A stretch of 64,000 bases of DNA, from NCBI RefSeq assembly GCF_029227915.1, contig NC_079888.1, positions 15,607,001 through 15,671,000 on the forward strand, read 5' to 3'. This DNA comes from Hydractinia symbiolongicarpus. Taxonomy: Eukaryota > Cnidaria > Hydrozoa > Anthoathecata > Hydractiniidae. The first letter of the stretch is position 1, and every line of letters begins with the position of its first letter. Position numbers and translations under genes: made by a program. Below are positions 1-64,000 of this stretch, piece by piece. Below the pieces are notes generated by a model that was not told where the DNA came from, did no database searches, and saw only the letters and a list, made by a program, of their open reading frames with translations.

Positions 1-960
1 TCACAGATGGAGTAAAAATGATAGTCCACAACGAGAAAAAAAATTGAAAATATAAATATTTATAAAAAATATAAATGTCTTTTTTTATATTTCCGTGTAT
101 GTATAATAAAATTATTTATGAAATTGTTATGTGGTAAGTACTTCACGTAACTTGAAACAATATTCCTACCTTTTATTCCGACACTTGCAAAACAAAAAGT
201 GGAAAATAAAAACAACAGCTTCATACTCCTTAAAAAATTTCTCAAAATTATCGTATGGAATAAGTTTTACTTTTTTTCAGTTTTTAAATGTTTTGGTGAA
301 TCAGAAGTTATAATTATTTAAATTCGTTAATATTTGATGTTTTAGAGATTTGTTAACATGAATACTATTTAACAAGAGATTACTTGTTTCGTTGTTATAG
401 TGTCATCCTGCACAGAAACGTTTAATATTTTGCTCCCATGACAAAATTTGATGTGTTAGCATGTCATTGGTTACATCCACCATTTTAAGATGTTAGAAAT
501 AATTCCGTTATTGCGTAAAGTTTTCACACCTTTAATCAGAGAAACTTTTGTGAGAGAAACTTTCGCGAAATTTTATGTCTCGAAATTTTTCTAATTTTAC
601 AATTCTTGAAAACTTATTCACTAAATTCCGAAGTGTTTTTAGCTAATGATTTTTACTTTTTTTACAAATCTGATTTGTAGTTTTAAACAAGTTAAAAAAT
701 AAATCTTTTTTTAGTTTTTTGTATTATAAACCTCTTGCCCGCTATAATATAAAAGAATTTCAAAAATTTCTTTATTCGCGAGAAATTATTTAGTAAATTT
801 TTTTTTAGATTTCTCCAGATGTTTATTTAAAACTTTCGCGACTTTTTCACCTTGCGAAAGTTTCTCCGCTAGGGTAGAACATGTTTGAGAAAAAAATTAA
901 AGAATGAGGAGTGAGTTATCTAAAACCATATTGTCGTCAATTCTGGCCGTATTAAAAGAG
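1..960. other. AT-rich intergenic, no gene seen
   Basis: Only short random open frames are present. Local words related to tttcgcgaaa recur near 565 and 835, but no coding or RNA feature can be supported. Confidence 0.5.
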
Positions 961-963
961 CAT

Positions 964-1038
964 CAACCTCGCCCCAAGGGTCTTTTGGTCCCTGACCTGT
1001 TAATACGGAAGAGGCAAAATGCCCTGGCAACAAGGTTG
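964..1038. mobile_element. 75-bp foldback (MITE-like)
   Basis: The left end caacctcgccccaaggg (964-980) and the right end ccctggcaacaaggttg (1022-1038) are imperfect inverted repeats of each other, enclosing about 40 bp. A short non-coding foldback of this kind is typical of a small non-autonomous DNA transposon. No target-site duplication was confirmed. Confidence 0.5.
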
Positions 1039-1069
1039 AAGGGGATTTAAAACCATAAGAAGAAGTATA

Positions 1070-1167
1070 TACCGTAATTCCTCAAATTAACGCCGCGGCG
1101 CTAATTAAATTTTCATGATTTTAGATGCGGCGCTTATAAGAGGGCGGCGCTAATTAAAGGAAATACG
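1070..1167. mobile_element. 98-bp GC-rich foldback (MITE-like)
   Basis: The left arm (1070-1096, containing cgtaattcctcaaattaacg) and the right arm (1143-1167, containing cgctaattaaaggaaatacg) are imperfect inverted repeats around a short spacer. The GCCGC-rich centre stands out against AT-rich flanks. It is probably a non-autonomous element. Confidence 0.5.
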
Positions 1168-1729
1168 TTGCCTGTTAATATTACGTAAGCAGTCCTCTGG
1201 ATCTTTTTTTTTGGAACGGGCGAGGGGGCGGATGTAACTAGCTTACACTGTGTGTACACAAGTGACTACAAAACCCTATTATTAAGGTGGATTTCCACTA
1301 GTTCTAACTTTCGTGTTGCTTTTAAATTTCACAAAATTTCAGTGTGACAAAAAGTTTACTCATTAAACAAGTTTCAGTGCGATAGCAAGCCTATCAAATT
1401 ATTATTTGTGTGACATTATCTTACTTAAAGATACATTTCAAGATGGCAGTCAGTTCAGACGAAGAAAAATAATAAACAGTAGCTGTCTTAATAATTAAAG
1501 TAAAGGGAAAAGAGACGAACGGACATTTTTTAGTGTTCGTCAAATTTGTTGAAAAAGAGAAGAAGAAAAAGAAAAATTAACTTCTTCAAGAATTGAAATT
1601 GCACTTTATTTATTTGGTAAATATAAGCTCCGAGGTTGCTTTCTTTTATTGTCTTCTTTATTTCGTGCGTTTGGTTTTGTGTATTTGTGCATTTTTTGAC
1701 CTCACCTAAGACAGTGAACGTTACAGTTT
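1168..1729. other. Intergenic, nothing recognised
   Basis: No exon, RNA gene or clear repeat was found in this stretch. Confidence 0.4.
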
Positions 1730-1739
1730 TGCAGACCAT

Positions 1740-2500
1740 GTACGATTATAATTATATGGAATTCATGAATCAAGATTCGGAGTACATGAGTAGATTAGTC
1801 TCAACTTGTTGGTCATCTTTGGTGAACTGCGTTGTGATAAAGAACTTCAAAAGTTCCCTTTATTAAAAAAAATGTTTCTCAGCAGAATAGATAGCAGCTT
1901 GGCTGTTAATAAAAGAAAAAGTTTCCAAGACGGAGGTGAGAAAAAAAGATTTTCTTCTGTGAGCCAAACAGTGAACGTATATGATTTCACAAATGCGTTT
2001 TTTGAAACCTGATGTTTTTGGAAAGTGTAGATGAGACAGTTATTGACTGTATTGACATCTATGTCTCAGACGTAATGTATTTCTTGGGTTTAGTGAACGA
2101 AATTTGTTTCAGAAAAAGTTTCATGAAGAAGGTATAAGTTCTTCTTAGCGTAATACATCCATTGAACATGCTACTGAATGAGATATGTTTTACTAAAAAT
2201 GGATGTTGAGAATACATTATTGGATAAAGCAAAATGGATCAAATTTGATAAGAGAGCAAATGAAAACTCGTCAAATGTGGAATATTTTATCAAAAGATAT
2301 TCTGATATATTGCAATACGATGATTATAAAATGGAATTATAGTTGGGTTTAAATGTCTTACTGAATACCTCCCAAAGCCTTGAAGGATGCGATTATGAAA
2401 GACTACGAGGATGGTTCCCTAGAGTATTGTTTGGACAAAGTTTGGACAAAGTTTGGACAAATTCACATTGATATTGAAAGATAATTGTCATCAATTCTTG
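1740..2500 (+). pseudogene. Unidentified coding-like relic
   Basis: Several short frames follow each other on the plus strand with shifts between them: one around 1740-1865, one around 1806-2012, a 47-codon frame from an ATG at 2200, and a frame around 2380-2480 with acidic, charged composition. The run reads like one decayed gene, perhaps from a transposon, but I do not recognise the family. It could also be chance. Confidence 0.25.
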
Positions 2501-4438
2501 CCGTGAAAATGGATTAATCAGAATCACAATTTCCAAATTATAAGTTTTAACTATGCACAACCATATTAGCCCTAGGAACGAGTTTGAATTATGGAAACAA
2601 ATGGTTGATGATACAAATCAAGTCTAGAATGGCAAACACTGATTGACATATTGTAGTTTTATCAATTAATATTATGATAGAAGCAACTATTTTGCAAGTT
2701 TTTTGTTGTTGTTGTTATGTTTGTTTAAAAAGGATGTGTGAGGGCAGATTCCGAATTTTTCAGATTTCGCCCGAAAATTGGGAAAAATCGGATTGTCGGG
2801 CAATCTTTAACGTTTTTTTATGCGAAGTGTAGAAAACGGAAAATATAATAGTAAAATACGTGCAATAACTAAAATAATCAAATTTTAAGCCGATAGTGAT
2901 ATGGTGATATTTTGGACAAATTTTAAGTTTTCCATGACGTCATAGAAAAGGAAATGCCCAGATATACTGGGCATTTTTTATAATCCAAAGATAATGAGAT
3001 GCAAATTTGGCACTCGCCTTAATATCAAGTTTGGAGATGCCAGGCGAAAAAAAGACACAACATCAAAGAAACGTTTTTGTCGATAACAGCAAAATTGTTA
3101 GAATATTACTGATTTTACTTTATTGATCTGGCTAAGCTTGATTGTTTAATATTGACAAAAGGCCTATAATTAAGAAAATGTTTTGGAAGCTTGTTTTCAT
3201 TAAAATTCATGGGCTGTAGCTAGCTAGCTAGCTAGCTGCTCTGTGTACTATATAGGTATCTAGCTGACTTGACATCCCGGGACAGTTTACTTAACCACAT
3301 TCATAAACTACATATTTGATGGCTATTATTATCCAGGTGGGTGATTTTGTTGAAAATACGTTAGAGATTGTATGAGAAGAGCTGGGTACTCTCTTTAATA
3401 TGCACAATAATTTTTTCAAATTTTTAAAATCAAAACTAAGAAGGATAGGTTGTAGTGCTAAATTTATAGATTATTCTCAGATCTGGGTTAACATGCTAGA
3501 CATTTTCTGATCATTTTCAACAAAAATGACCAACAACAACCGAACTGCATCGCGTATACGAGCATATACAAATCGCATATACATTATGTTCATCCATGGC
3601 ATCAATTTCGGCACATTTCATATTTGGCATAGGTGTCAGCATCATTACCCCCATGGCCTAAAACTCCCAGTCTTCCAAGCTAAGAAGGAGTGTTTATTTC
3701 TGACTATTTTCTGCATAGAGTCCTTGGTTTGATGAAGAGTGATAACTTCTCTCTTCAAAATTGTGATAGACCTCTTTTAATCCGTTTTTCGGCATTTATT
3801 TCGCCATAGTTATTGTATTAAAATAAAAAAGTATAAACGAGTTAGAAGTTACATTATATGTATTCCAGTAATTTAGAACAATTGTTCCAGTTAGTTCTAT
3901 TGTCACAATAGAACTGGCGAGAGAGGTTGATGTGGCACCACGTGGAACGTTTATATGCATTGCAATATGCGCATGAGCATCTCTGCAGTCAGCTACCCAT
4001 CGAAGTAAGATTAGAGAAAAATAAAAAAAAATTTAGAAGAAGAAACTTTGTATTATATTATTTATATTTACATTTATCAAATTTAGAAAATAATGTTGAA
4101 AAAATATATTCGCAAGAAAAAAGAATCATGTGTTAATATCCTCGTAGATAATTTGGTCCCCCTTTTTTCACAATAACCTCTCATCTTTCCGTCTAATAAT
4201 TTTGTCCTCCTCATTGAGAACCTACCTTGTTTGCGTAGCTTGCGTTGGTGTGAAAGAATTCAGATAAACAATATCATATGATAAAAGTTCTGTAATTTAA
4301 CATTTAAGTTATCTTGGTTGGTCCGTATTCAATTGTAGATCAGGATATTGTCAGCCTTAATACTTTGTTTGCCATAGGTTAACAGATCTTGAAAAGTTTT
4401 TCTTCGCCTGCTCTTATGATAGCCCGTCTTAGTTAAAA
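2501..4438. other. Intergenic with a CRE-like palindrome, a hairpin and GCTA repeats
   Basis: It contains the ATF/CREB-type palindrome atgacgtcat near 2934-2943, a perfect hairpin (arms aaatgccca 2952-2960 and tgggcattt 2968-2976), and a short GCTA microsatellite at 3217-3237. No exon was recognised. The frames at 3526-3732 and 3927-4136 have no recognisable features. Confidence 0.4.
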
Positions 4439-7400
4439 TCATAGTATGACGCAGAGTTTAGACTTTTGTTTCCTATTATCTCTAGCATCTTCTCTTTGAG
4501 CTTCTATTTTATTTGCATTCGTCATAGATGTTGGTTTAGAATGTTGATATTCATCCAACAGATCCTCCAGTTTCTTATTAATTTCTTTCAGTTCATTTTC
4601 TAACGATGCGATATGTTTATCTTTCGCTTGGTCGTCTTTTGTAAATCTAAGAGACAATTAATTTAATGATCTTCTTGGAAAATTAAATAGACATTAAAAT
4701 CCTTGCAAAATCAATAACAAATCAGGTAGTGGTGAGCCCACGCCCATTTAAATTTTTATTTTTGCTATGTGATCGTAATATCGCAAAAACTTAATTTTAA
4801 GAAACTAAATATCAAATTACTAAAAGCAGTAATTGACTTCCTACCTGATCAGTCGAAGTTTTAAATCTTTGATTTTCGTTTCTGCGATTTCTAATTCTCT
4901 GTCTTTGTCATGAACTTTACTGTTTAAATATTCCTGTTGATCGCGTCCTTCCTGTATACGACGAGCCAAGAAGTCTAAATAAACGAGATATGTGAAGCAT
5001 GTGAATGCAAAGAAAAATCAGTAAAGAAAAAATTCACAAAAAATTTCTAGTTGATAAAATCATTTGCCCTCAGTCCACATTGTCAAAAAAGCAAGAATTC
5101 CTAGGGATGAGGTTGTTTTTCAAAGCAAGTGTTATATTAAATAAAAATGAATAATAAACAGTCAATTTTGTTAAATAAAATAAAGTCGATTAAAGTAGTT
5201 GGCCGCTAACAGATTTTTTGTTGGTAACAAATAGTAGTCAATGATAAAAGTATGAAGGTAGAGATATATGCGAGAGCTTGTTAGGCAAACACATACGAGA
5301 GTTCTTGTTCCTATATTGAAAAACATTCATAAATTTTAGCTCTTCTATTCTTGTTTAAGCCTTTTATTCGGTCAGAGCCTGAATATCTATAAATATCTAT
5401 ATAATGTAAATATAAAAATGTTAAGAAACCAGAATTTTTAGTGATAAAAAAGAAAAAAAACAAGAAAAAAACGGCTTTAGTCTTTGCATGGCATTTTGAT
5501 ACATGCTAGTTACGCAAATAGTACTAAAATGCGGATGAGATGAAAGATCACCTGTTTCAAACTCCAGAGCATCCAAGTTCACCAGACTCTTTCTTGGTGT
5601 TTTGTCATTGCTGCCTGTTGTTAGGCGCGACGGTTTCTGTAGGTCGCTTGTGAACTGTGTCAGTTCATCTTCTAGCGAAGGTTTCTCGTCCGTTTCGTTT
5701 AAAAAATCGTCAATGTCCGCATTAAAATTTATATCTTCTTTTTTGTCGTTTTCAATCTCGGTGCCGCTAAATTCGTCATTTATTTTTGCTGTGTCAGCTT
5801 CTAAGTCGTTGTTGTTATTATCGGTTTTTCCTTTAATAGCACTGCGATCACCTTTGTTGCTGTCGGATTTCTCATTATTTGCATCGGGTTTATCACCGTT
5901 TATATTCGCTTTGTTTCCATCTATACCGGCCTTATTATCATCTATGTCGGATTTACTATCATCTATGTCGGATTTATTATCATCTATATCGGATTTATTA
6001 TCATCCATATCGGATTTATTATCATCCATATCATTAACATTGGGGTTATTGTGATTCGTATAGGATTCATCAACAGCAGCTATATTAGATTTATCATTAA
6101 CTGCTGCGACATTTCCTTCTGTTTTGTTAATTATCTTTTCTTCCAGATCAAATTTTTCATCAGTTAGATTAGGTTCTGTTTTTTCTGTACTTGCAATCTT
6201 CTCGGTCTCTTTCTTTTTCTCTTCTTTTTCTTTTTCTTCTTCTTGAGCCTCTCTCTCGCTTGTACAATCCTTTCCCATCTGTTCACCATCTGCTGATTTG
6301 TCGAGCTTTTCTAAAGACCAGAATATACTGTAAACTCCGGTAGAACAACCACATCAAATACTTACAGTCTAAATACAGTAGCTATTTTTCTCTCCTCCTG
6401 TGTTTTTGGTGTGTGTTTTCTTGTAACAGAATAGCTCATCAAACAGCTAGTCTTTTACACCACCGTCAAACTCGATATTTATTTTTGCTAGAAACTGTGT
6501 GTATTAAAGATGAACCTATCAGTTAGTTGTATTTAACGTAAAGAAAATTAGAATTTTAACACATTAAAAAAAATACGCGCAATAGCTTACTATAATTCCA
6601 AATTATGAAAACAACACAGTGTCCTTATCACAGATGAGTAATAACGATGCTGATGTATCAGACATTTTTGGATCACGTGTAGGACCACTCTCGTCATGGT
6701 AACTCCCAACACAGTAGTTTTTGCGAATATATTAAAAGTTACTTAGTTATAGCACTATTGGCGTGGCATTGCAGGAGTTATAATATAAAATTAAGTTGGT
6801 GGCAGAATTCCCCAAGTGATTAACCTAGTATAATGTACAAAAAGCCATAAATTTCCTCGATAGATTTTCGTCCCAGATGACACACAAAATTAAAAATTAC
6901 CTTGTTGAAGAACCTTCTCATCGGACCCTTCTTCTATGTGGTTATTTTCCTCCGCAGCACTAGAGTTTGTGGTCCCCACTCCTGCGACTTTTGGTGATTG
7001 TTTTTCATCAGCGTTTTCCAAATCGTTGCTGCTGTTTTGAATTATAGCCTCGGTTTCCGTACTTTTCGCTTCATCTTTTTCTTTCTCTATTGTCTTTTCA
7101 CTTTCATTTTTGTTAGGCGTTACATCCTTGTCAGCTAGTATATAGCAAAATTAAACCAGGTAAGAGAAGCGGAGATGTTAGCATCTTTTTGTTTATAAGT
7201 TTTCTTTATTTTACGAATCTCTTTATCACCCTTGAGTTTTAACCTTATCGGTAAAAAAAGCCGGCAAATAAATTAGTCGGCAAAAATAAAAAGTCGGCAA
7301 GAATATTAGTCACTTGGACAATATTAGTCACTTTTTTGCCGACTACATTTTTGAATTTAGTCACTTTTTACGGAGTTAATTTTGAATTTAGTCACCAATA

Positions 7401-7917
7401 AAGAATAATTGCGTAAAACTGATATAAATTAGCAACAAGGAAAAAAATCGGCAAAAGGTGGTCGGAAAAAAGTCAGAAAAAAGTTCGGTCGGAAAAAAAT
7501 GTCGGCAAAAAAATTTGGTCGGTAATAAAAAAGTCGGAAAAAAAGTTAGCGGCAAAAAATATTAGTCACCTAGCTAAAATTTAGTCACTTTTTGCCGACT
7601 TTTTTTGCCGATAAGGTTAGTCGACATTCAATATTGAATAGTGTTGGACCGCGAAAATGGCTACAGTCGTAATATATGTGTTGCGAAGATAGAGAAAAAA
7701 TTGTAGAGAAAGTATGTGGACTATTAAAAGTTAAGTTATAATTATGACATTATATTATAGTTGCAGGGTACTGACATTAAAAAGGCGTGATGGTATGTTA
7801 TTTACCATGTGCTTCGCTTTCATCTGCAGTTGTATCTTTTGCATCCAAGCGAACACCATCTGTTTTGTGTATATCAACTGCCACAGTTGCGGTTGTGTCT
7901 ACACTTCCCTCAGTCAT
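4439..7917 (-). CDS. Acidic coiled-coil protein with C-terminal CaaX box (5 exons, 480 aa)
   Basis: Exons on the minus strand: 7917-7806 (ATG at 7917), 7134-6901, 6310-5552, 4974-4845 and 4646-4439 (stop). All introns are GT-AG and every junction keeps phase (g|ct, g|aa, g|ac, ag|a), giving 480 residues. Residues 1-115 are acidic and Thr/Ser-rich. Residues about 117-368 are very acidic, with Glu/Lys runs and about six tandem copies of an 8-residue DDNKSDID-type motif (about 198-245). The last 110 residues form a predicted coiled coil rich in Glu, Lys and Leu. The protein ends in CVIL, a CaaX box with terminal Leu, for which geranylgeranylation would be expected. A prenylated C-terminal coiled coil recalls nuclear lamins, and the stretch LLDEYQ recalls the lamin rod, but there is no Ig-fold tail and no clear lamin head, so homology is not established. 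Gene structure is fairly sure; function is unknown. Confidence 0.72.
5935..6038 (-). repeat. 24-bp coding tandem repeat (DDNKSDID-type)
   Basis: Within the third exon of the acidic coiled-coil gene, units of 24 bp encode eight-residue DDNKSDID/DDNKSDMD variants in about four to six copies, fading into diverged DGNKANIN-type copies towards the 3' end. The reading frame is maintained, so copy-number change would not disrupt the protein. Confidence 0.75.
7240..7619. mobile_element. MITE with about 30-bp terminal inverted repeats
   Basis: The left end taaccttatcggtaaaaaaa and the right end ttttttttgccgataaggtta are inverted repeats continuing with GTCGGCAAAAA-type words. The interior is non-coding and full of direct and inverted GTCGGCAAAA and TTAGTCACTTTTT motifs. 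If the terminal TA on each side is the target duplication, the ends are ACCTTATCGG. It lies in the first intron of the acidic coiled-coil gene. Confidence 0.75.
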
Positions 7918-10339
7918 GTGTGTGTGCTTTCTATAGTGTTTGATTTTTCTTTATTTTGCTGTAAAACTGAGTGGTTATTGGAAAAATTGACTCATTTCGG
8001 ATTCATGTATATCCTGGCTAAGAGGCAAGTTTTTGAGGGAAAGATAGCCCTCACGTGAATCCGAAATGAGATTTACCCGTTTTTCATATCAGGATTGTGT
8101 GAACAGCACACGCGCCATAATTTTGTACAATTGGGCAATAACCCTTAACATGAACAATAGTTTGTATTTCGGGTTTATCATATTTAAACATAAATCTCAA
8201 GAGCGAAATGAAATTTAATTTCGGTCTTAAAATAAAAACAGCAACATCGAAACGGGTTTAATTTTTTTAGGGTATTTGAAACAATTTTGTGCTCCCTTCA
8301 CATAATCCCTCAATTATTCAATTTTAGTAATAATAATTCTAAATAAAACTGTGGGAAATTAACTTTCCTCGCTTGAAGGTTCCTTTGTTTTTTATCAGAC
8401 AGATATAGAAAAAAAAGTCAGGGGCCGATAGACCCTGAAAACTAGGTTGTAATACATCACGCTTCTGACAACAAGATAATCCACAGCGGTACTTCACGTA
8501 AACTGCAAAAGACATTACGCTATTTTTGCAAGTAACATTTTATAAGTAATAGATTCAAATCTTATACAAACCAAACACAAGTGTTTAGCAGCAGCCCTAG
8601 CCTAAAAATGAGTAAATATAAAAAGGGAATAAAACGGAAATTACAAAAAAAAATAGATGTTTTGTTCTAATGGTTATATAACTAACCGTAATAAATCTTC
8701 CTAAGTCGATTGTCAGCAAACAGCGAGTAAGCAACACTTAAGCCTATCGAAGAGAGAAACTTATGTTAAATATTATCCAAAATATTGTGCTGCTTATAAA
8801 AATTTACCCTTTAGAATTCTATGGTCATTTTACCCAACCACTCGCCTTTTCCCGGTCCTAAAATAGGATTTAGTTGATGGAAATTTATTGTAATTCGCAA
8901 AAAAAAAAAAACACTTTCAAATATATGTCATAAGGTTTGATCTTGTCTTACATCGATAATATAGTTCTTTGACCCCTAAGGTAGTTCTGTTTCTAATAAA
9001 TATAGATGATAAAACAAACAAACAAACAAAAAAATCATCTCACATTTTTTTCCACTTTTTGCTCACAATATTCATATTATTGTTTTCATGGAAACAGCAA
9101 AATTTATGTTATAGATAAAATTTCATTTTAATAAATATAAAAAGCTTGTGTTTTGTGTTCGTAATTTGCCAAGGGCCATGTAATTACGTTTTCAATATAA
9201 AACAATTTTATCGACATGAATTCGAGTTGTTATTTACAGATAAAGGGGCTGTGTTGTTCTCCGGAGCAAAATCTATCACCTGTATCAGATTTTGTGGGAC
9301 TAAATTAGCCTAAATAAACAATAATAATTATAATGAAATTTTGATAGAGAAATCATCATCAGTCGGGCTTAGTTTATCGCTTGCTTTTCCCTTATAATAC
9401 AATTCATTTCAATTTGTTTGGGAAGTTGTCAAGGTTCTCTTATTATAAAAACATACAAAAAGTTATAGACTCTTATTCTTTCAAAAGCTATAAAGGAAAC
9501 CAGGCTGAACACGTTCTCAATGACTTCCTAATTCTTAGCAGAATATCAGCCTCAACGTTCTTAAAAACTAGTTTCTTATAAATAAAACATCAACAACCGC
9601 GTAAACACGTACAGCCTCATCCCAACCCAAAAACTTCCAATGGTTTTTGTATCTTTAAAAAAATTTTCCCATCCCCAATAAAAATCTTTAACATAGGTCT
9701 TCCAACATGCTTGTATCCATCTTGATGTAACATCACTTAAATACCGTGGTTGTTAGACACAATATATAAACACTGTTTCCATAACAACAAACAGTAAACT
9801 AGTTTACACTTTCTTTATTTCGTAATCAAAATATACATAGCGAAGGAGTGCTTGTGCTAAATAATTTTACAAAAGCATGCAAATATTTTATTAATATTTG
9901 AATTATTCTCCTTCGCGGAGTTTCTTTATTATAAGTCGATTTTGTGTTTAGCATAAAAAACGGATTTATTTTTGGCACGCTTAACACAAAGTCCACTCAA
10001 AGTGGCCTATAATTCCGAAAACCAATTTTCTTTTCGCAGTAATAAGTTCAATTTACCAAAAAGCTTATTCTCTCCCTTCTCAAAGTTGTAAAAAAACTGA
10101 TCAGAAATAACATCCAATATATATTGGCTTTCAATGTTTCAATATATAAAAAATAAGAATAAAAAACATATAATTAGCAAGAAAACTCTCCTACGTATAA
10201 ATATTCCACGGGGTACTGCTGTATCTGTCCGAATCAGAGCGTTGCAATATGTTAGTTGCTGGTCTATAAATGCATATTTTTCTGTTAATAGCCAACTTTG
10301 TTTGACTGTGACTACATCATACAAAATTCGAATATTATT
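7918..10339. other. Intergenic between two minus-strand genes
   Basis: This would hold the promoter of the acidic coiled-coil gene and the 3' flank of the RYBP gene. No exon with good splice context was seen. An (aaac)n run lies near 9014-9030. The frame at 9381-9581 has no recognisable features. Confidence 0.4.
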
Positions 10340-13138
10340 TTATTCCTCCTTTGGGGAAATCTGTTCGATCTCCGCAATTTGGACTTTTTTCGGGTTAATT
10401 TCGTTATCATCCGGTGTTTGTACCTCAATTTTCTTCGGAAGAAGTTTGTAATCTGTTATAACAACAGTGACGTCATCAACTGTGATTTCGATTTCTTCAG
10501 CACTACTTTTATCAATACTGAACTTCAAATTGCTTCTTAGGCTAACAAAGAAAAAATAAGGTACATACGTTGAATATGTCTAGGATAACAAGTTATAGTT
10601 GAAGATCTCGACTCATATGACACGGTTATTCTTCGAAATAGAGATGATATGTTATACTTATATTCATACGCTTTACATTATTAGTAATGTATTTACAGTG
10701 CAAACGGCACTCGATAAGTGATTTCAAACTTAACAGACACTACCTAATTATTAGAAAAATAGCAATATTCACAAACTTGTTTGTGACCACCAGCAGAACA
10801 AATGCCTTTGATACCACAAGTAAAGTAAACGCGTTTGAAACTACAACTAGAGCAAATGCGTTTGAAAACACAAGTAGAGCAAATGCGTTTGAAACCACCA
10901 GTAGAGCAAATGCGTTTGAAACCACAACCAAAGTAATCGCGTTTGAAACCACAAGTAAAGTAAACGCGTTTGAAACTACAACTAGAGCAAATGCGTTTGA
11001 AACTACAAGTAGAGCAAATGCGTTTGAAACCACAAGCAAAGTAATCGCGTTTGAAACCACAAGCAAAGTAATCGCGTTTGAAACCACAAGTAGAGCAAAT
11101 GCGTTTGAAACCACAAGCAAAGTAATGGCGTTTGAAACCACAAGTAAAGTAAACGCGTTTGAAACTACAAGTAGAGCAAATGCGTTTGAAACCACCAGCA
11201 AATTAATGGCGTTTGAAACCACCAGCAAATTAATGGCGTTTGAAACCACAAGCAAAGTAATCGCGTTTGAAACCACAAGTAGAGCAAATGCGTTTGAAAC
11301 CACAAGCAAAGTAATGGCGTTTGAAACCACAAGTAAAGTAAACGCGTTTGAAACCACAAGTAGAGCAAATGCGTTTGAAACCACAAGCAAAGTAATGGCG
11401 TTTGAAACCACAAGTAAAGTAAACGCGTTTGAAACTACAAGTAGAGCAAATGCGTTTGAAACCACCAGCAAATTAATGGCGTTTGAAACCACCAGCAAAT
11501 TAATGGCGTTTGAAACCACCAGCAAATTAATGGCGTTTGAAACCACCAGCAAATTAATGGCGTTTGAAACCACCAGCAAATTAATGGCGTTTGAAACCAC
11601 AAGCAAAGTAATCGCGTTTGAAACCACAAGTAGAGCAAATGCGTTTGAAACCACAAGCAAAGTAATGGCGTTTAAAACCACAAGTAAAGTAATCGCGTTT
11701 GAAACTACAAGTAGAGCAAATGCGTTTGAAACCACAAGCAAAGTAATGGCGTTTGAAACCACAAGTAAAGTAAACGCGTTTGAAACTACAAGTAGAGCAA
11801 ATGCGTTTGAAACCACCAGCAAATTAATGGCGTTTGAAACCACCAGCAAATTAATGGCGTTTGAAACCACAAGCAAAGTAATCGCGTTTGAAACCACAAG
11901 TAGAGCAAATGCGTTTGAAACCACAAGCAAAGTAATGGCGTTTGAAACCACAAGTAAAGTAAACGCGTTTGAAACCACAAGTAGAGCAAATGCGTTTGAA
12001 ACCACAAGCAAAGTAATGGCGTTTGAAACCACAAGTAAAGTAAACGCGTTTGAAACTACAAGTAGAGCAAATGCGTTTGAAACCACCAGCAAATTAATGG
12101 CGTTTGAAACCACCAGCAAATTAATGGCGTTTGAAACCACAAGCAAAGTAATCGCGTTTGAAACCACAAGTAGAGCAAATGCGTTTGAAACCACAAGTAG
12201 AGCAAATGCGTTTGAAACCACCAGTAGAGCAAATGCATTTGAAACCAAAGCAAAGTAATGGCGTTTGAAACCACAAGTAGAGCAACTGCGTTTGAAATGA
12301 CAAGTAGAGCAACTGCGTTTGAAATGACAAGCAGAGTAGAGTAAATGCGTTAGAAACCACAGGCAGAGAAAATGCGTTTGAAACCACCAGTAGAGCAAAT
12401 GCATTTGAAACCACAAGTAGAGCAAACGCGGTTGAAACCACAAGTAGAGTAAATGCATTTAAGGGCAGGCAGTATCTTCTAATACACAACTTGTGGCTAA
12501 GGGCGATCGACAAAAATAAACAATACTGCATATATACTATACCCTTTCTTGGTTGTGCTCCTCTTGCCAGAATTGCTTCTCTGATATTTTGACGATGGTG
12601 GAAGTGGTGGAATGGGCGGAAATGATGACGCAATTTGCTGAGCGACAAAACTGGCTGTCACGCGAGGCTTTCTAAGATACAAGATACAGAATATACAGAA
12701 GATACAGACATATTTGATTGGCCTCTATGTCGTAACAAGAGTTTTTTTGGCTTAAATAGATCAAAATTGTAGCTACTATACATCGTAAGCCTAACCACTG
12801 AACCTGCATCTGTAAAAATATTGCATTCTTCATTTTTAGAATGTCTAGATAGTCAGCCAGCTCCCAAACTAAAATCAGTTTATGTCATTTCGATCCACTG
12901 TGTGTTTCTAAGACCACTTTACACAAGCAGTTATTAACTTAGGCAGTACGATGCTCTAACCTATGATAGTAGTTGTAAGATGAAACAGTTAATTTCTATA
13001 TCATGCCTACCTTGTTGATGTTCCCTTTCTTGTGTTGCAAACTTCACATTTGAAGGCTTCACTCTTATTTTGTACAGTACAAACAGAACACTCCCAATAA
13101 TCATCCATCAAGTATATACTTCCTTTTTCTTGTTTAAA
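10340..13138 (-). CDS. RYBP/YAF2-like: RYBP/YAF2-like Polycomb (PRC1) subunit
   Basis: Exons on the minus strand: 13138-13011, 12671-12543 and 10541-10340 (stop), all GT-AG and in phase (ag|a, gg|c), giving 142 residues from the ATG at 13108 or 152 from the exon start. Exon 1 encodes an NZF/RanBP2-type zinc finger with the full W-x-C-x2-C-x3-N-x6-C-x2-C pattern, followed by RKGTST. Exon 2 continues with RKPR and FVAQQ, as in RYBP and YAF2, then a Pro/Ser-rich linker. Exon 3 carries the C-terminal segment [15 protein letters not shown], which in the family forms the hairpin that binds RING1B. Family knowledge: RYBP/YAF2 define variant PRC1 complexes, and the zinc finger binds ubiquitylated H2A. 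The second intron contains the 27-bp minisatellite. A further 5' exon cannot be excluded, because an acceptor (tatag) precedes exon 1. Confidence 0.87.
10790..12465. repeat. 27-bp minisatellite, about 60 units, with higher-order structure
   Basis: The unit is gaaaccacaagtagagcaaa plus tgcgttt, repeated about 60 times with little divergence; edge units after about 12255 are more degenerate. At least five unit variants (spelling RANA, KVNA, KVIA, KVMA and KLMA in one frame) are arranged in recurring blocks, so the array grew by block duplication. Because 27 is divisible by three and the unit lacks stops, frames stay open on both strands. It lies inside the second intron of the RYBP-like gene, so it is treated as non-coding. 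Confidence 0.97.
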
Positions 13139-14517
13139 CTATAAAATATGTATTTATAACCACTGTCCGTAGATCTACCTTAATGAAACTTATTTTCATG
13201 AGAATTTAATTTTGCGATTTAGCGAATCGAAATTTTGAATATATTTAGATTTTACGAGAATTAAATTTTAAAAAATGGATGATAAGTTTTGGGAGAATTT
13301 ATAATCTCTAATGGATAATATCCAGTACAAAATAAGGCATGTTTAATGTTAATTTTAAACTGCGTTTTTTCAAAATAATAACAAAATTCCAACCAGAGTG
13401 GATTCTGCATGATAGCAGGCCATTAAACAGGAGTCTTCAAACAGCACCATAGTACAAAACAATAAACAATGAATGAAGACATAAAACAAAAACAAACAAA
13501 AACACAACAAATAGGCAATTGAAACTAAATAAAACTTATTATAACGAAACTATCCTTAAACAGATAAATTTTAGAATGTTCCTTAATGAATCAAATGAAA
13601 ACTAAACATTTACACATGTTAATGGCGCCCAACACTCAGCTTTACACTGAACATTGCTGCTGTGGACCAGTCTATTGAGAGTGCCGGCCTGTCAAAGTTT
13701 CTCCTGAAACGAAATTGAGCAGCAGGATTGTTAATCTGAAGGCAAAGTGAGAAAACCCAGTCTAGTAAGGAGGCATCCTTACTAAACTGGGGTAAGGGTC
13801 GTAAGAGTCGTCAAACCCAAAGACATATTCTTATAATCAAAAATTATAAAATTTAATTCTTGCAAGAATTTATTCCAATGAATATACAGTAATGCTTAAT
13901 GTTAATAGACCATTTTTCAACCGCAGTAACGTGGAATTTAGCATTAGTGGAGTTAAGACCTCATATTTACAGTAGCATAGCATATAAAAAGTGTAAAAAG
14001 TAGAGGCTCTTAGAATTTAAGCGTATGCGCGTTTTGTTACTATTACAACTTGTTGCCCTGTTGATGTGTTTAAAATAAGTATATATCCACAGAACACATG
14101 ATTTGTCTAAATAATTGATTGAGTGTAGTGTTTCTAAAAAAAAATAAAGAGGAAAAAACAAACTGATACAATAGTAACAAAATCTTTTCTGATACAAGAA
14201 AATAAAGGAAAATAAACTCCAAAACATGCAAAATAAAATATAAAATATAATTAAAAAAACAACAACTTTAATGCAGATGTGTAAATATGTGTGTACTGAT
14301 AAGGGAAAAAGACACACTTCAAAATTGTAGGGTATATACGTACCGCCCTATTTACATGAAATTAACAGACATAAAAAAATAATCTATATAACCAGTAGAT
14401 ATAAAAGCGTTAAATGTTTCAAGTTTACAACATCTAACTCCTAAAAGCTATATAAAAATCTTTAAAAATGTTTGTTTGTTATCCTAATTTTTTAAAAGTT
14501 TAAAGTTTACTTGCTTC
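13139..14517. other. Intergenic / 5' flank of RYBP-like gene
   Basis: No convincing exon was seen. The sequence just upstream of the RYBP exon (13139-13165) resembles that upstream of the duplicated exon at 16052-16075, so the two copies share flank. The frame at 13967-14317 is AT-rich and unrecognised. Confidence 0.4.
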
Positions 14518-16051
14518 TTAAAATATGTTAACTTTGTTTCGCTTTATGTGATAATAAATAAGAAAAAAAAGGAGAATCAACACTGCCACAACAAGCGACA
14601 AACCACACCATGGGAAAGAGCTTTCAGTAGCTTTAGATCCATCTGTCTCATCGAATTGTTTCGCCTTATCTGACATTGAAGTTGATGTTTTTAAACTCGT
14701 GCATAGAACACCACCATGTCTATAGAGAGGTCTACGCGTCATCTTTTCGTCTGAAGGTAACGACAGTTTTGTGCAATGATAAGGCGATTGTGTGTTAGTG
14801 GGTTCAAATGAGCCTTTTGCTTTTGCCTTGATTTCTGTTTTAGGCTTCTGAAAATCAACTAAAACAATAGCAATATTGTGTCTTTATCACATTTGCATGA
14901 CCAAGAACGGAATGTCAATGTGTCTCATTACAGCTTGTGGGAGCAATATGTTAAATGTCAGCGTCCATACAGTTTGTGTTCAGTTGGAAAACAACACAGT
15001 CATGTCTTCAGTAGACAGTTAGCTATGACAAACTTAACTTGTACCTTCTGTACCTTTATAAGACAAAGGACTTTCATCAAATGTTGTTGATGATACAACA
15101 GAACTGTAAGTAAAGTAAATGCATTTAAAAATCATTGCAGTTTAAAATGACAAGTAGAGTAATAGGCTTTGCAAAACAACCTTTAAAGTAAGCTGATAAA
15201 CACAACAACAACAGACTGCTAATCAAATCAAAAAAGCAGACAATACCACATATATTTTTGCAACCCTTGCCTCATTGTGCTGGTTTTGCTGAAATTACTT
15301 CCTCGAAAATTAGACTGTGGTGGTAGGGGTGAAATAGGTGAACACGAAGATAATGCAATTGACTGGTCAACAAAATTTGCATCCACATGTGGCTTTCTAA
15401 AATATAAACTTTATAGATTTCTGTATATACAGTTTATACGAAAAAAAGATTATGCAAAAACGTTAATTGGGCTGACTTAACAATCGGAAAAGTTAAGAAA
15501 CCACAGGGCTTAACTGTTGTTAATGTGTTTTTAAAATTTGTAAATACACATTTAGTGACGTTTTAGCAGCAGAGGCAAAACTTTCAGGAAACATTAAGTT
15601 TGATATTGGTCAGAAAAAAATCATTCAAAAGGTTATCAACAGATATTGTTTTAATTTTATACTTTTTCCATTAGTTGCTCCTAACATCATAAACTTATGG
15701 AGATGGTAGCTAAGAGATAATTTAGTATAACATTTAACATTTTGAGAATCAACTTTTTAATTCCATTTATTTAGCATTAGCAAAAATTGCCATCGTGAAA
15801 TGCCATTTGCCTGATTCACGTTGGCTAACTTGTATTTCACATCGCCAATTTTTTTTTATATCAGCAATTTATATATTTTGTGTGATCACAACGAAACAGT
15901 TGATTTCCAATTATGCTTACCTTGTAGATGTTCCCTTTCTTGTGTTGCAAACTTCACATTTGAAGAACTTACTTTTATTGTGTACAGTACACACAGAACA
16001 CTCCCAATAATTATCCATCAAGTAATGCACTTCCCTTTTTTTTTGCACAAA
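14518..16051 (-). CDS. Predicted chimeric protein: RYBP-type zinc finger fused to LEM-protein membrane tail
   Basis: Exons on the minus strand: 16051-15921 (NZF zinc finger), 15396-15265 (RKP linker, FVDQS), 15103-15054 (short Ser-rich piece) and 14858-14518 (stop). The first two are duplicates of exons 1-2 of the RYBP-like gene. The last two are duplicates of the 3' part of exon 2 and of exon 3 of the LEM gene. All are open, and junction phases match (ag|a, gg|t, g|tt), giving about 217 residues from the exon start. The zinc-finger cysteines, Trp and Asn are all kept. Near the C terminus is one hydrophobic segment (about residues 183-203) followed by YYHIKRNK, as in the LEM paralogue. The RING1B-binding C terminus of RYBP and the LEM domain are both missing. 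The acceptor at 15104 (tttactttacttacag) looks good; the donor at 15264 (gg|gttgca) is weak. The fusion is inferred, with no transcript evidence. Alternatives are two partial pseudogenes or splicing to unseen exons. Confidence 0.6.
15105..15180. repeat. Degenerate remnant of the 27-bp minisatellite at a duplication junction
   Basis: Words such as aagtaaagtaaatgcattta and gacaagtagagtaa match units of the array at 10.8-12.46 kb. They lie exactly where LEM-derived sequence stops and RYBP-intron-derived sequence begins, marking the breakpoint of the segmental duplication. Confidence 0.7.
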
Positions 16052-17788
16052 CTATAAAATATGTATTCGTCAAAGTGTTTATAAAATATATTATAAATAT
16101 ACGGTAACGTTATAAGCTGAATGCATGAATATTTTATTATTATTGTTATTATTGTAGCAAGTTGTTACTTTGTAGACATATACTAACTGGTGACCTTGAG
16201 GTAAAGTGTTCGCGAAATGTTTTGAATTCATTTCCCAGCCTAAAGTGTGAATCGACCCCTTCTTTGTTCAGCAGGAAATTAGGATTGATATATGAAGTGA
16301 TTGTCTATTTGAGTGACTGTTGTGCTTTATATGCCTTCCACGGCACAATTAGGAGATTGCAATGTACTAGGACCCTCCTTCCCAGGACCCTCAATAATAA
16401 CAGTACCAATACAAAAACTCTGTAAATAATAAGAATCATAATAAAATTCCTTTGATATAAATAATGAATTAAACCTTGCATGTTTACAGAACCTATAGTC
16501 TATTAGCAACTTCTGGAAATTCTTGGTGGATTACAAAGATACACCAAGCACTGCAGAAAGCTGTATAAGATACAATTTATTTCGAGGCTGAAGTTTAAAG
16601 CATTCTTCCAAAATATTTTTTATGAACCAATTATATCCTTAGGCAGCTTTTACTAAATTGAATTTCTCGATGTTTTTATTGCTATTTAACAGTACATATA
16701 AATAACTTCTTCTATAAAAACATGTAAAGAGAGAAAACAAACATTACTATATTTATTAACATTTTTCTGTAATTATATACAACTAAGTAATCACTACAAC
16801 AACGGTCTGAAATAAACAAGAAGCAAAAGAACTTTAAAAATGCTAACAAATATGTAAATAAGGAAAAGGACACGGCAGGATAAAAATTGTTAACAGGTGA
16901 TTGGACACTAGAGTCATTGCATGTATAGACACAGAAAATTTACATTTAAATCATTACATTACAGGAGCTTGCAAAATGGTTGTTAAAATTATGCATAAGT
17001 AGATCTGTTGCTCGTGATGGACTGAAAATAAATCAGCTGCACAAAAGTTAGCAATTAGTATAAGCAAGTATACATGTTAAAATAGCTCATATATTAGCTA
17101 GGGCTGGACTTAAAAAATACACTGTGTGTTTTTCTTTTTTTTCATTTTTTTGATCCTCACATAATCAATAATTTTACATTGTCTATGTATACATGAACAA
17201 GTTTGAGTACTAAAATTGCACAACAGCAAACAATATTTTTTAGGCTAGCCAAAGCTCAGTAAAATTTCTCACAAACGACTTGGTACATAGTTTCTATTCA
17301 TAAAAAAAATCTATATATATTAACAGACATAAAGTAAGGTCATTGTTTCAAATCTACCACAAATACCTTAAATCATAAAATACCCTAAATACCTTAAATC
17401 ATGAAATTTTAGGTTTAACGCTCATTTAATTTTTGTGCATCTCTTATGGGTACAATAATACAAAAAACTTTTTGAGTCTAAAAATGTTAACATTTGCTTT
17501 ATACAAAGGCACTGATTATTTTAGGTGATTGGTGCTTAAAGCTTGATAGTATACGATTTACAACAATTACACTGATTTAATCGTGATTATGGATGAACTT
17601 AAATTTTATGATTATTTTTGTCTAAAAATTAAGTGTTATGAAACTTAAGTCATTTCTTTATTTTTTCCAGATTGGCGCTATTTCTTATTTCTGTATTTTT
17701 AGAAAAGAAAATGTTAATGCACATCAAATGTTTGCACAGCCAAATTCAGGCATATAAAAAAACTGAGTGTCTAGAAAATGTTTTGTTT
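16052..17788. other. Intergenic between chimeric gene and LEM gene
   Basis: No coding exon was recognised. A promoter and 5' exon for the chimeric gene would be expected here but cannot be pinpointed. The frames at 16162-16425 and 16327-16509 have no recognisable features. Confidence 0.4.
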
Positions 17789-20589
17789 TTATTTAAAAGT
17801 TCCTGCTTTACTTTCTATCGGTAATTTGCTAACTTCATTCTGCTCCATGTGATAATAAACAAGCACAACGAGAAGAACGCACACCAGCAAAACAACAAGC
17901 AACAAACGGCACCACAGGAAAGAGCTTTTTGTAGCCTTTTTTCCATCTGTTTCATCAAACTGTTTCACAGTGGCTGATAACGGAGATGACGTCTTCGGGA
18001 TAGTGCGGAGAGTACCACCAGGTGTATAGAGAGGTCTACGTCTCAAGATGTCATCTGAAGGAAAAGAGTGTTGTGCGTAACGATATGGTGATTGTGTATT
18101 AATAGTGGGTTCCGGTGGACTTTTTTCTTTTTTCTTGTTCTCTGTTTTAACCTTTTGAAAATCAACTAAAACAATAGCAAATCACATTGTGTTTTCATCA
18201 CTTTGCATGTAAAATAACTGCTTGCCAATGTGTCTCATTACAGCTTGTCGGCTCAATATAAGTTAAATGTCAGCGTCCATACAGTTTGTGTTGAGTTGCA
18301 GAACAGTACAGTCATGTCTCCAGTAAACAATATATAAGGTAACTTTTGTTCTAAACAGAAATTGTACCTTGATCAGATGAAGAATTGATGTCAAATGTTG
18401 CTGAAGATACAACTTCACTGTAATTTTCATCCACAAAATGCCCTTGAGAGTTTTCTTGAGATGATATAACTTTAGCTGAAATAAGAACAAACTATACAAA
18501 CAAGAAAAGGAACAAATTTTATTCAAGAACATTTTGTATGCGACTGGTGGGACAGAAAAAAAACAAAAACGATTATTGATAACTTCCTGAAATTGAAATT
18601 GTGTTGGAAAAACATTGCCTCTGCAATTTTTTTTAGAAAGGTCTTTTCAATGTTTAAGCAATTTCCGAGATCCGACACATATAAGAAAGGCAGAACACAG
18701 CAGAAGTTCTAAAAGACATTTAAGTTTTTTCTTAATACAACTAAATTTTGATTCCAAACATACTTTTCATACTTTACATTGGGTATTTGGTGAAACAGAA
18801 AAAATGAAAATAATTAGGTGTCTAAAATGTTTCATGATGCAGAAATTGAGAATGTCATAAATCTATACTATAATCACCTAAAATGATACTGCAAGTAACG
18901 AAACCTTATTTGATCTTGATGCTAATTCCTTTAAAAAAGGGGATTTAAATTATTTGATTTTGTTATATGTATGCTATTTGTTTTTATTCATAAATTTAAA
19001 AAAACAAATGTGTTTTCAAAACCAAAAAATAAAATTTACAAAACTAACACCATTTTAATTATAAACCCCTCAACGGTTTGTTATCCAATGTTGTTGAGAA
19101 TACAACAAAGTTCTAGCAAAGACAATGTGTTTGGTGGACGATCTAATTGGGCATTTTGAAGGTTTGTAGGTCGTATTTTGACTTTTGTTTTTTAAAAGCT
19201 TTGTGCTTTTAATATGCTTTGCATGTTAAGATAAAAATATTGTCACATTTTTCAGCCATTATAAATCTTAAGCAAACCAATTTTAAAACTTAGGCTACAA
19301 ACATAGATTTTAAGGAACCATGCTGAAGTCCAGCTCTTGCATTTGGCCATTGGGATGAATACGAATTGTAGGCTGACTGGCAACTAATTGTGCATTCCAT
19401 GTGCGCAAAGATGAGCTTGGCATTACGCAACGTATTGTTTATCAATACGGCAAAGCATAAGTGTATAACCACTCTGAAAGAATGAACAATTAATATTTGC
19501 ATGGAACTTGAACTGGATTATTTGAAAGTTTGGTATCACTTGTGTTTAAATTAAACTGTTGTGAAAAAATGGCATTTTTTATTTGGTTAATATCCCGAAT
19601 AACTTGACAAAGGTTAAATTAATTATTTCTTCTTTTTTATTTATTTCAAAACGAAATGGTTTTTATAAAGTAATGTTAGTTTTCATTTATTACAGACACT
19701 AACAAAAAAATATGTCATATGTTTATTATTTTATTATATGTATCTGTTTGTCTTTGAAACCTCATCCCAAGGGCATGCATCTTTTTGACATCCGGATTGC
19801 AATACTAACATGACCCTGGTACAGGCCTCTCGGTTCTGTGCAGTGGTTAGATAGACTGACATCAACAATTTATGCGTAAACACAGCAAGTTTAAAAGACA
19901 AATGATGGTTTTAGTCGTGAGTTTAGCTACAAATTTTGTTTTTACCCCTAAATATTGAAGAAATTTATAGTGTTGGATATTTCGCATAGCTACTGTAAAT
20001 AATATATATATTATGCAGCATATACTGTAAATATTTACAAGTGACAGGAAATTTATAAAGATAGCTATAACTATAACTTTATGGCTAGCTATAGGTTTAT
20101 AACTAGCTAGATCATATTCTTTTTGAGAATATATATGCAGATCAAAAACTATCTATTCATCTATTAGTTAGGGATAATCATACCACCTAAAGTACGTCCT
20201 TTAGTGTAGTAAGTAGAAGGTACCAGACAGCCGAATCCACAAATCAATAACATGTTCACATTCACAAGGAATTTTGCTATTTTAAGATGTCATGACTTAC
20301 CAAAGTTTGGGTAAACAGCTTTAGCAATGCCAGTGTATAGTGTCATATATGGACTTAATTAATAAGGAGCATTTAATTAACAGGAAATTTCAAAATTAAA
20401 ACTAATTTTTTGCCTTGGTAATTTCCTAGAACAAGGTAAAATATATCTGGATACATAATATTATACATCAAACTTACATAGTTTCTTCCTGTAAATACTT
20501 CTTGTAGTTGCAGTAACAGGTCCTGCATCTACACCATAATCTGCTAAAGCTTTTCGCATGTCACTATCAGATAAGCCAGCCACATCCAT
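17789..20589 (-). CDS. LEM-domain inner nuclear membrane protein (emerin/LAP2-like)
   Basis: Exons on the minus strand: 20589-20478 (ATG at 20589), 18475-18368 and 18165-17789 (stop), GT-AG with matching phases (t|ct, g|tt), giving 198 residues. Residues 1-37 are a LEM domain with the family's LSDSDMRKALADYGVDAGPV and TATTRSIYRKKL signatures. In the family this domain binds BAF (barrier-to-autointegration factor). A Ser/Thr-rich linker follows, then an Arg-rich RRRPLY motif (about residue 115) and a single transmembrane helix (about residues 162-182) near the C terminus, leaving a short luminal tail. This layout matches emerin, though emerin is longer (about 254 residues). The 2-kb first intron shows nothing notable. 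The last two exons have duplicates at 15.1-14.5 kb. Confidence 0.87.
18476..20477 (-). other. First intron of the LEM gene
   Basis: AT-rich sequence without a recognisable nested gene. Frames at 18615-18860, 18971-19159 and 19290-19502 have no recognisable features. Confidence 0.5.
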
Positions 20590-23083
20590 TTTAACTTTAT
20601 TCTAATTCTACCATGGAAATACAATATGTGTGCAATATTTAGTATGATACAAAGCAAGAAAGATACTATACAGAAAAATGTTACATCTATATAGATTTAC
20701 TAATTTATAAGTGCTGCACACCCTATGCTTAAAATTATTTCAATAACCAAGCTAAAAATTGCAGGTCTAGACACCATAGAAACAATTTTGGGCTTTTGTT
20801 TGCTGGTGATGCACACCTGGCTTTTTCAATGACCAGACTACCAAAAAATATCACATTTTCCAATTGTGCTAGAATGAGGTAAACATAAATACTTATAAGA
20901 TATTTGAGACATATTTGAGATTTATTTCTGACATTGTTATTATCTGTGTTGTGACTGTTGGTGTTCTTACTATCAGTTTTGTGAGTATTGGTGTTGTAAC
21001 TTTTTATCAACTTGATTTTGCACCTTGCAAGCTGTTCTTTTATATTTTGTGTAAGATTTTAAGAACATTTTTTTGGTATATGCAAAACACCTAAAGCAAC
21101 TTATTTTTAATGGCCTTTTGCCTAAGTGGATTAACATTAAATGTGCAGTCGCATTTTTTAAAGTTAATGCTGCAAAAGTTCTTCTTAAAGTTTTGTTGAG
21201 AAAAAAAGATTGTCCTGATGTTGTCATGATGGCGGCAATAAGGCAGTCACGCTCACAACTATGTTAAAGATTTTGTTGATTTTCTGCATCAAAAGACCTC
21301 TGCTTGCTACAAATAACGTTTGCAACTCATCAAAATAAATTGTAATTATTTTTTATTTCAACTGTATTACATAATAAATAGATTCCATTAATAAATTTTG
21401 AGGATACATTGATAGCAGATTTGTATATCAGACATATATATATCCTTGTAAAATTTTCATGATACTAATATTATAATAATAATTGAAATAAAATGTATAT
21501 AAAAAAGACTTGGTGTTAAAATATGTGTTATAAACTTATTCTATTTATTCAGATTGCTCGCCCAGTTTAAATTATTGTAACCTTGGGGAGCAATTTATCA
21601 CTCAGGTGTTATTTTCTTATTGATGGGCCTGGATATATTTTTAAAAAAAGAATAATATTTTTTACAAAAAGTCGTTCAAACAAAGAACATGCTCATATCA
21701 TTTTAACACCAATAGTTTTGTGCACGAATTTTAATATTTTGCATAATGTTTTGTTGAAAAAGAGTAGCATAGAATAAAATGTTAAGGCATATATTCTTAA
21801 AACGCACAAAGTTTTGAAGATATAAAAAATTGTCTAGGTAAAACTATTTAAATTTTTTGCATTCTTAACAAGTCATTAATATTTACTTTACGCTAATACG
21901 AAAGGGAAATTTAAATGTCAACAAGTTACAATACATTGAGACTGTACTGTAGACAAGTCAGGCAGAGCTGAAAAGTTGTTAGTCATCTCCTCTAGCATGC
22001 TGACACACCAAAATAATCCACGCCAGGGCCCAAAATTAACACAGCACATTTTAAGACTTTGGACTTAACAAAGTCTGCTCTGAATATTGACAAGTAACCT
22101 TTGACAAGTTCAAGATGTGTGAATTTAATATAAAAATAGCCTACACAATTACTTGTGGTGACAAACTTCTAAATTAGTTCTCTGTCTCAAGATATTTTGA
22201 CCAAGATTGTAGGTAAAGCAATAAAATGCAGTCGTTCATTTTGTTCTTCTTTTAAATATTATTGAGTAAAATTTTTACCCTTTTTTATGTTTAAAATTAT
22301 AATTTTACAGTTTAAATTTGGTACATTTGTATAGTATTCCATTTCGTATAAAGCAGCATTATATACATAATAAGAAGAGCATTTCCTAAAACACAGCAGT
22401 ACTGTCTATGTCATATTGAAAGAAGGTCATTATATATTCAATCTCAACAAACAATAAGCCAAGAAAATAATGATGATGATGATGACAATGATGATAATCG
22501 AGTTAAATATATTTACATTACTTTATTCAAATCTAATATTCACTCTATTTTCTTTCCATAGACACCATATTTTTATGACATTCACAATCAACATATACCA
22601 GACATATACCAGAAAGAGATTGAAATAGAAAGAAGTTTTCAATTATCGTTCAATGTTTTAATTTTTGAAAAGATGTGTGAGGACCCGTGACTATTGCTTG
22701 GCTTCTTTTTTGTGAAACTTTGAGACATGAAGCAGCCAACAAGAAACTTACTTTCGGGTTTAACCTTGATTTTTCTAAATCTTAAGAAACATTTTCTGTT
22801 AAACTTATTGCTAGCTATAGCTGTGGAGTTATTTTTAGCAATATCCCATAAGTTTTTTTATAGAAAAGATGTGTAGCAAGCTAGGAAGCCATTAAGGTGA
22901 AATACTAAAAACGAATAAATATAAAAAGGGGGAATTGTAAATATCTTTCGTTCCTTGCTATCGTCTGAAGTTTGAATTTCGGTACAAACAACATGCCTGC
23001 CTCGCTGCAAAAAACAGAAAGCAATTAAATGTGTAGTTTACGGACCAGAGGCAAGGAGTTCATTCAGTCAATAAAGCTTGGCT
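20590..23083. other. Intergenic, no gene recognised
   Basis: It contains the 5' flank of the LEM gene. The frames at 20735-21267 and 21583-21777 show no family features. A short (gat)n run lies near 22470-22495. Confidence 0.4.
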
Positions 23084-23150
23084 CTCACTTATGGGCTAAC
23101 AACGATGAGCTAACCATAGTGCGCATAATGTGTTAGCCGATTTCAACTTT
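23084..23150 (+). mobile_element. Dispersed foldback repeat, copy 1
   Basis: The segment running aaagcttggctctcac, atgggctaac, gatgagctaacc, atagtgcgcat matches the reverse complement of 59394-59460. The core pairs gggctaac with gttagccc-type words and can fold on itself. It is probably a small non-autonomous element. Confidence 0.6.
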
Positions 23151-23670
23151 TGAGCTGCGGGTACCTGATGTATTCGTTTCACATTCACGCTACGGTGCAT
23201 CGTTAGCTCTTTTGTAGCCAAATCGAATGCGAGAAAGAATGAAAAAAAAAGAGAGAAAGAAAGTCTTGCTATTATTACTACTTCGAAGAAGGAGACACAT
23301 AGCCTGGAAAGAATGGAATTAACAAAATTACGAAAAAGAAAACGACTTTAGCTAGTGTAGGGATGGAATATAACCAGACTTTTTAAAAATCGCGGTCAAA
23401 CTCTTATAAAAATTATCAAGCACAATTTTGCTTGTGACGTCACAACTTTTCGTCACGCTCCATTGCACAAAAATGCGCTGATCATCAGCAAAAATCCACT
23501 GATCATCAACGCATGCGCTGTGACATCATACGCAAGTCGGTGTTGAATCATGCATATCAAGGGGTACAAAGATGAGTAGGGGAATAACTGTGTTAGTTAG
23601 GCAGAATGAAATCCTCTGAATTTGTTGAAATCTGTATATAATAATAAAGAGAAGATGAGTTGATTTAAGA
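23151..23670. other. Intergenic flank of Polinton-like relic
   Basis: No gene was recognised. Nearby direct repeats of ctgatcatca (about 23478-23510) are present. No terminal inverted repeat for the following element could be identified here. Confidence 0.35.
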
Positions 23671-26160
23671 ATGCAATCAGCAAACTATATTGCACCGTGT
23701 CGGTACCAGTAACGGCAACTCGTGACGCTCTTGCCGATCGATTGCAGAGTGTGAGGGATACTGTTGCCTTCTACTATAACAAGGCAAGGGAACAAATTTC
23801 TGGAGGGACAGCGCTTCACGACGAGATCGAACAGGAGGCAAGGGAAGATATTTAAGACCCCGAGGACGATATCCAGATGCTGGAGGATGGAAATAGAATC
23901 AGAACATGCGTTTCAACAAGCATCTAAACCAACCTCTAAAGGACGCTATTATCCAAAAAATTACACCACACGTGGACATGCGCGTTAAGGTTGTGTACAG
24001 CTTTAGCTGTCATATTTACCAGGGTGGAGGTGGTGTATCTTTGTATCACAAAACTAAGAGCTCCAGATCGATGTCAAGTATAGCGGAAATTGAAGCGTTC
24101 ATTGAAGAATGCGAAATGAAACGTCTCGATTTGGAGGATCACGAGTTCTGGACTAAGGCTTATTTACCACCCACTAGAACCACCCAGACCCTAGGAGCAT
24201 GTAAGGAAAAATTATCTTCGATCACGTACGGATCAAGGTGATAAGTACGCGTGAACCTCTTTTGGGATGCAGCCCTCTCCCGGGCTGGTTGCGAAAAAAA
24301 AGGGGCATCTACTCCATGGATAGTGAATATGCCGGAACGGATAACCTATGTTTCTGGAGATGCTTGGCTGCAAGAGATAGGGTTAACGTAAAACGAGGAA
24401 TCGAGTTTGTAACAAGGCCTTTAAATTACCGGAAAACCTCTCATCTAACATACTTTTTGAGACATGTTCCGATAAGTGTTGGTATTGCCGATAGTTTGAA
24501 TAGTCGCCCGACGTTCATTGAGCACGAAAATCCCAAGATCCTGGTTTGTGGAGGAGCTGGAAAAGAGGCATGCCCTGGGCCTGTGGCTCGCGAGGACTTT
24601 TATAGCCGTCTAAGTGGGAAAAACACACTATCCAGCGAGGAGTACGAGACATTCTGCGCCGAGTTTTACAGGCGCAGCTGTATCACCATGATAGACTGGT
24701 TGCGTGAGTACAATTTAGCCGATGTGGAACCATTCATTGAAACCGTGGAAAAGACGAGACTGCAGTATTACGATGACGAGATAGATATTTTGAAGGACAC
24801 GGTCAGTATTTCGGGGATGTCGATGCGCTACGTATTGAACAAGTCTCTACGGTTGAACCCCAAGCTATAGCTATACGCTCCAGGAGACCCATGCAGGCAT
24901 AGGTGTAAGGACTCTTGTTATAGCAGGACTTGTAAGTCCTGCAAGGAGGTACGGAAACATGTGAAAAATGTACGGGGAATAAGGCCTACGACCTTTTGCG
25001 GACGGGGATGGTGGGTGGTATTGTATTGATCATATTCTGTAGATACCACAAACGAGACGTGACGGGTATCAGATCTCACATCTATAAAGAACCAAACAAA
25101 TGCAAGACCATTTTAGGCTACGACGCAAACATGCTTTAACCAAGCACACTCCTACAGGGCTTTACTTGTGGGAAGAAACAGTTGATCAAATTGGCCACAC
25201 GGACATTGGCACATAACTTAGAGCTACTGGCGCGGGTGTGATGCATGGATTGTTGTTTGGGTTTGCCCAGGTTAATATCGAGGTACATGAGTATCTGCGT
25301 GACAAATGCGGCGAAATGACTCTCCTGTTCGTCGTCAAGGAGATACCTGATGATCAGAGCCCTGAGAACATGCATGAATACTTAAAAACTACGGTCCGCG
25401 AGCGCTTACCGGATACACATAAGCTTTTGGGTTTGATGAGAGCTAAAAAAATCCTACTGCATATCCCTGTGCTAAAATGGTACCTTAACCATGGGCTGAA
25501 GGGTACTGCCTTTCACCAGTTCTTCAAGTACGCCCGGGGTAAGCCCTTTGCCTGTTTCCCGGAAGAGATTGCTGATGCACGACGACGGGCTGACAAGCGT
25601 ATTGCGGGGGATAAGGCAACTCGTTCTACGGCAAGATGATTGAAGATTTGGCAAGGCATGCAAATACTACATTAACGAGGGATGAAAATGAGGTTGACGC
25701 TGCTCTGCAAAGCTTGTACCTTGAGGACCTTGAAGAGATTGGGGATGCGTATGAGGTAAGAAGGGGAAAGCACAAATGTACTATCGATAGAGCCTACCAG
25801 TGTGGTATCGCGGTGTATCAACTCGCGAAGCTGCGCATGCTTGAATTTTATTATGATTTTCTGGACAAGTACGTAGATCGTCGGGACTGAGTATATTTAC
25901 ATGGACACCGACAGTGCGTATTTTGCTATCGCCCCGAACTACTTGACGAGTCCGACAAAGAGGCACAAAACTGGCTCGTCACTGATAAATACTCGAGTCG
26001 AACAGGAGGGTTTTTCAAAGCGGAATTTATTGGTTTTCGGATGATACCGTGATCATACCCTGATGAGCAGGGTATGATCACGTACAAACAAAACAAGCTC
26101 GGGCTCTCGGCGTTCTACGACAAAAGAGTTGTACATGACGATGGTGTACGTACCTCTCCG
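23671..26160 (+). pseudogene. Family B DNA polymerase of a Polinton-like element (broken)
   Basis: Successive frames on the plus strand give collinear pieces: 23671-23855, 23906-24237, 24238-24870, about 24870-25240, 25238-25639, 25636-25890 and 25890-26160. Polymerase signatures are the motif A region GYDAN (about 25118), followed almost at once by a stop, and the intact motif C YMDTDSAYFA (about 25893-25922), whose two aspartates bind catalytic metals in this family. Further on, DKYSSR and FKAEFIGFRMI belong to the conserved C-terminal part. Several frameshifts and in-frame stops separate the pieces, and a block is missing after about 26047, where a perfect hairpin lies. Such polymerases replicate the element by protein priming. 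This copy cannot encode a full enzyme. Confidence 0.8.
26048..26082. repeat. Perfect 15-bp hairpin at a polymerase deletion junction
   Basis: cgtgatcataccctg (26048-26062), loop atgag, and cagggtatgatcacg (26068-26082) form an exact inverted repeat. It sits where polymerase codons are lost, so it probably arose during the deletion by template switching. Confidence 0.9.
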
Positions 26161-26248
26161 CTTGTGTTGTAAATATTTTTGAATAGCGAGGTTTTTTAAA
26201 AACTGTCCAAAGTTTTGTAAAGGTGGTACGTTGCAAAACAAAAACAAT

Positions 26249-26742
26249 ATGGAGGGGACCAGGAAATGCACGAACTGTAGCCAAACCCTACCACTATACA
26301 TCTTCTGGGTGATCCAACGTGACGGACAACGAACAAGGCAATGCATCAAATGCCTTGTCAATAATAGGTCGTCACAGATACGTACCAAGTGCCCACATGA
26401 AAAACGAAGACGCCAATGTCTAACATGCGATCGCCCTGCTTATCAGTATAGCTTAATTCTAGCCAGGATGCCTTTAATTGTGATATAGAGATAGCATCCC
26501 GGGAATATATAGGGTGCGATATCATAAGATTCATGAGGCACATCCAGGCCCAGTTTCGGGGTGGGATGAACTGGGGAAGCCGAAGGCAGTGGCAGTTTGA
26601 TCACAAGGTGCCACTAAAGTATAGGGAGAATGGAGAATATCCTAGCGAGGAAAAACAATTGAAAAGACTGCACTACACCAACATGCAGCCCATGTCGGTT
26701 TCAGATAACAAAAAGAAGGGCCGTCGATATATCTCTGAGTAG
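26249..26742 (+). pseudogene. HNH-type zinc-binding protein of Polinton-like element, frameshifted
   Basis: The ATG at 26249 opens a Cys-rich N-terminal half: KCTNCSQ, then CIKC, KCPHEKRRRQCLTC, four CxxC or CxC-like pairs that look zinc-binding. This frame ends at about 26488. The continuation is in another frame to 26742 and carries WQFDHKVPL, then LHYTNMQPM with downstream N and K/R residues, matching the H-N-H nuclease pattern (DH..P, N). The protein would be about 160 residues. One frameshift around 26440-26530 separates the halves. A nuclease role is inferred from the motif. Confidence 0.65.
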
Positions 26743-26866
26743 AATGTAGCCTGGCGCGGTTGATCAAACACACTTGCTATAAATGGAAGTGTGTTTGTAT
26801 ATTGCAGTAATTCTACCCTATGTGATAACACTACTAATCTATCTAAAGTTTCAACATACAATAAAG

Positions 26867-27238
26867 ATGTCTGATATCGACACAGCCTCTGCGGAATCTT
26901 TTGAAAATATCGAAAAGCTCGCGAATCAACGCCAGCCTTTTAAAGAAACCCTGCGTAAGGGCAAAGGACATCTCCTACCCAGGAAATGTACAGAAGGGTT
27001 CATTAACAAGGCCCCCTATGAGGTGGTAGAAAGGGTACATGCCGAGTACGTACAACGTGAGCTTCAAGAGAAAGGGGAGAAGACGTCAAGGGCGTTGGCT
27101 ACCCATGCCGTCTTCCTTTATGCCAACCTGGTTAACAATTTTGTAAATTTAGATAGCGTTGAGGCCCTGAAAAATGATATCAATAATGACCCTATTATTA
27201 AAGACTCTTTCGCAGACTTGGGCATACTGGTCTACTGA
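26867..27238 (+). CDS. Polinton-like element protein of unknown function (123 aa)
   Basis: A complete ATG-to-stop frame of 123 codons, helix-rich and charged, with no signal peptide or membrane segment. It lies between the HNH-type gene and the ATPase in the same orientation, so it is probably an element gene. I do not recognise a named domain. It is one of two frames in the element that look undamaged, though lying in a decayed element it may be non-functional. Confidence 0.5.
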   Translation: MSDIDTASAESFENIEKLANQRQPFKETLRKGKGHLLPRKCTEGFINKAPYEVVERVHAEYVQRELQEKGEKTSRALATHAVFLYANLVNNFVNLDSVEALKNDINNDPIIKDSFADLGILVY

Positions 27239-27594
27239 CTGACGTTGAACACGAGTTGGATCCCATTGCTATTGATGCGAAAATTCGAGGTGTTTAACAG
27301 AATGAGAATTACCTGATTCTCTACGATATTTTCACATAAAACATTATACCTAAATATATCGAACTTATTGGGGATAGCCCCGAGAAGGCAAGGCTCGTTG
27401 AAAGGTATCGCAATGCACTACAGTGTTTGCAGGGTAAATTACTATATACTCCACCACCCCTCTAATATTAGGCTCGAGGGACCAAGATCTGCCAGGGGTC
27501 CTTGCAAAACAAACATGGAGGCGTGTTAATTTGTTCAGGATGTGCCGCCCTGTACCCTAGCATACATGATCGAAAGTGGAGCAACTATTAGTAA

Positions 27595-27960
27595 ATGGAC
27601 ACTATTAAAGATCCACATACGGCAATCTTTACAGGCCCAACGTCTTGTAGCAAGACACAACGTGCTTTGGATCTACTTGAAGCCGAATACAGGCACCACT
27701 ATCATAACATAGTCATCCTGTGCCCGACCATACGGTGGAAGAGTATCTACCTCGAAAGGGCCTCATTATGGAGGGATAACTATGTATTTAGGATAGACCC
27801 TGGGAATGAGTTGTTTGAATGGATATCGAAACTATCCTCATTGCTGGCAGGGGAGGAGAGTCTTTTCGGTTGATGACGTCATAACCGATGAAAGCCTCGA
27901 TAAACGTCGACAATCCTGCTTGAGAGAGCCTTATACAAGACACTTCGTTTGTCGGGCATG
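27595..27960 (+). pseudogene. Packaging-type (A32/FtsK-like) ATPase fragment
   Basis: The frame begins with ATG at 27595. Within 20 residues comes a Walker A motif, FTGPTSCSKT (consensus GPTxxGKT, with Ser in place of the usual Gly before Lys). NIVILCPT and an acidic hydrophobic run follow. A frameshift near 27860 leads into a short continuation with VDDVITDES, the expected Walker B region, which ends in a stop at about 27958. The full enzyme is usually over 200 residues, so the C-terminal half is gone. In Polinton-like viruses this ATPase pumps DNA into capsids. Confidence 0.75.
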
Positions 27961-28048
27961 ATGAAGGTGACATCACCCCACGTGAAAGAAGGGGACTTGA
28001 CCTCGAGCCTCAGACGTTAAGGGATAATTTAAAAACCTGAAAATTAAG

Positions 28049-28660
28049 ATGATCCTATACGACAGTGAGATTAACAAGGCAGAGTGCAGGGTGAAAGAAC
28101 TTGAAAAGCAGAAGGTTGAGGCGGACGAAGGACAGCAATCGAACCTTGAGAGGGAAATAGAAAAGGCGAAGAAAGAGATTAAGGTTCTGAACGATAAAAA
28201 GAAGGCCATAGGGGAAGCACATGGTATACTATCCACTGACATATACCCCCAGCTGAGACATATCAAAGATACGCTGTTGAAAATCGCTGGAGATAACACA
28301 ACTCTGCTTGAAAAGCTTAAGATACTCTTCAAAGAGCAGCGGATAGCGAGTATCGTCTCTGCTATTGATCTATTAATAAGCACCATTTTACTCTCCGTTA
28401 CAGGGGGAAGCGCCAGGGGTGCTGTAGGAGGAATTGCCGCGGCCGGTGGTGAAAAAGGTTTTGTAGAGAAGCAACTTGAAAGGCTTGGAAACTTTCTCAA
28501 ATACCTAGCAGGCAAGACAGGTGTTGCGTTACCCGGGATCATCGGTACGGTAGTCTCGTTTTATCTGAGGGTAGCGTCAACCATCGTGAAATATGCCGCA
28601 GAACATCTGTACATATCTATCGCAGGAGCTGCCGGGCTTATCGCGCTATACGTGAGATAA
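28049..28660 (+). CDS. Polinton-like element protein: coiled coil plus hydrophobic domain (203 aa)
   Basis: A complete frame of 203 codons. Residues about 5-60 are a Lys/Glu-rich coiled coil. Residues about 105-135 (including a Gly/Ala-rich SVTGGSARGAVGG) and 155-200 are hydrophobic and would insert in a membrane or pack in a particle. A second, diverged and broken relative lies at about 29930-30330. Its consistent place in the element suggests a structural protein, but the function is unknown. Confidence 0.55.
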   Translation: MILYDSEINKAECRVKELEKQKVEADEGQQSNLEREIEKAKKEIKVLNDKKKAIGEAHGILSTDIYPQLRHIKDTLLKIAGDNTTLLEKLKILFKEQRIASIVSAIDLLISTILLSVTGGSARGAVGGIAAAGGEKGFVEKQLERLGNFLKYLAGKTGVALPGIIGTVVSFYLRVASTIVKYAAEHLYISIAGAAGLIALYVR

Positions 28661-28674
28661 TAGGCGCCTATTTT

Positions 28675-29564
28675 CTAAGCCATATATATGCAAGGATGAG
28701 ACCGACCCCCCGTCGTTATTAATGCAGCCTTGGTATCTTCGTGTTGATTTTGTGGTTGTTGTTTGGGTATGGTGGGTGGTATGGTATGTTCAGGAGGTGG
28801 TATGACCTGTATATCGGATGTATGTATGGGAGGTGTAATAGGTGTTGTATGCCTAGGGGGTGATTTGGCAGATGCCAAATACTTGGTAGCATGCTTTGGG
28901 GGTGTAGGTGGTATGGTATGTATAGGAGGTGTGGCATGTCGCACAATAGGCTTGTTATTCAGGTCAAGCGGTATACCGATCATTGCATTGGCCGGTGAAA
29001 TCATAATGTTGTTGTTATACCCTACAATTTTTCCTATGCCTAGGTTTTTATCAGATGGCAGCATATTCACGTGGTGCATGACGGCAAAGTTCACTGGGGT
29101 CCAGGCATATTGAAGTACTTTTTGGAACTCCGTAATATCCCTACTTACATTTTCATAACGTTCTACCATAGCCTCACATTTCTGTACTAGAATTTGCCTT
29201 GTTGTGTAGTTGTCCGCAACGGTCGCTAGAAGGGATGCTTTGGCCCCTGCCTGGGACTCCAGCAATAGACCACATAAACCCAGATACTCTCACTCAGCTT
29301 GGTCAGGCCCTCTGACGTCAGACCTTGGCTTGTGGGCATAATAAACTTGGCCCAACCACCGTCAACCCGCCGCCACCATCTACCATCCGTCAATGACGAC
29401 ACGACAGCCTTGAACTTGTAGAGGCTATTAGGATCTGCACCGTACTCGCGGCATACTTGGGCGTATCCGGAAATCGAGTATGGGTTTTTGTATTGTTCAA
29501 AACCATCGTCATAGGGCATGGGGACCTTCATTCTTGCCAGAATACGCTGCTGGTGATAGTACAC
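28675..29564 (-). pseudogene. Polinton-like element Pro-rich protein, frameshifted
   Basis: Two minus-strand frames are collinear. The N-terminal frame (29564-29270; first ATG at 29531) starts MKVPMPYDDGFEQY and contains a Trp-rich DGRWWRRVDGGW. The C-terminal frame (about 29268-28675) continues LESQAGAKAS, a helical stretch, then a Pro/His/Thr-rich tail with repeated PPIHT and PPKHA motifs. The shift between them lies around 29275-29285. It is transcribed toward the other element genes. The function is unknown; it might be a virion structural protein. Confidence 0.6.
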
Positions 29565-29899
29565 GTGAAACTTAAAAATTTAATTGATAAGGGGTACAGA
29601 ACCCGTCATGTGGTTGGCACATATGCCCAATGCCGTATGATTACAAGTACGTGCAAAATAAAGTGCGAGTAAACACTTTGGGAGATTCAGATGATGCTAT
29701 TTGTTGGGAATGTTCTAGAGGAGGCGAAAAACCTTTTGTCAGAGACTTTCTTTAACGGAGTGAGAACGAAAACGAAGAGGGTCAAGTGATGAACAATAAA
29801 CCCTGCGTGATAACACAAAGCTACTTCAGGTTAAGTTTATTTCTTACGATACGTCAGGTTGTTCAGGCAAAAGTTGAAGAGACTAACGGTAAAAAAACC

Positions 29900-30350
29900 T
29901 TGGTATATTACAAGAGCAGAAAGAGATGTGGGATAGAGACATTGCGAAAGCTATGGAGCATCTGAAAAAATTGCAGAATAATCGTGAGGCAGCATATAAA
30001 GCTCATGGTATATTCTCGAATCAAACTCAAAGTCAACTTTCGGTGATTAAAGAGACGCTAAAAATATAGTGAAAGGCGATAAGTCACTTTTCCAAGGCGC
30101 AAGGCATTACCTTTAGTGCTATAGACGCGCGATTTCAACTATTGTGTTTGATGTAACGGAAGTAAGTGGTGCTGGTGCTAGTAGTGCTAGCTTTGTGCGA
30201 AAACACTTAAGAGACTTGGAAGTATCCTTGGTATTACTGGTATAGTTGTGATTATATTTTTTAAGGTTGTGACTAAAGTGGTTCAGTTTGTATATCGGTG
30301 TTGCTGGTGTGGTTGTTGGATAAATGAGTAAAATGGGCAAAAGATCGCAA
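29900..30350 (+). pseudogene. Diverged second copy of the 203-aa element protein
   Basis: A plus-strand frame around 29930-30070 reads DIAKAMEHLKKL then EAAYKAHGIFS, aligning with the middle of the protein at 28049-28660 (which has KKAIGEAHGILS). Beyond a stop near 30070 the similarity continues weakly into an Ala/Ser/Gly-rich hydrophobic stretch (about 30130-30260). It is clearly older or more diverged than its neighbour. Confidence 0.45.
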
Positions 30351-30693
30351 AAATTGGCGTAGTTCTGAAAACTTTCTGACATTAATAAAAAAAAAAGACG
30401 GAGCCATTGCGATCCTCTGAGATGGCTTATGAGCAAAGAGGGAGCGAAACCTTTGACCACATGAAGCCACGGGGCTTAACTAAACGACGCACGAACTCCT
30501 GCGGCTTAGTTCCTGTTGCAATTCAACGTTGAAATGTGATACAACCTTGGCAAGAAATGAAATGATAACAAACTTGCTATACATGTTACAATAAGATGCT
30601 ACATATATACAAGTTAAAAAACATACGTATACGCAGAGGTGAAAAAAGAAAAATTTTGTACGGTGATTCTCTACGGTAAGACGGTTATGATAT

Positions 30694-31415
30694 TTAGGTT
30701 ACACCATTTCTAAAGAGATATAGTCGCTGTGAGCCTAATTGGTCGTTTAAGGTAGGTCTCTTGAGGGCGATTACAGACGCTTTAATGTTCTTTCGTGTTC
30801 TTGTGTCAAATGGTGCATTTAATAGAATTTTCCAATTGAGAGCGTGTGTTGGGTATTCCCTTAGGTGGTTTGCAGATTCCGATTTTTTGTTCATAGTTTC
30901 GTGCTCTTTCCATCGTGTCTCTACATTTCGTTTTGTTTCACCAATGTAATTTGCATTGCACGTGCATACGCCTCCGTAAATTTTGCCTGCTTGATGGGGA
31001 TTTTTGTTCTTGACGTAAAAAAGATTTTTGACTTTCTTTGTCAGCCATTTTATGCCAATATTGATCTTGTGGTTTGTATAATCCTTTAGTTTTTGGACAA
31101 AACGTGTCACAAACTTTTCATTTAAATCACAAAAAAGAATCTCCACAAGGATAGACTTCTTAGATTCCTTAAACAGGAACTCCAGAATAATCAGATCCTC
31201 GGGATGAGATGATATCTTTTCTTCAAACTGACGAATTACACTATCCGTGAAGCGTACTGGGAAACCAGCATGGTTAAATTTATCTCTGATGTTTTTCTTT
31301 TCTTCATCAAAATTCATGCCTGTGCGATACTATCTGTTTAAATCACCGTTGATCGCATTTCGTTTATATCTCTTCGGGATTTTTAAAGTCCAGTGTGTAG
31401 GTAACTTGTTTAATT
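30694..31415 (-). pseudogene. GIY-YIG endonuclease domain of Penelope-like element
   Basis: The frame opens around 31415 with a PTHW...KIPKRYKRN segment, has one in-frame stop just before the ATG at 31317, then runs 207 codons to 30694. The nuclease motif is visible as KIYGGVCTC then NANYIGETKRNV, followed by TRWKEHE with the conserved Arg and Glu, and HLREYPTH. In Penelope-like elements this domain cuts the target DNA. The reverse-transcriptase core that should precede it is lost. Confidence 0.8.
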
Positions 31416-31737
31416 ATCGATGAACAGAGGTGATAAATTTATTTTCTTTAATGATCGAATTGGTGTCCAAGAACTTTGGAGGATTTACTTCAACTGTAAA
31501 ACGAATGTTTTAGTGGTAGCCTTTGATTAGATAAATAGATGATCTGGTTAGTTGGTTACTCGTCTATTTATCACATCATCCACAAATCATTTATAGAGGA
31601 TTGGTTCGGTTGGTTGGACGATTTCGTTCCAAGTTTTGTCAGGAAGATGTTGGAAAAATGAGGTTTCAAATAATCAGAGATTACCTGAGTAGCATTCTAC
31701 GTACAAGTGCCACTTTGTGCAATAAGTGGTCGAAATG

Positions 31738-32375
31738 TTAAAGATTAGAAATGTTCGAGACATCTTCAAATTTATGTGTTTTCGCCGTGCCGTAAAGTAT
31801 AGCGGGAGTGTTAGATGATGTACACATTCGATCATAATTCTCGTACTTCTTGAAGTTGCGATAAAGAAAATCTTGGAAATATTTGAGATCTTTAAGTGTG
31901 TTATCCGATGATTTTGCGTAGACTCCTTTCTCAATTTCTTCGTTAATCATTTCTTTCAGTTTATGTACATAGTCTATCTTGTCATTGATAACAACACGAG
32001 AGTCTTTATCACCCGGGATGACTACGATGCTTTTTACTTTGACGAGACGTTTCAGGTTGCTGTAGGCAAAATCTTTCGAGTTATAGATGTTTTTGGTGAG
32101 GATGTCACAGTACGCTCGTAAGAATTCGTGATAATCACCTTTTCGTTCGTTAGAAATGTTGTCATTGCTTAATTGAGCAAGTGATTCTAGGCTTGCAGCG
32201 ACGTTTTTCTTCACATGTTTATTTTTGTCAACAAAACTGTACTGTAAGTCGTAACTCAACTGCATCAGTTCTTTGTTGGTGAGTTCTTTGGAAGAGAGAT
32301 TGATGATGGGAACCTGAGTTGTTTGGTTCAGAACTTTCCAGTTCTTTGTTTTAAATGACGAACAACGAAATTGAC
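31738..32375 (-). pseudogene. Reverse-transcriptase N-terminal part of Penelope-like element
   Basis: An open frame of about 210 codons, first ATG at about 32225, with sequence also open upstream to about 32375. It contains VVIPGDKDSRVVI and, near the end, ILYGTAKTHKF, which matches the start of the Penelope reverse-transcriptase domain (family form YG-x-x-K-x-HK). The YxDD catalytic core is absent. Confidence 0.75.
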
Positions 32376-32439
32376 GAGTACGATAAGTGCAGTATTAATT
32401 TTTTCCTCCTTTTTGACGAATTGACCTTGTAAATAAAAA

Positions 32440-33160
32440 CAAACAAGTTACCTACACACTGAACTTCAAAAATCCCGAAGAGATATAAACGAAATGCGAT
32501 CAACGGCGATTTAAACAGATCGTATCGCATAGGCATGAATTTTGATGAAGAAAAGAAAAACATCAGAGTTCAACTTAACCATGCTGATTTCCCGATACGC
32601 TTAACAGATAGTGTAATTCGTCAGTTTAAAGAAAAGATATCATCTCAGCCCGAGGATCTGATTATTCCGGAGTTCCTGCTCAAGTAGTCAAAAAAGTTTA
32701 TCCTTGTAGAGATTCCTTTTTGTTATTCAAATTAACAATTTGTGACACGTTTTGTCCAGAAACTAAAGGATTTTACAAAGCACAAGATCAATATTGGCAT
32801 AAAATGGCTGACAAAGAAAGTCAAAAATCTCTTTTACATCAAGGACAAAAATCCCCAATAAGCATGCAAAATTTACGAAGGCGTATGCACGTGCAATGCA
32901 AATTACATTGGTAAACAAAACAAAATGTAGAGACACGATGGAAAGAGCACGAAAATATCAACAAAGATTTGGAACCTCTGCGTATACGTATGTTTTTTAA
33001 CTTGTATATATGTAGCATATCTGATTTCTTATTTTATTGTAACATGTATAGCACTGATGATGGCTCAGCTCAATATAAATATATTTTCAAAATTGTTGTT
33101 CTCATTTTATCTCATTTCATAACTAAATGGCTAATTTAAACACAACCTTGGCAAGGTTTT
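32440..33160 (+). pseudogene. Inverted second copy of the GIY-YIG end
   Basis: On the plus strand the same NFDEEKKNI, DSVIRQF and KIYEGVCTCNANYIG stretches recur with in-frame stops. After a KSTKIS-like segment the sequence jumps to the 3' flank shared with 30545-30650, so about 200 bp of the nuclease domain is deleted. Confidence 0.8.
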
Positions 33161-33699
33161 CTTCATTGGCAATGGATGCTGGATATTCACCAATTTAAAT
33201 ATGCTGTTTAGTGATTATAATCTTATTTGTAAAATTAGATATTTTATGGTTTAAAAGTTCATTATGCTTGGCGTCATATATGTTCCATAGGCGATACTAA
33301 AATCCACCTTGATTCTTTCGTACTTTAGAACGTTCTAGAGCTTTGTTGCTCGTATTCGTGTTTTTTATCAGCAGATGCTTAAACGATGCCAGAAATAGCC
33401 GTTGGGCAATGATGGTGCCACCTTGACTTCTAACGTGCATTTTCTAGATTTTCGAGGATCAGATAAACGTAAAAAATCGTAAACGTGAAAATCCAAATAA
33501 TCCATCAACTCTAGGATTCATCTTCAAGATAGCTTTGTCTTGCACCGGGATAATCCTTGTGATGAATATGTCAGCTACTGAACATACTTTCGTATATTCA
33601 GTTATATCAATATATATCTTGTGCCCTAGAGTTTTACGAATACATATTCATCTTTCTTTCACAAGAGAAATGCGCTAATGACTCTACATTACAGATATA

Positions 33700-35100
33700 G
33701 TGGAATCTATACTCTGTGATGACTAGGCTCACGGATCGTTTTAAAGCGTCGATCTATTAGACCTACCTGTTGGAGTCTATTTATAGGCAATGATTTTAAC
33801 ATTAGAGATGTAGCAAATAAGCTATCTGAATCGAGATCATAAACGGGTTATACAATATCCAGTATATATTCTCCCTTATCAACAAGGAAGTTAATGAAAG
33901 AAATCTTTGTGTTAAGAAACGGTATCTGTAGACAGTAGTATCACAGTAGCCATCCAGTAGCTGTAAGAGCTTATTGGTAAACCTAAGCCTTATGGGTGAA
34001 AAGCTTTTTATTGAAGAAGATTACAATGGTTTTAACGGCACAAACAAGTACCGTCGACTACGACTTGTCTGCCCTTAGCTTGATAAAGAGCACTGTCCAC
34101 TAAGCGGTAATTTATCTATTTTTACAATACGTCCTATCAAAGAAGCAACAAACGCAATATAATTACGTAGACGTTTGCCACGCATTTGCATCTCCCCCTA
34201 AAGGGTTCGTGACACATACCTAAGATTATGCTCACAAACAAATATCTTGCAGATAAAAATGTAGTTTTTTTGGGAATATCCTTCATTAACCTTAAGTGCA
34301 CCTGGGAATAATAGCATGCAGGACGAAAATTAGGTCTACGGCTGTAGAATATTAAGAAAATAGAGCAGTCTCCTACAAAAGTCCTAAAGGAACTTGTTGG
34401 ACTCGAGAGAAATTTTAAGACGCATAGTGCATTGTTCAGATAAAGTGATCGTGCTCTATTGTGTGTTACAGTCATCACCAGCAGATGTAGAATTAAATAA
34501 AAACAGGTTCAGAATGACGACCAGATGTAGTCACAGCATTGATTTCACCGAACAAACACGTACAAAGAATGCTTCTTAGAGACTAAGCTTAAGGGCTCAA
34601 TCGAACTCTATCGTAGGTTTTATCTCTAATGCAATTTGGATAGGGTGGTGACTGACAACAAAGGTCAGTGACATTATGCAGGAAGGACAGCGCCGTATAA
34701 TGCTAAAGGATGCGAAGCAGACAAAGCACATTATAACAATATCGATGAGAAAGAGCTAGTGGTGAAAGGACTTCAAGAGAGTAGGAGTATTCTTAAAAAG
34801 ATTCCGTCTTTTTAATATGTACGTGGTATCCAGCCAATCCTCCTCAAGATTTGTAAGTTATGTAAGCAACCTACAAAGAGCTTATTAATAGCCTACCATA
34901 ATTAGATCTTCATCACGGATTATGTGCCTTTTCCAACAAATTGCTTCATTCTTTGCGCAAGTTCTAAAGAGGCTGTTATTATGGGCCATCAGTTTGTGCT
35001 GAAGCGACTTTGAACTTGACTTGTCCAATCGCTTTCATATATACACAAACTTGCCGCTTCAGGTTGATCATATTTGTTTATCTAACTGTTCCAACCATCA
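33700..35100 (+). mobile_element. Possible decayed retroelement (RT/RNase H-like traces)
   Basis: Faint plus-strand traces: FLGISFINL around 34266, then after stops PTKVLKELVGL around 34372, and a KAHYNN...EKEL stretch around 34720-34760. Their order resembles the end of reverse transcriptase into RNase H in LTR or DIRS-type elements. Stops and shifts are frequent, so this is tentative. Confidence 0.25.
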
Positions 35101-37790
35101 GATAAAACATGTCGAGATAAACCTGCGCATAGTAATTACGGCCTTGTTTCTATAAACATGCAGGCTTGCGAATAGCCGTGTATCACAGAGGTTCTAAGGT
35201 ACTTTTTTCTGTGGAAGTTAGTTCTGATTCTGCTATCAAAATTTTTTAGTTTGGGGCATGTAGCGGTTTTTTTTCAAGTATAGTGAAACAGTGCCTCCCA
35301 AACACATTAACTTTAACCAAGATTTGAGAATACTTAGAGACTTATTTCGGGTAGTCGTCAAGATCAAACAGCATTGTTATTGCCAAATTTACACTATATT
35401 GGGACACACCATGAAAGGAGAAATTCTTAGGTTATAATTCAAATGATGAATTTTAATTCGAGTTGTTAATTCGAACGTTATTCTGAATTCACTGAATTTA
35501 TAATGAATTTTCGCATGAAGAAAGTGGTGGAAGAAGTGGTCTATTTTTTCTACTGCCTTAAATGCTTTGTTTCCAAAACGTATGCTTAAAATCTCAAATC
35601 TCATGGGTGAGATACCCAATTTTATATTTTTCGTCTTTAGCATAACTTTAAACATTTACTTTGCTTTAACGGTCTGCAATTTTCAACATAGACATCACTT
35701 GGTATTTTAGGGTCGAACAAACACCTTAAATAAAAAAGCGTTTGCTACATACACAGCTGCGTTTATTAAACTTGATTGGTTCCTGATAGCTTGATAAACA
35801 CAGTAATTTCCCCCACATCATGAGCCTAAGCCTACATTGCGTCTGTCATGTTCATAGAGTATATGTTCACATAAACCTATTCCTCACATTGTTGTTTCTT
35901 CGCATTATTCTATAAACTATATAGAAATGGAAATCTATCTTTCCCACTCCACTAATTCAAAAGATCTATTTCTCATCCTCTCTGAGTTGGGAGTTCTCTA
36001 AAGGTTTTCATATCTTCATCCAACTTCGCAAGATCTTCACCAGTCTGCCATTTCTTTTTTTCATCTTGTTATACTATTCAATTTTTGCTTGACGATTTCT
36101 TATCTGCGATAGCATATTTGTATCATCTTATATTAAGTTTTAACTCGCTTATAAGTTATAACTTATCACTTCAATTTTAAGTTATAACTCAAGTTGTAAC
36201 TTGCTTGCCGCAACAATACAAAAGCTAGCTCATGAACAGACGTATTCAACATCATGATCCTGCTTCAGAAGCTTTTTTGTAGATACCAAAACATGATAAG
36301 GTCTTTCTGATTCCACTACCTGCTTTTAGTTAAATTGAGATTTTAACTATACAGTTTGGAAACAAAGCATTGAAGACAGTAGAAAAAATACTACCAGAAT
36401 GTCTAGTGCGCACTAGAAGTATCTTCAGTGCAAACTAGACTGTATCCTTAGTGCGCTCTGGGATAAAAGCAAGTGTGCCTAGTGCAAGTGTGCTGTATGT
36501 ATATACGAGTAGTCCAAGGTCCGTGGGGAAGAGAGATTTGAATAGCGGAGGATTCGTCGGTGCACTTAAGTGTGTTTGGAGGTGCGCCGTTATATGCAGT
36601 ATCAATAAAGTAAATATTTTGAATATAAACAGTTTGCCTGTATGAACTTATCCATGTAAGCAATTACTAAGCAATGTTTGTGTAAAGTGCTTATAAGAAT
36701 ATAAAAAAGTTATTTTTAAAGTGAAACATATTTCGACATGTCTTCTGTGATCATTAAAATATGTCAAAGCATGTTTCACTTAAAAAATTTGTGTACTTTT
36801 TTTTTTGAAATTCTTACTCCACTTGTCCCTGTTACGATCATAAAAAGGTCTTCTTAAAAATTATTACCTGTCGGGATCCTTAGCGCAGGGTCTCATTATG
36901 AGTTTTGGCTTAGGGATAAATTGGTCTGTAATTTACCTTTTTGTTCTTCGTGTAAAACCTTCGTTGGCGGGAATTTGTGTTTTCGAGTCAATAAAACAGG
37001 GGCCAACAAGTCAGCTAGCTAGCAACAAGAAAACAACTGACAATTCCTGGAAGTGCTATTATTTATTCTAAGGAGTAAACTTACATTTGTTATAAAAGTG
37101 GTTATTTCTGAGGCAAGATTTGTTTAACGCGTAACAACAAAATCACAGTCATGTCTCTGATGAGAGAAGAGAAAGAACAGAGACGTCGACATTCACTACA
37201 AATGTTTAAGAACTTTTTAACCCTCTCCATTTGAGTAAAGTTCCTTGACCATAAATCTCACATTATTGCTAGTAAAAAAAACCTTCCCTTCTTTCAGTCG
37301 ACCTAATGTCTCACAAGAGTATTAGCTAGGCCTAGCTTGCCATAGCTATATATAGCTAATCTTTTTCAATTTATATTTGGTGAGCCATATTCTATTTGTC
37401 TGCATCCCTTAGTAACATGTTTGGCCCTATTTCAACTGCCAACGTGAATTAAAAAAGCTACAGAGACTGTTAAAACAAAAAATGAATCTTTTTTTTGACA
37501 GTTTCGCAGCTAGCTAGTTATATTATATACACAGATATCAAAAGTTTGTTTCATAAAGCAGAGAGAAATTTCATCTGTATTTCATTCACCATCTACATGC
37601 TTAAAAACATGGGTTGGTAGTTTATTATGTAAGAATTTCTCTTCAATTCCTATTGGTATTGCTATCAAAAAAGGGGTGCTAGTGCATTTAAAATCCCATT
37701 TGGGCTGCAAAAGTCTCACCAGCACAGCAATCACTTAAGTAGACAACGGCCTTAGATATTAATCATTGTCTTATGTTCACCGCCAGCACA
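35101..37790. other. Intergenic, no gene recognised
   Basis: It contains a foldback (36713-36787, see separate entry), repeated agtgcgcact-type words at 36400-36460 and a GCTA-rich stretch near 37320-37360. No coding exon was supported. Confidence 0.4.
36713..36787. repeat. 75-bp foldback
   Basis: tttttaaagtgaaacat (about 36713-36729) and atgtttcacttaaaaaa (36771-36787) are near-perfect inverted repeats, with weaker pairing continuing inside. It is probably a small MITE. Confidence 0.65.
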
Positions 37791-37893
37791 AAGGATAGAT
37801 TCACACTTTTATAATCTCAGGCGTGTCTTGGCCAGGGTTTGAACCCAAGACCTTCTACACTGGAAGTGACGCTCCATCACAAGGCTGCCACTA
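37700..37893 (-). mobile_element. tRNA-derived SINE (minus strand)
   Basis: On the minus strand an A-box-like tgatggagcgtc (around 37880) is followed about 40 bp later by a B-box gggttcaaaccc (around 37835), the two internal Pol III promoter elements in tRNA spacing. The downstream body includes tataaaagtgtgaa. It does not fold into a full tRNA, so a SINE is more likely. Confidence 0.55.
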
Positions 37894-38619
37894 ATATTAG
37901 ACTAGCTACTAAAGTCACACTGGATTAGTTATGATGTTAACATTTAACTTAAATTAATTGTGAGTGTGACATGAACTACTGAATTTTAGAACAGAGTTTT
38001 TAATGAGCCAAGCGTTCTCTTTCGTTATATTTTTTGAGTTTTGTGTGAGCAAAAAGCTAGCATAACACTTCTAAGGAATTGCACTGCTGGACAGCTGTGG
38101 CATGTGTGTGTGGGTGCATGCAGTCAGGCTTCTTGTGCAGTTTCCTGTATTTCATTTTTATTAATGTTGACATCAGCACAAAAATGCCAACTTCAGGTTT
38201 TGGTATATATTAAGCCATAACTTTGTAATGTAAATTTGGACATTCAATATTTTATCCCCTTCTTAAGCTTTATCCAATGTACTGTCAGTTTTTTATCAAG
38301 AAAATACATTCTATATACATTTTAATAGGAAAATCAGTTTGCAAGCTCAGTTATGACAGAGGTGTCAAAAGATTGCAATGTTTTCGTGTTTATTAAAGGG
38401 CAACAAAAATAAAAAAAGACCTAAGAACGTATCAAAATTTCATATCTTGTTATTTTTCTCTTCACAGTAATTGCTCTTTGTATTTCACAATAAAAGTAAT
38501 TGTTATTGGGCAAAACATCCAATTTTTACATATATAGTTGCTAAACAACCAGCAAAGCAATTTACGTGAAAAATCTCTACCCTTCTAGCCAACTGAGGTA
38601 TGTTTGTATATTTTAGAGT
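37894..38619. other. 5' flank of SUV39-like gene
   Basis: No clear coding exon was found. The sequence before the start codon (tattttag|agtATG) looks like a splice acceptor, so a 5' exon may lie here or further upstream. Confidence 0.4.
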
Positions 38620-40921
38620 ATGGGTCGCCCTAAACTAGAAAAAGTAATGAAATTAGAAAAAGTGACTGGCAAAGCTAAACGAACAGCATTAGTTAAAAAA
38701 GCAACCAGAAAAGTTTCCCAGAACGAAATCATTACAATGAAGCCAGAAGACTTGATGGCATGTAAAGTTCTTGGACTTGAAAGCATGAATGAATTAGCTC
38801 GTAAATATAGGGGAAAGTTAAACTTATCACTTAAATTGGCGAAGAAACATGCACGATCAATGGATCCTGACTTAAATACTAAACTAGTTAAATGGGAGTC
38901 TCACTTAAATGCGATTTGCATTCTGGACCCAGTTATAGCTGTTGAGAATTTTGTTGACGATGAAGCGCCTCCAACAGATTTTAACTATGTACGTGAAAAT
39001 ATAACTAATGGTGTTGCTAATCAATTATTAGATCCAAGTTTTCTAGTTGGCTGTGAATGTTTCCCAAGGTGTGTCCCCAACAGATGTGTATGTCCAAAGA
39101 ACAGTGGAGGCCACTTTGCTTATGACAGATGCAAAAGAATATTATTACCTCCTGGGTCACCAGTATACGAATGCAATAAAAGTTGTAAATGCTCTAAAGA
39201 ATGTCCAAACCGTGTCATACAGAAGGGTCTTACTACACGGGTATGAATTTTTTTTTTTGTTAAATTGATTTGTCATGAATTTGACACACACGTACATGCA
39301 TGCTATTGATTTATATATGCTTCATGGCACATGCAAAATGTCAAATTAAAGAGAAGTTGATCAATGCAGTGGACCCAGAAGAATTTCAACAACACTTAAT
39401 GTGTCGTTTTGTACCAAAAGCCTGTTATGTTTTTAACTTGTTCTATTTCGTTAGGTGTCTCAAAAATTCACTAAAAGCTACATTAGTTATTTGGAAATTG
39501 TGTGGATGCCCAAATTAAATTCCTGCAAAAATTCCGCATATTGGAAAACCAATTTATAATATAAAACGCTAAATAGTTAGAAGAACAATATTAACTCCAA
39601 ATCCCCCTTTGGGGATTGGGGTTAATATTGTATTTGGTGGCAAAAAATCATCCTGATCATGTTCTTAGCACATCCTTAGTTAAAAATTATATATTCGAAT
39701 TTTCCAAAAATTAGAAATTTAAAAAAGTGAGCATGCGAACTTTTCTTCTTTTGCTTATATTTCATATATGATGCAATAGAAAATTCAAGATGAACAAATC
39801 CTTAGGATATTCTTTAATTTTTATCTTAAATATTCGTACGGAATATGTTTTTATATAAAAAAAGAAAATTTTTGCAAAATTGTTCCTTTCAGGTGTTCTT
39901 CCATAATGGTGGTATCAGCCTTGAAACAAACTTCTTTCTTTCAGACTTTTTTTTTATAGGTATGCATATTTCGCACTCCTGATGGGCGTGGTTGGGGTTT
40001 AAAGACTAGGGAATTTATTCCGAAGGATAAATTTGTAGTTGAATACGTTGGAGAAGTTATTACAAGTGATGAAGCTGAGCGAAGAGGAAAGCTGTATGAT
40101 TCTCGTCAACAAACATACCTGTTCGATCTTGATTTCTATGATAAGGATGCAACCTTTACCGTTGATGCATATAAATATGGGAACGTTTCACATTTCATAA
40201 ACCATTCGGTAAGCCCTATCACGGAAAAATACTCTGCAATGTGAATTTTCAGGGAAAGAATTGTTGGTATATTCTTATTAAACCCCGTTTTCTGTTGTAG
40301 GAAATTATTTGTTCGCTGATTCTAACTTTGTCAAATTCTATGGTTAATTTTTTTAAGGCGGCCTTACTACAGGTTTGAAACGCGTCAGTTAGATTGCATA
40401 AAAAATACGGCTTTCCCGTGAATAAGAATTGTGCAGATTAATTTTAACGACTAAGGCACTTTCAATAATTTTGCTACAAAAATTTTCGCGAATTGACCTC
40501 TCCGGGAATTTTCACACAGACAAATTCTCTAAAATGTTGACAAAATTCCCGGAAATAGCAAAAATTAATTCCGTTGGTAACAAGGTACAACCACGAAACA
40601 TTACAATTTATTGACGTGAAAAGCTACTCGTTTAGTAAGCAATCGTCTTGCTGTCTTTTTTAGTGTGATCCCAACTTGCGTGTATATAGCGTGTGGGTGG
40701 ACACGTTGGACCCGCGGCTTCCTCGCATTGGTTTATTCGCTGTACGAGATATTCAAGCCGGAGAAGAATTGTCATTCGATTACATGATGACAGGAAGTGA
40801 CAACGACAGTCCGATGTCACCGTCAAAACACGCGAAACACGCGAAACAAATGAAGACGTTCGTAACGGAGCGAGTCTACTGTGCTTGTGGCGCAAAGAAC
40901 TGTCGCAAGTATTTATTTTAA
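38620..40921 (+). CDS. SUV39H-like: SUV39-type histone H3K9 methyltransferase
   Basis: Exons: 38620-39240, 39960-40208 and 40664-40921 (stop), GT-AG and all phase 0, giving 375 residues. Residues 1-100 are Lys-rich and contain a helical segment. Residues about 143-200 form the Pre-SET domain, with the nine zinc-binding cysteines ([27 protein letters not shown]). The SET domain follows with [14 protein letters not shown], the catalytic-site NHSCDPNL (split by an intron exactly before Cys) and ELSFDYMM. The Post-[11 protein letters not shown] is at the C terminus. The enzyme would trimethylate histone H3 Lys9 in heterochromatin. No chromodomain is seen in these exons, unlike vertebrate SUV39H1; it may be in an upstream exon or truly absent. 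Confidence 0.93.
39241..39959 (+). other. Intron 1 of SUV39-like gene
   Basis: Donor gtatga follows CGG; the acceptor tttttttatag precedes GTATGC. It contains a small hairpin around 39590-39630 (ttaactccaaatccccctttggggattggggttaa). No nested gene. Confidence 0.9.
40209..40663 (+). other. Intron 2 of SUV39-like gene
   Basis: Donor gtaagc after the Ser codon of NHS; acceptor ctttttttag before the Cys codon. Nothing else was seen; the frame at 40429-40614 is incidental. Confidence 0.9.
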
Positions 40922-41109
40922 CGTTTGTGTCTGCTTATGTAACTCCATGTAACTGTGTATTTTACATATAGAGATCGCCTGATTATTGTATATATTATTG
41001 CATTTTAACAATTACTTTTAACTAGAAACAATTTATTTTTACCTTATCAATCATGGATGCTATCACCACCTGATAATAAAAAAGGGCTACGAAGAAAATT
41101 GAAGTAAGG

Positions 41110-41240
41110 TCTTATCAACCAGTGGCCTTATGGTAGAGCGTTCGCCTCTATGCAAAAGGTCGTGTGTTCAATCCCCGGCTAAGTCATAACATAGAGTATA
41201 AAAGCGTTATTGGGTTTTACCTGCACTTAAGCCCTCAACC
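41110..41240 (+). mobile_element. tRNA-derived SINE or tRNA pseudogene
   Basis: An A box, tggtagagcg (about 41138), lies about 40 bp before a B-box-like gtgttcaatcc (about 41166), in tRNA spacing, but stem pairing is poor. The body includes tataaaagcgtt, shared with the SINE at 37.7-37.9 kb, so both may belong to one family. Confidence 0.5.
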
Positions 41241-41572
41241 TATAATATGTCTGTTTGTGCTAGAGAAAAAAGGCGTTCTGAGGACATTCAAAATAGCAAA
41301 TTAACAGGCGTATCTTTCTGTAACAGGCAAAGACGATCTACAATTTCCTTAAAATGCACCCGTAAAACATCCTCATAAAATCTAGGTTCAATATCCTACA
41401 CTAGAAGCGAAAAACAGGACGTAGATAATTTCAATGAAATAATAAGAATCAGTTATACGATTCAATATTCAAATTCGATATAGGGTGTGCAAATGTTTAG
41501 TATAGTATTCTGTTTATGACTTATTTAAGAGTAATTTGAGATTAACTTAGTCCAAGGCAAAATTGTAAAAAT

Positions 41573-42235
41573 TTACGATGCTCTTAAAACAAGTTCCGCA
41601 TAGATATCCTTTGGCATACAAAGGCTGTCATGATCAATATCAACGAAAGCTTCAAACACTTCAACAGGATCACAAAGAACATCTCCAGGAACTATGCTGA
41701 ATCTTTTCAAAGCCATATTGCGAGACCTGTCAGACTTCAGATAGTTTCCTCTCAAGAAACACTCGCCAGAATTAATGGAGTGTCCGTAACGATCCTTCAT
41801 TACATCGGTTGCAACTCCCTTTTCAATCACTTTAATAAAATAAATTGGCTCACAGGAGTTGAATGAGATTACGGCAATAAAGCATGGAATCGAAACAAAT
41901 TCAAAAATGTGTTGACCACGATCTTGTTCTTCATCCAGGTAACAGTCATCATCGTTTTCTACGGATTCCTCAACTTCATCCATTTGACTCTCATCAGGAC
42001 CATCTACTCTCAAACATGCATCAAACTCTAAATTTAAACAGTTATCACAATCACATAAGAATTCTTTCATATATACAGAATTCTCATTAGGATTGTATTC
42101 AAACAGATGCATTGCCATACAACCATCGATCTTCCGTTCAACTCTCGCCATGCGCTTTTTGTCAACTTGCTTTTGACTGACGACTGTGTAACTCATTCTG
42201 GGATCTTTCCGGATAGAGATTTTCAGATGACCTTT
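41573..42235 (-). CDS. Orphan ORF, probably transposon-derived
   Basis: The frame is open from about 42235, with an ATG at 42196, to a stop at 41573 (207 residues from the ATG). The N-terminal part is basic (KKRMARVERKIDGC), then a Cys cluster CDCDNCLNLEFDACL suggests metal binding. An acidic run with DDDCYLDEEQ follows, then a folded-looking domain containing FEFVSIPCFIAVIS. The frame is open before the ATG without a start, so it is likely the 3' part of a longer protein. Nothing upstream continues it, as the next 2 kb is decayed satellite. I do not recognise a named family; composition and truncation suggest a mobile-element gene fragment. Confidence 0.45.
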   Translation of the reverse strand, partial: KGHLKISIRKDPRMSYTVVSQKQVDKKRMARVERKIDGCMAMHLFEYNPNENSVYMKEFLCDCDNCLNLEFDACLRVDGPDESQMDEVEESVENDDDCYLDEEQDRGQHIFEFVSIPCFIAVISFNSCEPIYFIKVIEKGVATDVMKDRYGHSINSGECFLRGNYLKSDRSRNMALKRFSIVPGDVLCDPVEVFEAFVDIDHDSLCMPKDIYAELVLRAS

Positions 42236-42439
42236 CTAATCTTTTTCTCCTCTTAAAAATAATTCTTACTAGCTGTTTCCCGTGGAAAAATCCACTGTAT
42301 TCCATTTAATTTATGTAGCAGATATATGTCCATCGAAAAACAAACAATACAGCAGTGCACATCTTACATCTGCATTATTATATAAATGACCAAAAAAATT
42401 AAAGGTTTTCAACAACTGCAGTATTTATGTGACATTTAA

Positions 42440-44115
42440 AATCTAAATCTACTAAAATTACTTGCTCTGACCATCTGACAAATGCGAAAATTATTCGGAA
42501 AGAAGTTTCCAAAAGCATTTCAACATACATCTCACCCATAAAATTTAAATCACTTAAAACGCCACATATATACAAAAAAGCTGATCAATGTCAAACACAA
42601 ATCTCTCATTGTATATGTTAAAATCAGTTAGTTTATTGCAAACCCTGCCAAAGGTTGACACACAATGTGAAAAATAAACAATAAATTGTGCCTCTGACAG
42701 AATTTTTTATCTAAGGTGTAAAAAAAGGGATTTGCAAGGACAAATTATAATGCAATAAAACATTATTTGATATATTGCATACAGTCCCTCCTCACCAAAC
42801 TTTAGACAAAATGCCAACAAAATAACGGTGTTTAAACCTAAAATTAATAAAGTCCTTTTAGCAATTTGCATGCTGTTTTACCATCAATAAAGTAAACAAA
42901 ATTTCAAATCTCACATAGTATTCTGTCACAAATTTTCATAAAATATATATATAAGTCATAATGAGTCATGTTAAACAACAGCAATCAATCTGTATATAAG
43001 TTCATTTTATGTCAATTTTTGCACCAATTTTGCAACACAAAATACAAATTCTAAATAATACTAAAATCTCTTATTTTGGTCCTTCGCATACCGACGGTCT
43101 CCCACAAAAGTTTAATCAAAATGTAAAAAATGAGAGGTAACGACAAAATCAAAGTTTGCAAAATTTCACTATTTCAGTACATATATCTACTGCATATGCC
43201 CTCTAAAACAATATTTTAATCCAAAATGCCAAAGAAAAAAAGTTTGCAACAAAAATCAGTTATTTCGATAATATTGCATACACTCTTTCCTCACAAAAGC
43301 TTCACAAACTGTAAAAAAAAGAATGGTTGTAGGGAGTGCTTCTGATTCAACAAAAAAAGTTTTTTTGACACATTGCATCTAGCCCTTACCCATTAAATCT
43401 TACACAAAATTTCCAAAACTATATACGATTTAGAACACATCAAATTTAAATCGAGAAGGATCAGTCATTTCGATATATTGCACGGAGTCCTCCCCAGTAA
43501 GAATTTATACGAAATATAGAAAAACAAAGCTTGCAAGGTGTAAAATTGAATTCTTCTTCTGTGTATATATATATGGTCCTTCCTCGCAAAATTAACATAA
43601 AATGTCAAAAAGGTTCAGATATAACATCTAACACAACAAAAATCAGTTCTATCAGTATATGTCATGCCATTGTCTTCAACCAAATGTTCCCCTTAAAGTT
43701 TCACAGACACAGCCTGTAAATTAAAAACAACTAAGATCAGGTATTTTGGTCTATTTCATACCATTCTGTTCCAAATAACTTATAAAATGTAAAAATTGAG
43801 TGGTAAAACAGAAATTTGCAAAATTCTATTTTTTTATATGCATGTATATTATATGCCTTCTACAACAATAAGTTAATTCAAAATGTCAAAAAGAAGAAAA
43901 AAATAGCTTACAAAGAGTATAAAATTGTAATCAACAAAGTAGCTCTTTTGGTGTATTAAATATAAGCCATACGCACAAAAGTTTCACTAAATGTAAGAAA
44001 ATGGTTGTGTTTAGTAATTCTAAATTAAGAAAAGTCAGTTCTTTTAGCATGCTGATTAAGGGGTTTGCCCACAAATTCTTACATGAAAATGTCAAAACCA
44101 CAATTTGAAAGAAAT
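42440..44115. repeat. Decayed satellite, about 98-bp period, about 16 units
   Basis: A loose consensus (cagttattttggtatattg, catac, then a pyrimidine-rich cctcacaaaa, then a stretch ending in caaaatgtcaaaa) recurs near 42775, 42870, 42975, 43078, 43180, 43270, 43370, 43470, 43555, 43655, 43750, 43850, 43950 and 44045, with weaker copies upstream to about 42440. Units are so diverged that only spacing and key words are kept. Confidence 0.65.
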
Positions 44116-47100
44116 TAAATTTACATTTTAAAAAAAAGTAATTTCTGAACTTTATTTTCAGAATATTTGGAGGAAAAGAACTTCGCAAACCAAAAAAAAC
44201 CAGGAAAATGTTTAAAATCTTCAGGGTTAATAACGTTTGATGGGTTTTGTGGGAATATATATACTGGGAATCTTTAGTTTAAAGCTAGCATTAGCTAGCT
44301 ACAGCAGCTAATAGCTAGTCACTTAAATATAAACTGGAGACTTAGCTAGGTATAAAGAACATGGCTACATATATATATATTCCTAGCTAGCTAGCTAGTT
44401 GTTGGTGGTGGTTGGCTTTTATGATGCTAGCTATAAAACATGTCTGGCAACAATAATATAATCAAAACTGAAAATAAAACATGAAAAAACCTTACAGAAC
44501 CTTGCTATGATTAGTTTATAAAACCATGCTCTTCTTCAAATGTTTTTTTAAAGATTTATTTTGAATGAAAGAGTAGAGAATACTCAAAAAGAACAGCCAT
44601 CTTTTTCGTAAACACAATTTCCGTTTTATGCTAGGAACTTCATTTAACAGTCCGTATGCTTTGTGAATATCTAATACCGTTTCATATGTAGCGATACCTA
44701 TATATATATATATGCTAACATAGAGTTTTTTGGCATAAGGGTATATATATTTATATCGTTATTAGCAGCGGGTTATATATTTACACCTTATGTGCGATTT
44801 CTATGAAGTACATCCCTAATCTTTTTAGTTAAATTTTAGCGTACAGCCACGTCATAAGAAAGTGACCCGTGATTTCCGTGTCGTGGACTCACAGTTTTAC
44901 TCACGCAAGGGAATTAATATATAAGATACATTGCATAAATATTTTCACTTTATTAATTTACTTTTACTTTTTAAATCATTAACGCGGCTTGTCTAACGCA
45001 AACTGTTAGAAATTGGATCTTTTTTTAATTTAATTACTTCCGCATCAAAGTGAAATCTAGCTAAATTCTATCATGAAAACAAGGACTTGAACTTTCACGT
45101 ACCACTCCTTGTGGAGTCGAATTTGTTAATAACACTGGCCTTCACTGATATTGAAAATTCTTCTTAGTAACAGTTTCTGAAACACTTTCGGGCGAAATTT
45201 GGAGTAGTTCTTGAAAAGATAAGTCCTTAACAGCGCCTTAACGAAAAAACCATTTTAATCTTCGATCACTCTTTATTTTCTACGTTTTCCGTCCTGGATT
45301 ATCTTTAGGATAGCCAATATCATGTTTTGAGACATTTCTATTTCGGTATCGACGAGCAAATTCAGATATAACAGTCAAATTGCCTTCTAGTACGCTTTTT
45401 TATGTCGAAAAATTAAAAGGACCATATTTATCCTCAGGCACTTTTTAACCTTGTGAAATCAAGTCAAATCCAACAATTGTATACCTAAAAGTGAAGCTGC
45501 TGAAGAAAATCATGAAATTCTTAAGAGTACTTTAAGATAATAGCAAAAATGATGTTTACGTTAAAATCGGAAAAAGACTAATTGATCATGAAATACTCTT
45601 AATGTTTGAATTTTTTTTTACTTTATTCTAAATTCAAGACCAGTTGAACCATTTCCCGAAATTTCGAACCAAAAAGAAGACTTCAAGGTTCCAAAAATTA
45701 AGATGACTTTTTTTATCTTTGCAGCTAAGGACTAAAACGTATCTTAAACTACTCCTGACTTTAGACGTAATTTTCTCTCAGTCTACTTATCATATAAAAC
45801 TCTAATTTTTATATTTTGAAAGAAAAATCTTATTTTAATTCGCCATTAATATGGAATTCTTCTTGGATTTAGAGACTGCTACGATATTTTAGATTAAGTG
45901 AGAGATATAGAAATCTCCACTTTTCGCACAGTCAAGAAAAAACACGTCCTTATATTGCCTAAAATTTGATTAGCTAAAAATACATGCATGCATGCTGATT
46001 TAAAAATATTTTTCGTGATGAGTTTTAACACCAAAAAGAATTGCTATGTAATTTGATGTAAGGGCAAACTCAAAGTTAATGAAGGGTAATTTAAATTTAC
46101 ATTAACGAGTGCTTTTTATTAAATCGCTGTACGGGTAAAATCACGGGCGATTGACGTTGTTATTATTGTCCATTTCGTAAAAAAAATTAAGTGTTTAAGT
46201 CAAATCGTATTGTGATAAGAAAAAATTTCTGAAAATGGATTCTTACACAGGTTTTAACAACCAGTCTTATATACTAAAACTCAAATTGCGTGCGCTTGTG
46301 ACAGAAAAAAGCGATTATGTTCTATAAAATTTTCTACAACGACGTCTATAAACATCTCCCGCAATCAATGTTTTTTAAACTTTGCATACGTTTTTCAATT
46401 GGCTTGAACAAATTCTTTAATGAAATAAAGTGAGTTCATTTTAGTATTCTTTCTTGACACCACAATTTTTTTATGAGAATAATGAAGGGTTAATTTTAAT
46501 TTTAAGAATACTTCTTAAACACCCCATTCTTTATCAAGTTATTAATTCTTCTTTTTCTTATTTTTTTAAGCAATTTTAAATTTTATAAAAATATCAAGAT
46601 TCGTAGGTTTAAGATTAGTTCGACATTTCAAGAGAGTGCGCCCTAACAAATTTAATGTTATAACATCTGGCTTACGAGTGGTCAAATTCTTAACTTTAAG
46701 AGAAGTCCCCTAAGATTCTTAAATATCCCACACCTGAGTTGTCTTTAGCTTTTTGTTTTTAGTGGATTATTTAACACTCGTGGAAAATCAGTTCGACTTG
46801 CGACATTTGCGATAGTAGTAGGACATCTTAGCAATCAGCTCCATTCCTTTAACTGCCTCTCAAATCCACCTTACGATCAGTTACACATTTTTAAAAGGCG
46901 ACGAATTGTCACAGGCGTTAACTTGTACTTCTCCTGCCAGTACTGCAGTAGTTATGAAGCTTCTATTTTCAAAAAAGAAGTCTCAGAGTGTCGCTTTCGG
47001 TTCTGTGTTGTCTCTAAGGTTTGTTACCTGTTACATCTTACCCAGGCACCCTTTCAATTCCTATCAACATAAAGAGGGAAGTGTCTTGTCGCAAAGTTCC

Positions 47101-50100
47101 ATAACTTAAGAACTTTACTCAAACACACTGGAAATTTTGACAATCGCCATTATGCTGATGTTGCTTTTGGCCTAGTGCTTGTAGGTGGTATCATTGCAAT
47201 CACAGAGCAGTGGTCCCTTGCAAGGAAAGTTTACTCAATGGTGTGCAATCCTATATCTTTTTCCTTCATAGCTAAGATAAGAGGAGATAACATCATCAAG
47301 CGTTGATTATTTTCTTAGTCTTGTGTTTAAAGAGTGACGGCTCCACTAATTATCCTTGAAAATTGAAAACAAAATAAAAATTATGCAAGCAAGGGCGTTT
47401 GACTGCATAAGGCCTCATCTTTGAAGATCGGCGACTCCACTTATTACTATTACATATATGTAAAAAAAGGAAAAAATTTGTTCTAGTATGTTCTAGTTGT
47501 AATCTAAAACTTAACTGGTCGAGTTTATCGTTGTGCATGCACTTTGTAATTTTCTTTCTTTTTGGCAATGTTGTTCCAGATAAAAAGCAGGAAAGCATAA
47601 AAGAAAGCTATTGCCGTCCAGGTTTTTTCGTGCCGCACCAGTAACAGATGACCTTGGCATTTTATTTGCTAGAAAGTTTAACGGTTTAGCCCATGAATTA
47701 TTGTTCTTATTTGGCAACCCAGTAACAAATGGCCTTTGGTATTTTTACTTATCCATTTTGTGGCGCCAAATTCATCTAAGTAAGTAGCTAAGGCGGTGAG
47801 TAGCGCTGATGGTAAAAGTCGGTTTGGGTGGTGACATGTTGCTCTATGCTCGACAGCGGCCACTTTCATCATTTGCAAGAAGACTTGCACCTTATTGGTT
47901 TGTGTTTAATGCCTTCTGATGAACAGTTGCACAAGCAGTCAGGAACCGAACGTATTGGTGTAACCTCCGAAGTGAACTCATCAGAGTTTATTTGCTATGA
48001 CGGTAAAAATTGAGATGTAGAACTCAAAACGTTCCTTGGCAGATGAGATAAGTGCTTTTGTAATCTTGCAATAGCTGAATAAGTCGCGCGAGAGAAAAAC
48101 CTTCAAAACGCGATATTCGACGTTCGATCAAAGTAACAGTGTTAGTAAGAAATTTGCAACATTTTACCGGATAAAAGCCAAAATATTTTGAAGAAGTGTA
48201 GACAAAATTACACCCTGTGTTCTGACATTAGCAGATTCCCATGTAACGATTTGTTTTAACCAGAAGATGCTGTTATATTTTTATTACAATATCAAATCAC
48301 TGTTTTTGTCGACTTGGCTTCAAGTTAAAAAATGTTAACGCCAGAACACAGACCTAATCTTAACAGAACGAGAACGCAGAAATTTGACGTTGTATTATGA
48401 CTTCTTCTATAATTGTTCGAGCGAACCAACCCAATCATCTATATTTCACTCGTTGCATGGCAAGGTAAACTGCAAGGCTGCTGCGCTGCTATATCAATCC
48501 ACCAACAGACAACAAATACTTTTTATGCGTAAGTGCTGGTAAACTAGACTGGTCTAAACTGACGGCTATATGGTTACACAGAACATTTAGACATTTCCAA
48601 TTTATTGAACTGAGCCGGCCATGACCATTACTCATAACCCCTTTTCTCTACTCAATTAATAGAAACTGAAGTCAATGTTTTATGCTGTTCCATTGCATTG
48701 TCTTAGAATTATACAACTTTGATCAAGGTAAGCCGACTTACAAAACAACGATAGCCATACTTCCAACAAACGCTACATTATTAGCAATCTTTTAGAGGGC
48801 ACCCTATGTAGTATTTTTATTTTACTTTATAAAAACTAGGCTTAAAGATAAAGCCTTTCTTATCATCAATTCTTTCGACGTTGATGGTCAAATTGATTTT
48901 GCGTAAGGTAACACATATTTGAGTGATACAACACCTATAATATCTCTTTTTCAATATTATTTGTTAATCTTTATCTTATTCAAAATTCCACTTTTTTACA
49001 TTTCAAGGCTGCATTGTGCAAGGTTTTTCTTTTCTTCTGCGCCCAGTTGATTAATGAAGACCACTGTTGGCTTCAATAAACTTTAAAATCACAATTTATA
49101 CAAATACCTGTACTGAAGTGCTCTACCGAAATCTGCGACACAGTTGGCGGCCAACGGCACGTTGCACAGTTACCAGAAATTATGACCTGCCTAAACTTTG
49201 ACGTTATATAGAAATATGATAATAGGCCGTACCCGTTCTTTGGTACCGTGACTTTTATGTCAATGTTATCTTTAGTGACAAGATATGGCACTCACGTAAA
49301 ACGTTGGATGTGTTTTTGGCAGATGCCCAGACCAATGATCATATTGTGAGTTTTTTCATGAGGATAAAAATATTTAAGATTAACATAAAAAGGTTAACAT
49401 GCCTTTCTGATGACATTGCTATAGCATCGATGTGTGTATAATTTAAAAATAGGACAAACATACTGTGAAGATTCATTTTCAGCGCAAAATTATCCTTGGG
49501 AGATGTTTAAACAGATTTGTATTGTGACGTCAACTACGTTGATTTTATTTGCAGAAATGCTGCAATATTTTGCTAATTCCATTGTTCATTTTTTTTTAAA
49601 TGTATCTTTGGCAATGTTTAGTTTGTTAGATTTATTTTATAGTATCTTTGGCACGCAGTAAAAACTTTACTTATTTTACTGCGCAACTGAGTTCACGCAT
49701 TCGAGGAGTGGATAATTAAAAGATTATAACTGCTACGTGCTTTTAATTTCATTTTGTAAAAAAAAAAATATTTAGTTAATAATTATCATGTATAATGAAA
49801 AAAAAAGAAAAAAACTCTCCACCTCTCAAATCGTCTGCTCAAATACAGTCATACTGTTTTCCAAACTTATCTAACACAATAGTAAATTAATTTGACGCCT
49901 TCAGCGACCATGACAGGGAATGCGGAAAAAGGTTGCGACTATTTTGTTTCGCCTAGTGAAGATTCCACTGACAGACGAGATGGTATAGTTTGCTACTTTT
50001 TCAACATGCCAAACAGGAATCTCTCACAATAACAAAATGTCTCACAGTATTTTTGTAGACATATCACACAAGAAAAATCAAAGATTTTTAAATTTAGAAT

Positions 50101-51359
50101 AAAATGGGATTGCTCTTTCATAACATAAAGACATATTGTTGGGAATTTGAAATTGTACGTACCACAACTGCTAATAAATTTCATAACCAAGCTTATTTAG
50201 CTTAATCATTGACCTATATATTTGCGAATTTTGTATAGCTTTTTTAATAAATATGTTTTGTTTTTAAACACATTCCGTCCAATCCTAATATCACGCAAAA
50301 TTTTTATATTTTGAATTTATTATTTGTCTCTTCGTGGTCACAACTGTATTATTTAAAAAGCTACCTTACATTTTATCTTTAACAAGGTGCGTCCAGCCAG
50401 TTATCACAATAAAAAAAAGTGAGCAAAAAATTTTGCTCTCTGAACCAAACACTTATACTTTGCTTCACAGCATGACTGAATAAAATTACTGTTGTTGCTA
50501 AAAACAAAAAAGTTGAAACACGTAAAAATTAAATTTTAGCTCTTTGGATTTTATTTTCAATTTGTGCCTTTTTGAACATTTCAAATTTAAAAATACTTAA
50601 TTTTTGTCTTATATTTGAAAAGCAATGTCGAATTTTCATTCTTAACTTTTTTTGTTACCCGTGATTTTAGAAAAAAACAAACGTTTTTCCAGGTTACTAA
50701 GTAAAGGGAGTTCCACACATGAAGAAATAAGTAACAGAAATTTCATTCCGCGGATTTTTTTGATGAAAAAGTTGGCCGCCATTGTAAGCTATCTCTTACT
50801 TTCTTAAAATCTTCTTTAAATTTGCCTAACATAATAACCATGCCTTTTTAAGTATTAAAAAAGTACGTTCCTACAAGCAAAGTTTTCAAAACAAAAATTT
50901 CTCAGAGCATGCTGAACAGACTATTTCAATGAACCCAAAAAATATTACCATTAACTCTTTATAAAATGGAACAATATTGATCCGTTTTCCTAATCAAAAC
51001 CTTCTCGTTTCGTAAAAAGAAAACAACCAGATTTTCTTACTAGTTTTGTATAGACTTTAATACTCCTGGCTTTAGTTCTTGCTTTAAAATCCTTTCTCAA
51101 CTTGCGTATGTAGTGTGTCACTCTGTAATCCACTCGCACTTTGTAAACCATGCGTCAGGAGGGGTTTATCCCAATGACGTTGACCTTTATTTTGCTTCAC
51201 TCCATTTAAATTATGACTTTAGTTAGAAATGTCACCTGTTAGAATGTATTTCTACGTGTAGTTTAAACTTAAAAAACCTTTACCCATTTGCTTTTCCATA
51301 TTTAATACAAAAAGCATTTAAAAACAACGCAGGAATCGGAAGGAATATTTTATCGCAAA
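44116..51359. other. Long AT-rich region, no gene recognised
   Basis: GCTA-rich microsatellite at about 44290-44420 and TA repeats near 44700. A frame around 47120-47305 reads hydrophobic in the middle but lacks recognisable motifs. The stretch at 49070-49300 is a dispersed repeat related to 57430-57600. No exon could be supported. Confidence 0.35.
49090..49265. repeat. Dispersed repeat, copy 1
   Basis: acctgtactgaagtgctcta, then cgacacagtt, cacagttac and a tatgacct-like word recur in the same order at 57458-57570 (acctgtactaaagcgctcca and following). Probably a diverged transposon remnant. Confidence 0.45.
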
Positions 51360-51364
51360 AATAT

Positions 51365-51580
51365 CGGGATTACAAAGTGTGGCAAGGTGGGATTACGAAG
51401 TGCGACAGGTCAAGAGATTACAAAGTGTGTCATAAAAGGATTAAAAAACTGCGGTAGGTTTGAGATTACAAAGTGCGACAAAATGGGTTACAAATTGCGA
51501 TTAAATTACAAAGTGCGACAAGATTAGAAAGTGCGATGGGATTGCAAATCGCGACGGGATTACAAAATGATACACTACCG
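51365..51580. repeat. Short tandem repeat with gattacaaagtgcgac core
   Basis: About nine degenerate copies of gggattacaaagtgcgacaa with variable spacers of roughly 19-28 bp. A related inverted word (ctgtaatcc, cactttgtaa) occurs at 51125-51150. Confidence 0.75.
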
Positions 51581-54395
51581 CATACATGAATGTAAGCGAT
51601 CGTGTTAAAAAAAATCGCAAACAGAAGTTTTTCGTGCTCTCGTGAGGATTTAAAAGAAAGAAAATTCAAATAACAGGATAAATAAGGAAATATTTTAAAA
51701 GTCAATATTGAAATAGCTTTTAATTCATAGTCATACACATGGACATAATCAATTTGACATGTCGGATTTTTTCTCCATTATTTGATATTTTTTCGTAAGA
51801 AAACATTTTCAACTACAAAACAACAACAAACATATGAAGGATTATTAATCACAGTTTTGTTTGTCTAATTTTGTTTATTCAATCCAAACCCTGACTTTAT
51901 TCCCTCTTGTTTTACATCAACACTGCACACAAAACTTTCTCAAATTATTTTCATGCCATTCCAATCGTAGACAACGACTCACAGCCAATAACAGATCAGA
52001 TGGTTTCATGCATAGCAGAGGAATAAGGTCTATGTTTTTCTGGATTTGTGTGATGAGTTTCACGCCTGTTCGATGTTATCAATAAAGGTAAGTAGTTCGT
52101 TCATTTAGAAATACTTTTTATTTGCACCTTCGTTATCAAACATTATTATACACTTAAACTACACTTGTCTTTTATACTTTATATATAAGACAAGCTGTAG
52201 TAGGTTTCATATTTACTAAAATATAAAGAAGATACACGTTTACTGTGATGAACTTGTTAGAATTTGCAATATTTCAATATAACATGTTTAGCTCAGTACT
52301 TGTTGGATAATATCCAAATAGTGCATATTGTAGCTAACAATATAACCGTCATAAAGAAGATGCCAGAGAAAGAAAGTTAGAGAAAGAATTAGAGGTTGTA
52401 AACCTGTGTTTTTTCAGAAACACACAAAGCGTAGCCATTTGCACAAGTTAATTTTACTTCTCAAATATGTGCGTTGCTTTTATCAAATCGAACGCAACAC
52501 AGCTCAGCCAATTGTTTACAAAAATAACATTTAAGTAGATGCGCTATTACACGCTTTTTTGTAAATAAAATACGACTTTTAAAAGTTTTTCGCATTTTCA
52601 AAAAAGCATGCTACACTTCTGCAATGAGAAGTACGTTGATGTTGGGAAAATGGGGCGGTGATGTTATAAATATGAGGAGGATAGTGATATTCAAAATGCG
52701 TACATTGATTTTCTCATTTTTTCTGCAGTTACTTATCACGCTTAAATATGGTACAAATTTAATGACTTTTTGCCTGAAAAAGTTTAGCTATAATTATATC
52801 TTTGATAATTTTTGTGGCGTTCTATATTTTCTAAAATGGCCATTTCTTAGCTGTGGCCAAAGATGATCCTTTAATAAGCTGCAGAAATGTTTATCTGTCA
52901 TGGATGAGGGTCAAGTAAACAAAGTTGAGTATGCTGGATCAATCACTTGGAGCGTAAAATTGGATTCCGTGACGTCGGCAAAAATTATAACGGTTTAAAA
53001 AATTTGAATAATAACCTAAATTCTGGGTCCGCCGTGAACAAGTGACTGAAGCTTTAAGAAGTTTGTGATCTTAGATAGAAACGCCTTTCCTTTATTTTCT
53101 TGCGATCACACAACACCGCTCTCCCTTTCCACCAATTTTTGTCTAATGTTGTAGTCTATTGACTAACTTACTGAGACGCTTAATAGAAGAATGAAGGAAA
53201 GTTATTTTCATTTAGTACAAGATATTAGTTCTAATTAGAGTCAACTTAACAGCGCATTAAGCGTAGAAAACTACAGAGAGATAAAATAAGTTAACTAAGT
53301 AAGAATAATTGTTAGGGTCTGCTTAACTAGCGCATGTGCAAGTATTGACGTCTTATAAAGCTTTTAGTTAAATAGGGTGAGGGATACTAGAATATAATGT
53401 GTATAAAAGTACTCAGACGTGAGAAAAATACAAAATAATGAAAATACGCATCTGCTGGAAAGTTATTCAAGGAAATAATAGTGGAGTTTTATTTGAAAGG
53501 AATAAAGAACCAGTTACCAGCAGTTGTAGAGGCTTATCCACAAACTTATGCCAAGTAAAGCGTTTTAACACCAAATAGAGCGCATGAATAGGATTTAGCG
53601 TTGTTAACCCTACCTGGCATGGGTTTTTTTGGGGCCTTGAATATATGGTGGATGCAAAAAGTGTCCTTGGCTGTTCATAGCTTCTAGTAGGGTTATAGAT
53701 ATGATGTAACACTTGGCCGAATTGTAGACTAAAGGAATAATTCAGCATAATTATTGTCATGCTTACGTCAGCATTTTTGGAGGGACCTCGTCGAAAATTT
53801 CAAAATTAAGAAAAGTTATGTATGTGAGTATTTATGTAATAAAATCGTGGCTGAAAAAAAACTTTCTGGAAAATAGTTTGTCATTTTATTTTGAATTTCT
53901 GTTTATAATATAAATAGTTCATAATCTATCTTCTTTTTCTTGTATATAAAATTAATAAGTATTGGCAAAATCTTGAAAATGTTTAATTTGTCAGATTAGA
54001 ATAGGGATAATCAGAAAAAAACAGGTGACAAAACTTACCAGAAATGTTTGAAATAGTAACAAAAACAAATTTTCACGGTCATGCAATCATTAGGTCAGAA
54101 TTTGAAGCATTTTTCATTTTCTCTGTGTTAAAACTGCCATTTTGTCGCAGCATTTTGTGTCCCTCCTTCCCCTGTTTTTATTGCGCTTAAATACTGGTTC
54201 GATTTGACGAAACAATGATGCATATCAAAATATTTTAGAACAGTGGTAAAACCATCGAGATTTATAATCAGTGAAAAATAATTTCGCACAATGATAGGTC
54301 CAAGGCATCTTTCAAAGTTGTCCAAAACTATCAACTCGCGCATACTGCTAAATAAAAATAATAAATTGTACTAATAATGGAAATTATATATAGGT
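51581..54395. other. Intergenic / possible 5' UTR region of the Cys-rich gene
   Basis: A consensus donor (aaag|gtaagtag) at about 52088 could end a non-coding first exon of the gene at 54756, but nothing else supports it. No coding exon was recognised. Confidence 0.3.
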
Positions 54396-54439
54396 TTTGT
54401 GTATAATTATCTAGCTCGTAGAGACGAGATACTGATAAG

Positions 54440-54535
54440 GAGCTGAGGTCTCAAGGTCCCACAATGGGATTTTTCATTGATTTTGAGCGCTTCCCGTGTT
54501 TGACGTAGGTTCGAACCCCCACCTGGGTCAAATTT
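54440..54535 (+). mobile_element. Possible tRNA-derived SINE fragment
   Basis: A perfect Pol III B box, ggttcgaacccc, lies at about 54510; the upstream A box is not clear. The GC-rich patch stands out in AT-rich surroundings. Confidence 0.35.
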
Positions 54536-54755
54536 TTTGTTAGGATTTTATCGAAAAGACGCGAATATTTTTTTCATTCCGAGGCTTAACATTGTGTTTT
54601 CTGAATCATAAAGCTTGAGAAAAAAACTATTGTTACTATCCGTCCAGTGCGGTAGTAATTTCCCGCCCTTTGAGAAAATAAAGTAGACATTAACATTGAC
54701 AGTAAATTAACCTGTTATTTCTTTTGTTTTTTTTTAGATTACAATACTTAAAACA

Positions 54756-56576
54756 ATGTGTGGGGTGAAACAACAATACAAGTTAAATCAGAACTCACAA
54801 AAATTACTTCGATACGGTTTTCTTGTTATTGGAATCGCTCTCTGCTTCATACGTGGCGTAGAAGCCACAACAGTAAGTCGACTTTTATAATGAAAGTTTA
54901 CACATTAGTTTAATGATATTAAATATAATTTTAATATCACAACACCGAAATCTAATATTTCAAACTCTGGTCTGGTCCAGCTTTTAGATTTGGTCTTAGT
55001 ATAAAAACATATCAAGTTAGAATTTTATTGTCATAAAGCATACTATAACTAATGTTCCTGCTTTCGACAAAAATCAGCAAAGTTAACAAAAGTAGCGCAC
55101 GGCAATTGTCATGATCAGTTCTAAATAGTTTGAAAAATTCAACTCCTCTGCTTTTCGACATTTTTGAAAACATCGTCAAAGTTTACTTACAAATATAAAA
55201 GTTTAAAAAGGTGAGATAAATCATTCCAGGGTTTAGGTGAAGATACAATCTAAATTTGAAAGAAATATCTGCAAAATATTAAACCTTATTTTAATAAAAC
55301 AACAAGATTTTTTCGGGAGAAAAACTCTTTATATATCCCAATAATAATTCACAATAATTCCTTTTTGTTGAAACATTTTGTAACATTTAATTCTATACCA
55401 GTGCAGAAACTGCTGGGAATCACGGCCGTAGCATATTTAAAGCGATATATGCACGTCATTTCTGATACCAGTAACGTCATTAAACATAAATTTTACCAAA
55501 ATAATTACGTAGCGCCTGAAGAGTGGGAGGGGAGTATGACCATTTTTGCTACGAACTGTTACGAAATTTTGGGGTGGGGGAGGGGTGGACAGAGCTTGTT
55601 TTTTACCACAGATTTTTTATGTATTACGGATATTTTTAGTTATTTTAGTGTATGATCTACCCTCTGGACTTACGCAAAAGTACTAAAAATGTCATCTTGT
55701 TTACTAAATAAAAGGCCCTGTTATATTTTTTAAATTATTTTTAAATTATTAAATGGCTCTTAAAGCAAATTGTAAATACTTACGCGGGATTTAGAAACTA
55801 CCCTTTTGTTGTTGTTCCTTGTAGTTTTTTTTTGGATTTTTAGACGTGTCTTTCACATCAAGATTGTAAAAGGTTTGATGTTGAAAGCTGCTGCATGGCT
55901 GTTAGTAAACACAACGGAGTTTGCAATCCCATGTTGGCACGAAATGCTGCATGTCGTGCATACAGTGTAAAGGTATTTATTTAACTTGCAGTGTAATTGC
56001 CAACTGTCCTTATGAAAAAGATTACAAACACAATAGATAACAATCAAAAACAAAAGAACTTTTTGTCTGGTATAAAGCAAATATCCATGGGACATCAACG
56101 GACACATCTATGCTATTTTGAAGTTGCTTTGGCGGAATTAAAATAAAACTTGATAAATCTTTAAATTGAGAATCACCTAGGATGCCCCATGTTGGGTCGG
56201 GTACATCTGCTCATATTATCCGCCTCCGTCGTCCAGCTATATAGCGTAGGCGATATAATTTCATTATCCCTTGTATCTTTGCCTCTACCACACACGTCGT
56301 ATAGTATCTGAGTACAAGATCTGCTATGCCATACTTGTGGTGCACATGTTTCACTGCGTATCTTTTACCTTTCAGCTGGTATTATTTGGAGGTGGAGGGT
56401 ATGGCGTGAATTATTGCGGATGTAAACGTGGTCTCATATGTAAGAAAATTGAACGCAAAAATTGGGCAGTGAAGGAACGCAGATGGAGCGAGGATAAAAA
56501 AAGGTTTAAAAAGAAGTATAAATATCGTTGCAAACCAATCCAAAGAGAAGCAGTAGAGATACAAGAATTGGAATGA
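54756..56576 (+). CDS. Secreted Cys-rich protein, prokineticin/Dickkopf C-terminal (colipase-fold) type
   Basis: Exons: 54756-54872 (preceded by an acceptor at 54737, so a 5' UTR exon exists), 55844-55972 and 56376-56576 (stop), GT-AG and all phase 0, giving 148 residues. Residues about 19-36 form a hydrophobic signal peptide or anchor ending near GVEA. The mature part has ten cysteines in the order C, DC, CC, VCNP, AAC, YCGC, LIC, YRC, the pattern shared by prokineticins and the second Cys-rich domain of Dickkopf proteins. Between cysteines 9 and 10 lies a very basic Lys/Arg loop (about 25 residues), longer than in prokineticins and more like Dickkopf. The ligand would act outside the cell; the receptor (prokineticin-type GPCR or LRP5/6) cannot be told from sequence. 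Introns fall between cysteine pairs. Confidence 0.77.
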
Positions 56577-58968
56577 AATTGAAAAAGATGGAAATGCTTT
56601 ATCAAAATGTAAGGACTTGGTGCGGACCTTGCGTCAGTATTAATAAACGAGAAAAAGACATAATGGCGAAGGAAGCTGCATATCGAGTTTGGCTTCACGA
56701 AGCCTATCGAGTTTTGTTTCACGATCTTGTACCAGAATCTAAAAAGTTCTAGAAAGGTGGTTAAAGCACATATCGTTATTTTAGACAAGCTCAGTCTAAA
56801 TGTCTACTTTGCTCCCATAGTATTTATTGATAATTGCAACCCATTTTTTTAACGTCGATTCACCGATACAAGCAAGAGTCCAAAAATTGCCTACAAACTA
56901 ATTGAAAATAGATCAATTTGATAGTTCAACATGATCACTGGAAGATATTTTTTATTTCGAAACATAAAAACACTTTGATTTTCTTACTTTCACTTACAGT
57001 TGTACACGTTGAGTAAAACCAATATGTGTTAACTCATTCTAAACTGGAACACTTTCTTATGTGTAAAAAAATATGTTTTTATATTGAGACACACACCTTA
57101 CTTTCTTTTCCAGTAACGAACACGCCACTGCTAAATGACCGCAATGTTTCGGATTAGTACCCTGGGCGTTTAATATATTTTTCGATTTTTCACACGGGCG
57201 CTACGGGATAACGATGGGTTGTTTCATGTGTTTTTAATTTAGCCGAATTTGCAATAAAGTTTTTTTTACAAAACAGTATTACGCCTATATGCACGTGCGG
57301 CACTAAGCGCTTTTACGGAAATTTTTTCAGCAAAATAACAACGACTTATAAGCTGTGATTTTATTTCGGCTAAGGTTACGGAAAAGTTATTTTTTAAAAA
57401 TATATTACACCGTAACTAGCATAATGCGCTTTACTTAACTTACGACATACTGCATACCTGTACTAAAGCGCTCCACCTGAATGTGTGACACAGTTTACGG
57501 TTCCTAATAATCACTTTACGCGTTTAACGCCGGGTAACACAGTTACTTATGGCTTAACCTGGCGACTTACATTTATTCCTGCAACTGCATGGTCGGTGCT
57601 GTGTACGAGTTTCCTTGAGTAGGAGTTTTTTATTGTGTCGTTTGTATAATTGTTCAGCATGTCCAACATACAAGAATAACTCAGCTTTAAGGTATTTATG
57701 TTGAGTATCTTGTTGCACTAATGAGTTAAGTATTTCTTAACGATTTTTAACAACTCTTTTCTGGTATTTGTTTTAACGTTCATGCTAAAAGGTTAATTAA
57801 ACCAAATGACTTTCCTACTTCTGTTTCGTTTTTCAACCTGTTGGCTGTCGTATAGCAATAGACCTCGATAAAGAAACGCTAGAAATAATAAAAAAACAGT
57901 TTTCAGCTTTGACGTTTACAGATAGAAAAAAAAGATTGTACGGGAACATTTATGAACTATAGAGATGTTTACAACATAAGATGTGTTTTTTTATTCCTGA
58001 TAAAACACATCAGTTTTTTTTTCAATTAAGCATTTAGTTTCTTTAGGGAATTTTCGCCTAATCAAGGCTGATGCTTAGTAAGTTTTAGGTGCTAATTGCA
58101 CTGGATTACCTGAAGGTCTATTCGAAAAAGGCGATAAGCTAGTTTATACCATATGTGACATGAGTTTTATACAATAAATAGCCTCATATTTCTTTTTATT
58201 AGAGCCCAAAAATCCCCAAAAATCAGAGATAGAGTTATGCTACAGGGTTATTAGCTTAAGATTGAAAAATAATATGCTGTTAATATTTTTTAATATTTTC
58301 AAATTAAACGTGTAAAATTATACAATCCAGAAACTGGCGTTTCGATTGATTTGGATATCAAATTGGAATTTCTGATTAAACCAATTATTCTGCAAACATC
58401 TATCAGATGGCCGGAAACGTGAGTTGTTGAGCACAGCCGTACTATACGAGAAAGATTCACTTGATTTGATGTCATAATAGAACCAAGTACGTTCGCGCAT
58501 TTTTCAAACAATGGACAAACTCTCATTCTTTGTGTAAAAATTTGGTTCATGCACAAGCGATGTTCGTTTTCAGGGTTAGTGTATGTGGAACTGTGTATTT
58601 TGTTTCATTTTTTTATGTTAAATTTGAGATTTCGACAATTTTGCCATGAAGTGTGTGTACAAGGAAAGGAAATGAGAAAAAGAACCAACATTTTTTCTAT
58701 ATGTTTAGTAAACATAAAGAAATACAATAAATATAGAATTACAATAAATAAAAAATACAACATGTTAAGCGAACACAAACTGCGGCCATAGGATCAATAC
58801 AATTAGCATTTTTAGCAATTTTTCTCGCTCAAGGGCAAGCGTCATGAAGCAAATATGGTTAAAATATATTTGAGTAGGACATCCGTAGATTTGTTAATGT
58901 TGTTGTTTGTTAAACTAGTAGTCAAATTTAAATTTAGAGGGTCACGATAGCGTGCAATCATTGAAGCA
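56577..58968. other. Intergenic, no gene recognised
   Basis: It includes a diverged dispersed repeat (57430-57600). The frames at 58299-58556 and 58549-58791 have no recognisable features. Confidence 0.4.
57430..57600. repeat. Dispersed repeat, copy 2
   Basis: It aligns by eye with 49090-49265 over several short blocks (acctgtact.aag.gctc, gacacagtt, cacagttac). Confidence 0.45.
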
Positions 58969-61506
58969 TCAGCCAATTTGCTTAACCACAAACTGATCCA
59001 CTTTGTGTTCCGATATTTCTGAAAAAAAAAACAATTGTGTTTTAATCTTCCAAACAAAAAGTAACAACAAGGCCTTTGAATATAAAAACGACAAAGACTA
59101 AAGAAAAAATGTAGAAAGTTTTATTCGTGTCCATGTTTTTGGACTTTTTTCGTTCCCATCCACTTATATTAAGTTCATACCTTCTATTTGTGCATCCCAC
59201 CATCTACCAAGGGCTTTATAACACAATATAGTAGCTACAAATGTTAATACAAGTTCTGCTATCATTAGTGTCATCACAAGAACATACACACAAATTCCAA
59301 TTTGACGTGAGCAGCAGTTGGTGCATTGCAAAGCCTTTTCCCCACAGGGTTTGCTAAATAAACAGAGTTCAGCTGTGAACTAAGGTCTTAGCGCGTCATG
59401 CGCACTATGGGCTAACTCATCGTTAGCCCATAGTGAGTACCAAGCTTTAGCCAAAACTGGATTACTTGCAATAAAAAGTAAACAAACACAACTTTACCTT
59501 AATCCAACTGCAAAAAAAATACAACTAAGTAGTGCAAAGACAGCCGAAGCAAAGCAAAACTCAAAATGGTTTTTCTTTAAATCATTCATTTTTGTGTGTT
59601 CAGCAAACATGATGCCAAAGAAACCAGTTAGTAAGATTCGCAAGCCACCTGCTACAAGTGCACTTGTGTCGCTCAACTGATCATGTACGACAATGTGTTT
59701 AGTTCCACTTACACCACATAACAGGACGAGAATGCCTATGATGGTTTGCATCACACCTAAAAGGTAATACCGTTGTTACTGTAAAAATAGCCAAAAATAA
59801 TTATTATTGATATCATATCTTTACGCTGAGAAATTTTATTGAGTCATTTCGACTCTAGGTCCTGTTATTAATTTTTTTATTCTGTTTTATAAGATATCAG
59901 GAAAATATGCCAAAAAATCAAAATTAAAAAAAAAAATTCTTTATAAAAATTGACCGTAAAGGGGGGTTACCGTATCTTTAAATCTCAATTACTTTAGTTC
60001 TAGTGTGAATTTTTACATTCTGTTTCAATATTTTGATAGTTAAATAAATAGTATTGACCATATGTTGTGGTTTTTACATAGCTCGCGTGAGAAAATGCCA
60101 AACACTGCTTGAAAAAAAAAATCGGTAAATCGGATTAACCACGTGTCCAATGATTCCCCTTGCTGAAATAGAGTTGTGTTGTGAGTATAATCCTAACGAA
60201 AGTTACAGTTTCCCGATTAAATGAGTATTATAGAGATATTTGGGAGTAGTTTTGAGTAATAGCCAATATCCACGGCTCTAGAAGGTATGGGACCTAAAAA
60301 TTTAGTATTCAGCTTGCTTATAAATAAATATTAGAACTCAGGATGTATCATAGCCATACAGCCGAGCAAAAATAGAGTGTTTAAAAAAACCGAAGAGGAG
60401 AATGCTCCCTCCCCCGGAACAAATAGGACAAGCTAGTTTCAAAATTCATGTCCAGTTTTTTAGCAACATTTAGGAAAAAAATACTTTAAATGAATGCTTA
60501 GTTTTAGCTATACTATTCCTTCCCCTTCAAGTACACGTTACACACGTTCTTAAAGTTTTAGACCGATAAAGTTTGTTCTTATACTAACTGTAGTTCATGT
60601 TCTATAATTTTAATTTTGTAGGATTATCTTGTGAATTTCGCGTTACTCACACTTTCTTAAAAACAACACAACAGTTTCACTCAATACAACCTATGTTTTT
60701 CTATTTTACTGGCTTGAATGTTGCTTACCTGTTGCTCATTGAGCATCTACTAATGGAACTCTATATTTTAATTTCTGAACGAAAACTTATCAAGGTATTG
60801 GATCAAGAGTACATTCTTTGACTTGAACTGTGGTGAATGAAATTTTGCCATTGGATTCTGCTTGCAAATTAATTAACTAGAAAACTAAATGACAAGAAAA
60901 CAAACAAATACATTTTCAGCGAGAGAAGAAAAAATAGATGTATAGATCCTAATCCAAAATTAGGCAGAAAAAACTTCCGAGAATCACATTTTAAAGAATT
61001 TTTATGTCTGTTTGGAGAGTTTTTAGATTAGCAAACATCAATATATTTTCTGCACTATCGTAGTGATTTTAATTTAAAACATTCTTTACATAATTCATTG
61101 AGGTTAAAAAACGCATGTCACAACCAAGATTAATAATGATTCTGATCTTTAATTTTTTTTCTTATTAAATAACATGCATTTCTGTGATAAAAGAGCAAAA
61201 AGGTTTGTTCAGTTCACTTAACACGAAAAAATAGTCGTCATGGCTGCAATTTGGCAAATTTTTCAATTTTTTGAAAAATTTAAGCTCAATGAAATTAAGA
61301 AATAGCAAAGTTTCAAGGTGTAATTATAAACAAAAACAAAAGAAAAAGAATCAGTGACCCCCATCACAGCAGGAAGGAGTTAAAGTTTGAAAAGACACAG
61401 TAAAAAAATAGGAGAAAAAAATATTTACCTGTCTCTCGTTTATGGACTTCTTCTGTTTTCGAGTTAACATGTTTTACATTCTGCACTTCAACATAATGAA
61501 CACATC
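58969..61506 (-). CDS. CD20/MS4A-like four-pass membrane protein (5' end not found)
   Basis: Exons on the minus strand: 61506-61429 (5' boundary uncertain), 59756-59498, 59353-59181 and 59018-58969 (stop), GT-AG with matching phases (g|gt, ag|c, g|aa), giving about 186 residues. The N-terminal part is polar. Four hydrophobic segments follow: GVMQTIIGILVLLCGVSG, then ALVAGGLRILLTGFFGIMFA, then FASAVFALLSCIFFAVGL, then a long one starting IGICVYVLVMTLMIAELV. A Cys-rich loop (KPCGEK...QCTNCC) lies between helices 3 and 4. The first segment (GV-x-Q-x2-x-G) and overall layout match the CD20/MS4A family. The C-terminal tail is short (about 25 residues). Function is unknown; vertebrate relatives are surface proteins linked to signalling. 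The frame upstream of 61506 stays open without an ATG, so the first exon is missing or lies further upstream. Confidence 0.68.
59394..59460 (-). mobile_element. Dispersed foldback repeat, copy 2
   Basis: gcactatgggctaac, tcatc, gttagcccatagtg forms an almost perfect hairpin. The segment matches 23084-23150 in reverse orientation. It lies in the intron between the second and third recognised exons of the CD20-like gene. Confidence 0.7.
59757..61428 (-). other. Intron of the CD20-like gene
   Basis: AT-rich. The frame at 60597-60821 on the other strand has no recognisable features. Confidence 0.5.
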
Positions 61507-62835
61507 CTACAGAGATTAGCCGATACCAATGAGAATTCGCCACAAGAATGTTGTAATTAGTTATCTTAATTTTAATTTATTTTCTCAAGGACGTAAAGAA
61601 ATATAAAACAATCTTAGAGCTGATATTTCATTTAAAAGCTGTAACATGACAGTTTTACATGACAATATTGTTTTTGGTCTGTCCCACTAAACAAGTTTAA
61701 ACAAGTTTAAACAATTTTCAATTTTACTTTTTTATTTGTCGTGCGTAGTTGTGTAGTAACACTTTTTCACACATCAAGGGAGTGTCGAGTATGAACAGCA
61801 AATCCTATGATTTTAAAATAACTTCAAGTCCGCCGCCTAATTAGTGGCTTTATATATAAAATCCTTAATGAAATACTAATACTCTTTGATTAGGTAACCA
61901 AAAAATCATTTTTATGTTTTTATCATTCTATATCTCGATCGCTGCTAATTGGTTCTTTTGCATCCCTGCCACATGCAAGCAGAAATATCATGCTAAAATC
62001 ATTAATATTTTTTAAACACTTAAACTTAACATCTTGTGAAACAATTTGATTTTAAAGGACATTAAAAGCAATAACAGTACATAAAAAATTTAAACTATGT
62101 ATATAGTCCAGTTATAGCGAAGAATGCAGTTCAATGGAAATAAACCTTAACCTCGCTTCCCACTTCCTCACTCTCTCTCTCTCTTCATCACTCTCTTCCT
62201 CTCTCCCCCTCCCTGGATTTTCTTGACTCGGGATAACTCATGTCTGTGAGCATGATCGTTGTAGTCGCATAGGTTCCCAAAAGTTTTTATTGTCATAAAA
62301 GTAAAACAACACCATATAAGTAAAATAAAATAAATAGCGTGTTATGGCGTACAAGGACAAAGCAAGTTAACTGAGTTATTGAATTAGTTTCTTTTGTTCA
62401 GCACAGTTGCTTAAAATCTGCTATTACATTTTCATTCGCCCAACGCTCTCTTTTAGTACTATTGTACTTTTTTACGAAAATAGTTTCTCTCAACTTTGAT
62501 TTAGATAGCAACAAGACAAAAGCCTGTCGTTACCCGCTCTAGGTAAGACAGTCACCAAGTAATTTTATTTTGCAGAATAAGTTTTTCGTTAATGCTTTAA
62601 AATTTATAGTCGGTTTAAATAAAAATACAACCTACACTCTGTCGTTACAAAATTTATATTGCAGGAAAAGGTGGAGCTACCTAACTAAGTGGTAGCTAAC
62701 AGACTGGAAAATGTATCAATTCTTTGTATGGGTCGAACGTGGATTTGTGCTGGACTGTACACCTTTTGATGGAGACTACTACTAAATTTTATTCACATTT
62801 CTTATTATAACAAGACCACACGTCATGTCTTTCTA
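61507..62835. other. 5' flank of CD20-like gene; CT-rich microsatellite
   Basis: A pyrimidine run of ctctctctctct-type sequence lies at about 62165-62212. No upstream exon with matching phase was found. Confidence 0.4.
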
Positions 62836-62837
62836 AA

Positions 62838-63090
62838 GATGCATTTAAAAAGTTGCATTAAAGATGCATCTTAGTTGCTTCTACATCTGTAAAAGGTCTA
62901 AAAGATGTATTAAAAAAGTCTAAAAGACGTCTTTTAAAAGATGTCTGAAAGAGATCTTTTGAAATGCATCTCTAAAAAGACGTCTTTTATACGCTTAAAA
63001 AGATGCATTATATACGGACAAATCAGCGCCAAAAAAGACGTCTTTTACAATTGCGAAAGATGTCTGAAAGACGTCTTTTAGAGCTCTTTG
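62838..63090. repeat. Cluster of aaaagacgtctttt palindromes
   Basis: The 14-bp palindrome aaaagacgtctttt occurs at 62922-62935, 62975-62988 and 63033-63046, with a shorter copy at 63067-63078. Related aagatgcatctt and agatgtct words fill the spacers. The region could be a foldback transposon or a dense binding-site cluster. Confidence 0.8.
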
Positions 63091-63247
63091 TGCCGGCTAG
63101 GTACAGTCTTGTTATATAATGCAAGGTATAAAATGTATTACGCATAAGATGTTAATTCGTTACAAATAGAATAATATCCATTTTATTTGATCCGAACCAC
63201 GTGGTAGTGGTGATTGTTTGTGATACATTCTATATAATAAGTATACA

Positions 63248-63450
63248 GGCGGTATCGCAGTAGGTTACTTCGGTAAAGTATCCACAGTGATTGCGGTTAG
63301 CAGGGATACGTTCTTATATCGTTTTTGTATAAAATTGCGGAGTTTTAAAACTGTTTTTCGTATTACGGTGGGTTACGTCAGTAAAACTTCAACAGTGGTT
63401 GCGGTTAGCTTATCTGCGTTCCCATGTTGTTTTAATACGAAAAATCGGAA
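63248..63450. repeat. About 110-bp tandem duplication
   Basis: Two diverged copies share ggtta, gt.agtaaa, ccacagtg.ttgcggttag and a following gttc..at.ttg.tttt region, starting at about 63262 and 63370. Confidence 0.6.
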
Positions 63451-63734
63451 TATCGGTGTTTCTCCGGTGTTTCATAATGGGTGTTTCGTATTGTTGTCTA
63501 ATCCAGCGTCATAATAACTTATTTGATACTGTTCTAGCAAAACAAGCGCTAAATTTGTACAGTAGGTGATTGAATTTTATAATATTCCTCCATTATTGTT
63601 ACGTCATTGTTTATTTTAACCAACATGATAGTAGGTTTTTTGCATCACAATTTTTAATTCGATTTATAACGAAGATGTATGTGGCAATGTCCAGGGATTC
63701 ATATCGGCGATTCTGAGGCAAACAACGTGTTGGA

Positions 63735-63910
63735 ATGGGGCCTAAAAAGAGGGAGGCATGTTCTTTACAGAAGATATGATAATCCATATGTTCTAGCATG
63801 ATAACTAGTCATTAAAATACAAAGGGGTTGGTAGGGCGGGGGCCTAAAAAGAGAGAGAGAGAGAGGGAGGGATGTTCCTTATGGTAGTCCATCTGTTCTA
63901 GTTATGTAAA
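63735..63910. repeat. About 95-bp tandem duplication
   Basis: ggggcctaaaaagag, gggaggcatgttctt, then a tggtaatcca-like and tgttctag occur twice, at about 63737 and 63839, the second with a (ga)n expansion. Confidence 0.7.
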
Positions 63911-64000
63911 TAAAAAAGGATTAGTAGGTGGTTAGTAGTAAATAATAATCTTGAAATTTTGAGTTTGTGATTGCTAGTGAGACCCAGATAGAGATAGTAA

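Follow-up and report, generated by a model that had tools for sequence, protein, structure and literature searches.

A putative RYBP–LEM chimeric gene lying between its two parent genes in Hydractinia symbiolongicarpus

Gene order and exon structure at the locus

The window analysed here is a 64,000-nucleotide stretch of the Hydractinia symbiolongicarpus genome, spanning positions 15607001–15671000 of contig NC_079888.1, which contains an RYBP gene and a LEM gene on its minus strand and, between them, copied parts of both. The parent RYBP gene (10340–13108; exons 13108–13011, 12671–12543 and 10541–10340) was identified by Pfam and homology, with matches to YAF2_RYBP (PF17219, E 7.8e-9) and Zn_ribbon_RanBP (E 3e-8), and RYBP chains of the PDB match it at E 1.9e-22. 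The parent LEM gene (17789–20589; exons 20589–20478, 18475–18368 and 18165–17789), identified in the same way, carries a LEM domain (PF03020, E 1.2e-14); several ends of its exon 1 are open, and the one used here best fits the donor consensus. Read along the minus strand, the LEM gene comes first, followed by duplicated RYBP exons 1–2, duplicated LEM 3′ exons and the complete RYBP gene, so that a chimera with the 5′ part of one parent and the 3′ part of the other stands between the two on a single strand. The earlier note had proposed that duplicated RYBP exons 1–2 are followed on the same strand by duplicated LEM 3′ exons, which is confirmed by the coordinates and by the alignments to the parents. 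The LEM tail copy is 73% identical to its parent over 638 columns (E 2e-97), and the copy of the RYBP exon 1 region is 87% identical over 176 columns (15893–16067 against 12982–13154; E 8e-53). The duplicate relation of the fusion to both parents is far beyond chance.

The fusion comprises four open exons that would encode 206 aa in frame, at the positions given in the earlier note; their predicted borders rest on homology, reading phase and splice signals. Exon 1′ (16018–15921, 98 nt) encodes the RYBP-type zinc finger and ends in phase 2. Exon 2′ (15396–15265, 132 nt) has a weak donor and a weak acceptor, with alternative in-phase ends at 15250 and 15247. Exon 3′ (15103–15054, 50 nt) derives from the 3′ portion of LEM exon 2 and is preceded by a new acceptor, and exon 4′ (14858–14518, 341 nt) is the LEM tail with the C-terminal hydrophobic helix and the stop codon. 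All four lie on the minus strand, as do the fusion intron (15104–15264, 161 nt), which is what remains of RYBP intron 2 as far as the minisatellite, and the copied LEM intron (14859–15053). Intron 1′ contains an interspersed repeat (15753–15886). All three junction phases listed in the earlier note (ag|a, gg|t and g|tt) are present. However, the first and third are inherited from the parents, which leaves the 15265/15103 phase as the only independent one, and its match is a one-in-three event.

Splice sites were scored with a simple, generic weight matrix, and percentiles refer to the 3446 minus-strand GT sites of the window and to 3219 AG sites. By this measure, the donor at 15265 ranks at the 56th percentile, compared with the 86th for the parent, and the alternative donor at 15247 at the 83rd. 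The acceptor of exon 2′ reaches the 49th percentile versus the parent’s 92nd. Use of any of the donors 15265, 15250 and 15247, as well as skipping of exon 2′, preserves the frame in every case, and variant splicing would yield proteins of 162, 211 or 212 aa beside the 206-aa form. A higher-scoring donor at 15299 loses the frame, and leaving out the 50-nt exon 3′ leads to an immediate stop.

Upstream of the fusion, the leader and the adjoining stretch (16019–16067, minus strand) lie within the 87% identical region and contain an AG at 16052–16053. The 16–19 nt around this AG are identical in both copies, and farther upstream there are only weak AT-rich matches, one of which is left with low-complexity masking. 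The AG itself is ordinary, at the 59th percentile of AG sites (parent 51st). Trans-spliced leader addition is reported in Hydractinia (PMC11067881) and an operon in Hydra (PMC3273482), which makes trans-splicing at 16051 a possible candidate. The AG region could thus be a trans-splice acceptor, a cis acceptor or part of a core promoter. Candidate poly(A) signals are found downstream of the fusion at 14272, 13874 and 13857.

Origin of the chimera and of its splice acceptor

Homology switches from RYBP to LEM at a single, clean junction on the minus strand (15103–15109), where RYBP-side homology ends at 15108 and LEM-side homology starts at 15109. An origin of the chimera by tandem duplication is well supported by this arrangement. 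In an ancestral LEM–RYBP pair, a block reaching from within LEM exon 2 to within RYBP intron 2 was duplicated in tandem. A single event of this kind, copying LEM 3′ and RYBP 5′ sequence together, yields exactly the order observed. Its product is a full chimeric unit, likewise on the minus strand, in which RYBP exons 1–2 form the 5′ part and the last LEM exons the 3′ part. Chimeras formed by tandem duplication are a known kind: tandem duplications in Drosophila yakuba make chimeric genes from the 5′ part of one gene and the 3′ part of its neighbour (PMC5460883). Whereas those chimeras were studied as a population sample, the duplication in Hydractinia is old, with a Ks of about 0.67 between the copies, and the frame has been kept.

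An assembly artefact is unlikely, because divergence between the copies amounts to 7–29% in the stretches compared; elsewhere it is larger or there are many gaps. We also searched the H. symbiolongicarpus genome (480.9 Mb in 76 contigs) with positions 14518–16051 and obtained 21 matches, namely the fusion itself, the two parents and 18 places that touch only the repeat in intron 1′. A dispersed gene family was rejected on these grounds, and the genome search found no further copy of the fusion. The RYBP protein matches five places in the genome, the parent’s three exons and the fusion’s two. The LEM protein matches six, consisting of the parent’s three exons, the fusion tail and two weak matches to the N-terminal part (C8, E 3e-4; C1, E 0.67).

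RYBP intron 2 contains a 27-bp minisatellite of 61 copies (10800–12460), the last unit of which lies at the junction copy. Aligning the fusion intron (15109–15281) with RYBP intron 2 (12389–12559) yields 61% identity (E 2e-5), rising to 95% in the last 21 nt (20/21). Under stricter scoring only these 21 nt stand out, with a score of 19 against a best of 15 in 300 shuffles. On the LEM side, the junction begins in the codons AAT TAC AGT, and the TACAG within them is the acceptor of the chimera. The new acceptor therefore combines a pyrimidine tract from the end of the RYBP intron minisatellite with an AG from within a LEM exon. It ranks at the 97th percentile of the 3219 AG sites, beside the 98th for RYBP exon 3 and the 97th for LEM exon 2. 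The exon 3′ donor, GTACAG, is retained.

A breakpoint farther upstream, in LEM intron 1, is disfavoured, as the stretch before the junction fits the RYBP minisatellite better (20/21 nt). The whole fusion intron aligns with LEM intron 1 at chance level, 144 of 300 shuffles being equally good. A short part of LEM intron 1 (19071–19132) does align across the junction, with a score of 25 against a best of 20 in 300 shuffles. This segment weakly resembles the beginning of LEM exon 2, as a third copy of it (71% identity to 15064–15126), readable as a short exon-like stretch, and may share its history with the new exon 3′. As a separate observation, the minisatellite at 10800–12460 has a period divisible by three and therefore carries long open frames, of 536 codons on the plus strand and 572 codons on the minus strand.

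Selection, gene conversion and competing readings

The earlier note had suggested comparing synonymous and non-synonymous change against both parents. This comparison gave an omega of 0.36 (0.24–0.53) for the whole fusion, with a Ks of 0.67 over 204 codons. Omega is 0.24 (0.11–0.45) in the RYBP part and 0.43 (0.25–0.72) in the LEM part. A pair made up of a neutral copy and a fully constrained one should show an omega of about 0.5 on average. The RYBP part falls under this benchmark, and the LEM part would also fit a neutrally evolving duplicate of a parent under constraint. In both parts, the protein alignment shows in-frame codon gaps and no others. In neutral simulations with indels, the LEM part stayed intact in 3, 16 and 43 of 2000 runs at d of 0.32, 0.15 and 0.08; the corresponding counts for the RYBP part were 20, 103 and 200. 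The indel rate was 0.019 per site at d 0.32, half the intron-copy rate, and 0.0095 at d 0.15 and 0.08. Substitution-only neutral runs left both parts open with probabilities of 5e-4 (d 0.34), 0.015 (0.15) and 0.049 (0.10). The neutral runs take the parent as a proxy for the ancestor and assume base composition and kappa. The frame has remained open longer than is usual for a dead copy, which suggests that the chimera may be a real new gene; maintenance of the frame by selection is supported, though not proved. Judging from the DNA sequence, we lean slightly towards the view that the chimera is a selected, expressed gene for a membrane-anchored RYBP-type reader that lacks the RING1B-binding part.

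Alternatively, the chimera could be a non-functional relic, unexpressed or untranslated, whose frame stayed open by luck and by gene conversion from the parents. The weakened splice sites of exon 2′ would fit a relic, as would the pace of change in its finger. Over the 49 residues of finger and loop, fusion and parent differ at 12; the human residue matches the parent only at 5 of these, the fusion only at none and neither at 7, which marks the fusion as the faster-changing copy. A high-identity tract at exon 1 points in the same direction. Exon 1 and the leader are 93% identical to the parent, and Ks is 0.28 in exon 1 versus 1.26 in exon 2, which suggests gene conversion from the parent besides selection; exon 1 may have been refreshed in this way. 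However, the frame and ORF of a relic seldom survive the neutral runs, and both the RYBP-part omega below 0.5 and the restriction of gaps to in-frame codons in both parts argue against decay. We regard a relic as unlikely.

The copied exons could instead serve the parents, exons 1′–2′ as alternative RYBP first exons spliced to exon 3, or exon 4′ as an alternative LEM end. Splice forms joining copied to parental exons are likewise open, and both joins are in phase, as homology predicts. This explanation nevertheless gives no account of the 50-nt exon with its strong junction acceptor and retained donor. By exon lengths, LEM exon 1 is out of phase with the 50-nt exon, and a fusion transcript requires no skipping of nearer sites. 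We consider it improbable that the copies serve the parents. A short zinc-finger protein without a membrane tail, from a transcript that terminates or continues unspliced past exon 2′ and meets a prompt stop, would fit the weak exon 2′ donors and the read-through product (12 residues after MRQ, 88 aa in total) but is very improbable, since the 161-nt fusion intron contains no AATAAA or ATTAAA and the open LEM-derived exons would be left unexplained.

The copied LEM intron is 85% identical to the parent’s, compared with 75–77% in the neighbouring exons. Within it, the stretch 14875–15017 aligns with 18186–18329 at 84%, with windows up to 92%, above the adjoining exons. This stretch may be a conversion tract, a regulatory element or an unknown RNA. 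A structured RNA was rejected there: Rfam gave no match at gathering thresholds in the whole window, the best of six matches up to E 10 in 14860–18480 scored 22 bits against a cut-off of 48, and the predicted folding of either copy is slightly poorer than that of shuffled sequences (z +1.27 and +1.21).

Predicted protein, relatives and possible function

As a selected, expressed gene, the chimera would give a spliced transcript for a protein of 206 aa, in which an RYBP-type zinc finger is joined by a low-complexity linker to a C-terminal membrane anchor. The four zinc-binding Cys are kept in the fusion and the membrane helix is preserved (residues 177–195; mean Kyte–Doolittle 2.68, parent 3.13), as the earlier note had stated. 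Its claim that neither the RYBP C-terminal hairpin nor the LEM domain is present also holds, with PF17219 and PF03020 matching the parents and not the fusion. The fusion matches an RYBP chain of the PDB at E 1.2e-11; against Pfam PF00641 its finger scores 24.1 bits, below the cut-off of 27, with the parent at 33.2.

In the human RYBP–PRC1 structure (PMC11257959), T31, F32 and I43 contact ubiquitin, R47, R53 and R56 contact the acidic patch, and F39 contacts H2A. The positions of T31, F32 and I43 read T, V, V in fusion and parent, with Thr alone identical to human, and the Thr-Phe pair plus hydrophobic residue of ubiquitin-binding NZF fingers is not found here. The proposed binding of ubiquitin is weakened accordingly: T31 is kept, but F32 and I43 are Val, in the parent too. 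The nucleosome-facing positions R47, R53, R56 and F39 are R, R, H, F in the fusion and R, R, R, F in the parent. With T31, F39, R47 and R53 retained and Val at F32 and I43, the fusion keeps most of the residues that face the nucleosome, including two of the three acidic-patch arginines; on the side that faces ubiquitin, the parent was already unlike human RYBP.

Compared with RYBP/YAF2, subunits of variant PRC1, the fusion shares the zinc finger, the KGTSTRKP loop and the structure of exons 1–2. However, the PF17219 RING1B motif is missing, R56 has become His and a membrane helix stands in the motif’s place. Small LEM proteins with a single C-terminal membrane helix, such as the emerin-like ones, share with the fusion this helix and the preceding basic, low-complexity stretch, here copied from the adjacent LEM gene. 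Since the LEM domain is absent from the fusion, no BAF binding is expected. The RanBP2/Nup153 fingers likewise have Val at the RYBP F32 position, in CLVRN/CLVQN, where the sequences here read CTVQN/CTVHN; the residue before that Val is thus Thr, not Leu, and the loop after the finger is that of RYBP. A literature search for a rule of ubiquitin-versus-Ran specificity in such fingers found none, and no such rule was relied on.

The simplest reading of the protein is a membrane-anchored, ligase-free RYBP-type reader, with a possible placement in the inner nuclear membrane. A C-terminal membrane helix, as found in inner nuclear membrane proteins, is present as judged by hydropathy only, and tethering of chromatin to the nuclear envelope is suggested by analogy with the architecture of the LEM parent. 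The finger and the arginine loop that follows it would bind nucleosomes, perhaps favouring H2A-ubiquitylated ones, from the nuclear envelope or the ER. Recruitment of the ligase is not expected because the RING1B-binding hairpin is absent, and the protein would hold chromatin at the membrane or compete with RYBP–PRC1. That the selected, expressed reader keeps nucleosomes with ubiquitylated H2A at the nuclear envelope, or protects them there from variant PRC1, is a tentative and rather doubtful extension.

In the literature collection searched there was no match for RYBP with Hydractinia, and its papers on RYBP with LEM, emerin or the nuclear envelope, or on cnidarian Polycomb, mention no such fusion in the portions available. 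The locus is notable as an old, single-copy, open chimera between both its parents in a laboratory cnidarian, with an acceptor formed by a repeat and an exonic AG. If expressed, it would be a natural separation-of-function RYBP, with the chromatin-facing part freed of the ligase-binding part and tied to a membrane, and would allow a direct test of retention of Polycomb-marked chromatin at the nuclear periphery. Were the envelope reading true, a direct physical link between the Polycomb mark and the nuclear periphery would have been born by one duplication.

Other features lie elsewhere in the window. A cluster of long ORFs at 23600–29600 looks by eye to be of Polinton/Maverick type, although Pfam gave no match for the five ORFs tested. 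At 30575–33053, an inverted repeat pair (30874–31411 and 32977–32441, 91% identity) lies over an ORF whose GIY-YIG match is below threshold (E 2.6e-4); this may be a Penelope-like element. Finally, an exon at 38617–39243 carries a Pre-SET motif (E 7.9e-20) and belongs to a histone methyltransferase gene.
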